Shown here: positions 1 to 41,778 of the stretch, one piece after another
Position numbering within the stretch: the stretch's first letter is position 1
Layout of the letters: each line of letters begins with the position of its first letter
DNA from: Granulosicoccaceae bacterium
GTDB lineage: Bacteria; Pseudomonadota; Gammaproteobacteria; Granulosicoccales; Granulosicoccaceae
Direction of reading: 5' to 3'
Assembly: GCA_020629835.1 (NCBI GenBank)
Contig: JAHDCO010000018.1
Coordinates: forward strand, 1-41,778
DNA length: 41,778 nucleotides
The notes under the pieces: model-generated
Seen by the model: only the letters and a program-made list of their open reading frames with translations
Databases searched by the model: none
What the model was told of the DNA's origin: nothing
Program-made: the position numbers and the translations under genes

Positions 1-679
1 CAGACACACTTTTTAAGCGCGGCGTCATCATGGACCCACTCAAGATGAACTTAGGTGGGATCTCTACCCCGGACTTATCTTTATCCTGCAGTACGCAGTG
101 ATTTATCCAATCTTCTAATGCCTTGAACTGTTTTCCCGAAATTAAATTCGCATCATGGATATTGCTGACGTTTCTGTGGTCACGCTCGGTACGTGTATCC
201 ATAACAAAAATCGGCAGCCCATTAAGTTTCTTTTCGAAGTAAATATTGTATGGAGAATGAGCGCTAATATTCATCCCCTTAAAAAACGCATCGCGTCCGT
301 CTTTCCGTGTTTTTTGTAACTGCTCACTTCGTTTCTTATTTGGGTGTGACGGATCCAATGGGGCCCAGTTATCCACCAGTTCGTGGTCATCGATTGAAAA
401 TAAACTCTCATTTGAGTCGATAAGCTTCCACGCCCAACTGTTTCGTAGCGTGAAATACTGCTGGGTGAATCGTTCGTGCGGATCGACAGCATCTAAAAAA
501 CCCGCCGTTGGATCTGAATAGATTGAATCACCCGCTAGCAACATAACGCGGTGCATATCCCGATACCGTGCATCTGCAAACAGTGATGCAATGGCACCTA
601 AAGACTCATATCCGCAACGATATCGAAAAAAATCTGCTGGGTACTGGCAGCTGGATAAGGCGATAAGTGTCTCACGCAT
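1..679 (-). CDS. PhoD-like metallophosphatase (alkaline phosphatase D family), 3' end cut by window edge
   Basis: An open frame of 226 codons starts at an ATG at 679 and runs without a stop off the left edge. The start overlaps the end of the GMC fusion gene by 8 bases, so it is the third gene of a coupled operon. The product resembles PhoD-like phosphatases. It has an N-terminal SSCQYP segment, the metal-binding style motif LLAGDSIYSDPTAG near residue 45, DDHELVDNW (compare the DDHE motif of PhoD), and DTRTER further on. PhoD enzymes are usually exported Ca/Fe-dependent phosphodiesterases or monoesterases. No signal peptide is visible here, so this one is probably cytoplasmic. The substrate is unknown. 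Linkage to a GMC/hydrolase fusion suggests a role in lipid or sterol-ester metabolism, which is inference only. The C-terminal part lies outside the window. Confidence 0.8.
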   Translation of the reverse strand, partial: MRETLIALSSCQYPADFFRYRCGYESLGAIASLFADARYRDMHRVMLLAGDSIYSDPTAGFLDAVDPHERFTQQYFTLRNSWAWKLIDSNESLFSIDDHELVDNWAPLDPSHPNKKRSEQLQKTRKDGRDAFFKGMNISAHSPYNIYFEKKLNGLPIFVMDTRTERDHRNVSNIHDANLISGKQFKALEDWINHCVLQDKDKSGVEIPPKFILSGSMMTPRLKSVS

Positions 680-3600
680 AAACTAACGCCCTCTGCTGTT
701 TCACCCAGCCTTCATTTTGTGTAACCCAATCACAGACGAGCTCAGTATCCACTCGGTCATCAGAACTCGTCGGCGTTACTCGCGTATCAGCCATAAGAGT
801 TGAGTCGATAAACGCTTCCATGTCGGGTACTAATACATCCGGCATGATTCCGACTAAAAAGTAACTTTGCTTTTCGACAACGTCAGTTGGCATTTCAAAT
901 TTTCCATTCTCCACGGCGTTGACGAGTACGAGCTCTGAAGGACGAAGCGACAACTGTGTCGGGGTATCACCTACCGGCTCAAGCACCGCTGGAATCATTG
1001 CCAACCGATGAATATAGTCAAACCCACTTTGGTTGTTTTCTAAAAAGGCGTAACTCTTCTCACCGATCACCTGCCGATTGATCGCATCCAGTTTGACAAC
1101 GCGATTCTTCACGGGTGTGTTAGGAATTGGCCTGTTCTTAGTCTCAAAACCGTTGTACAAGTGATCACTGACAAGACTGTAAGGCAACTCGCAATCTTTA
1201 CCCATCATGCAGTCTTGATGGCCGAAATTTTTTAGTATTTCCACCCGTAGGTTATCCATACCCAATTCATCAAAAACCAAAGACGTGAGTACAGGTGACA
1301 TCGGGTCCAACAATTCGTTTTCTTCACCATGAATCCACAACGTCTCTTGCCGCCAACTTTCTCTAAGCGCTGATTTTTGCAATCTATACTCACCACCATA
1401 CAGTGTGGAGATTTGGTTTCGGCGGGTAAACCAAATAACTTGCTCAAGCATACGAAGGCTCAAAGGGCCAAAAAAATCATGAAATCGATCTAGAACCGCA
1501 AGATCCATATTCCTCAATGACATGGTCTTTCCATATAACGCATCCATACGGTGACGACCACGTACCCAGAAACGGTTGCCTTTGCGCGGGTTTTCGATTT
1601 TCAATTCGTCCTCAGGGTACGGCATTGCATTTAAAAGCCGATCCATAAAGTCTTCGGCAGTCGATGTTTTTACGCTTTCTCGGAATTGATACTCCACACC
1701 AGCGTAATTTTTAGCTACACTCAGAACACGCTCGCGCATACGGTTCGCTGGCGAGAATCGAACATAAGGGCCGGCTTGTGACAAAGCGATACGACCAATT
1801 CGATCGCGAATGGCGTCTAGTTGATGTTCTTTGTTGTATTGGCTGAAGTGCGTTTCACTGCACATCATTAACATACTAACCTTCATTGCACCCATGCAAT
1901 GCGCCATCACATTCACTTTTGATTTACCGGTTTCTTTCGCGATGTATTCCAATGCCACCGGCAAATCAATAAATGCTGCTTCTTCAAAATCCCAGTCAGT
2001 TTTAGCTGTTTCAACACTTCCACTGGATCGCATATCAACAACCCATACGTCATGGCCTTTGCGTGCTAAGTAAGCTGCCAACCCTCCTTTAACGCGCTTG
2101 CCATCAACCTCTTCTAGCCCTCCGTATAACGTCTCGTGAGCAAACATCGACCAACTGAGGCTAAAACCATGAACGCAAAGCACCGGCTCTCCTTTGGGAT
2201 CGCTGTCTCCATGCCAGTAACGCGTGAGCCGGATGACGGTATTACCCTCGTTCTTACCGTTAGGGTCGGCAACATGAATACAGTTGTAGAGCTTAAAGCC
2301 ATGAAGCCCAGGTAACGCTTTCGGAATCTTATTGGGCTCGGCAGGTCGCTTCGATGGTGCAAAATCAGCGGGCGTATCGGGTTTTCTCAATATCCAAATA
2401 TGGTGTAACAAAGCCATCTTTGAAAACCACGCGCCAAAAGAGAGTAAGTCACCGTAACCAGTGACAGCATCGGACTCGTGGTTAACATGAAACAACGGCA
2501 CATTAACATCCGCAAAATAACCCAAGTCAACATGTAGGGCCTTGGGTTTATTGTGGATGAGGTTAGGCATTTGAGTTAAGTCGATAGACATTAACTGGTT
2601 TATGGGGTTGGAATATTTGAGGTACCTAAACCGTTTCACACCCACGACGTTTTGGCCCTCCCAATCGGCTGGCACTTTCCGCGTATCAAACTTCAATACC
2701 TCGGATACGGTTAGGTCGTAATTAAGCTGCCGTTCTCGCCCTGTGTGAAGAAATACAATCGGGGCATTGATTAGTTTGGTTAAGAATGAGCTATTTGACC
2801 TCGTCTGAAGCGACTGTAGAAAATCTCGAAAACCGCGGTAAGTAATATAAGCATACCCACCCGAAATAATCCGTCGTAAAGCTGAACGGCGTACCTCGTT
2901 CATAATCGTAACCGTACCGGTAAGCGTTACACTGATCTCGGCCAGGGCTTGCAACTGATGCTCGGTTTCCTCGAGCATCAAACGCTGTTCTTTAGTCCAT
3001 TCGTTGATCTTGCCCTGTTCTATCAGTGCTGCCCGCCGAGACAAGATACCTTCAGGTTGCTGATAGGCATCCCAATCGCTCTTTTTAAACAAGCGCAATG
3101 TGGATATGGACGGAAGCTTTCCGGCGATATCTTCCGAAGGTTTTTCCAGTAGGGGAATCTTGATGGCGTGACCATCATGGAACTGGTCAGTCTCAAATGG
3201 CTGAGAGACCAATTGCATCTCCGCCATATACTCACGCGGACCTAAATGGGTATTCAACCAAACTGTGCCGGTGAGCCGTTCGCTAAGCGAGAGTTCGGTG
3301 GGTGTAATCTTATCTCGAAACTGCGCAGTGATCTCTCGTACAACCGGTCGATCGATCGGTTCAACTGAGTGCGACTCCTGCGAGACCCAACCCCATTCAC
3401 GAACCAGGTTACGAGACGCGTTGAGTGTTAACGCAGCGATTGATAAGGCTGGATTGACATCGGTAGGAGAAGGAACAATGGCGCCGTCCAGAACCACTAG
3501 GTTACTGAAAACCGCTGCCGATCCGTCATCATTCTGCACCGAAGCTCGAAAAACTTGTCCGTTGGTATTTACGACGCCTTTCTTCGCAGACTCAGCCATT

Positions 3601-5315
3601 CGGCAGCCACCCAGCGGGTGAACGCTCATCATGAGACCACCGAACCCGCTGGATGATTCATCGATACCGAACAGACGACTGATCTTGTCACCCAATGGAT
3701 TACCAATAGGGTTCTCAGAGACATGCGCATTCGGATCATTCTTTTTGCGTAAACGCTGCAATAACGTCAGTACCTTAGCGCGATGTTTTTTCCATTGATC
3801 TGCCGCATCTGGATCATCAAACGAGATAACAGCATCAGGCAACCAGCATTGATAGTTATGTGAGCTGTAGTCGCTAACAGGTTTCCGCTTGGCAGCAGCC
3901 TTGATTTCACCACGCGATAGATCACCGCCAATACTGGCTACAAGCGCGATGTTTTCAACATCGGCACGTGTCATCTTAATAATGTCCGCCGATTTCGATG
4001 CCAGTGCCTGCCAGATGTTGGTAAGCGCATCGCGAACGCGTGTTACGGAAATTCCTTCAATCATTAACCGTTGCAGTACACCGGGTACGGCCAGTTCCTG
4101 CAAGATAACCTTCGGAGACCCTCGGTTGTAAAGCGTCGCTGAATTGGTCGGCCCAATATGGCGCTTAGCATCGACGGTTGCATCGTCAGCTACCATATTG
4201 ACGCGTTCTGAGCGATTGACAACAGAGGCAATCATGTCCCCGTTACCATAGAAGTGCTCACCCAACTCTTTTGAAAACAGGGGGGCGGTTTGGTTCTGCA
4301 TTGCTCTGTATTCTGAACGCAACAGTAATTCAGTAGAGCCGATAGAACCTGCTGCAACAACCAGATGCTTGCACTGTAGCTTTAAGGGGATGGGTTGCGT
4401 TTGCCTGAGTTGACTGGAACTAAACACAACGTACACCGACCACATATCGCCTTCTTGCTCGAAGTACAATGTCTCAGCACCATTGACGATGGTAGTTCCC
4501 TGACGCTTTGCCTCAGCAAGTAAGTTAGTATCTAGGGACTTTTTTGCATTGAAGTTACAACCGCTAAAGCAGTTTCCACAGTTAATGCAGGGATCCGTTT
4601 TGATAGCTTGGTTCGGCTCATCAACACTGAGCTTTATCGTGACCGGGGTAGCTACGAAATCACATTCACCGTAGCCAAGTGTTTCCATGCTGCGATATTT
4701 GTCAGTGATCACGTCAGCGCGTTTTACGGTGTTCGCTAAACCGTGCGTTGTTCCATCCGGAATACGGCTACCCAACAGGTACTCCACTTCAGTAATAAAA
4801 TCTTCATCACTCAGCACCCTCTTCGCTTCCGCTGGCCACTCATCCCGTTCGAGTGTTTCTTTTGTGGGAGCAAGCATGACTCCGGCGTTTATTAAAGAAC
4901 CTCCCCCAACACCATTACCCCCCAATATCCAATGGGTGTCGCTGGTTCTAACGTCGTAAAGACCATCATGATTGTTGGCCCAAATATTCGTATCGTTTTT
5001 TTGTGGTGAGTTGCCAGCTCCGGTTGATTGCTCACCCGTCTGCGACTCGCCTAGATTTATATTCGGAAGGGTTGGCATAGAGAATTCGCCTATGGCCTCC
5101 CCCAACCCCGCTGGAAAGCTGCCCGGCAGATACTCCTTGCCGCGCTCAAGAACGGCAATCTTCAGCGCTTCACCGTCAGGCGTTTTACAGTTTGAGAATG
5201 TACGGGCAGCCATGGCGCCCCCATACCCGCTGCCAATGATTAGGCAGTCATAAATGATCGATTTGTCTGTTAAGTGATCCGCTAGTAATTCTTCAAAGGG
5301 AATCGATAGACTCAT
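672..5315 (-). CDS. GMC-type FAD oxidoreductase (cholesterol-oxidase-like) fused to an alpha/beta hydrolase
   Basis: A 1547-residue fusion. The N-terminal half is a GMC oxidoreductase: FAD-binding GSGYGGAMAA at residues 28-37, GVGGGSLINAG near 135-145, and the C-terminal HPLGGCRM motif with His566. A cysteine cluster C243-x2-C246-x2-C249-x3-C253 lies in the GMC part; similar Cys-rich segments occur in cholesterol-oxidase-like GMC proteins. A linker region of roughly residues 680-1030 is unassigned. The C-terminal third is an alpha/beta hydrolase with VHGFSLSW, a nucleophile elbow AHCMG (Cys1140 where Ser is usual), Asp1337 in LLDP and His1366 in FGHQD. A likely role is oxidation of a sterol or other lipid alcohol combined with ester or thioester cleavage. 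The ATG overlaps the kinase stop as ATGA. There is no signal peptide. The substrate cannot be read from sequence. Confidence 0.88.
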   Translation of the reverse strand: MSLSIPFEELLADHLTDKSIIYDCLIIGSGYGGAMAARTFSNCKTPDGEALKIAVLERGKEYLPGSFPAGLGEAIGEFSMPTLPNINLGESQTGEQSTGAGNSPQKNDTNIWANNHDGLYDVRTSDTHWILGGNGVGGGSLINAGVMLAPTKETLERDEWPAEAKRVLSDEDFITEVEYLLGSRIPDGTTHGLANTVKRADVITDKYRSMETLGYGECDFVATPVTIKLSVDEPNQAIKTDPCINCGNCFSGCNFNAKKSLDTNLLAEAKRQGTTIVNGAETLYFEQEGDMWSVYVVFSSSQLRQTQPIPLKLQCKHLVVAAGSIGSTELLLRSEYRAMQNQTAPLFSKELGEHFYGNGDMIASVVNRSERVNMVADDATVDAKRHIGPTNSATLYNRGSPKVILQELAVPGVLQRLMIEGISVTRVRDALTNIWQALASKSADIIKMTRADVENIALVASIGGDLSRGEIKAAAKRKPVSDYSSHNYQCWLPDAVISFDDPDAADQWKKHRAKVLTLLQRLRKKNDPNAHVSENPIGNPLGDKISRLFGIDESSSGFGGLMMSVHPLGGCRMAESAKKGVVNTNGQVFRASVQNDDGSAAVFSNLVVLDGAIVPSPTDVNPALSIAALTLNASRNLVREWGWVSQESHSVEPIDRPVVREITAQFRDKITPTELSLSERLTGTVWLNTHLGPREYMAEMQLVSQPFETDQFHDGHAIKIPLLEKPSEDIAGKLPSISTLRLFKKSDWDAYQQPEGILSRRAALIEQGKINEWTKEQRLMLEETEHQLQALAEISVTLTGTVTIMNEVRRSALRRIISGGYAYITYRGFRDFLQSLQTRSNSSFLTKLINAPIVFLHTGRERQLNYDLTVSEVLKFDTRKVPADWEGQNVVGVKRFRYLKYSNPINQLMSIDLTQMPNLIHNKPKALHVDLGYFADVNVPLFHVNHESDAVTGYGDLLSFGAWFSKMALLHHIWILRKPDTPADFAPSKRPAEPNKIPKALPGLHGFKLYNCIHVADPNGKNEGNTVIRLTRYWHGDSDPKGEPVLCVHGFSLSWSMFAHETLYGGLEEVDGKRVKGGLAAYLARKGHDVWVVDMRSSGSVETAKTDWDFEEAAFIDLPVALEYIAKETGKSKVNVMAHCMGAMKVSMLMMCSETHFSQYNKEHQLDAIRDRIGRIALSQAGPYVRFSPANRMRERVLSVAKNYAGVEYQFRESVKTSTAEDFMDRLLNAMPYPEDELKIENPRKGNRFWVRGRHRMDALYGKTMSLRNMDLAVLDRFHDFFGPLSLRMLEQVIWFTRRNQISTLYGGEYRLQKSALRESWRQETLWIHGEENELLDPMSPVLTSLVFDELGMDNLRVEILKNFGHQDCMMGKDCELPYSLVSDHLYNGFETKNRPIPNTPVKNRVVKLDAINRQVIGEKSYAFLENNQSGFDYIHRLAMIPAVLEPVGDTPTQLSLRPSELVLVNAVENGKFEMPTDVVEKQSYFLVGIMPDVLVPDMEAFIDSTLMADTRVTPTSSDDRVDTELVCDWVTQNEGWVKQQRALVYA

Positions 5316-7033
5316 TCAAAAATCCGGTTTAGTTCGGCGATCAGAAGCTCGGTTTTGACTGGCTTTACCAGCCAGGCACAACCAAATGAGGATGCCTTCT
5401 TCAGCCGATCTGGACCGGTATCCCCGCTAATGACAATAACAGGGATATCTTGCTTCACGCTCCTAAGCTTTTGTACAGTTTCAAAACCGTCGTCACCATC
5501 CGCAAGCCGTAGATCCATCAAGACCACATCCACCGGATGCGTGCGAAACTTCTGTAACGCTGACGCCTCATTCGCTGCACTGGTTACCGTCATCCCAAGG
5601 CCTTTGAGTAGAGATTCGGTGCCCAATTGCACACCTTCGTCATCATCAACAACCAGCACATGACGGTTATTCAGTTTTTCCAGCTCAGCCATCGTAAAGT
5701 CGTCACGTCGAATTTCGGTATCCAGGAAACTGGGTATTTCAACCGGTAACGTAAGCTGTATAGCTGTGCCTTCACCCAGTTTTGATTCAACATCCACGGT
5801 TATGTTGAGGATTTTCGCTAACCGGGAAACCACCGATAAGCCCAGACCCAAACCTTGTTGACGATCCCTGGCTGAATTTCCGACTTGATAAAACTCCTCC
5901 CAAATGTGCAGCTGCTCTGCAGGCTCTATCCCGACACCCGTGTCTGTAACAGAGATTACTGCCCGGCCCTGCTTACTTTCTAACGCACAGGTAACCGCCC
6001 CCTCATAGGTGTACTTGACGGCGTTATCCAGGACATTGCGCAAAATACGCTCGAGCAATTTCGGGTCTGTATGTGCAAACAAGTGTTCAGCCACATGAAT
6101 GTTCAAACGGACATTTTTCTCTTCTGCCTGGAGTTCGAACAACTCAGCCAACCGGCGCACCAATCCAGATAAATCAATCGTGGTTTGTTCGACGGACACG
6201 ATGCCAGCGTCCAGTTTGGAGATGTCCAACAACGAATCAAGTTCGCTAGTCAACGCTTGCATGGCTTCGTTCATTTTTGTGGCAATGGTTTGGCTTTTTT
6301 CATCCAGCGGGCGCATGGACAGCGCTGCACTAAACAATGCCATGGCATGCAAAGGTTGACGGAGATCGTGACTGGCTGCTGCAAGGAATCGAGTCTTGGC
6401 TGAATTCGCCATTTGCTCTGAACGCAGCGCTCGTTCTAATTTGTCTTGCGTGATCAGGCCTTCGCAGTAAGTGTTGTATACACGGCGACTGAGCGAATAG
6501 AACAGCACGCCCAACTGAATCGTCAGCAACGCCACCATAACGCTGAACAACATACTGATCTCATTAACGCCACCGAATCCCCAAATAGCGAGTATTCCGA
6601 CAAATATGGGCACAACAAACGCCAAATAGATGGCTCGATAGCCGTGGCATGTGGCAATACTACCAGCCGCTGTACCGACCAATATCATGCTAATCAGCGC
6701 ACACGTTTCCAATGTCATGAGCGGGCTGAAAAACATAACTGATGCCATGCTTAAACCGCCTATGATCGCAAGCAACACCGCTAAATTCAGCCGCGTTTTT
6801 GTATTTACTTTTTCGGTATCAACGATTTTATGTGCAAGGTACAAGCGTGGAATTTGTACGACTAGCGCTTGCGCTAACCACCACCACACCGCCGTGGTTT
6901 GTACCTGCACAAATAAAACCATGGTGATCGCGGCGATAACGCCCAGAACGGCGATCTCGGTATTCCAGACACTTCGACTAAAGTAGGCAAGAATCCGTTC
7001 ATCATGGATTTTCTCCAACTCAGGGTTATCCAT
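5312..7033 (-). CDS. Membrane-bound hybrid sensor histidine kinase with C-terminal receiver
   Basis: 573 residues. About six hydrophobic segments fill residues 25-180, with no PAS, HAMP or periplasmic domain. A short coiled linker (190-210) follows, then HisKA with phospho-acceptor His222 in AASHDLRQPL. The HATPase domain carries N337 (LDNAVK), DTGVGI at 364-369 and GLGLGLS at 394-400. The receiver domain starts near 457 with an acidic pocket at 463-465, phospho-acceptor Asp507 (LMDLRL) and Lys557 (LVKPVK). The signal is probably sensed within the membrane domain. No DNA-binding output is attached, so a separate response regulator or an intramolecular phosphate sink is expected. It is the first gene of the operon and overlaps the GMC gene by four bases, so the sensor and the enzyme are translationally coupled. 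A GGGAG-like ribosome site lies just upstream of the ATG. Confidence 0.92.
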   Translation of the reverse strand: MDNPELEKIHDERILAYFSRSVWNTEIAVLGVIAAITMVLFVQVQTTAVWWWLAQALVVQIPRLYLAHKIVDTEKVNTKTRLNLAVLLAIIGGLSMASVMFFSPLMTLETCALISMILVGTAAGSIATCHGYRAIYLAFVVPIFVGILAIWGFGGVNEISMLFSVMVALLTIQLGVLFYSLSRRVYNTYCEGLITQDKLERALRSEQMANSAKTRFLAAASHDLRQPLHAMALFSAALSMRPLDEKSQTIATKMNEAMQALTSELDSLLDISKLDAGIVSVEQTTIDLSGLVRRLAELFELQAEEKNVRLNIHVAEHLFAHTDPKLLERILRNVLDNAVKYTYEGAVTCALESKQGRAVISVTDTGVGIEPAEQLHIWEEFYQVGNSARDRQQGLGLGLSVVSRLAKILNITVDVESKLGEGTAIQLTLPVEIPSFLDTEIRRDDFTMAELEKLNNRHVLVVDDDEGVQLGTESLLKGLGMTVTSAANEASALQKFRTHPVDVVLMDLRLADGDDGFETVQKLRSVKQDIPVIVISGDTGPDRLKKASSFGCAWLVKPVKTELLIAELNRIFE

Positions 7034-7397
7034 TAACCCGCTCCCTCGCTCTGTTGAGCGAGCCGATTTTTAGCCCGGCAAGGGCGCATCAAGCACAACG
7101 TCGTCTGCTGAAGAATGTGGGTGATCCGAGGAGTCAAAATGCTACCTATCAAGCTTTATTTGTATCTCTGCCCAGTAGGCATCTTCACGCCCTAGCCAAT
7201 TGACTGGCTCTCCGGCGGTTTCATACACTACAGCAAGGGCTACATACTACCGCAACCCCTGATCACTCGGTCCGCTGGAAAGTAAGAGTCAATTGATTGA
7301 ACAAACCCCGCACAGTGATCTTTGCCGGTACGCTACGTAGCAATACAGAGCACTTATATTCAACCCATACACCTCCCAATACACCACCCAATACTCA
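7034..7397. other. Divergent intergenic region between the histidine kinase and aldehyde dehydrogenase genes
   Basis: 364 bases with no convincing open frame on either strand. It should hold the promoters of both divergent genes. No strong sigma-70 pair is visible. On the minus strand a TTGACT hexamer near 7130 is a possible -35 element without a good -10. Immediately before the dehydrogenase ATG, CCCAATA-containing units repeat imperfectly (about 7374-7396) in place of an obvious Shine-Dalgarno sequence. The short hairpin at 7045-7062 is listed separately. Confidence 0.5.
7045..7062. promoter_or_regulatory. Short perfect hairpin upstream of the histidine kinase start
   Basis: CTCGCTC (7045-7051), a TGTT loop and GAGCGAG (7056-7062) form a perfect 7-bp stem. 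It lies 12 bases upstream of the kinase ATG, next to the GGGAG-like ribosome site, so it could affect initiation. Read on the plus strand it is followed by a short T-run, but there is no plus-strand gene for it to terminate. Confidence 0.35.
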
Positions 7398-8822
7398 ATG
7401 AACCACACTGCTCAGTTTTACATCAATGGATCGTGGGTTGCCCCATGCTCTGACGAAACCATTCCTGTTATCAATCCGGCCACTGAGACGGCGTTTACCG
7501 AGGTGGGCTCAGGCACCCCAGAAGACGTAGACAAAGCGGTATCAGCGGCTCGTGCTGCATTTTTCTCTTTTGCGCAGTGGTCAGTTCAAGAGCGCCTCGA
7601 ACTCCTACGCCGCATTCACGCTGGCTACGAACTGCGCTATGACGAAATAGCCGACGCCATCACCACCGAAATGGGAGCGCCAACGGATATGTCACGCGCA
7701 TGGCAGGCCAAACTGGGGCTTGACCATATCGCCAGTGCAATCACGGCTTTGGAAGGGTTTGCCTTCGAACGTCACGACCGTGGCTCACTTCTGCGCTATG
7801 AGCCCATCGGTGTCTGCGGGCTGATTACCCCGTGGAATTGGCCTGCAAACCAAGTGGTGGTCAAAGTTGCGCCAGCGCTTGCTGCCGGCTGCACCATGAT
7901 TTTGAAGCCCAGCGAAGAAGCACCGTTGGATGCCATGATTTTTGCGGAAATTTTGCACGAGGCAGGCTTACCTGCGGGCGTTTTCAACTTGGTCAATGGC
8001 TACGGCCCTACGGTGGGGGCTGCGCTTTCTACACATCCGGACATTGACATGGTGTCTTTTACCGGATCGACCGCTGCTGGCATTGCAGTCGCAAAATCGG
8101 CCGCTGATTCGATTAAACGTGTCGGACAAGAGTTGGGCGGAAAATCGGCAAACATCATCCTCGACGATGCCGACCTGGATACAGCGGTTTCCGAGGGCGT
8201 TCACTACATGATGGACAACAGTGGTCAATCGTGTAACGCCCCCACCCGCATGCTGGTGCCTAAGCACAAGCTGGCGGCAGCAACCGAAGCAGCAAAAGCT
8301 GCGGCTGAATCCATCCCGGTTAAGGCCCCTTCCGAGCCGGGCTACCACATTGGCCCTGTAGTCAATCAAAAGCAATTCGACAAAATTCAATCCCTAATAC
8401 AGATGGGTATCGATGAAGGAGCCACATTGGTCACAGGCGGCGTTGGTCGCCCGGAGCACCTACCGACCGGTTACTATGTAAAACCCACGGTATTTTCTGA
8501 TGTGCGCAACGACATGCGCATTGCGAGAGAGGAAATATTCGGCCCCGTGTTAACGCTCATTGGTTACAACGATGAAGCGGACGCCATCGCAATCGCCAAC
8601 GACACACCTTATGGTTTGGCCGGCTACGTCAGCTCTTCGAGTAAGGAACACGCAATCGATGTCGCGAAGCAAATCCGTGCAGGACAAATCGCCATCAACT
8701 ACAAAGGCGGCACAACCGATACCCCGTTTGGTGGCTACAAGCAATCTGGAAACGGGCGCGAAAAAGGACGCTGGGGGTTAGAAGAGTTTCTGGAACTGAA
8801 AGCCATCACTGGGTTTGAATAA
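7398..8822 (+). CDS. NAD(P)-dependent aldehyde dehydrogenase family protein
   Basis: 474 residues, the normal length for the family. The N-terminus (FYINGSWV) matches family starts, which supports this ATG even though no clear ribosome site precedes it. Visible hallmarks are the cofactor and active-site region TPWNWPANQ, FTGSTAAG, the general-base Glu245 in GQELGGKS, catalytic Cys279 in SGQSCNAPTR, and EEIFGPVL near the C-terminus, ending with GREKGRWGLEEFLELK. It oxidises an aldehyde to the carboxylate. The exact substrate is not deducible; the general form resembles broad-specificity betaine/aliphatic aldehyde dehydrogenases. The PhzF-like gene follows after 45 bases on the same strand, so co-transcription is likely, though no shared pathway is obvious. 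Confidence 0.95.
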   Translation: MNHTAQFYINGSWVAPCSDETIPVINPATETAFTEVGSGTPEDVDKAVSAARAAFFSFAQWSVQERLELLRRIHAGYELRYDEIADAITTEMGAPTDMSRAWQAKLGLDHIASAITALEGFAFERHDRGSLLRYEPIGVCGLITPWNWPANQVVVKVAPALAAGCTMILKPSEEAPLDAMIFAEILHEAGLPAGVFNLVNGYGPTVGAALSTHPDIDMVSFTGSTAAGIAVAKSAADSIKRVGQELGGKSANIILDDADLDTAVSEGVHYMMDNSGQSCNAPTRMLVPKHKLAAATEAAKAAAESIPVKAPSEPGYHIGPVVNQKQFDKIQSLIQMGIDEGATLVTGGVGRPEHLPTGYYVKPTVFSDVRNDMRIAREEIFGPVLTLIGYNDEADAIAIANDTPYGLAGYVSSSSKEHAIDVAKQIRAGQIAINYKGGTTDTPFGGYKQSGNGREKGRWGLEEFLELKAITGFE

Positions 8823-8867
8823 CACGTACCTACCATCAAACAAACGCCTAATCGAGCAGCACTGAGC

Positions 8868-9701
8868 ATGATAGATAAAGTCATCCGCGTAGCATCCTTT
8901 TCCAACAGCAATGAAGGTGGCAATCCAGCTGGTGTATTGATTTCGCCCCAACATCCAAGCCGTGCCGACATGCAAGCCATAGCCGCTGAAGTGGGGTATT
9001 CGGAAACCGCGTTTGCAGAACCCGCTGGGGATCAGTGGCGCGTCAGATACTTCTCACCAGAATCTGAAGTGCCGTTTTGTGGTCATGCAACCATTGCGCT
9101 GGGCGCAGTATTGGCAAAACTGCACGGCGCAAAAATATATCCATTGGAACTCAATGAGGCCACGATAACCGTTGAAGGTTTCAAACAGGGCACCCAGTTC
9201 AGCGCTGCCCTGCAGTCACCGGCTACCTACTCCGCTAAAGCGGATACAAATCAAGTAGCCGAAGCCTTGCAGCTGTTTGGCTACAGTCGAGATGATTTAA
9301 GCAAGGACATTCAAGCGGCATTTATAAACGGCGGTGCAAACCATTTGCTTTTACCGTTGAATTCACGCAGCGCGTTGTCGGCTATGCAATACGATTTGGA
9401 CGCCGGTAAACAATTTATGAACTCCGCAGGTTTAGTCACCGTTATGCTGGTTTACGCCGAATCCCCAACGCTGTTCCACAGCAGAAATGCGTTCGCGTCC
9501 GGTGGCGTACTAGAAGATCCGGCCACCGGTGCCGCCAGTGCAGCGTTCGCCGGTTACTTAAGAGATATCGATTGGCCGCATAGCGGATGCATCGACCTGA
9601 TTCAAGGCGAAGACATGGGTTCCAAATCGTTAATACAAGTAAAACTCAGCGATACGCATGGCGAATCGGTTCGTGTATCAGGCAGTGTTCGATTTATTTA
9701 A
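8868..9701 (+). CDS. PhzF family isomerase/epimerase-like protein
   Basis: 277 residues, typical for the PhzF (DapF-fold) family. Matching segments are the N-terminal NPAGVL motif, VGYSETAF with the probable catalytic Glu46, the FCGHATIALGAVL motif, and EDPATGAASAAFAGYL near residue 220. PhzF itself isomerises dihydro-hydroxyanthranilate in phenazine synthesis, but most homologues in non-phenazine bacteria have unknown substrates, and no other phenazine genes are present. It lies downstream of the aldehyde dehydrogenase. Its stop is only 14 bases from the stop of the convergent MscS gene, and I see no clear hairpin terminator between them. Confidence 0.92.
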   Translation: MIDKVIRVASFSNSNEGGNPAGVLISPQHPSRADMQAIAAEVGYSETAFAEPAGDQWRVRYFSPESEVPFCGHATIALGAVLAKLHGAKIYPLELNEATITVEGFKQGTQFSAALQSPATYSAKADTNQVAEALQLFGYSRDDLSKDIQAAFINGGANHLLLPLNSRSALSAMQYDLDAGKQFMNSAGLVTVMLVYAESPTLFHSRNAFASGGVLEDPATGAASAAFAGYLRDIDWPHSGCIDLIQGEDMGSKSLIQVKLSDTHGESVRVSGSVRFI

Positions 9702-9715
9702 TGAGGTCGTATATT

Positions 9716-11389
9716 TTACGCATTCGAATCCAGCGTTTGAATGCTTAAGTGTGGGAATGGAATTCCCCACCCCTGTTCAGTACATACCTGCACACACGTC
9801 TGCTGTACTAATCGCATAGCTTGGGCGTAACGGGCCGCAGCCGGTTTGGCTAAGGTGACGTATATCCAATAGTCTAACGAGGAAGATGCTGCGCTATGGA
9901 GTTCAACTTGTACACGCAATACCGAATCAGAATACTCCCCCGCTTGTAACTCAGACTCGATGGCTGATTTGAGCTTTTCAGGTACTTTCGTCAAACTGAT
10001 GGATTGATGACGATAATCAATACCAAACATCGTCGATAGCCCAAAGCTTTCTCCGCGTGACAAGTTCTTGAAGGTCCACTGATAGAACTCAGTGGCAGGA
10101 ATCGCGGTAATGGTGCCACCTCTGTCGCGCAGCTCAACCGTTTCGGGGGTTAACCGCACCACACACATAAACTGATCGTTGTCTAATACGATGTAATCAC
10201 CTTCACTGGCGGGGTACCACGGTTCATCTCGGCATGGCCTCGACACCAGAGTGCTCACAATGCCTAAAGGCAGTCGCAGTTCACCGCGTAATTCAGGATT
10301 TTTCAAGATGGAATGCATATTTAGCGAGGCCACTTCCCATGGTAGGCCCTCGTAGAACACACGTTCATTTTCTCTCACACTGCCTAGGTTTAACAGAATT
10401 CTAGCTTCATTAATAAACCGTGGAATGGCTTGTCTTAACCCTAAAGCAATAGCCGCTGCCGCCAAAATGGATAGCCCCATCAAGAGCATGTCACCTCGAA
10501 CATAGAACACAGTGATCACGGCAACCAAAATAAGCAATAGCGTTAACGCACGGTAGGAATACTGAGCTAAACGCTTACGTGTTTGAAAGTCGTTTTGATT
10601 TTCGTTTTTAACGCGCAATTGAAACAAGCGCAATATCCCAAACATGATCGACCAAACAATCAGTGCCATGACAACAGCCAACACCAAAGTAAGCCCGCGC
10701 TCTCGCACAAATTCATTCAGCGCTTCTGTTAGCGCTTGCCACCAGGTTTTATCACCACGTTCCAAGTCCGCTAACTGGAGCCTGGCAATGTTTAAAGCTT
10801 GTTGATTATCCGCACGGCGTCTTTCCCACTCCGTTGATAGAGTAGTTAATGAAGCCTGTGTGGATGGGTCGGTGGACAGCGCAAGGTTTTGTTTAATGGT
10901 ATTCAACGCCTGAGCGATGGTTTCACGTTGAATTTCGTTCTGCTCAATAATTTTTTGTAGCTGTCCCAGCTTGCGCGGTTTTTCAGTAATAACTTTCAGG
11001 TTATCAACGATCGGTTGCAAGATTTGGGAGACCTCGTTTTGCCAGTTGAACGAAGTATCGATATCACCGAGTAGCGTCACGTCAACCGCACCTATTGCCG
11101 CTTGCTCAAAGGACTGACGTAATTTTTTTAAATCCGCATTCAAACTCTCGAGCGACTGCTGCAAATCCGGCAGTTCAACAGGGTCCGCGGTTTTGATGGC
11201 CTCTCTTAGTTCGTCTCGTGCCAGTAGATTGTTGTCAATAAGCGTTTGTAAAACTACCAGTCGCTCCTGTGATTCATTGCTTGCGCCCCCGGTCGAATCG
11301 ACCGATTGCGCCAATAAGGCGGGGGATGCCGCCAAGCTAAGCGCTAGTAGCGTTAAGACAAATACTCGTTTAATCAGTGCTGACAACAT
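9716..11389 (-). CDS. MscS-family mechanosensitive channel protein with a periplasmic coiled-coil domain
   Basis: An upstream in-frame ATG at 11476 would add 29 residues. I prefer the ATG at 11389 because it begins a clear signal peptide (MLSALIKRVFVLTLLALSL, cleavage near LLAQS). That gives 557 residues. Residues 35-210 are charged and helical, probably a periplasmic coiled-coil sensor or scaffold. Three hydrophobic segments follow, the last (LSILAAAAIALGLRQAIPRF) resembling the pore-lining helix of MscS, then a soluble beta-rich domain (LGSVRENERVFYEGLPWEV). Proteins of this class release solutes under hypo-osmotic stress or act in envelope signalling. It is a single gene, facing the PhzF gene and preceded by a long palindrome at 11475-11493. 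Confidence 0.85.
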   Translation of the reverse strand: MLSALIKRVFVLTLLALSLAASPALLAQSVDSTGGASNESQERLVVLQTLIDNNLLARDELREAIKTADPVELPDLQQSLESLNADLKKLRQSFEQAAIGAVDVTLLGDIDTSFNWQNEVSQILQPIVDNLKVITEKPRKLGQLQKIIEQNEIQRETIAQALNTIKQNLALSTDPSTQASLTTLSTEWERRRADNQQALNIARLQLADLERGDKTWWQALTEALNEFVRERGLTLVLAVVMALIVWSIMFGILRLFQLRVKNENQNDFQTRKRLAQYSYRALTLLLILVAVITVFYVRGDMLLMGLSILAAAAIALGLRQAIPRFINEARILLNLGSVRENERVFYEGLPWEVASLNMHSILKNPELRGELRLPLGIVSTLVSRPCRDEPWYPASEGDYIVLDNDQFMCVVRLTPETVELRDRGGTITAIPATEFYQWTFKNLSRGESFGLSTMFGIDYRHQSISLTKVPEKLKSAIESELQAGEYSDSVLRVQVELHSAASSSLDYWIYVTLAKPAAARYAQAMRLVQQTCVQVCTEQGWGIPFPHLSIQTLDSNA

Positions 11390-11474
11390 AAAGATTTCTC
11401 GGCAAACCGCCTGATAGAACGAACCATTAGGTTCTCTGCTTGTGCGGTATATAGGGGTAAGCACTGTACGCGCC

Positions 11475-11493
11475 ATCCACTCGACGAGTGGAT
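11475..11493. promoter_or_regulatory. 19-bp perfect palindrome upstream of the MscS gene
   Basis: Nine-base arms ATCCACTCG and CGAGTGGAT flank a single central A. The element lies about 86 bases upstream of the preferred MscS start and 75 bases beyond the aminotransferase stop. The one-base centre and the lack of a following T-run fit a protein-binding operator better than a terminator. The adjacent 11495-11568 stretch is AT-rich and could contain the MscS promoter. Confidence 0.5.
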
Positions 11494-11568
11494 CATCGAG
11501 GATCTTTATTGATTAGTAAAGCTATAATTTTTAACTATTTTGATAATTAATTTATATCATTCGTGGAT

Positions 11569-12705
11569 TTATGGAGTGAGTTCGTTATGGTGCCGTACCA
11601 GATAATCATCAAATGCTTTAATACCCTCCTCTGTCCCGCTGCGTCCAAATCCAACTCGGAAACGGTTTTCGGGGGTCGGTAATAATTCCGATTCATAGAT
11701 TGACCCTGGCAGTAACAACACACCAGATTCTTCAACGAGATCTGTGCAAAACGACTCAACACCACCACGACCTTTGTATTTCGGGTATGCAATGCAACCG
11801 CCGTCCGGACGGTACCAATCAAACAACGCGTCGTATTTTTTGAAAAACGCCTCTAACGCCTGAATATTACCTTCCATCAAATTGCGCACCCTAGCGAGCA
11901 AAGTATCTTTTACTCCTAGCGCAACGACAGCTAATCGTTCACTAGGCGCTGAGTTGCAAATAGAAAGATAATGTTTGTATCGCTCCAGTTGTTGGAGCAA
12001 ATGTAAGTCCTGGCAGGCAATCCAACCAATGCGTAAACCCGGCAAACCGTACGCCTTCGACATTACGTTGAGCGAGATGCCCTTTTCATACTCATCCGCT
12101 GCCTGAGGGAGTCGTTTGGTTTCGTTCAACTCCAATAAGCGATAGACCTCATCACAAAATAAATACAAGTCATGTTCGCGACAAAACGCGACTAACTCAG
12201 CGAACTCTGCGTGGGTTGGAATCGCACCGGTCGGGTTGTTTGGAAAACACACTGAAACTAATTTTGTGTTCGGCTTTAAGGCAGCTTTCAGTGCATCAAG
12301 GTCTAATCGCCAGTCGTTGTCTTCTAGCAATGGAACACCGGTCGCTTCGCAAATAGCAAGCGGCACAGTTTCAGCGGCTTGATAGTTCGGCACCACGACA
12401 ATTGCATGGTCATCCTTATTGAGAATCACTCGCATACAGGCGTACACCCCTTCTTCAGCGCCAGCGAAACATAAAATGTTTTTCGGCGACTGCTTAATGT
12501 ACGTGTCCGCAATCGCCTCTCTGAGGTCGGGGGCACCCCAGGTTTCGGTGTAGCCCAGATGTAAAGAAGCCAAGTCATCCAAGGAACGACCAGCCATAGC
12601 CATCAGTTCGCCCATCGTCACACTTTGAGCATCCGAGGCTGTCATGTGGTGCTTTGCAGAAAACTCCCAGGTGGAGAAATAGGTTTCCAGGGCAAAGTCT
12701 CGCAT
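11569..12705 (-). CDS. Class I/II PLP-dependent aminotransferase
   Basis: 378 residues of fold type I aminotransferase. Visible elements are the cofactor-region motif AGAEEGVYA, VCFPNNPTGA (the NPTG motif), CDEVYR with the pyridine-contacting Asp, the Schiff-base Lys217 in VMSKAYGLPGLRIGW, and a C-terminal RVGFGR containing the carboxylate-binding Arg. It would move an amino group between an amino acid and a keto acid, or perform a related PLP reaction. The closest named relatives I can think of are the aspartate-aminotransferase-like group that includes capreomycidine-synthase-type enzymes, but specificity cannot be assigned. It starts with ATG and is monocistronic, with the zinc locus diverging upstream. 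Confidence 0.9.
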   Translation of the reverse strand: MRDFALETYFSTWEFSAKHHMTASDAQSVTMGELMAMAGRSLDDLASLHLGYTETWGAPDLREAIADTYIKQSPKNILCFAGAEEGVYACMRVILNKDDHAIVVVPNYQAAETVPLAICEATGVPLLEDNDWRLDLDALKAALKPNTKLVSVCFPNNPTGAIPTHAEFAELVAFCREHDLYLFCDEVYRLLELNETKRLPQAADEYEKGISLNVMSKAYGLPGLRIGWIACQDLHLLQQLERYKHYLSICNSAPSERLAVVALGVKDTLLARVRNLMEGNIQALEAFFKKYDALFDWYRPDGGCIAYPKYKGRGGVESFCTDLVEESGVLLLPGSIYESELLPTPENRFRVGFGRSGTEEGIKAFDDYLVRHHNELTP

Positions 12706-12902
12706 GGTTGTATCTCACTACTTTGGTTAACCGTAGGCCCACCATCAAAAGCGGATGGCCCTTACGGCTTGGAGAGTTTTAGTGGTGGGGAGCTGAGTTT
12801 AATCAAAAACCGGCGTTAAGGTTCTGTTTTTGCAGGTGTTCGAATAGCTCTACGCTGCAGTTAAGTGTAGCGCTTGAACCTTAGGCCTCCTATACTGCAC
12901 CT

Positions 12903-13316
12903 GTGAAAAACACCGCTCTCCACCACGCACTGCTCATCATCGCGTTGCTGTTTGGTCAGCTCGCGTCCAGCGTGCACGCGGTCGGTCACCTGCAGTCTTA
13001 CCAAACTGGCTGTGAACACCCATTGTCCAATGGTGGCTGTGCAGATCACATCAACGTAGCGCCCTCGTTTTCCAAGTACGCACATCATCACAATCACGAC
13101 CATGAGCACTCGCACACCGAAGCGTCGAGCAGCTCGGTGGACGAAAATTGCTCCCTCTACCATAGCTTAACGAATCTGGTCGGCGGCATACTGGCTGCCC
13201 CGTCGGTTGATTTGTCGCTGTATCCGTCGATTATATTGGCGACTTTGTCCGATGTGCACATCCCCCAAATGCACGCCAGTTTGCAGCGTATTCGAGGTCC
13301 ACCACATATTTCCTGA
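12903..13316 (+). CDS. Small exported His-rich protein, DUF2946-like, head of the zinc locus
   Basis: 137 residues from a GTG start. An N-terminal hydrophobic stretch (HHALLIIALLFGQLASSVHA) looks like a signal peptide. The mature part has paired cysteines, a His cluster YAHHHNHDHEHSH near residues 60-73 and a C-terminal RGPP motif. This layout matches small DUF2946-type proteins often found beside metal-transport genes, and metal binding in the periplasm is likely. It is 69 bases upstream of the zrgA-like gene on the same strand and is probably co-transcribed. No strong Shine-Dalgarno sequence is visible. The function is unproven. Confidence 0.75.
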   Translation: MKNTALHHALLIIALLFGQLASSVHAVGHLQSYQTGCEHPLSNGGCADHINVAPSFSKYAHHHNHDHEHSHTEASSSSVDENCSLYHSLTNLVGGILAAPSVDLSLYPSIILATLSDVHIPQMHASLQRIRGPPHIS

Positions 13317-13385
13317 GGTGTTTTTTATTCAGCAGTGCCGCTTTGAGCGCTGTTACTTCAGTTATGCCTTTTTTCAGGAAAATCC

Positions 13386-14159
13386 ATGAAACTTCAACTC
13401 ATTACTTCTGCGTTACTGACCGCTGGTCTGACCTCAATTTCTGTCGCACAAACCGAGCGTGATCTCGGCGCCCATGAGCACGGTGCTGCCAGCTTAAACG
13501 TTGCGCTTCAGGACAACTTAGTCATTATCGAACTCGACAGCCCCTGGAACAATCTTATTGGATTTGAACATGCTCCAAGCACTGACGAGCAGCACGCTAT
13601 GGTAGACGATGCTATGGCCTTACTGAACACCCCAGCTAGCTTATTCTCGTTTGTGGGTACGGATTGCACACCGACAGAAACTTCTATCGAAAGTACGCTC
13701 GAAACTTCTGATCACGATGATGACCATAAAGATGAGCATAGTGACAATCATGATGAAGAGCACAAGGATGAACACGCGCACGGGGATGAGCATAAGGACG
13801 AACATGACCATGATCATGAACACAAAGATGAACATGATCATGACCATAAGCATGAGCATGAGCACAAAGACGAACACGGTCATGAACATGAAGAAGAGCA
13901 CAAAGACGAGCATGACCATGATGATCACGGCGATGACCACGCCGGCCACGATCACGACGGCGAAGTGCACTCCGAAGTATTAGGGTCTTACACATTTGAG
14001 TGTGCAGATGTGGATCAACTGACGGCAATAAATGCTGACTTACTAACCACCTGGGATGGCATTGAAGATTTGACCGTGCAACTGGTCGGTCCGTTTGGTC
14101 AAATGTCTACCATGCTGACGGCCGAAAGATCCGAACTTAACGTTACAGCGGTTAAATAA
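13386..14159 (+). CDS. zrgA: ZrgA-type zinc-uptake periplasmic protein (DUF2796) with a long His/Asp/Glu repeat tract
   Basis: 257 residues with a signal peptide cleaved near residue 21 (ISVAQ) and a good AGGAAA ribosome site. The mature N-terminus has GAHEHGAASLNVAL, then LDSPWNNLIGFEH. The C-terminal part has FECADVDQL and VQLVGPFGQ. These are features of DUF2796, named ZrgA in the Vibrio cholerae zrgABCDE zinc uptake locus. Between the two halves (residues 109-195) is a low-complexity region with six HKDEH units, clearly suited to binding Zn or similar metals in the periplasm. The following ABC ATPase, FtsX-like permease and DUF3299 genes complete the locus. I see no Zur box in the upstream region. 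Confidence 0.9.
   Translation: MKLQLITSALLTAGLTSISVAQTERDLGAHEHGAASLNVALQDNLVIIELDSPWNNLIGFEHAPSTDEQHAMVDDAMALLNTPASLFSFVGTDCTPTETSIESTLETSDHDDDHKDEHSDNHDEEHKDEHAHGDEHKDEHDHDHEHKDEHDHDHKHEHEHKDEHGHEHEEEHKDEHDHDDHGDDHAGHDHDGEVHSEVLGSYTFECADVDQLTAINADLLTTWDGIEDLTVQLVGPFGQMSTMLTAERSELNVTAVK
13710..13970 (+). repeat. Imperfect tandem repeat encoding a His/Asp/Glu-rich metal-binding tract
   Basis: In-frame region of 87 codons inside zrgA built from variants of HKDEHDHDHE. The core HKDEH occurs six times. The nucleotide repeat is imperfect because GAT/GAC, CAT/CAC and GAA/GAG vary, so the protein pattern is maintained while the DNA has diverged. It creates long spurious open frames on the opposite strand. 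Confidence 0.95.
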
Positions 14160-14203
14160 CGTTTAGACAACATGATTTTGTCAGGAAAGGACGTATTACA
14201 CTG

Positions 14204-14914
14204 ATGAATCCTACCAGTCCAATGGTTGCACTAAACCAAGTGCGCTACCAATGGCCAAACGGCAAACAGCCCGTTCTGAGTATTGATGACTTTTCCATCG
14301 ACGCTTCAGAACGGGTGTTTCTGCAAGGGCCATCTGGCTCGGGCAAAACAACCTTGCTGAGTCTCATCGCAGCCGTGCTCACCCCGCAATCAGGTTCTAT
14401 TCACGTCGATGGATGTGAGCTCAATTCCCTGCGAGGTGGGCAGCGTGATCAATTTCGAGTTGATCATATTGGACTGGTATTTCAACAATTTAATTTATTG
14501 CCGTTTCTTTCTGTTAAGGACAATATTCAGTTGCCGTGTCGATTCTCAAAGGCTCGACTTGCAAAGGTCACCGATAGCGGAAAGTCATTAAACGAAGAAA
14601 CTGAACGGCTATTGGTAGCCATGCAGTTATCTCCTGAAAAAATCAACGAAGTATCCGTATCGAATCTCAGTGTGGGGCAGCAGCAACGGGTAGCGGTAGC
14701 CCGCGCGCTCATTGGGCGGCCGCCACTGATCATTGCCGATGAGCCTACTTCTGCACTGGACAGCGACACCCGCGAGGCTTTTATCAAATTATTATTTGAC
14801 GAAGCTGATGCTGCACAGTGCGCGGTTCTGTTCGTTAGCCATGACGCGTCTCTGGCTAGCGTGTTTGATCGTAAGCTGAATTTGCGCGAAATCAATTCCG
14901 CTCAGATTTCGTAG
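14204..14914 (+). CDS. ABC transporter ATPase of the zinc locus (LolD/MacB-like)
   Basis: 236 residues forming one nucleotide-binding domain. Walker A is GPSGSGKTT at 42-50, followed by a Q-loop region (GLVFQQFNLL), the signature LSVGQQQRVAVARAL, Walker B LIIADEPTSALD, and the switch His in LFVSHD. The sequence is closest in form to the LolD/MacB/FtsE class, which pairs with FtsX-like permeases, and such a permease is encoded 16 bases downstream. An AGGAAAGG stretch about 13 bases before the ATG may serve as the ribosome site. Position between ZrgA and DUF3299 indicates that it energises the zinc (zrg-type) system. Confidence 0.93.
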   Translation: MNPTSPMVALNQVRYQWPNGKQPVLSIDDFSIDASERVFLQGPSGSGKTTLLSLIAAVLTPQSGSIHVDGCELNSLRGGQRDQFRVDHIGLVFQQFNLLPFLSVKDNIQLPCRFSKARLAKVTDSGKSLNEETERLLVAMQLSPEKINEVSVSNLSVGQQQRVAVARALIGRPPLIIADEPTSALDSDTREAFIKLLFDEADAAQCAVLFVSHDASLASVFDRKLNLREINSAQIS

Positions 14915-14930
14915 TTAAGGAGAGCATTTT

Positions 14931-16184
14931 GTGTTCAGTCTTGCGTTAAACAGTCTTCGCAACCGATGGTCTACCGCCCTATTGGCGGTACTGGCCATTG
15001 CGATGAGTGTGGCTTTAATAATGAGTGTGGAAAAAATTCGCCGCGACGCGCGCAGTAGCTTTACGCAAACGGTATCTGGGACCGATCTGATTGTTGGTGC
15101 GCGAAGCGGGGCTGTTCAGTTGTTACTGTATTCAGTGTTTCGTATTGGCAATGCTACGAACAACATTAGCTGGGAAAGCGTTGAGGATGTGATGGCAAAC
15201 CCAGCAGTCGACTGGGTGATACCGATTTCTTTAGGCGACTCGCACAAAGGATTTCGTGTCCTGGGTACCAGCCAAAATTACTTTACTCATTACCGCTACG
15301 GCGACAAACGCTCGATTGAATTTGCAGGCGGACAACCTTTCGATGATGTGTTTGATGCGGTACTGGGTGCCGATGTGGCCGCTGAACTCAACTACCAGCT
15401 AGGCGATTCCATCGTGGTGGCTCATGGAACAGGTCGAGTTGGGTTGGTAGCACACGAAAACCAGCCGTTCCGCGTCAGCGGCATATTAAAACCCACCGGC
15501 ACTCCAGTAGACAGAGCGGTTCACGTGAGTTTGGAGGGTATTGAAGCAATGCACGTCGACTGGCGAAATGGGGCGCAGGTGCGAGGTGCCGCCACACCAG
15601 CAGACGAAATTCGAGCCATGAATTTACAACCCAAGGCCGTTACTGCGTTAATGGTAGGGTTAAAATCCAGGGCTGCGGTGTTCCGTGTACAACGGGCGAT
15701 CAACACATACCGGGAGGAGCCTCTTCTGGCTATTCTGCCTGGTGTTGCATTACAGGAACTGTGGAATTTGATTCGGGTAGCCGAAAAAGCGCTTCAAGGT
15801 GTCTCCATCTGTGTTGTTTTTGCCGGCTTAGTGAATTTGATATCCGTATTGTTAGCCGGGCTTAATGAACGCCGACGCGAAATGGCTGTCTTACGATCAG
15901 CGGGAGCCAGGCCTGCACACATATTTAGATTGCTGTGCTTTGAGTCGGTGACCTTAACCCTGGTTGGTATCGTTGCCGGTTTGGTTTTGCATTACACCGC
16001 TATGGCGATTGGCGCGTTGTACATTCAGCAAAATTATGGGCTGGCGCTCACCTGGGCACTGCCGAATCGTACAGATTGGACCATTCTGGGCGCCATACTG
16101 ATTGCAGGTTTGTTCGCGGGTACTATTCCGGCGTTGCAAGCCTATCGAGCATCGCTATCTGACGGTCTTTCTCAAAGACTGTAG
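14931..16184 (+). CDS. ABC transporter permease of the zinc locus (FtsX/MacB-like)
   Basis: 417 residues from a GTG start preceded by a clear AAGGAG. Membrane segments: one at residues 14-32, then a large extracytoplasmic domain (about 45-270) with FtsX/MacB-type features, then three C-terminal segments (ISVCVVFAGLVNLISVLL, LVGIVAGLVLHYTAMAIG, WTILGAILIAGLFAGTIPA) with the MacB-like loop ERRREMAVLRSAGA. This is the 1+3 topology of mechanotransmission ABC proteins rather than the ZnuB importer fold. It is co-transcribed with the ATPase and the ZrgA-like protein, so it belongs to the zrg-type zinc system, but how such a permease would support uptake is not evident from sequence. Confidence 0.9.
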   Translation: MFSLALNSLRNRWSTALLAVLAIAMSVALIMSVEKIRRDARSSFTQTVSGTDLIVGARSGAVQLLLYSVFRIGNATNNISWESVEDVMANPAVDWVIPISLGDSHKGFRVLGTSQNYFTHYRYGDKRSIEFAGGQPFDDVFDAVLGADVAAELNYQLGDSIVVAHGTGRVGLVAHENQPFRVSGILKPTGTPVDRAVHVSLEGIEAMHVDWRNGAQVRGAATPADEIRAMNLQPKAVTALMVGLKSRAAVFRVQRAINTYREEPLLAILPGVALQELWNLIRVAEKALQGVSICVVFAGLVNLISVLLAGLNERRREMAVLRSAGARPAHIFRLLCFESVTLTLVGIVAGLVLHYTAMAIGALYIQQNYGLALTWALPNRTDWTILGAILIAGLFAGTIPALQAYRASLSDGLSQRL

Positions 16185-16204
16185 CAAAGCAAAGAGTACA
16201 GACT

Positions 16205-16789
16205 ATGAACATTCGAACCGTACTATTAGGACTGGCTGCCTTCGTTGCTGTAACCCTTTCTATCAACGCGTATTCGTGGTGGTGGCCGTTCTCCAAAAAA
16301 GATGAAACCGTCATACAGGGTGACGTCACCGAAATACTGTGGGATGACCTGATTCCTGAAGATTTTATTCAACCCGAGAACCCGTTTCTCAGCATGACGG
16401 AAGCGGAAATCGACAAATTGATGGACGGCAGCGAAGAGTCGTACGCCGAGATCGAACGACTGCAAAAGATATTTGAGTACGCGCCAGTCGTAGAGGATCT
16501 TGATGGTAAACGCGTCAAGCTACCGGCTTACATCACACCACTGGACTTCAACGCAGAATCCACCATCAAAGAATTTTTACTCGTGCCCTATTTTGGCGCG
16601 TGCATTCACGTACCACCACCACCAGCGAATCAAGTGGTGCACGCAGAATCGGATGAGCCTATACCCTTCACCAGTATGTACGACCCGGTCTGGGCGGTTG
16701 GCGTCATTCGCGCCGAAACCGTGAAAAGTGATCTGGCAGAGTCCGGGTATCGATTGGACGTTGAAGCGGTCATGCCTTACTCACCGTAA
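16205..16789 (+). CDS. DUF3299 protein of the zinc locus
   Basis: 194 residues. An N-terminal hydrophobic stretch (residues 4-24, ending near NAYSWWW) is a signal peptide or membrane anchor. The C-terminal domain has the DUF3299 hallmarks KLPAYITPLDF, FLLVPYFGACIHVPPPPANQ and MYDPVWAVGVI. The conserved Cys-x-His with the PPPP stretch could bind a metal. DUF3299 proteins accompany FtsX-type permeases and ZrgA-like proteins in gammaproteobacterial zinc loci, and this gene follows the permease by 20 bases. It is the last gene of the operon, convergent with the next gene at 13 bases distance, with no clear terminator hairpin. Confidence 0.88.
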   Translation: MNIRTVLLGLAAFVAVTLSINAYSWWWPFSKKDETVIQGDVTEILWDDLIPEDFIQPENPFLSMTEAEIDKLMDGSEESYAEIERLQKIFEYAPVVEDLDGKRVKLPAYITPLDFNAESTIKEFLLVPYFGACIHVPPPPANQVVHAESDEPIPFTSMYDPVWAVGVIRAETVKSDLAESGYRLDVEAVMPYSP

Positions 16790-16802
16790 CGAAAGCAGCT
16801 AA

Positions 16803-17240
16803 TCAGTTCGCGGCGTCTTCCTTCTTGGCTATTTTGTGCGCTTCTTCCTTTAGACCCTTTTTCCAATAGCTGGAAATATAGCGGTGCGATTTCGGCACGG
16901 CCTTTTCGTCTCGAACAAACTGACGAATCTTTTGCATTGACTTAAATTCACACGCTGCCCAGGCGGCTGCGACCCCACCCACATCACCATCCGGATTTAC
17001 ATGCAACATAAAGTCGATATCTAATTCGTTGGGATCGTATCGTTGTCGTGATACGGTGTAGGTCCGTAAAGCGGGTTGGTCGGGTGTTTCGCCCGGGAAC
17101 AGCAACTTGACGTACCCACCTGCCGCGTCGGGGGGAAAGCCGTTCAGATCATCTCCGGCAAGCGTTACACGACGCATATGCGTGCTCAACTGTTCGGTCG
17201 ACTTTACTGTCAGTTGCCGCGTGTTTCGCTTTCTCACCAT
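16803..17240 (-). CDS. Siderophore-interacting protein homologue, shortened: FAD domain plus C-terminal tail, NAD(P) domain core missing
   Basis: 145 residues from the ATG at 17240 (an upstream ATG at 17279 lacks family support). The N-terminus resembles SIP/ViuB flavoproteins: STHMRRVTLAGDDL, GGYVKLLFPG, and the FAD-binding RTYTVS at 59-64. After residue 90 it passes directly from the end of the FAD domain (DGDVGGVA) to what looks like the family's C-terminal WxACEF-SM-xIRxF segment and SSYWKKG tail. Family members are usually about 250 residues, so roughly 100 residues, most of the NAD(P)-binding domain, are absent without loss of reading frame. It may be a degenerate remnant or a minimal flavin-binding protein. 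It diverges from the Rieske operon with about 80 bases between starts. Full ferric-siderophore reductase activity is unlikely. Confidence 0.75.
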   Translation of the reverse strand: MVRKRNTRQLTVKSTEQLSTHMRRVTLAGDDLNGFPPDAAGGYVKLLFPGETPDQPALRTYTVSRQRYDPNELDIDFMLHVNPDGDVGGVAAAWAACEFKSMQKIRQFVRDEKAVPKSHRYISSYWKKGLKEEAHKIAKKEDAAN

Positions 17241-17320
17241 GATTGAAGCCTGTGGTCCATCTTTTTGTTGTTTGCACAATGCACTCTGATATTTGAGCCA
17301 AGCTCGCGCGTTTTCGCATT

Positions 17321-17614
17321 ATGACTGTGTCTATTGAAAAACATCTTCGCTTAGTTGGGCAATTCAAAAATGATCATTTTATCGATTGGATAACTCGCAG
17401 AGCTGCCAAACTGTCGTTGTCGGGGGATGTGGTGCAACTCAGTCACACCGAGATCTGCCTTACAGTTATTGGTCACCCGATTCTCGTTGATGCCATGGAA
17501 GTCGCGTGCAATCTCGGGCCGATTGATGCCTCGGTGGATTTAATCATTGAGGAAAAGCGGTCTTTGCCTCAGGTTTATCGACAATCAGCAAAAATCGTTA
17601 GATACTTTGGTTAG
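17321..17614 (+). CDS. Acylphosphatase-fold protein lacking the catalytic residues
   Basis: 97 residues. Length and spacing of segments match acylphosphatase: LRLVGQF, an amphipathic helix FIDWITRRAAKLSLSG, the strand pair VVQL/ICLTVIG, the helix ILVDAMEVACNLGP and the strand SVDLIIEE. At the catalytic positions, the loop Arg of the usual GxVQGVGFR motif aligns with Ile21, and the Asn after the first helix aligns with Gln39. Phosphatase activity is therefore not expected. It is the first gene of the plus-strand operon, ending 27 bases before the Rieske protein ATG, so it may be a small accessory protein of that system. The assignment rests on pattern comparison by eye. Confidence 0.65.
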   Translation: MTVSIEKHLRLVGQFKNDHFIDWITRRAAKLSLSGDVVQLSHTEICLTVIGHPILVDAMEVACNLGPIDASVDLIIEEKRSLPQVYRQSAKIVRYFG

Positions 17615-17641
17615 GTTTTGCTGAGAAGACCCATCGGTGAT

Positions 17642-18361
17642 ATGACCACACAGCCTGTTAGCCTTTCTCGCGACCTTGCCGAAAAGCAAGTGATGCGTGC
17701 CGAACTCAGCGACGTTGATATGGCGGTATGGCGAAGTGCCAGTGGCGTTGTCTCAGCCTGGGAAAACCGCTGCCCGCACCGCGGGATGCGCCTCTCACAC
17801 GGCTTTGTTCGGGGTGAATCGCTAGCCTGCGCTTATCACGGCTGGCACTACAACTGCGAAGGGGCTTGCCACTATATCCCGGCTCATCCCGAGCTCGAGC
17901 CACCGAAAACCATCAAGGCTAACTTGTACAACGTTACCGAAGCGTCTGGAATCATCTGGGTAAACGCCGTAGGTACTGTATCTCCCGTAACTCTTCCGTC
18001 CAACACACAAGCGGTTCGTAGCGTATCCGTCCACTGTTCATTAGAAATTGCAGCGCAGGCGTTCAAAGACTACTGCAGTCTCTCACCTATTACAGCAAAC
18101 ACACGCACCGAAGTTGTTTCAGAGTCACCTTATGTACTGGCGCTGAAAGCCCCACTACCTGCGAATTCACCCACACCATCAATGCAAGACAAGAGCAACC
18201 CTGTCAGCGTTTTTATCGCACTTCAACGTGTTAATCAAACAACAACAGTGGCGCACATCACCGCAAGTGAACATGCCAGTGAGACCGACTGCATCGCATT
18301 ATCCCGTTGGGCCAACAAGGTACGTACCCACGCCGAAGTCAGTGTCGGATCAACAGAGTGA
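17642..18361 (+). CDS. Stand-alone Rieske [2Fe-2S] protein
   Basis: 239 residues from the ATG at 17642; an in-frame TTG at 17618 would add eight residues. The Rieske ligands are complete: C44-x-H46 (CPHRG) and C63-x2-H66 (CAYHGWHY), with the N-terminal form of the oxygenase-type Rieske domain. After residue 115 the sequence is unlike a normal oxygenase catalytic domain: no D-x2-H-x4-H iron site is present, and the remaining 120 residues (HCSLEIAAQAFKDYCSL onward) are unassigned. It probably shuttles electrons to the cluster-less oxygenase subunit encoded 7 bases downstream. The N-terminal Rieske part of the NdmD reductase is a functional parallel, but here no reductase module is attached. Confidence 0.85.
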   Translation: MTTQPVSLSRDLAEKQVMRAELSDVDMAVWRSASGVVSAWENRCPHRGMRLSHGFVRGESLACAYHGWHYNCEGACHYIPAHPELEPPKTIKANLYNVTEASGIIWVNAVGTVSPVTLPSNTQAVRSVSVHCSLEIAAQAFKDYCSLSPITANTRTEVVSESPYVLALKAPLPANSPTPSMQDKSNPVSVFIALQRVNQTTTVAHITASEHASETDCIALSRWANKVRTHAEVSVGSTE

Positions 18362-18368
18362 CCTTTCG

Positions 18369-19241
18369 ATGAACGCTGCCTTAGAACATGCTTTACAGGA
18401 TTGGTATCCCATCGCGATGCTGGGAGAGTTAGCACCGGGTGAACGTAAGCAGTCCAGGGTACTGGGCATCGACGTTACGGTATTAGCCAACGACTCAGCA
18501 GACGAAACCGATTCAACGCCACCCATTACCGTGAGAGCCGAAGGTGCGCCAGTGCATGTACAACAGGCGTTTGATCACTGGTGGGTATGTTTAGGCAATG
18601 CACCGAAGCCTCTGTTTAGCATTGAAGAAGCCGGCGAAGCGGATCGTCGCTTTGTACCCTGCGGGGTTGTACGCGTGGCATGCTCACCACTGCGCGCTGT
18701 TGAGAACTTTTTAGATATTGCGCATTTTCCGTTCGTACACACCGGTGTTTTAGGTGCTGAGCCCCACACGGAAGTGTACAAGTACGATGTGAAGGTCGAT
18801 GAAACACGTGATGAAGTCATCGCAACGAACATCAAGTTTTATCAACCCCAAGCAGCGAAGTCAGCCGAAGGTGGAATTCAAACGGAATACATCTATCGAG
18901 TGCCGGCACCTATGGCCGCCGTGCTCTACAAAACCTGTCCGCTCAAACCGGAGGCTATGGATGTCATTGCCTTGTTTGTGCAACCACTGGACGAACAAAC
19001 CTGTGATGTGTGGCCCTGGATGGCGCTGTACGATGACACGAGTACTCAGGCAGAACTGATTCAGTTTCAGCAATTGATTTTTCTGCAGGATCGATCGATT
19101 CTGGAAAACCAGCTACCGAAAAAACTTCCGATTGACCCAGGCCACGAGATTCCAACAAAAGCCGATTACACGTCAGTCGCCTATAGACGTTGGCTAAAAA
19201 AACGCGGTGCCTATTATGGGGCACTTGAGGCGCAGCCATGA
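18369..19241 (+). CDS. Rieske-type oxygenase catalytic subunit lacking the Rieske cluster (NdmC-like)
   Basis: 290 residues from the ATG at 18369. A longer frame starting at 18228 overlaps the Rieske gene by 134 bases and has no family support. The N-terminus begins like an oxygenase alpha subunit (DWYPIAMLGELAPGE), but the cluster ligands CxH and CxxH are absent and the region is shortened. The mononuclear iron site is intact: NFLDIAHFPFVH gives Asp116, His119 and His124, and QDRSILENQ gives a likely third ligand, Asp241. The protein must therefore receive electrons from another protein's Rieske centre, as NdmC does in 7-methylxanthine demethylation. The preceding gene encodes a Rieske protein and the next, overlapping by ATGA, a GST-like protein comparable to NdmE. 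An N-demethylase role is inferred. Confidence 0.85.
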   Translation: MNAALEHALQDWYPIAMLGELAPGERKQSRVLGIDVTVLANDSADETDSTPPITVRAEGAPVHVQQAFDHWWVCLGNAPKPLFSIEEAGEADRRFVPCGVVRVACSPLRAVENFLDIAHFPFVHTGVLGAEPHTEVYKYDVKVDETRDEVIATNIKFYQPQAAKSAEGGIQTEYIYRVPAPMAAVLYKTCPLKPEAMDVIALFVQPLDEQTCDVWPWMALYDDTSTQAELIQFQQLIFLQDRSILENQLPKKLPIDPGHEIPTKADYTSVAYRRWLKKRGAYYGALEAQP

Positions 19242-19900
19242 GTTTTACCTTGCACGACTACGTGCTCTCCGGCAACTGCTACAAAGTTCGGCTCCTCGCA
19301 CAGATTCTCGGTGTTGCTTACACGGTGAAGCCTGTAGATTTTCATCCGGGTAAAGCGCACAAAACACCCGAGTTTTTAGCCCTGAATCCGCACGGCACCT
19401 TACCAGTACTGGAGTCCGACAATACCCTATTAACTGACTCATCGGCGATGTTGGTCTGGATTGCACAGCAATTTGATACAACGCATACATGGTGGCCTAC
19501 CAACGATGCGCATCGCTTGGCACTGACAGTTCAGTGGCTGGGGTTTTCAGCAAAGCTAACCGAGTCAATTGGGCAACTGCGGTTACATACGATGCTTAAT
19601 CGTCCAGCTGACGCAGCAACGCTTAACACATTAAGCACTGAGAACCTTCGGGAGTTGGAAAACCACTTATGCGAACAATCTATACGTGGGCTAGCGTTTT
19701 TAACCGGCGATCAGCCTACGGTTGCTGATATTGCTTGCTTTGCTTACTCGGCGCTGAGCCCGGATGCTGGTATAGAACACACGCTCTACCCGGCGATCCG
19801 CGGTTGGCTTCACCGCATCAGATGCCTTGAAGGTTTCCTGACCATGCCCGGAATTTATGAGGCCCACGAAACCCGCAACGAACATACGGCCGCTTCATGA
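19238..19900 (+). CDS. Glutathione S-transferase-like protein (possible NdmE-type structural subunit)
   Basis: 220 residues with an N-terminal thioredoxin-like GST domain (SGNCYKVRLLAQILG, NPHGTLPVLESDN with the cis-Pro, TDSSAMLVWIA) and an all-helical C-terminal domain containing TVADIACFAYSAL. The start overlaps the oxygenase stop and the stop overlaps the amidohydrolase start, both as ATGA, so translation is coupled. GST-like NdmE holds the NdmC-NdmD demethylase complex together and is needed for activity. The same gene order next to a cluster-less oxygenase suggests an equivalent role here. A catalytic glutathione transferase remains possible, because Ser11 or Cys14 could activate glutathione. 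Confidence 0.88.
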   Translation: MSFTLHDYVLSGNCYKVRLLAQILGVAYTVKPVDFHPGKAHKTPEFLALNPHGTLPVLESDNTLLTDSSAMLVWIAQQFDTTHTWWPTNDAHRLALTVQWLGFSAKLTESIGQLRLHTMLNRPADAATLNTLSTENLRELENHLCEQSIRGLAFLTGDQPTVADIACFAYSALSPDAGIEHTLYPAIRGWLHRIRCLEGFLTMPGIYEAHETRNEHTAAS

Positions 19901-21282
19901 GTAGTCTGCTATTCAAATCGTGCGATGCCATCGTTACCTGTGATGATAATCAAACCATTCATCGCGGCGCTGATTTGCTGATAACCGGCACCACCATTGA
20001 TCGCATCGAACCAAACATCCCTGAAGAATCCCTGCCCAATAACACTGAGGTAATTGACGCAAAAGGACACTTCATCTATCCCGGCTTAATCAATACGCAC
20101 CATCACTTTTTTCAGGTGTTTGTTCGTAACCATGCGCATCTGGATTGGACTAAGTATTCTGTAATCGAATGGCTTGACAGAATTTATCCACTGTTTTCAA
20201 AGCTTGATGAAGACTGCTTCTACCACTCGTCACTGGTGGCAATGAGTGAACTTATAAAGCACGGCTGTACCACCGCGTTCGACCATCAATACAATTTTCC
20301 ACGCCACGCGGGCAAATATTTAATTGATCGACAGTTTGATGCGGCTGAAACCTTGGGTATGCGCTTCCATGCCGGTCGAGGTGGCAATACATTGCCTAAA
20401 ACCGAAGGCAGTACGATTCCTGAGGAGATGCGCGAAAGCACTGAAGAATTTATAAACGACTGTGAGCGCCTGATTGATCGGCATCACGACAGCGGCCATG
20501 GCAGCATGAGGCAAGTCGCCATTGCTCCCTGCCAACCGGTCAACTGTTATCAAGACACGTTCACCGAATCCGTTGCGTTAGCTCGGGATAAAGGAGTGTT
20601 GTTGCACAGCCACGTAGGCGAAGGCGAAAGTCCAGTATTAAAAGAACGTACGGGGCTTCGAACGGTTGATTGGTGCGAAAGCATCGGCTTTTTGGGCGAT
20701 GATGTTTGGTTGGCTCATTGCTGGGAGCTGAATGCAGACGAAATAAAAACACTCGCCACTAGCGGTACCGGTGTTTCTCATTGCCCGGAACCTGTGTACC
20801 TGGTTGGTGCAGAAGTCACCCCGCTTGCGCAAATGTTCGATGCGGGGGTTCGCTTAAGTTTAGGGGTAGACGGAGCTGCTTCAAACGATAACTCAAACTT
20901 GATGCACTGCATTCACAGCGCCTACATGCTGCAAGCGCTGGTCAGCGCACAGCATGAGTTTGCGGTTCCAGAGCCCAGCGAGTTTTTGAACATGGCCACT
21001 CGGGGCGGCGCCAGCGTCTTAAATCGGCCCGATTTAGGGAGCCTTAGCGCTGGCCAGGCGGCGGATTTATTCATGTTAGATATGCGCAAAATGGATTACG
21101 TTGGCGCGCTACACGACCCAGCCAGCCTGATCGCGAAAGTCGGTGTATCCACGCCGGTGGACCTTACGTTAATCAATGGCCGCGTGGTTTGGCGGGATGG
21201 GGAATTCCCAGGTCTGGATGAGCAGGCCATGGCGCATGAAGCACAGCGGCATGTTGAACGAATTGTGTACCCTCATCTATGA
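19897..21282 (+). CDS. Amidohydrolase of the 8-oxoguanine/guanine deaminase (TRZ/ATZ) family
   Basis: 461 residues, normal for the family. Metal ligands are visible as H68-x-H70 in INTHHHFF, a further His pair at 237 and 239 (LLHSHVGEGES), His in WLAHCWEL and Asp in LGVDGAASND. The last motif is characteristic of 8-oxoguanine deaminase and hydroxyatrazine-type hydrolases. The usual HCPxSNM segment after the fourth strand reads SHCPEPVYLVG instead, so the substrate pocket may differ. The enzyme should hydrolyse an exocyclic amine from a purine-like or triazine-like ring. Translation is coupled to the GST-like gene. The downstream purine-nucleoside-type ABC importer supports a purine substrate. 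Confidence 0.9.
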   Translation: MSSLLFKSCDAIVTCDDNQTIHRGADLLITGTTIDRIEPNIPEESLPNNTEVIDAKGHFIYPGLINTHHHFFQVFVRNHAHLDWTKYSVIEWLDRIYPLFSKLDEDCFYHSSLVAMSELIKHGCTTAFDHQYNFPRHAGKYLIDRQFDAAETLGMRFHAGRGGNTLPKTEGSTIPEEMRESTEEFINDCERLIDRHHDSGHGSMRQVAIAPCQPVNCYQDTFTESVALARDKGVLLHSHVGEGESPVLKERTGLRTVDWCESIGFLGDDVWLAHCWELNADEIKTLATSGTGVSHCPEPVYLVGAEVTPLAQMFDAGVRLSLGVDGAASNDNSNLMHCIHSAYMLQALVSAQHEFAVPEPSEFLNMATRGGASVLNRPDLGSLSAGQAADLFMLDMRKMDYVGALHDPASLIAKVGVSTPVDLTLINGRVVWRDGEFPGLDEQAMAHEAQRHVERIVYPHL

Positions 21283-21296
21283 GGCGATTTTGAATT

Positions 21297-21313
21297 TTAT
21301 GCTGAACGCATAA
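21297..21313. promoter_or_regulatory. Small inverted repeat before the BMP-family binding-protein gene
   Basis: Arms TTATGC and GCATAA flank TGAAC in the 88-base gap between the deaminase and the binding-protein gene. It could be a minor operator or mRNA hairpin. It is weak and has no T-run. Confidence 0.25.
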
Positions 21314-21370
21314 CCACTTTGAGACAACTGTGTTGCAAATACCATTCACCCTTAGGAGATGTTCAGTTCT

Positions 21371-22447
21371 ATGAAGACTATGTCAAAACTACTTACCGCT
21401 GCAGCGCTAACCAGTGCGCTTATCAGCACCACCGCACACGCCGATACGTTAGAAATCGGTGTGCTACTTCCATCGCCCATCGCCGATGTGGGTTGGTCAC
21501 ACGCTTTGCATGAAGGCATCAACGCCGTCAAAGAAAAACACGGCGATGCGGTCAACGTGAATGTGGTCGAAAATATTCAAGAAGGCCCGGATGCCGACCG
21601 CATCATGAATAAAATGGTTGGTGACGGGAATGACTTCCTACTACTCGGATCATTCGGGTATATGAATGCGGGTTTGAAGCTGGCGCAGCGAAACCCGGAT
21701 AAATCATTTATCCACGCCTCTGGTTATAAGACGGCAGATAACTTCTCACCGTTCACAGCAAAGTACTACGAAGGCGCTTACCTAATGGGTATGGCGGCTG
21801 CAGAAGTCACCAAAACCAAAAAGTTGGGCGTAGTCGCTGCTTTCGCTATTCCTGAACTGATCTCAACCATCAATGGTTTTACTTTAGGTGCTCGAAGTAT
21901 TGACCCGGAGATTACGGTTGACGTGATTTGGATTAACTCCTGGTTTGACCCAGCCAAGGCGCAAGACTCTGCCAAGGCATTGCTGGCCGGTGGTGCGGAT
22001 GTCCTGTTCTCAAACGCTCAGGACACCCCGTCAGTTGTAACTGTTGGTGAAGAAGGCGGTGCTTATGTATTCAACCTGAACAGCTCGATGAAAGAGTACG
22101 CACCCACAAAATATTTAGGTGTGGTGAAAACTGACTGGGCGCCGTTCTTTGTGGCCTCTGTTGATGCGCACCTGGCTGGCAATTTTGAAGGCCAGAACCA
22201 ATGGCTCGGCATGACTGATGATGTGGTCGTGGTAGAAGACTGGAGTGATGACATCAGTGACGACATGAAAGCCAAAATCGCTGCTGTTCAAGCCGACATC
22301 GTATCTGGTGCCCGCCATGTTTATGACGGCCCTTTGGTTAATCAAGCCGGTGAAGAAGTCATAGCGGCCGGTGTACGACTGGAAGACGGGGCAATCCTCG
22401 GCATGGATTGGCACGTGGAAGGTGTTAATTCGCCTTTACCAAAGTAA
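21371..22447 (+). CDS. BMP-family (PnrA-like) ABC transporter substrate-binding protein
   Basis: 358 residues from the ATG at 21371. The ATG at 21359 directly abuts the AGGAG and is too close to use it. The signal peptide MKTMSKLLTAAALTSALIS ends at THADT-like residues. The mature protein shows BMP/PnrA features: GVLLPSPIADVGWSHALHEG at the ligand cleft, SFIHASGY, GAYLMGMAAAEVTKT, and IWINSWFDPAKAQDSAKALLAGGADV. PnrA proteins bind purine nucleosides, and other members bind related nucleobase or autoinducer-type ligands. The ATPase and two permeases follow. The deaminase and oxygenase genes upstream point to a purine-like ligand. No lipobox is visible, so it is likely a free periplasmic protein. 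Confidence 0.93.
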   Translation: MKTMSKLLTAAALTSALISTTAHADTLEIGVLLPSPIADVGWSHALHEGINAVKEKHGDAVNVNVVENIQEGPDADRIMNKMVGDGNDFLLLGSFGYMNAGLKLAQRNPDKSFIHASGYKTADNFSPFTAKYYEGAYLMGMAAAEVTKTKKLGVVAAFAIPELISTINGFTLGARSIDPEITVDVIWINSWFDPAKAQDSAKALLAGGADVLFSNAQDTPSVVTVGEEGGAYVFNLNSSMKEYAPTKYLGVVKTDWAPFFVASVDAHLAGNFEGQNQWLGMTDDVVVVEDWSDDISDDMKAKIAAVQADIVSGARHVYDGPLVNQAGEEVIAAGVRLEDGAILGMDWHVEGVNSPLPK

Positions 22448-22464
22448 TTTAAGCTGTAATCGTG

Positions 22465-22495
22465 GCATGCTGCGGGTCGACGACCTGCAGCATGC
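22465..22495 (+). promoter_or_regulatory. 31-base near-perfect hairpin between the binding-protein and ATPase genes
   Basis: Two 15-base arms (starting GCATGCTGC and ending GCAGCATGC) around a single central A. The only imperfection is a G-T pair that is a G-U wobble in the RNA. It lies 18 bases after the binding-protein stop and 19 bases before the ATPase start, with no T-run. In binding-protein-dependent ABC operons such hairpins commonly protect the upstream mRNA and reduce downstream expression, so the binding protein is made in excess. Confidence 0.75.
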
Positions 22496-22513
22496 ACACG
22501 CGGTGATACGCCA

Positions 22514-24067
22514 TTGAGTAAGCACACTCCCCCGCTCTTGTCGCTTCGCGACATTACGAAGCGTTACCCATCCGTGGTAGCGAACGATTCCATAAACCTT
22601 GATGTTCACACAGGCTCCATCCATGCCGTGTTGGGCGAAAACGGTGCCGGTAAATCCACGCTGATGAAACTGGTGTACGGCATGGTAGAGGCTGACAGCG
22701 GATCCATGAGCTGGAACGGCAACGTCGTGAATCTAAAAAATTCTGCTGCTGCAAGAAAATTAGGCATCGGCATGGTATTCCAACACTTCTCGTTGTTTGA
22801 AACCTTGAGCGTGGTGGAAAATATATCGCTCACCATGCCAGGCTCCCGCGCAGAATTAGCCAAAAAAATTAAAGCCATCGGCGAACGTTATCAATTGGTG
22901 GTTAACCCTGACGCTTCTGTGCACGCGTTATCCGTCGGTGAACGTCAGCGAGTTGAAATTATCCGCTGCCTGATGCAGGACCTAAAACTTCTGATCCTGG
23001 ACGAACCCACATCCGTCTTACCACCCCAGCATATCCAGTCACTGTTCGATGCGTTACGCAAATTACGCGACAGTGGCGTAGCGATTTTATTTATCTCTCA
23101 CAAACTTGATGAGATTAGAGACTTGTGTGATACCGCTACCGTGCTTCGCGATGGCCGAGTAGCGGGTACCGTAAACCCTCAGGAAGCTACTTCGCAAGAA
23201 TTAGCCACGTTGATGATCGGCCGTGAGGTACCTCATATTCAATCAACGCGGGAGTCGGTAAACGATGCGAGTACGGTGCTTCGCTTGAATCAGTTGTCGG
23301 CGAAGAACCCCGACCCGTTTGGCACGTCATTGACCGGAATTGATCTGCACGTTAAACAACACGAAATCGTGGGCATTGCCGGGGTTTCTGGAAATGGTCA
23401 ACAAGAGTTATCACGAATCATTTCTGGTGAATGGCGACCGAAGTCGCTAACCACTCAAGCTATAGAAATGTTCGGCCAGCCCGTTGCCGAGTTGGGGCCA
23501 ACGGAACGACGCAGTCTGGGGTTTTCGTTTGTACCCGAAGAACGCTTGGGACGAGGTGCGGTTCCACCGATGTCGTTAAACCAGAATGCGTTACTTACGG
23601 CATTCAGCCAGGGTATTTTAAATCGTGGTTTTATTCGTAAGAAAACGCTGAGAAGTTTCACTGATCAGTGCATTGCCGATTTCGATGTACGTTGTGGTGG
23701 AAACAACGCCATTGCCAGTTCTCTTTCCGGTGGCAACTTGCAAAAGTACATCATCGGTCGCGAACTGATGCTGAAGCCCAGGTTACTGTTCGTCGCCCAA
23801 CCCACCTGGGGGGTAGACATCGGAGCGGCGACCGCTATTCGTCAGCGATTATTGGATTTGCGTGACCAGGGGATAGGCGTTCTGATCGTATCGGAAGAAA
23901 TCGAAGAGTTGTTTGAAGTCACTGATCGTCTGTACGTGATTAACGGGGGCAAGCTATCGCCTTCTTTGGTAACGGCTGAGGTCACACCAAACGATATTGG
24001 TGAATACATGATAGCCACGCATTCATCTGATGCCGCTCAGCCAGAGGTACACGCTCATGGTGTTTAG
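22514..24067 (+). CDS. Double-domain ABC ATPase of the BMP-type importer
   Basis: 517 residues beginning at a TTG; no in-frame ATG is available before the first Walker box. The N-terminal ABC domain is complete, with Walker A GENGAGKST at 41-49, signature LSVGERQRVEI and Walker B LLILDEPTSVL. The second domain has a degenerate Walker A (GVSGNGQQEL, no GKS/T), signature LSGGNLQKYIIG and an altered Walker B (LLFVAQPTWGVD), as is normal for sugar/nucleoside-type ATPases of this family. It energises import with the two permeases downstream. The weak start (TTG, only GGTGAT upstream) together with the hairpin before it should lower its synthesis relative to the binding protein. Confidence 0.93.
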   Translation: MSKHTPPLLSLRDITKRYPSVVANDSINLDVHTGSIHAVLGENGAGKSTLMKLVYGMVEADSGSMSWNGNVVNLKNSAAARKLGIGMVFQHFSLFETLSVVENISLTMPGSRAELAKKIKAIGERYQLVVNPDASVHALSVGERQRVEIIRCLMQDLKLLILDEPTSVLPPQHIQSLFDALRKLRDSGVAILFISHKLDEIRDLCDTATVLRDGRVAGTVNPQEATSQELATLMIGREVPHIQSTRESVNDASTVLRLNQLSAKNPDPFGTSLTGIDLHVKQHEIVGIAGVSGNGQQELSRIISGEWRPKSLTTQAIEMFGQPVAELGPTERRSLGFSFVPEERLGRGAVPPMSLNQNALLTAFSQGILNRGFIRKKTLRSFTDQCIADFDVRCGGNNAIASSLSGGNLQKYIIGRELMLKPRLLFVAQPTWGVDIGAATAIRQRLLDLRDQGIGVLIVSEEIEELFEVTDRLYVINGGKLSPSLVTAEVTPNDIGEYMIATHSSDAAQPEVHAHGV

Positions 24068-25148
24068 GTTAGTTAAGCGTGAGCATGCGAGCCGTTGGAT
24101 GCTGCTGGTAACGCCTCTATTGGCGGTGCTGCTGTCCATTCTTGCCAGTTCAATCCTGTTAGTTATATTAGGAAAACCTGTGCTGCTTACGATGCACTCG
24201 TTTTTCATTGCACCGTTCGAGAACTTTTACTCGATAACCGAAATATTTTTAAAATTCGGGCCACTACTGCTCATCGCTCAAGCACTGGCCGTTGGCTTTC
24301 GAGCGAAGGTGTGGAACATCGGCGCTGAAGGGCAAATGATTATCGGTGCGATCTGCGCAAGCGCTGTACCCGTCTATTTTGTTGACAGCACATCAGGCTG
24401 GATGCTACCCACCATGGCGGTGTTAGGCGCACTGGGTGGTATGGCGTGGGCAGCGATCGCGGCATTCTTAAAGACTCGATTTAACGCCAACGAAATCCTG
24501 GTAACGCTGATGCTCAGTGCCATCGCACTGCAATTACTTTACTACCTGCTACTCGGCCCGTGGAAAGACCCCATGGGTTTCAACTTCCCGCAAACCGTTA
24601 TGTTTCAAAACGAAGCGCTGTTTGCGCCTTTGTTCAGCGGCGTTCGCTTAAACACCTCGATATTCATCCCGATAGCATTCACTCTGGCGGTCTGGCTGCT
24701 CATGGAGAAACACTTTGCTGGCTTCACGCTTGAAGTTGGTGGGCAGGCACCAAATGCCGCTACGTACGCAGGCTTTAGTGCGAAGAAAGCTGTGTGGGTC
24801 AGCCTGCTACTTGCAGGTTTTGCGGCAGGTATCGCTGGTATGAGTGAAGTTGCCGGGCCAATCGGCCAACTGCAGCGTTCTGTTACCTCGGGCTATGGCT
24901 ACGCAGGGATTATCGTGGCGTACTTAGGAGCGCTACACCCAATCGGTATCGTGTTTGCCGCATTCTTTCTGGCCGTGTTGCAAATCGGCGGGGATGTCGC
25001 CTTAGTCTCTGCAGACTTACCCATCAGCGCCGTCCAGGTGTTCCAGGGTCTATTACTGATCTTCTACTTATCGGTGTATACCTTGGTTAACTATCGTATT
25101 CAGCCAGCACGCGTTGAAAAAGCGGCTTCCACGGGGTTACCTTCATGA
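24057..25148 (+). CDS. ABC transporter permease 1 of the BMP-type importer
   Basis: 363 residues from the ATG at 24057, which overlaps the ATPase stop by 11 bases and has AGAGG upstream; the longer frame from 24030 is less likely. About eight to ten hydrophobic segments are present. Family hallmarks of sugar/nucleoside-type permeases (BPD_transp_2) include GFRAKVWNIGAEGQMIIGA, FLKTRFNANEILVTLMLS and GYGYAGIIVAYLG. It pairs with the next permease as the heterodimeric channel. Translation is coupled on both sides, with an ATGA overlap into permease 2. Confidence 0.93.
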   Translation: MVFRLVKREHASRWMLLVTPLLAVLLSILASSILLVILGKPVLLTMHSFFIAPFENFYSITEIFLKFGPLLLIAQALAVGFRAKVWNIGAEGQMIIGAICASAVPVYFVDSTSGWMLPTMAVLGALGGMAWAAIAAFLKTRFNANEILVTLMLSAIALQLLYYLLLGPWKDPMGFNFPQTVMFQNEALFAPLFSGVRLNTSIFIPIAFTLAVWLLMEKHFAGFTLEVGGQAPNAATYAGFSAKKAVWVSLLLAGFAAGIAGMSEVAGPIGQLQRSVTSGYGYAGIIVAYLGALHPIGIVFAAFFLAVLQIGGDVALVSADLPISAVQVFQGLLLIFYLSVYTLVNYRIQPARVEKAASTGLPS

Positions 25149-26071
25149 ACACCCTGGAATTTTTCCTAGCCGGTACCCTCAGTGCTGCCACCATTTTCTT
25201 GCTAGCCGCATTAGGGGAACTGGTTGCCGAAAAGTCTGGGGTGCTGAACTTAAGCTTAGAAGGCATGATGGCGGTTGGTGCTGCCGTGGGCTTCGTGGTC
25301 ACCTACGAATCCGGCAATCATGTTCTAGGCTTTGCTATTGCGGGTTTAGCCGGTGTTTGTGTCTCGCTGGTCTTTGCGTTTGTTACCTTGACGTTTCTAG
25401 CCAATCAAGTGGCGACAGGATTGGCGGTTGGTATTTTGGGCTTAGGCCTTTCCGCCCTTATCGGGCGCAATCATGAAAGCCTGACGATCGCGGCTACCGA
25501 AGGTATCAACATCCCTGTCCTTAGTGATATCCCACTAATCGGCGCAGTCTTCTTCCAACAGAACCTGGTTGTGTATATAACGTTTGCCTTAGCTATCGTC
25601 ATTGCTTTGGTGTTATCCACCACACGCTTAGGCTTAGCCATACGATCCACTGGTGAAAACCCACACGCTGCCCAGGCGTTAGGCTGTCCTGTGTTTTTAA
25701 TACGCTACGGCTGCGTTGCGTTTGGCGGGCTGCTCGCAGGCTGTGCGGGCGCATACGCTTCTACGATTTATACCCCGCTCTGGGCCGACGGCATGATTGC
25801 AGGCCGTGGCTGGATCGCAGTAGCTTTAGTGGTGTTTGGTACATGGAAAACCGGTCGCATTGCCTTTGGTGCGGTGTTGTTCGGCATGGTGTCATTAGGG
25901 GAATTGATTGCGCAGGCCATGGGTGCACGCGTGCCGTCGCAGCTACTGTCTAGCCTGCCCTATATCGTCACGATTATTGTGCTGGCGGCCATTTCAACCA
26001 ACACCGCCCGGATGCGATTGCACGCGCCGTTTTCATTAGGTGAAACCTTCGATGGGTCCAACGATCGTTAA
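25145..26071 (+). CDS. ABC transporter permease 2 of the BMP-type importer
   Basis: 308 residues, starting within the stop of permease 1 (ATGA). The family pattern is clear: ALGELVAEKSGVLNLSLEGMM near residue 20, FLANQVATGLAVGILGLGLSA, RLGLAIRSTGENPHAAQALG in the cytoplasmic coupling loop, and GRGWIAVALVVFGTWKTGRI. About eight to nine membrane segments. With permease 1, the ATPase and the BMP-family binding protein this completes one importer, probably for a purine-like compound. Confidence 0.93.
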   Translation: MNTLEFFLAGTLSAATIFLLAALGELVAEKSGVLNLSLEGMMAVGAAVGFVVTYESGNHVLGFAIAGLAGVCVSLVFAFVTLTFLANQVATGLAVGILGLGLSALIGRNHESLTIAATEGINIPVLSDIPLIGAVFFQQNLVVYITFALAIVIALVLSTTRLGLAIRSTGENPHAAQALGCPVFLIRYGCVAFGGLLAGCAGAYASTIYTPLWADGMIAGRGWIAVALVVFGTWKTGRIAFGAVLFGMVSLGELIAQAMGARVPSQLLSSLPYIVTIIVLAAISTNTARMRLHAPFSLGETFDGSNDR

Positions 26072-26120
26072 CACGCTGATGCTGTTGTAAGATGACGCGT
26101 GGCACCGTTGGAGGTTGTGT

Positions 26121-26996
26121 ATGTCAGAAGTACTCACAGAGGATCAGAAGCGCTTTTATGAAGAATCAGGCTATCTGGTTTTAGAGCGTCACCTACCCGC
26201 CAACGTCATTGATAGCATTCGAGCTGAAATTGCTCGGTTTGAAAAGGAATCACGCGCGCTTACTGCATCCAACGATCGTTTAGAACTGGAAGATGGGCAT
26301 ACGTCAGAAAACCCTCGTGTGCGTAGAATTCGACTACCCCACACCATCAGTGATGTGATGCGGGACCTCATGTACTCGGATCATATTCTGGCACCCGCGC
26401 GGGATCTTATAGGCCCTAACTTACGGCTGCACACCACCAAACTCAATATGAAATCACCCGGCAACGGTGCAGCCATTGAATGGCATCAGGACTACGCGTT
26501 CTACCCCCACACCAACGACGACATACTCGCCATTGGTGTCATCATTGATGACATGGAACCCGAGAATGGGCCTCTGATGGTTTACCCGGGCAGTCATAAA
26601 GGGCCAGTCTACGATCATCACGCCGATGGGGTTTTTGCTGGGGCGTTCCTACCTAGTGACGTCGGTTTAGATCCTGCACAAACGGTAGAACTCACCGGCC
26701 CTGCAGGATCTATATCCATTCACCATGGACGAATCGCGCACGGCTCAGCGGTCAATACATCTGCTCGCTCGCGCAGAATTTTGTTCTACGAAATGATGGC
26801 CGCCGATGCCTTTCCCATTATGGGCTCGTTGACGAAGTGGGATGGTATAGAGGATTACGACACACGCATGTTATGCGGAGAACCAACACTCACACCGCGA
26901 TTAAAAGACATACCCATCCGCATTCCCCAGCCACAACCGGATGTGCCTGTGTCAATTTATGAAATTCAAAAAGGGCTAAAAGGAAGCGGGTTTTAG
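26121..26996 (+). CDS. PhyH-type Fe(II)/2-oxoglutarate oxygenase
   Basis: 291 residues from the ATG at 26121, which has a strong GGAGG six bases before it; an upstream in-frame TTG is unlikely. Phytanoyl-CoA dioxygenase-like. The N-terminus DQKRFYEESGYLVLE is the typical first helix. The iron ligands are His122-x-Asp124 (EWHQDYAFYPH) and probably His207 (GRIAHGSAVN), with Arg218 for 2-oxoglutarate. Members hydroxylate diverse small molecules. It is the last gene in the direction of the importer/deaminase operon, 49 bases after permease 2, so it may oxidise the imported compound or a methyl group on it. The substrate is unknown. Its stop is 22 bases from the convergent VOC gene. Confidence 0.9.
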   Translation: MSEVLTEDQKRFYEESGYLVLERHLPANVIDSIRAEIARFEKESRALTASNDRLELEDGHTSENPRVRRIRLPHTISDVMRDLMYSDHILAPARDLIGPNLRLHTTKLNMKSPGNGAAIEWHQDYAFYPHTNDDILAIGVIIDDMEPENGPLMVYPGSHKGPVYDHHADGVFAGAFLPSDVGLDPAQTVELTGPAGSISIHHGRIAHGSAVNTSARSRRILFYEMMAADAFPIMGSLTKWDGIEDYDTRMLCGEPTLTPRLKDIPIRIPQPQPDVPVSIYEIQKGLKGSGF

Positions 26997-27018
26997 AGTA
27001 CCGACTTTAATAGCTCTA

Positions 27019-27411
27019 TCACCACTGCTGACCCGTTTGACCGATGTCCCATTGCGCAAAATGCAACAGCACACCCGACGGATCCCAAACGTAAGTGACC
27101 AATGCACCGTAGGGTTCGTGCTTAGGTTCTGATACTCGAACACCGGGAAACTGCCCAGTTGCGACTAGTGTGTCCACATGCTGCTTCCAAGCCTGGGCAC
27201 TCGAAACACTGATATGCAACATGGCGTTTTCTGCCCACTCCTTAACGTAAAAGTTTTGTAGGTAGAAACGATGGTCTGCATTTTCCAAAACAGCTATCTG
27301 CTCATCCTGCCAGGTTTCTGTCCAACCGAGCGCTTGATAGAAGGCACGAGAGAGCTCGAAATCTTTCGCCGGGATAAACGTTCTTACATCGCTTATCGAT
27401 AAGTCACTCAT
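27019..27411 (-). CDS. VOC (glyoxalase/bleomycin-resistance fold) family protein
   Basis: 130 residues from the ATG at 27411 with GGAG ten bases upstream; a longer frame from 27450 adds 13 unsupported residues. VOC features: VRTFIPAKDFELSRAFYQALGW at the first repeat, LHISVSSAQAWKQHV in the second, and WDPSGVLLHFAQ near the end. This class includes glyoxalases, dioxygenases and antibiotic-binding proteins, and no specific role can be given. It lies downstream of the FAD oxidoreductase gene on the same strand with a 79-base gap. Confidence 0.85.
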   Translation of the reverse strand: MSDLSISDVRTFIPAKDFELSRAFYQALGWTETWQDEQIAVLENADHRFYLQNFYVKEWAENAMLHISVSSAQAWKQHVDTLVATGQFPGVRVSEPKHEPYGALVTYVWDPSGVLLHFAQWDIGQTGQQW

Positions 27412-27490
27412 ACTCAACACTCCGTACGCCGGCCCATAACCACACACCATCTCACCACACTTTACACCTCCTGACGAACCTCTTACTGCA

Positions 27491-28558
27491 TCATACGGAA
27501 TGCCGGGACAGCAGCAGATTCGCTAGTTCGTCGGCCACCTCTAGCGCTCCCTCAAGAAACCCACCAAACTGTGCACCCATCTCAGTCGAGCCTAAATGCA
27601 ATCGGCCCTGCCAGTGATCTTTTAACGCTACTGGTCGGCCGTAGGCTGGGTGCGAATACACCGGTTGTTGGTCGGCCTGTGTTGCGGTGAATTCATCTTG
27701 AGCCCAGTCAACAAACAGTACCTGCTGCGGATCGAGCGCAGCGTCCCCAAATAACGCACCCAACTGATTTTTGATCGCCAAAATTAACGCAGCCTCATTA
27801 CCCTGTCGATCAAACGCCGCTGTGCCTAAAAAACCAAACAAAGCGTAAGGGCCTGCTTCCGCTGGAGAGGCGTCATGTATTTCTGCTAGAGGTCCAACTC
27901 GGCTCATAGCGTCACCTGATAAGCCAGCGTCTTTCCAAAACGGTTTTTCATAAAGCGCAATGGCTTTTGCGTGCCCTGCCATCCAGGTGGGTATAGATTT
28001 CGCCGCTTGCCGAAAACGCGCAGAGAGTTCCGGTGTGAAACGCAATTCACAAGCAATGCGCGGCGGCACCGACAGCACAACATCCTGCGCTTGAATTTGA
28101 TCACCCGACTCAGTTAGCACCTCGATATAGGTGTCGTGTTCAGCGAGTTCTGTAATCCGTGTACTGAGGTGTAAACGGTGTTCAGGAAGATTGCTTACTA
28201 ACGCATCGATGAGTTGCGACAATCCACCAACCAGCCGCCATGAACCCTGCATGGAAGCCACACCCGGATGGCGATGGATGAGACTACGTTCATCCTGGTA
28301 AAGCGACTGCCCTTGATACGCTTGATCAAAACGCTCTAAAGCAAATTCTTTTACTAACGCATCGATGCGCGGCTGGCCTGGCCAGAACCATGAAGGTCCC
28401 AGATCAAAACCTTGCCCCTCAACGTGTTGAGTGAGTACTCGACCACCCCAACGTTCGCGTGCTTCAAAGAGCTGCCAGTCATGACCAGCCGCTTCCAGGC
28501 GATGCGCTAAAGCTAAACCAGCCAGACCGCCGCCGACAATTAACGTTTGAGTAGACAT
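27491..28558 (-). CDS. FAD-dependent amine-oxidase-like flavoprotein
   Basis: 355 residues from the ATG at 28558, which begins MSTQTLIVGGGLAGLALA; five further upstream residues from 28573 are not needed. Rossmann GGGLAGLAL, then the FAD ribose Glu in LFEARERWGGRVLT, the GRV motif, DLGPSWFWPG, and the C-terminal FAD segment LHLGSTEMGAQFGGFLEGAL. This is the monoamine-oxidase/protoporphyrinogen-oxidase-type fold. It is somewhat short (usual length about 420-450), mainly in the substrate domain. The substrate is probably an amine, but this is not determined. No signal peptide. Confidence 0.88.
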   Translation of the reverse strand: MSTQTLIVGGGLAGLALAHRLEAAGHDWQLFEARERWGGRVLTQHVEGQGFDLGPSWFWPGQPRIDALVKEFALERFDQAYQGQSLYQDERSLIHRHPGVASMQGSWRLVGGLSQLIDALVSNLPEHRLHLSTRITELAEHDTYIEVLTESGDQIQAQDVVLSVPPRIACELRFTPELSARFRQAAKSIPTWMAGHAKAIALYEKPFWKDAGLSGDAMSRVGPLAEIHDASPAEAGPYALFGFLGTAAFDRQGNEAALILAIKNQLGALFGDAALDPQQVLFVDWAQDEFTATQADQQPVYSHPAYGRPVALKDHWQGRLHLGSTEMGAQFGGFLEGALEVADELANLLLSRHSV

Positions 28559-28653
28559 GAAGAGCTGCCACAAGGATGGGCTGTACCATCAGGTCACCAA
28601 GTAATCATGGTTTCACGATTGTGACCGTAGGGTATTCAGGAAGGAACAAACGG

Positions 28654-28687
28654 AACAACCGCCGCCGCATAAGCGACGACGGTTGTT
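28654..28687 (-). terminator. Probable terminator of the fur-katG operon
   Basis: Fifteen-base arms (28654-28668 and 28673-28687) around a 4-base loop. In minus-strand RNA the stem is fully paired with two G-U wobbles, starting 7 bases after the katG stop. The following sequence is only moderately U-rich. On the plus strand the same arms would contain two C-A mismatches, which favours function in the katG direction. Confidence 0.7.
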
Positions 28688-28694
28688 TTCTTAC

Positions 28695-30872
<2,178 letters not shown>

Positions 30873-30930
30873 CTAGTTAGAACAACCCGACAAGGGTTGC
30901 TGGCTGTTTACGAAATGGGTTTAACGGCCG

Positions 30931-31380
30931 CTACGCGCTACCGTCTTGGGTTTGACAACTGGGGCAGACGCCCCAGTAAGTCACTTCAGCTTCATCGATG
31001 GAATAGCCGTGATCATGCTCCGCAGTTAAGCAGGGTGCTTCACCGACGGCGCAGTTCACGTCCACCATGCTGCCGCATTCTCGGCAAACCAAATGGTGGT
31101 GGTTGTCCACACGATGCTCGTACCGTGCTGGCGAACCTGCCGGTTGAATCTTTCGAACGATGCCGTGTTCGGCCATGGCTTTCAGCGCGTCATAAACCGC
31201 TTGCTTGGAAATGACACCAAGTTCGTCCCGAACGGCTTGATAGATTTCATCGGCCATGCCGTGCGGCGTGCTACTGACGGCTTTGTACACAGCTAGACGC
31301 TGCGCTGTGACCTGCAATCCAGCGTCTTTCAGGGCTTTTGGCACATCCAGCTGCCGGTGATCAGTGTCTGCATCGTTCAT
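30931..31380 (-). CDS. Fur-family transcriptional regulator (FurA/PerR-like), upstream of katG
   Basis: 149 residues. Winged-helix domain with [12 protein letters not shown] and the recognition helix [12 protein letters not shown]; dimerisation domain with [10 protein letters not shown] and VCPSCQ, giving two CxxC pairs for structural zinc, plus the His-rich regulatory metal region. Fur relatives next to katG usually repress it and respond to peroxide or iron. The context here strongly supports that. The gene has no Shine-Dalgarno sequence, and a promoter can be drawn whose start point falls on the ATG (see 31387-31415), so the mRNA may be leaderless. A palindrome in the promoter spacer suggests autoregulation. 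Confidence 0.93.
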
Positions 31381-31386
31381 GGAATT

Positions 31387-31415
31387 ATATTAAATCCAAT
31401 TCTGGATTGAATCAA
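31387..31415 (-). promoter_or_regulatory. Candidate promoter of the fur-katG operon, possibly giving a leaderless mRNA
   Basis: On the minus strand TTGATT (31410-31415), a 17-base spacer and TAATAT (31387-31392) form a sigma-70-like promoter. The -10 element ends 6 bases before the fur ATG, so transcription would start at or next to the A of the start codon. A TATAAT also fits at 31384-31389 but would start inside the gene. Confidence 0.5.
31393..31408. promoter_or_regulatory. Palindromic operator candidate in the fur promoter
   Basis: Perfect 6-base arms AATCCA and TGGATT separated by ATTC, occupying the spacer between the proposed -35 and -10 elements. AT-rich palindromes at this position fit binding by a Fur/PerR-type dimer, which would block its own operon. 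Confidence 0.5.
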
Positions 31416-31503
31416 GTATTGGGACATGAATAGATGGATAGATTCCCCCTCGCAAGCACGGTTGAGGATAATAAGAGCAGCCACAGACCCGGAAAAACCC
31501 GCC

Positions 31504-32676
31504 ATGTTCAGTATGCAAGCCCACCAGGATTGGTCCTTCCCTGTCCCCATCGCTTACGGGGCTGGCCGGTTGGCGGATATCGGCAATCTCTGCCAGGCGC
31601 TGGCGGTGAAGCACCCACTCATTGTTACCGACGCAGGAAGCCACCAGTTGCCGTTCATTACCCAAGCTGTGGTATCTATGCAATCAGCCGGTTTAGACCC
31701 ATCGGTGTTTCACGCCATCTCACCTAACCCAAGGGACGATGAAATTGAAGCCGGCTGTGAGCTTTATCGTGGGGGTCAGCACGACGCTATCGTAGCCATC
31801 GGGGGTGGCAGTGCCATGGATGGTGGCAAAGCGATTGCGCTAACAGCAAACAGTGGCGTGGCGCTTTGGGATTTCGACTACACGAAAGCTACACCCAAAA
31901 TTCCCCAAGACCGACCATTTCCCACCCTCATAACGATTCCGACAACCGCAGGTACCGGCGCAGAAACCGAAAGTACCGCGATGGTGACGCACACCGAAAA
32001 GGGTATGAAATTTTGCCTCGCCCACACAGATTTAAAACCTGCCTTAGCCCTGCTCGATCCTGAGCTGACCGTTGGTTTACCTAAAAACCTCACGGCTTGG
32101 ACCGGGGTGGATGCACTTGTTCATGCCATTGAGGCCTATCTCGTTCCCTCATTTAATCCGTTGTGCGATGGTATGGCACTGGAGGGGCTTGCGATGATCT
32201 GGCAGTGGCTTCCTACCGCGGTGAATGAGCCACAAAATCTAGACGCAAGAAGTGGCATGTTGGTGGGCTCTTGTTTAGCAGGCATATCCTTTATAAAAGG
32301 TCTTGGTTTAGTCCATGCGATATCGCATATGGTGGGCGCAGAATACGACACTCACCATGGTCTAACCAATGCCATTGCCCTGCCCGCTGTTCTACGGTTT
32401 AACTTACCTGGACAAGAGCACAAAGTTGCCGTGATGGCCAGAGCTATGGATTTACCGGATCAATCTATTGAGGGCTTTATCAACGCCATCGAATCGCTGC
32501 TGGACGACCTGGACATACCCAAGTCGTTAAACGAAATCGGTGTGCCGGTGGACTGTGTAAATCGTATAGCCGAAAAAGCGGCACAAGATGACGCAGCAGA
32601 CACCAATCCACGCTCAGCCACTATTGAAGAGTTACGCACCCTAACAGCAACAATCATTACCGGTGGCCGAGCGTGA
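31504..32676 (+). CDS. Iron-containing (group III) alcohol dehydrogenase
   Basis: 390 residues from the ATG at 31504; an in-frame ATG at 31426 would add 26 residues unlike the family. The N-terminus QDWSFPVPIAYGAGRL matches family starts. Cofactor binding is at AIGGGSAMDGGKAIAL and TIPTTAGTGAETESTA. Metal ligands are expected in TGVDALVHAIEAYL (Asp, His) and GLGLVHAISHMVGAEYDTHHG (His, His). The protein oxidises or reduces a small alcohol or aldehyde with NAD(P). It is divergent from fur and convergent with the DUF2945 gene, 6 bases apart. The substrate is unknown. Confidence 0.93.
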   Translation: MFSMQAHQDWSFPVPIAYGAGRLADIGNLCQALAVKHPLIVTDAGSHQLPFITQAVVSMQSAGLDPSVFHAISPNPRDDEIEAGCELYRGGQHDAIVAIGGGSAMDGGKAIALTANSGVALWDFDYTKATPKIPQDRPFPTLITIPTTAGTGAETESTAMVTHTEKGMKFCLAHTDLKPALALLDPELTVGLPKNLTAWTGVDALVHAIEAYLVPSFNPLCDGMALEGLAMIWQWLPTAVNEPQNLDARSGMLVGSCLAGISFIKGLGLVHAISHMVGAEYDTHHGLTNAIALPAVLRFNLPGQEHKVAVMARAMDLPDQSIEGFINAIESLLDDLDIPKSLNEIGVPVDCVNRIAEKAAQDDAADTNPRSATIEELRTLTATIITGGRA

Positions 32677-32682
32677 AGTTAG

Positions 32683-32901
32683 TTAGTTTTTTTCTAACTC
32701 ATCAAACAATTTAACCACGTTGTTTCCATCTTCCACGCGAATGTAATACGCAGGGTTTGATTGGCTACCATTGCGTGTTACTTCGTTACCGTCAATGGTC
32801 CTCGTGATTTTACGAGTGAATACCGACTGCACTTCACCCCTGCCATAGCCGTTTCCCCACGCCCACTTTACCTTGTCTCCTTCTTTATAAAAATCGCTCA
32901 C
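32683..32901 (-). CDS. DUF2945 (small Tudor/SH3-like) protein
   Basis: 72 residues from a GTG at 32901 with GGAG five to six bases before it. The longer reading from an ATG at 32937 adds 12 residues and ignores this ribosome site. The domain YKEGDKVKWAWGNGYGRGEV followed by ITRTIDGNEVTRNGSQSNPAYYIRVEDGN fits DUF2945, a small beta-barrel family of unknown function seen in stress-related contexts. The C-terminus ends close to the convergent alcohol dehydrogenase. Confidence 0.85.
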   Translation of the reverse strand: MSDFYKEGDKVKWAWGNGYGRGEVQSVFTRKITRTIDGNEVTRNGSQSNPAYYIRVEDGNNVVKLFDELEKN

Positions 32902-33146
32902 GATTATCTCCAGAATTTTTTTCAAAACAGTACTCACACTGTTGGATATTTGCTGTTGCTATGTAATTTTTCTAATGAAACCTCTCTACTCGGGCAAGTG
33001 ACTTACCCAAAAATTCAGCTAACCCAAACTTTCCAATCGCTAACAATAAGCTGAAATTATTACAAGTGGTACGCACTGTTTTCTTACGATGACTTACCTT
33101 TTAGCCGGATCGTTTTTCTTTAACCGTTATCGAAAAGGAGATATTT

Positions 33147-33428
33147 ATGATTAAGTCACTAGCAGCCGCTTCCGCCCTCGTACTCGCAGTAGCGATGGGC
33201 CCAGTTCACGCTGATGATGGTGTCTGGAATCAGATAGAGGGTCAGTGGGACCAATTCAAAGGCAGTGTAGTTGAAATGTGGGGCGACATGACTGACGACG
33301 AAATCGATCAGTTGAACGGAAACCGTCAGCAGCTCGTAGGCGTATTGCAGGAGAAATACGGCATTGCTCAAGAAGAAGCTGAGGAGCAGGTCGATAAGTG
33401 GGCTGAATCACTGGGTTTAGACAGCTAA
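33147..33428 (+). CDS. CsbD-like stress protein with a signal peptide
   Basis: 93 residues. A strong AAGGAG lies 6 bases before the ATG. Residues 1-22 are a classic signal peptide (AMGPVHA cleavage site). The mature part resembles CsbD: WNQIEGQWDQFKGSV, the WGDMTDDEIDQLNGNR core and the EKYGIAQEEAEEQVDKW helix. CsbD proteins are usually small cytoplasmic general-stress proteins without an export signal, so this one should be periplasmic. A 12-base-class GC-rich hairpin follows the stop. The next genes, AsmA-like and BON lipoprotein, are also envelope proteins. Confidence 0.9.
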   Translation: MIKSLAAASALVLAVAMGPVHADDGVWNQIEGQWDQFKGSVVEMWGDMTDDEIDQLNGNRQQLVGVLQEKYGIAQEEAEEQVDKWAESLGLDS

Positions 33429-33444
33429 ACACACGCCTGATGTC

Positions 33445-33475
33445 GCATGGCGGCTATTTGGTTCAGCCGCCATGC
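33445..33475. terminator. GC-rich hairpin after the CsbD-like gene
   Basis: Perfect 11-base arms GCATGGCGGCT and AGCCGCCATGC with a 9-base loop, starting 17 bases after the stop. No T-run follows, so it may be a partial terminator or an mRNA-stabilising structure that lets the small upstream gene be expressed more than the AsmA-like gene. Confidence 0.6.
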
Positions 33476-33530
33476 CTACTGCTAAAAACTCACATCGCGC
33501 AACAATCAGTCACATGAGGATCAAATAACC

Positions 33531-35489
33531 ATGGCCCGTTGGTTCAAACGACTCTTTATAGGTTTGACCACGGTACTTATCCTTATCACCGTTTGCCTAC
33601 TGATTGTGCCTACCCGTTGGATAGCCAATGCTATTGAGAACGTCGGTAGCGCAGCATTAGGTGCGACGCTTACCATTGATTCGCTGGAGTGGAATCCCAT
33701 CAGTCTGACACCAAGCCTAACCATTAACGGTGGCCAGCTGCAACACACCGATAAACCCGAGCAACATGCAAAGATTTCGGTCGGGTCAGCACACACTCAG
33801 TTCAACCTTACCCATCTGTTCTCGGAGGAACCTGTATGGCAGGAACTGACGATTGAAGAAACAAACATCAATGCTCATGTGGATAATGAAGGCCAGCCGG
33901 ATTGGTCATACCTGATTACTTCCGAGGACAACCCAGCACCCACCAACAAGCAAGAAGCCTTGCCGATTCCGGCGATTCGTCGCGTTCAGCTGAATAATCT
34001 GCAACTCAGTTTTAGTAACGAGCCACTCGGTCAAACCGTCAACCTTACGCTAAGCGCCTCAGGATCCACCACGGACAGCGAGCGGTTAACCGACATAGAG
34101 ATCAATGGCACCATCAATAACCTGGATACGGTCATAACCGCTACCGCCTCCCCTTTACTGTTGATTAACCAGGCAGATGAAGCCATTCAGACCCAGGTGA
34201 ATGCACGGCTCGGTTCCACTAACCTCACCCTTAATGGCAGCATCAGCAACTGGCGCGATGCTCCCATACCCAACATGGCGTTCTCTGTCAGCGGCCCTGG
34301 GCTTGAAGACGTGGAAAAGGCAAGCGGGATCGCACTTCCTACGCTACCGCCTTTTTCTATGAATAGTCAGGTACTCAAGGATGGAGCGGAGTGGGTACTG
34401 AAACGCTTTCAAGGAGAGTTAGGTGACAGTGATATTGAAGGTGATATTCGCGTTAACCCTGAGACTAGCCCGCCCTTACTTTACGCCAACGTAATATCTA
34501 AATCACTCGACCTTGATGACCTTGCAGGATTTGTGGGTGGGCAACCCGATCCAAATGAAACCGCAACCGCAGAGCAACGCGAAGAAGCCAGCGCTTCAAA
34601 CAAAGACGGCAAACTCTTGCCCAGCGAATCGTTTGACTTACGACCTGTCACTGGTTTAATCAATGGCGCCGTGGAATATCGCGCACAGTCCGTGAGATCA
34701 CCGGTTTGGCCAATCGACTCTTTGGATTTGCGCGCTGAAATCAACGGCTCTTCTGTCTCAATAAGTCCGCTAACGGTAGGTTTGGCTTCAGGCACCGTCG
34801 CAGGTAACGCCGCGTTAGATCTATCTGAACGCCCCATGCGCAGTGAATGGGATATCAACATCAAGCAGGTGAGTTTGAAAGATGTGCTCAGCAGCATCGG
34901 TATCGATGACGACAGCTTTGGCAAGCTGGGCGGTGAAGCCAAGTTCTGGGCAACCGGCGACAGCGTTGCTGAACTGGCATCTACCGCAAACGGTGGCTTG
35001 TTTTTATTAATGACCGAAGGCCGCCTGGACGCACTACTGGCAGAGCTTATGGGTTTAGACGTAACTGAATCCTTAATCCTACTCATCGACCCCGAGAAAA
35101 CACGCACCGATATCAACTGCGCGTTCATTGATGTTTTGTCAACGCAAGGGGTGGTGGAAATATCCACACTGGTTATGGATACCGACGATGCTGTTGTATT
35201 GGGCGAAGGGCGGGTCAACCTGGGCAACGAATCACTGAACGTAATCGTGGAACCTCACCCCAAGGACACCAGCATCATTGCAGCACAAACCGCAGCTCGC
35301 ATACAGGGCAGTTTTACAGACTTAAGCGTTACACCAGGTCAAACCTTATATGCCCGTGCTGCTGCTGCGGTTGTACTCGCTTCAATCGCCTCCCCTGCTG
35401 CTGCTTTGTTGCCGTTTGTTGATGCGGGTAGTGGCGAAGACAGCGAATACTGCACAGGCATGGTCACAGCCCTTGATGATGCCCGGTAG
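33531..35489 (+). CDS. AsmA-family / DUF748-like envelope protein
   Basis: 652 residues. A single N-terminal membrane anchor (residues 8-28, LFIGLTTVLILITVCLLIV) is followed by a large periplasmic beta-rich region. Family-like segments are IENVGSAALGATLTIDSLEWNP near the start, ITVGLASGTVAGNAALDLS-type repeats in the middle, and a C-terminal INCAFIDVLSTQGVVEISTLVMDTDD-like stretch typical of AsmA C-termini. AsmA-like proteins bridge the envelope and affect lipid transport and outer-membrane assembly. Short residues after the last repeat are Ala-rich. A GAGGA lies about 12 bases before the ATG. The BON lipoprotein gene follows after 38 bases. Confidence 0.85.
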   Translation: MARWFKRLFIGLTTVLILITVCLLIVPTRWIANAIENVGSAALGATLTIDSLEWNPISLTPSLTINGGQLQHTDKPEQHAKISVGSAHTQFNLTHLFSEEPVWQELTIEETNINAHVDNEGQPDWSYLITSEDNPAPTNKQEALPIPAIRRVQLNNLQLSFSNEPLGQTVNLTLSASGSTTDSERLTDIEINGTINNLDTVITATASPLLLINQADEAIQTQVNARLGSTNLTLNGSISNWRDAPIPNMAFSVSGPGLEDVEKASGIALPTLPPFSMNSQVLKDGAEWVLKRFQGELGDSDIEGDIRVNPETSPPLLYANVISKSLDLDDLAGFVGGQPDPNETATAEQREEASASNKDGKLLPSESFDLRPVTGLINGAVEYRAQSVRSPVWPIDSLDLRAEINGSSVSISPLTVGLASGTVAGNAALDLSERPMRSEWDINIKQVSLKDVLSSIGIDDDSFGKLGGEAKFWATGDSVAELASTANGGLFLLMTEGRLDALLAELMGLDVTESLILLIDPEKTRTDINCAFIDVLSTQGVVEISTLVMDTDDAVVLGEGRVNLGNESLNVIVEPHPKDTSIIAAQTAARIQGSFTDLSVTPGQTLYARAAAAVVLASIASPAAALLPFVDAGSGEDSEYCTGMVTALDDAR

Positions 35490-35527
35490 CTAGCAGCGAA
35501 CTGTTTATTTTTCACAATTGGACTTCA

Positions 35528-35860
35528 ATGAAATCTACCTTATTGCAAGCCGCGGTTACAGCTGTCGCCAAAACACTCTTGCTGTTGAGTTTTATGTTGA
35601 TCATCGCCGGATGTGGATCGGTTACGCGAGAAATCGAGCAAACAAGTGCTGACACGGCAAGCATTGAAGTTAGCGTGAAACAAGCATTGATTAGCGATGT
35701 AAATATTGATGCAGCTGCCATTGCCGTTAGTTACACGGAAGGGACGATCGTGTTGCGTGGGTTCGTCGGCTCTGAAGATGAAAAACAACAGGCAGAAGAT
35801 CTGGCGAAATCAAATGCGAACGAAATACCGGTTGTAAACAACTTAAGGGTCCAGCGGTAA
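35528..35860 (+). CDS. BON-domain lipoprotein
   Basis: 110 residues. A lipoprotein signal ends in the lipobox IIAGC with Cys29 as the lipidated residue. One BON domain follows: SVKQALISDVNIDAAAIAVSYTEG, IVLRGFVGSEDEKQQAEDLA and VVNNLRVQR. BON (OsmY-like) domains bind phospholipid surfaces and maintain the envelope under osmotic stress. It is probably co-transcribed with the AsmA-like gene upstream. The residue after Cys29 is Gly rather than Asp, which would favour outer-membrane sorting. Confidence 0.9.
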   Translation: MKSTLLQAAVTAVAKTLLLLSFMLIIAGCGSVTREIEQTSADTASIEVSVKQALISDVNIDAAAIAVSYTEGTIVLRGFVGSEDEKQQAEDLAKSNANEIPVVNNLRVQR

Positions 35861-35997
35861 AGAACGATCGCAGCGATAGAGTTAACGCCGTCTCTCACCC
35901 AAAAATCAGACTATAAGCAACTTAGAGCAGCACTTTTATAGGTTCAGCCGCAATATAGCCCGTTTACGATTTGTTGATCTAGCCGTTACGCACTAGA

Positions 35998-36021
35998 GGA
36001 CAGGAGACCTATCTCTTGTCC
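35998..36021. promoter_or_regulatory. Strong hairpin in the leader of the pilin gene
   Basis: Ten-base arms GGACAGGAGA and TCTCTTGTCC with a 4-base loop, with one G-T pair that is a wobble in plus-strand RNA. It ends 28 bases before the pilin ATG. There is no T-run, so it is more likely a leader structure than a terminator for the BON gene. Confidence 0.5.
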
Positions 36022-36049
36022 GTGCAAACTTAAGGCAGATTAAAGCGGT

Positions 36050-36535
36050 ATGAATACTTGCCACAAAAGGCCACGATCGGCTCTCGGATTCACCTTGATA
36101 GAATTGATGATTGTAGTCGCAATCATCGGCATTTTATCGTCCCTAGCGGTGCCCTCGTACCAGCGCTACATTAGAAAAGCGAATATGGTGGATGTCATTT
36201 CCGTGGTTCGAGATATGAGTAAAAAATCGATTCTGTTTTACAGCGAACACAATCGCTGGCCTACCAATGCCGAGGTAGCAGCGGGCGCGGTACCCGAAGT
36301 TCGTGAGCCCACAGACTACGCTTCAGACAACATCACTCAAGCATTTTTAGATAACTACGGCGGACGTGGCCGAGTAATTGTGGATGTGACCGCGAAAGGC
36401 TTTGGTAAGTCCGGCCGCATTCGGTATGACATGGTTATGCATGATGGCGGTATCTCTGCCACGTTCTGTCACGACGGTGCCTGGACTACAGATGCTTACT
36501 TCCGGCAGTATTTGCCGGCCGAATGTCAAAATTAG
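36050..36535 (+). CDS. Type IV prepilin (PilA/PilE-like)
   Basis: 161 residues. A short positively charged leader (13 residues) ends with the prepilin peptidase site G13-FTLIELMIVVAIIGIL; the conserved Glu at +5 is E18. The hydrophobic helix is followed by the variable globular domain with two cysteines, C140 and C159, which likely form the C-terminal D-region disulfide. It may form or decorate a pilus or pseudopilus. No assembly genes (ATPase, platform, secretin) are in the window, so it is an orphan pilin relying on machinery elsewhere. Confidence 0.92.
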   Translation: MNTCHKRPRSALGFTLIELMIVVAIIGILSSLAVPSYQRYIRKANMVDVISVVRDMSKKSILFYSEHNRWPTNAEVAAGAVPEVREPTDYASDNITQAFLDNYGGRGRVIVDVTAKGFGKSGRIRYDMVMHDGGISATFCHDGAWTTDAYFRQYLPAECQN

Positions 36536-36598
36536 CGTATGCCATAGAATTTAGGACCAGCGACTCAATAGCTGCGCAGATGCCACTCAGTGCAGTTC

Positions 36599-37438
36599 CT
36601 AGGCTTGCTTATCCATCAGCCGTTGAGAAAACTTTAATACCGTTTTCCTGGGTAGCAAAGGCAATACAATCCGAGTGAAGAAATTTAGCTTGGCATCATT
36701 AAAGGCAACAAGCTGCCCACTCTGCATTGCGCGATACCCGCACTGCGCAACAGACTCAGCACTTCTTGCCTGCTTGAATACCGCGACATTCTCCATATTG
36801 GCAGTCTTTGCAAACTGGGTGGCGACGGCACCCGGGCATAACGCTGTTACCGTCACGTTGTGCGGTCTTAGTTCAAAAGCAATGGCCTGGCTAAACGAAT
36901 TAACGAACGCTTTGGTGGCAAAGTACACTGACTGTTTAGGCCCTGGCATATAGGCCGCCACTGAAGATACGTTTAGAATCCGCCCGCCACCTCGCGCAAT
37001 CATGCCAGCCACATAAAAATGCGTAAGCGACACCAGTGAAACCATATTGACGGCCATCATGGCCTGTTCGGCTTTTAACTCGCGTTCGTGAAAAAGGTCA
37101 TGACCACCGAACCCCGCATTATTGATGAGCGTGTCAATCTGCACACCCGCAATTTCGGTTGCAGTAAATATTTTCTGGGGAGATTTGCTATCTGACAAAT
37201 CGGCACCGATCACCATGACAGAAACCCCGTACTCCTGTTCTAGGTTCTCTTTGATTTGCCGCAGCTTGTTTTTAGAACGGGCGACAAGTACAAGATCACC
37301 CCCTCTTTTCGCATGAATCCTTGCGAGTTCTAATCCAATGCCACCCGAGGCTCCGGTAACCAGTGCGCTACCTACGTCTGACACGCTGCTGTCCTTTCCT
37401 AAGTAAATTCTGTTTCCAATGTACACGGCATCGGACAT
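36599..37438 (-). CDS. Short-chain dehydrogenase/reductase (SDR)
   Basis: 279 residues. Classical SDR motifs: TGASGGIG for cofactor binding (about residues 29-36), NNAG, the catalytic Ser in NVSSVAAY and the YxxxK pair in SVYFATKAF, then LCPGAVATQF. Arg residues after the second strand (VARSKNKL) favour NADP(H). The first 25 residues before the Rossmann fold are an extra N-terminal extension. The general form resembles DltE/YqjQ-type oxidoreductases. The substrate is unknown. It is monocistronic, with the DUF418 gene end about 100 bases upstream. Confidence 0.9.
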   Translation of the reverse strand: MSDAVYIGNRIYLGKDSSVSDVGSALVTGASGGIGLELARIHAKRGGDLVLVARSKNKLRQIKENLEQEYGVSVMVIGADLSDSKSPQKIFTATEIAGVQIDTLINNAGFGGHDLFHERELKAEQAMMAVNMVSLVSLTHFYVAGMIARGGGRILNVSSVAAYMPGPKQSVYFATKAFVNSFSQAIAFELRPHNVTVTALCPGAVATQFAKTANMENVAVFKQARSAESVAQCGYRAMQSGQLVAFNDAKLNFFTRIVLPLLPRKTVLKFSQRLMDKQA

Positions 37439-37542
37439 TGCCGGGGTTTAAAGCGCTGTGACAAAAGGCGCTTAGTTACTGAGTTACCGACAGCCAAGAA
37501 TCGACCAATCGTTATGCTCCACTGATACGCCTTAACAGGGGT

Positions 37543-38646
37543 TCAAAGGGCCCTCGACCAAAACGCTGGGCAAAGCCCCCCCACGACTATTAATGATAAC
37601 CACGCAATCATCAAAGAGAGCACTAGCAGTGCGGCATGACCCAATTCGCCAAACCACCCTAGACCATACGAACCAAACACAAAACCCGCAATGATTCCCT
37701 GCAGCAGGTAAGCAGACAAAGAATTTTGACCGGCAAGAAGCAAAATAGTCGATAACTTGAAGGTTCTTGCGAATTGCACCAACGCAATTAAGTACAGCGC
37801 GGACAGCAGCGGTGCGCCTAGCGCGATGCCCAAAAAACCGATTATCAATAGCCATTCATAATGATCAGGTATCAATCCTGCCATGGCGGCAGCGTAAGCA
37901 ATGTTCAGAGGCAGTGCTACGACTAAAAGTAAGGAGGCACGCTTAAGCAAACGTGCAAAAGCCCCATTGCCAGATTTAAAAAATTCTGTACGCGCAGCTA
38001 CTAAACCAAGCAGAAAAGCGCCAAACGCCAACGGACCTTGCAACAACACTAAAAATCCAAAGCTGGATGGCCAGTCTACCCATCGTGTGCGCGTGGCATC
38101 CCAGAAGCTACCACCTAATCCATGAGCGCTGGCACTAGAGTGATCCAGTAAGTCCGACACGCTTACCTGATCGATGATGGCCCCTAAGAGCATCAGACAG
38201 CAAATACTCACTGGCACGGTTAAAGCGGCTAACCATTTCAGTGCGTTAACCGACCGATTTTTCACAAACCATAGCAACACGCCCAGTAAAGCATACAAAA
38301 CCAGGATATCTCCACTGAATATGAAAAGTGCGTGCGCGAAACCAAAACCAGCAAGGCCAATCAGGCGCCGAAAATAGCGTCTGCGTAAAGAATGCCCCCT
38401 GGCTTCAGCCTGTGTTTTTTGGATGTGGAACCCCCAACCAAACACAAACGAGAACAGTAGAAAAAACTTTAGTTGCAGAAAACACTCAACAAAGAAAGAA
38501 ACCGCTAAGTCAACCGTATCCGTCGGAGAGGTGAACGCTGCTTCTGTAGGCAGCCCCATAAACGGCACATTGACTACAGCAATACCGACCAAAGCGGCTA
38601 AGCGAATAACATCGACTTCAGAGCTGCGTACTGTTTTAACGCACAA
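37543..38646 (-). CDS. DUF418 family polytopic membrane protein
   Basis: 367 residues from a TTG; no ATG fits before the first helix, and a GGGGAT sequence lies 8 bases upstream of the TTG. The N-terminus SSEVDVIRLAALVGIAVVNV and KFFLLFSFVFGWGF are DUF418-like, and the C-terminal half has the domain end SAYLLQGIIAGFVFGSYGLGWFG. About nine to ten membrane segments. DUF418 proteins resemble acyltransferase-3 membrane proteins, but their function is unknown. It follows the fatty-acid-hydroxylase-like gene by 15 bases, so the two are co-transcribed and may act on the same lipid. Confidence 0.85.
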   Translation of the reverse strand: MCVKTVRSSEVDVIRLAALVGIAVVNVPFMGLPTEAAFTSPTDTVDLAVSFFVECFLQLKFFLLFSFVFGWGFHIQKTQAEARGHSLRRRYFRRLIGLAGFGFAHALFIFSGDILVLYALLGVLLWFVKNRSVNALKWLAALTVPVSICCLMLLGAIIDQVSVSDLLDHSSASAHGLGGSFWDATRTRWVDWPSSFGFLVLLQGPLAFGAFLLGLVAARTEFFKSGNGAFARLLKRASLLLVVALPLNIAYAAAMAGLIPDHYEWLLIIGFLGIALGAPLLSALYLIALVQFARTFKLSTILLLAGQNSLSAYLLQGIIAGFVFGSYGLGWFGELGHAALLVLSLMIAWLSLIVVGGLCPAFWSRAL

Positions 38647-38661
38647 AAAACGATATCCCCA

Positions 38662-39705
38662 CTAGTGGCGCAGCTGACGACGGCGTTGTAAAAATTGTTC
38701 GTGTGATTGTTCGGTACCGTCGTGAAACGATCCGAACAGCTTGTCCCAAGGCACTTCAAGGTTACCGTAATTACACTCAAAATATCGGTGATGCATTTGA
38801 TGATGAAAGTTACCCAGAGCCAGTGCAGGCTTATCTTTCAGCAATAGCCTTTCAAAACCCGCATGGGAAGTGACCGCCGTTAATGCTTGATGCTGCATAT
38901 GGAAAAGAATATGGATCGGATGCGATGACACCACCCAATGAATAAGCACTGAACTAAAAAACAGCACGTGTTCCAACGGGTGCATAGACAAACCCGACCA
39001 AGGACCAACGTTAGTATTGCGATGATGGAGGGCATGCGCGAGCCGGTAAAAAAAAGGCACGTGCAGAAGCCGATGGACCCAGTAAAAATGAAACGAAATC
39101 CACATAGGAGTTAGAAAGAACAACACTACAAACCAAACCGGATTTTGCAACCAGAACAGTTGCGGGATATACCCGTTGGCCATCGACCACAACATCAATG
39201 CTTCGTATGCTGTCCAGAAAAACACGCCGCTGGTTAAAGTCCAGAACACGTTGTCCTTTAGCTGACTATTTAGGGTGAATCGGCGCCCTTCTCCGCTTAG
39301 TTCGTTTGCGTCAAATCTAAGTTTTTTACCCTGAGTTTTGCGGGTGTGTAAAAAAAAGTGTAGCCCCCCCGCGACGACCGAGATCAACACAATGTTTTTC
39401 AAAAACATTTGTGCAATCCAACCCGGTGCGAGGTTGGCCGTTTGCTCTAACGGAGGCTGCAGAAAGTGCCAAACAAAAACAGACAGCCCCACCAGGATCA
39501 AATTCTCACCCACAACCAGCCAGCGGCCGGCCATCCACCGAGCGATGTTTACGGGCTGAAGCGGCCAGTGAAAAAGCGGTGATGTACGAATAGCGCCGCT
39601 GGGCCGGTAATTCCATTGCTGGGCGAAACGCGACGGAGCTTTGCCAGTCCGCGATGGGTCGTCCGGCAGAGACTTCAAAGTCGTGTCGGTTTGTTGAGTA
39701 CTCAT
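38662..39705 (-). CDS. Fatty-acid hydroxylase / sterol-desaturase superfamily membrane protein
   Basis: 347 residues with four to five hydrophobic segments. The di-iron histidine motifs of the superfamily are present: HRLLH, then HALHHR, SMHPLEH and HQMHHR near the C-terminus (residues about 215-320). The enzyme should hydroxylate or desaturate a lipid chain in the inner membrane using a di-iron centre and an outside electron donor. The first 60 residues are a hydrophilic cytoplasmic extension. It is the first gene of a two-gene unit with the DUF418 gene. The lipid substrate cannot be assigned. Confidence 0.88.
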   Translation of the reverse strand: MSTQQTDTTLKSLPDDPSRTGKAPSRFAQQWNYRPSGAIRTSPLFHWPLQPVNIARWMAGRWLVVGENLILVGLSVFVWHFLQPPLEQTANLAPGWIAQMFLKNIVLISVVAGGLHFFLHTRKTQGKKLRFDANELSGEGRRFTLNSQLKDNVFWTLTSGVFFWTAYEALMLWSMANGYIPQLFWLQNPVWFVVLFFLTPMWISFHFYWVHRLLHVPFFYRLAHALHHRNTNVGPWSGLSMHPLEHVLFFSSVLIHWVVSSHPIHILFHMQHQALTAVTSHAGFERLLLKDKPALALGNFHHQMHHRYFECNYGNLEVPWDKLFGSFHDGTEQSHEQFLQRRRQLRH

Positions 39706-39989
39706 AAGTAGGGCCGTTTGCGACTGCGCCGATTTAACTTACCATGAGACGGCTTGTGCGACCCAATTAAAGCAAGCCTGCAGTCCGGGAAGTACTTTAG
39801 ACCCACACAAATGGTGACGCCTATTCAGTAGCCGAAGCCAGTTCTGTTCAGCGCTTTGCTTTCAATACGGTGTTTAAGGTACCTTAGCGGCGCACTGAGT
39901 GAAACCACAGCCAGAAAATGAATGGTTTCCTTTGCGACTAGATTAAAACCACCCCCATCACGTTTACTTGTTTAAGGCCTGGCCCGGAT
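39706..39989. other. Divergent intergenic region with a 12-bp palindrome
   Basis: 284 bases between the hydroxylase gene (minus) and the Fe/2OG-type gene (plus), with no convincing open frame. It includes a perfect palindrome TAAGGTACCTTA at 39875-39886, a possible operator. No clear -10/-35 pair or hairpin terminator was found. Confidence 0.4.
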
Positions 39990-40991
39990 ATGCATCAATA
40001 CGACATTCAACTGAAACTGCATCCAGATTACGGACCGAATTACGAACCAATAAAAGACGACCCGGTCTTTGATCCGGCAAGGCATTTGGCACTTGAGCAT
40101 CCCGAACACATGTTAAGCCTGGCTGAACTTGGCTACGGTGATGAGATTTCCGGAACCACTCCCACGCAAGTAGCGGCCACCTCATGTTTTCGCGTACTAA
40201 GTGATGAAGGTGTTGAAGCCATGTATCACGTGTGCAAACAGTTGGAGGCTTTCACCACGTCAAACCCGCGAGTTGCTCGTAACACACGTGGGGGTGTTTA
40301 CCGATCAGCGTTTTTAAGGGATTTCAGTATGTGCCCAGACTACGTTGATCATTTATCGTCAATACTTGATACGCCCCTACTCCCATTGCCGATGGGTCAT
40401 CAAATGGCGCATCTAAACTATCAACCGCTAACCGTTGGTAAAGATGTGGATAAGTGGCACTACGATACGCTACAGGTAGACACGGTCATGTTCGTGACCG
40501 ATCCAAATAAAGTAGAAGGCGGTGAATTTCAGTACTTTAAAGGCACACGCGATGAGATGGCCCACATGCATGCTGAGGGGACACCATTCCCAACCGACCG
40601 CATTGAATCTCCAAAGATGCCTGGGCCAGGATATGCCGTGCTGATGCAGGGAAATTATGTTGTTCACCAGGCCAAAGGTCTGCGAGCGGAAGGCGAACGA
40701 ATTACCTTAGTCAATGGCTTTAGCTATGCCGATACCAATACACCGGATTACACCGCCTTGGGTCAACTGTTTCACGCTGACAAACCCGAAGTGGCTTCAG
40801 CCGAGTACGCAAGGCACGTTGCGCTACGCTGTTCTCGTGAATTGGCGCAGATCGTTAACACCCCCAACTTTACCGATAGTGCGCATACACACGCTGAGCA
40901 TCTTGCGCGCGTTCGAGCAGAACTTACTCAAGCGATTGATCAGTTAAACAGTGCCGCAGGGGAAGAAATGCGCCACTTTGGTACGGGTTGA
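39990..40991 (+). CDS. Fe(II)/2-oxoglutarate-type oxygenase-like protein, function unassigned
   Basis: 333 residues, not assigned to a named family. The jelly-roll iron-site pattern is visible: His157-x-Asp159 in KWHYDTLQVDTVMFV, the segment GGEFQYFKGT, then His226 in GNYVVHQAKG and Arg237 in GERITLVNGF. Spacing fits a 2-oxoglutarate oxygenase. HxD rather than HxG means the third iron ligand is present, so hydroxylation rather than halogenation is expected. The N-terminal 110 residues and the last 70 residues (charged helix) are extra. An ArsR-type regulator is convergent with it, 19 bases away. The substrate is unknown. Confidence 0.75.
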   Translation: MHQYDIQLKLHPDYGPNYEPIKDDPVFDPARHLALEHPEHMLSLAELGYGDEISGTTPTQVAATSCFRVLSDEGVEAMYHVCKQLEAFTTSNPRVARNTRGGVYRSAFLRDFSMCPDYVDHLSSILDTPLLPLPMGHQMAHLNYQPLTVGKDVDKWHYDTLQVDTVMFVTDPNKVEGGEFQYFKGTRDEMAHMHAEGTPFPTDRIESPKMPGPGYAVLMQGNYVVHQAKGLRAEGERITLVNGFSYADTNTPDYTALGQLFHADKPEVASAEYARHVALRCSRELAQIVNTPNFTDSAHTHAEHLARVRAELTQAIDQLNSAAGEEMRHFGTG

Positions 40992-41010
40992 ACCTACGGC
41001 AAACGCACGA

Positions 41011-41691
41011 CTACGACACGGGGAACGCGGCATTAAATTCGCGTTCCCCGCGAGCTGTGAATATCACGGTTCGCCCATCGCCGCGCTTAACCCAACGCCG
41101 TTCCTCCATACACGTATATAACGCACGACCCAGACTGCCTGCCAAGTGCGTACGCCGTTCACTCCAATCCAGACAACTGCGGCATAACGGTGATTTACCT
41201 GCACGCAATGCAGGCAGATCAATGCCAAATTCAGTCACAAACTTCTCACCTTTCTGACTTAACGCTGGCGTACCGTCTCGCAGCAGCAGCAGTTCTTGAT
41301 GCATCAAGCTGTCATACAAACGAATGCCCATATCCCCGGCAAGATGGTTGTAGCACACGCGCGCTTTACGCATGGCTTTATCACGCGGGCCGGTAAACAC
41401 CCTTTTTGAATCGGAAGCAGCAGAAAAACCCATTAACGATTCCAACAGGCTAGCAACCTCTTCGCCGGCCAACGCAAAGTATTTGTGCCTTCCCTGCTTG
41501 TGCACGGTTAACAAACCACCGTCCAGCAGCTTGGCTAGATGTGATGTAGCGGTTTGCGCGGTAACCCCTGCGTCTCTTGCTAGTTCGGATGCAGTCAGAG
41601 CTTGACCATGCATCAACGTGGAAAGCATTTGCGCGCGCGTGTTATCACCGAGCAACGCACCGATTCGAGCAAGGTTTGGTGAGCTTTGCAT
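41011..41691 (-). CDS. ArsR-family winged-helix transcriptional regulator with a C-terminal extension
   Basis: 226 residues. The N-terminal ArsR DNA-binding domain covers residues 5-80 (LLGDNTRAQMLSTLMHG, ASELARDAGVTAQTATSHLAKL as the recognition helix-turn-helix, and the wing KQGRHKYFAL). The C-terminal 130 residues carry CYNHLAGDMG and LCRSCLDWSERRTHLAGSLG, a region found in a subgroup of these regulators, where Cys residues might sense metal or redox state. An inverted repeat sits right before the start, suggesting autoregulation. No obvious Shine-Dalgarno sequence. Confidence 0.9.
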   Translation of the reverse strand: MQSSPNLARIGALLGDNTRAQMLSTLMHGQALTASELARDAGVTAQTATSHLAKLLDGGLLTVHKQGRHKYFALAGEEVASLLESLMGFSAASDSKRVFTGPRDKAMRKARVCYNHLAGDMGIRLYDSLMHQELLLLRDGTPALSQKGEKFVTEFGIDLPALRAGKSPLCRSCLDWSERRTHLAGSLGRALYTCMEERRWVKRGDGRTVIFTARGEREFNAAFPVS

Positions 41692-41693
41692 AG

Positions 41694-41709
41694 TTCGATG
41701 CTAATCGAA
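41694..41709. promoter_or_regulatory. Inverted repeat immediately upstream of the ArsR-type gene
   Basis: Perfect arms TTCGAT and ATCGAA around GCTA, ending 3 bases before the start codon. Size and position fit an ArsR-family dimer site that would block its own gene. Confidence 0.5.
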
Positions 41710-41715
41710 ACGTAC

Positions 41716-41778
41716 AAACACGTCAAACACGTCAAACACGTCAAACACGTCAAACACGTCAAACACGTCAAACACGTC
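41716..41778. repeat. Direct tandem repeat, 9-bp unit, at least seven copies
   Basis: The unit AAACACGTC is repeated seven times without change from 41716 to the end of the window, so the full array is longer. It starts 25 bases upstream of the ArsR-type gene. One reading frame on each strand would be open (for example Lys-His-Val repeated), but no gene can be assigned. Perfect copies indicate recent slippage expansion. Confidence 0.95.

Follow-up and report, generated by a model that had tools for sequence, protein, structure and literature searches.

A nine-gene operon in a bacterium of the family Granulosicoccaceae appears, on balance, to be a catabolic unit for N-methylated guanines, in which import would be followed by ring demethylation through a divided NdmC-type oxygenase and by NdmH-type hydrolysis to xanthine. 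The operon lies in a stretch of 41,778 nucleotides that was analysed as a whole (the window). All ten plus-strand open reading frames described by the first-pass annotation were found where it had placed them, with profile matches to the families it had named (Table 1). Three ATGA overlaps, a feature it had reported, follow from the ORF ends (19238-19241, 19897-19900 and 25145-25148), and the first was also seen in the DNA itself.

What was observed is gene order, linkage, homology, phylogeny and active-site residues; from these we infer a course in which the BMP-type ABC importer would take up an N-methylated guanine base, for example one freed by RNA turnover, and the divided oxygenase would strip a methyl group from a ring nitrogen, most likely N7, as formaldehyde. 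The 290-residue subunit would bear the mononuclear iron, electrons would be supplied by the [2Fe-2S] cluster of the separate 239-residue subunit, and the NdmE-like GST would keep the two together. A reductase encoded elsewhere than in the operon would feed this chain, and the acylphosphatase-fold protein may be associated with the stand-alone Rieske subunit in a non-enzymatic role. The amidohydrolase would cleave dimethylamine, or another amine, off C2, and the xanthine so formed would go into ordinary purine breakdown.

Table 1. Genes of the operon and its downstream neighbour in the window
Feature	Position	Strand	Length (aa)	Profile or remark
Acylphosphatase-fold protein	17321..17614	+	97	PF00708, 16 bits, under cut-off
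Rieske [2Fe-2S] subunit	17642..18361	+	239	Length from ATG; TTG at 17618 possible
Rieske-less oxygenase catalytic subunit, NdmC-like	18369..19241	+	290	PF19112 VanA_C
GST-like protein, NdmE-like	19238..19900	+	220	GST_N families
Amidohydrolase with NdmH (N2,N2-dimethylguanine hydrolase) signature	19897..21282	+	461	Amidohydro_1
BMP/PnrA-type periplasmic binding protein	21359..22447	+		PF02608; relative of guanine-binding AtzT
ABC transporter ATPase	22514..24067	+		ABC_tran, two stretches; conserved in operon
ABC transporter permease 1	24030..25148	+		BPD_transp_2; conserved in operon
ABC transporter permease 2	25145..26071	+		BPD_transp_2; conserved in operon
PhyH-type dioxygenase	26115..26996	+		PF05721; adjoins operon, outside conserved core

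Conservation of the operon and its genomic setting

The conserved core comprises the genes for the acylphosphatase-fold protein, the Rieske protein, the Rieske-less oxygenase, the GST-like protein, the amidohydrolase and the four-part BMP-type importer. Their order and strand are kept in 25 of the 27 loci with an NdmH-type amidohydrolase (the window counted), and the same nine genes stand in the same order in Granulosicoccaceae, Rhizobiaceae, Rhodobacterales and one unclassified alphaproteobacterium. The linkage is beyond chance and is not peculiar to the source genome, a possibility that the first-pass annotation had raised against its own reading. With the amidohydrolase alone as the query, the 397 genomes of one order yielded 11 with the gene, and in all 11 it lay directly downstream of the oxygenase gene. 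Operon genes also occur in environmental genomes and on plasmids of root-nodule and soil bacteria, the plasmid records examined being 10 of 262 with an oxygenase match, 4 of 202 with an amidohydrolase match and 3 more; the viral contigs searched gave no match.

The importer is complete, as had been proposed, with one Bmp, one ABC_tran and two BPD_transp_2 matches. The PhyH-type oxygenase counted with the operon kept its family and its adjacency but not its membership of the conserved core: of the 25 NdmH-type loci with at least 1 kb of sequence after permease 2, only 1, the window itself, has such a gene in the next 3 kb, and for this reason it was dropped from the pathway.

Elsewhere in the same genome are a separate guanine deaminase above its cut-off, the large subunit of a xanthine dehydrogenase, present as two pieces that lie at contig ends, and a dimethylamine-oxidation operon, whose reductase is the genome's one match to PDR/VanB-type reductases at E ≤ 1e-10. 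Dimethylamine-oxidation genes, considered as a marker of the operon, do not track it. Nor does the haem-dependent demethylase PF11927, since it occurs in 3 of 9 genomes of the group with 70-100% identical oxygenases, in 1 of 13 of the 46-52% group and, within the same family, also in 7 genomes that lack the oxygenase. The formaldehyde-oxidation genes of caffeine clusters L077 and L078, used as queries, had no counterpart in the 32 loci listed (the window and L117-L147).

A predicted Rieske oxygenase divided between two chains

The oxygenase subunit matches VanA_C at 78 bits and no Rieske profile, in agreement with the earlier description, and its PDB matches are SxtDIOX (E = 2.7e-24), SxtT, NdmA and NdmB. 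The losses are complementary: this subunit is devoid of C-x-H/C-x2-H and retains the mononuclear iron ligands of N-x2-D-x2-H-x4-H, and the Rieske protein shows the reverse. Residues N113, D116, H119, H124 and D241 of the oxygenase are invariant (35/35), as are C44, H46, C63 and H66 of the Rieske protein (22/22). The mean pLDDT of the AlphaFold2 model is low for the oxygenase, at 48, and 86 for the Rieske subunit.

Kinship with NdmC and NdmE, which had been suspected from the reading frames, was borne out by phylogeny. The oxygenase falls inside a 72-row Rieske-less clade together with the caffeine-cluster NdmC (support 98/97) and groups with no unrelated Rieske family; within that clade it belongs to a sub-clade of loci with a stand-alone Rieske protein (51 rows, 100/96). 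It is 42% identical to the NdmC of L077, a level that leaves its substrate unfixed. The GST-like protein lies in a 71-row NdmE clade, with support of 93/94 that is under the tool's starred level, and not with ordinary GSTs; it is 42% and 45% identical to the NdmE of L077 and L078, and 24-28% identical to the genome's three other GST matches, all of which lie outside the clade.

For the Rieske protein, PF00355 scored 73 bits over the ORF at 17618-18361; translation probably begins at the ATG at 17642, because 51 stand-alone homologues (the window's counted) span 187-257 residues. Against the N-terminal region of NdmD-type proteins, hhalign gave a probability of 100 (E = 6.6e-53, 220 columns), and by this comparison the subunit corresponds to the N-terminal part of NdmD and is homologous along its length. 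When the model was searched with VIA-align, the best 21 entries (Z 17.8-19.2) were all Rieske oxygenase alpha subunits, the aligned range reaching residues 237-239. The earlier equation with NdmD thus holds for the homology of the Rieske domain but not for its being carried on a reductase, as this is a separate protein of 239 residues in which the reductase half of NdmD is absent; no reductase is encoded anywhere in the operon.

The acylphosphatase fold assigned to the first gene is matched only weakly, below the Pfam cut-off of 22.5 bits, and the catalytic residues are mostly lost. At the catalytic positions, which were assigned by eye against the acylphosphatase motif, Arg is present in 4 and Asn in none of 48 aligned relatives (the window counted), the window's protein having Ile and Gln, while Cys63, Gly66 and Pro67 occur in all 48. 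The family differs from acylphosphatase in its weak profile match, its largely vanished Arg/Asn pair and a new invariant Cys, and its residues suggest that the protein probably lacks acylphosphatase activity. Where the Rieske protein stands alone the gene is present in 49 of 51 loci, and where there is an NdmD-type fusion in none of 18. Its product recurs as a companion of that separate Rieske protein, probably one without catalytic activity, and this conserved pseudo-acylphosphatase is a likely new partner for a Rieske protein.

The amidohydrolase, the binding protein and the likely substrate

The amidohydrolase had been taken for an enzyme of 8-oxoguanine/guanine-deaminase type. Its superfamily stands, but it is not a typical 8-oxoguanine deaminase, scoring 402.5 bits on NF006055 against an NCBIfam cut-off of 532, and its residues are those of NdmH instead. 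It holds all 13 NdmH residues taken from PMC13054789 (CQNN with Q74, W85, W93, Y98, Y133, E243, H275, P300 and D326, in poNdmH numbering) with the numbering shifted by one throughout, a shift that puts a Pro at the Pro300 position. All 27 copies of the NdmH type, a type defined by five of these residues, hold the full 13. AtzB-like, 8-oxoguanine-deaminase-like and guanine-deaminase-like rows of the alignment differ from them at signature positions. The enzyme is accordingly a predicted N2,N2-dimethylguanine hydrolase. The NdmH enzymes, published in 2026, are such hydrolases; in the account available in PMC13054789, four of them favour N2,N2-dimethylguanine over guanine by a factor of 150-3600 in kcat/KM, they work without any oxygenase, and their physiological context is under investigation by their discoverers.

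Since NdmH is active without it, the oxygenase must have either another substrate or a further methyl group to act on. One form of the proposed pathway supplies the latter, although we hold it unlikely in its full detail: N2,N2,7-trimethylguanine, which is the base in the trimethylguanosine cap that small RNAs of eukaryotes carry, would be N7-demethylated by the oxygenase to N2,N2-dimethylguanine, which NdmH would turn into xanthine; sister operons with a guanine deaminase would form a matching pathway for 7-methylguanine; and a Rieske oxygenase whose stand-alone Rieske protein is joined by a fourth subunit derived from an acylphosphatase would have an architecture not described before. Alternatively, two separate substrates may share one importer, with NdmH alone handling N2,N2-dimethylguanine and the oxygenase alone another methylated purine. 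The independence of NdmH, the binding of several ring compounds by AtzT (PMC6834077) and the mixture of methylated bases that RNA turnover would be expected to yield all agree with this arrangement, but the adjacency of oxygenase and amidohydrolase in 11 of 11 genomes of one order suggests, without proving, a single pathway, and we regard separate substrates as rather unlikely.

Across its relatives the oxygenase is paired with three kinds of amidohydrolase (NdmH, guanine deaminase and 8-oxoguanine deaminase), all of which act on 2-amino purines. A swapping of deaminases inside one oxygenase clade is not claimed: with 36 of 44 rows kept, the AU test gave p = 0.154, so the NdmH-linked oxygenases may form one clade. 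The value of 2.5e-8 obtained with all 44 rows is not valid: nested among the NdmH rows were eight loci, some of them truncated at contig ends, in which no complete amidohydrolase had been detected.

These pairings also bear on a quite unlikely reading in which the oxygenase hydroxylates C8 of a purine, as HpxD is thought to do, and the deaminase acts on an 8-oxoguanine-type product. N7 and C8 are adjacent positions of the purine ring, the amidohydrolase paired with this oxygenase family in L053 reaches 669 bits against the 8-oxoguanine deaminase cut-off of 532, and those of L075, L141 and L145 have the same residues. HpxD is a distant relative of the oxygenase (26.1-28.5% identity), a distance taken from tblastn alone, HpxD being absent from the tree. 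The window's enzyme carries the residues of NdmH and not those of 8-oxoguanine deaminases. To our knowledge, NdmC is the sole studied member of the Rieske-less clade, and what NdmC takes off is the N7-methyl group (PMC4408171).

Catabolism of N-methylated guanines, the reading we prefer, also has to be weighed against the view that the system handles methylated purine alkaloids or xenobiotic s-triazines and not bases derived from RNA. The window amidohydrolase is 56-57% identical to AtzB-like proteins, the binding protein resembles AtzT, and the nearest studied oxygenase sits in caffeine clusters. However, CQNN is found in 27 of 27 NdmH-type copies where the AtzB-like rows have SSII, operon genes are not confined to known degraders, as their soil, root-nodule and environmental occurrences illustrate, and methylxanthines have no 2-amino group to offer the amidohydrolase; we consider this reading improbable. 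The reading of the first-pass annotation, in which a purine would be imported, demethylated and deaminated, is supported in part, with a 2-amino purine preferred and a methylxanthine fitting worse because of the NdmH signature.

The binding protein matches the PDB entries 3s99 (8.6e-74) and AtzT, 6pi5 (2.7e-72). A pocket pattern, W-SF-E-[ST]-W-NAQD, occurs in 27 of 27 NdmH-type loci (the window counted) and a different one in 15 of 16 guanine-deaminase-type loci; the pocket thus tracks the deaminase type, but it tracks operon phylogeny as well and hence is not independent evidence. One of the discriminating positions is Asn in AtzT, which binds plain guanine well, with a KD of 110 nM (PMC6834077).

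Significance and comparison with known systems

Three subjects that have been studied apart meet in the operon: NdmCDE as the caffeine N7-demethylase, the descent of AtzB, the atrazine enzyme, and AtzT as a binder of guanine. The operon gives NdmH-type enzymes a genomic setting, would show where an AtzB-related hydrolase normally works, and hints at how methylated bases may be used by bacteria that live in the environment or with plants. Homologues of ndmCDE with no known function are on record for 18 further organisms (PMC4408171), and for these too it suggests substrates that could be tested. In the open-licence literature, we found no paper that joins an 8-oxoguanine deaminase with a Rieske protein, describes a Rieske demethylase for 7-methylguanine or reports a bacterial trimethylguanine demethylase. 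Judged by title, searches of that literature on a dimethylguanine deaminase operon returned tRNA-modification reviews only, those on acylphosphatase, Rieske and GST nothing related, and those on Rieske oxygenase, NdmC and methylguanine caffeine reviews among otherwise unrelated papers.

Comparison with the N7-demethylase of Pseudomonas putida CBB5 was made through L077 and L078, which stood in for the CBB5 NdmC sequence; the NdmB of L077 matches PDB 6icl over residues 1-355 (E = 9.5e-236), and oxygenase, Rieske protein and GST-like protein each have a homologue in L077. Both systems have a Rieske-less oxygenase, a Rieske cluster on another chain and a GST-like partner, but in the operon the Rieske protein is a gene of its own without the reductase half, and an acylphosphatase-like gene, an importer and an amidohydrolase are added. 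HpxD, annotated as a molybdenum-cofactor-independent xanthine hydroxylase subunit, is a purine-related Rieske oxygenase by annotation and presumably retains its own cluster. Likeness to NdmH within the NdmH/AtzB cluster is seen in the 13 residues listed for poNdmH. The binding protein is of the same family as AtzT (6pi5, with guanine/2-hydroxyatrazine) and the Brucella protein 3s99, and of eight AtzT pocket positions (PMC6834077) it keeps five, Ser97, Phe98, Glu165, Trp194 and Asn218, while Tyr45 is replaced by Trp, Asn169 by Thr, and the surroundings of Asn220 are changed by one inserted residue and an Asp.

Operon content and conservation

An earlier reading of this region as a system for the uptake and N-demethylation of a methylated purine listed ten plus-strand genes, all of which are encoded in the window. 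Its core idea stands in a sharper form, namely a split NdmC-type oxygenase linked to an importer and to a putative hydrolase of N2-methylated guanine. Granulosicoccus sp. MAG-44, whose oxygenase is 90% identical, is the closest named record for the window, which comes from the Granulosicoccus group. Of 143 relatives, own genome counted, 24 have the oxygenase. Full-length matches were found at 70–90% in seven further genomes, 58% in one and 46–49% in ten, the remainder being four partial matches (49–87%) and one weak match (30%).

Neighbourhoods were compared with tblastn. The window's amidohydrolase type is present in 27 loci, the window among them, and in 25 of these the nine genes keep the same order and strand; the exceptions are L048, which is cut by a contig end, and L118, with a GST match in two parts. 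Since most of the loci had been retrieved by way of the oxygenase, the fair test of linkage is a search by amidohydrolase alone. This query (E ≤ 1e-130) found 11 of 397 genomes from one order of the phylum, probably rhizobial; in all 11, an oxygenase ends about 0.6–0.7 kb upstream on the same strand, with other operon genes around. The oxygenase family (E ≤ 1e-25) is present in 65 of the 397 and therefore also has other contexts. In a phylum-wide sample (n = 398), the amidohydrolase appeared at 64–66% in four genomes besides its own, all among the 11, and the next matches reached at most 39%. The linkage exceptions are two plasmid genes, L073 and L074, where tblastn gave no oxygenase match; both are annotated just as "amidohydrolase" and called AtzB-like from their SSII residues and, for L074, a neighbouring atzC.

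Upstream of the operon, 13386-16789 is probably a separate zinc-related unit (see table). Elsewhere, Rhizobium grahamii (L075) and locus L141 link the oxygenase set to three different amidohydrolases, of 8-oxoguanine type, guanine deaminase type and a third type.

Features of the window and of compared loci
Locus	Position	Strand	Content
Window	13386-16789	+	ZrgA-like zinc uptake protein, then ABC ATPase, permease-like protein (named by eye), DUF3299 protein
Window	16803-17279	-	Siderophore-interacting FAD protein, 158 aa only; its best stretches match the beginning of PF08021 and the final part of PF04954, as though the middle were absent
L050, Klebsiella pneumoniae MS6671 conjugative plasmid	7728-14382		NdmC/NdmD/NdmE-like cluster among insertion sequences; also holds another Rieske oxygenase and a TIM-barrel protein
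L079, Komagataeibacter nataicola kombucha plasmid (tea-culture strain)	3923-10474		Two Rieske and two GST genes, Rieske-less oxygenase, second oxygenase-like protein, one PDR/VanB reductase
L161, own genome, contig C57	1172-7816		Dimethylamine-type operon: Glu_synthase, Gln-synt, GCV_T, DmmA-like, reductase, HODM
L056-L064, L065, L066			Sister operon; L066 incomplete, L065 ends before the amidohydrolase

An oxygenase divided between two subunits

The oxygenase carries a VanA_C domain without any Rieske match, and the Rieske domain is encoded by the preceding gene. Iron ligands N113, D116, H119, H124 and D241 are invariant in 35/35 aligned oxygenases, and Rieske ligands C44, H46, C63 and H66 in 22/22 Rieske proteins. 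In a structure comparison, the Rieske protein as modelled by AlphaFold2 (mean pLDDT 86) aligned along its length, from the first residues to the last, with complete alpha subunits of Rieske oxygenases; its best 21 entries, including dicamba monooxygenase, GxtA, SxtT, NdmA and NdmB, gave Z 17.8–19.2 and rmsd 3.1–3.8 over 219–231 residues. The C-terminal half of the modelled protein is probably a remnant of the catalytic domain. The halves lost by the oxygenase and Rieske subunits are thus complementary. When a profile of 51 stand-alone Rieske proteins was compared with 18 NdmD-type fusions, it matched their N-terminal region across 220 columns (probability 100, E 6.6e-53).

The caffeine reference was the Pseudomonas putida MT178 plasmid cluster (L077), which contains formaldehyde genes and an NdmB matching PDB NdmB over its full length (E 9.5e-236). 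In the 80-row oxygenase tree, the Rieske-less oxygenases and NdmC form one clade (72 rows, 98/97). A full-length gene of the caffeine cluster L078, read short, makes up one more row, which groups with NdmA/NdmB as expected. Oxygenases accompanied by a stand-alone Rieske protein make up a sub-clade (51 rows, 100/96); the one from L079 is the exception, on a very long branch just outside. The L079 gene set is possibly a split methylxanthine system. The NdmE-like GSTs group in a clade (71 rows; 93/94, short of the level that the tool stars); outside it lie two additional GSTs and the three remaining GST matches of this genome. A sister operon with an NdmD-type fusion, an importer and a guanine-deaminase-type amidohydrolase occurs in other members of the window's family; in L058, the one tested, this enzyme scored 406.5 bits, over the guanine deaminase cut-off of 375.4. 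NdmCDE homologues of unknown function are reported from 18 organisms in PMC4408171.

By profile, the acylphosphatase-like gene occurs in 49/51 stand-alone-Rieske loci and 0/18 fusion loci, figures that do not count independent events because the loci are related. It lies near the Rieske gene in 48 and about 8 kb away in the Paracoccus alcaliphilus cluster (L053), and is absent from loci L142 and L147. At what we take to be the catalytic positions, placed by eye from the acylphosphatase motif, Arg is retained in 4/48 proteins and Asn in 0/48; Cys63, Gly66 and Pro67 are invariant in the family alignment (n = 48). Beside the Rieske subunit, the protein may serve in a structural or electron-transfer capacity. 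In three loci with a stand-alone Rieske set (L138, L139, L143), this gene is divergent from the oxygenase, and the neighbourhood comparison gave no importer or amidohydrolase match nearby; in L139, an adenine-deaminase-like protein, named by eye, adjoins the set.

Electron supply and downstream metabolism

The operon contains no reductase. With the PDR/VanB reductase of L053 as query, the genome's only match at E ≤ 1e-10 is the reductase of L161, whose gene set is as for dimethylamine use. HODM was found in 3/9 genomes of the 70–100% oxygenase group, 1/13 of the 46–52% group and seven genomes of the same family without the oxygenase. The genome also encodes a separate guanine deaminase (571 bits, cut-off 375.4) and, as two fragments at contig ends, the large subunit of a xanthine dehydrogenase; neither fragment alone exceeds the cut-off. 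For a downstream route, these genes and the dimethylamine operon are permissive evidence only, given the distribution of HODM.

Hydrolase residues and importer pocket

Profile search names the amidohydrolase as 8-oxoguanine deaminase, yet under cut-off. PMC13054789 lists for N2,N2-dimethylguanine hydrolases (NdmH) C213, Q214, N217 and N165 (CQNN), Q74, W85, W93, Y98 and Y133, together with E243, H275, P300 and D326. The window's enzyme has 13/13 of these listed residues, its numbering shifted uniformly by one; they are likewise present in 27/27 copies of its type, a type picked by five of the 13. At the CQNN places, rows of the 8-oxoguanine type carry C, S, S, M and those of the guanine-deaminase type R, F, S or A, M, and both lack Pro at position 300. 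The two AtzB-like rows keep the other nine listed residues, with S, S, I, I in place of CQNN, in agreement with what PMC13054789 gives for AtzB.

The most specific predictions of the NdmC-type reading are N7 as the demethylation site and N2,N2,7-trimethylguanine as a compound that would need both enzymes. Two alternatives, C8 hydroxylation by the oxygenase and an operon serving two separate substrates, are each considered unlikely.

Pocket positions of the importer's binding protein were taken from PMC6834077. At these positions, 27/27 NdmH-type loci read W-SF-E-S/T-W-NAQD, and 15/16 loci of the guanine-deaminase type read W-SF-E-I/L-W-(L, I or V)-YQD; loci with an 8-oxoguanine-type enzyme were tallied separately. 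The pocket therefore varies with the deaminase, but its pattern tracks operon phylogeny too. The binding protein itself is a homologue of 3s99 and of AtzT, the guanine/2-hydroxyatrazine binding protein.
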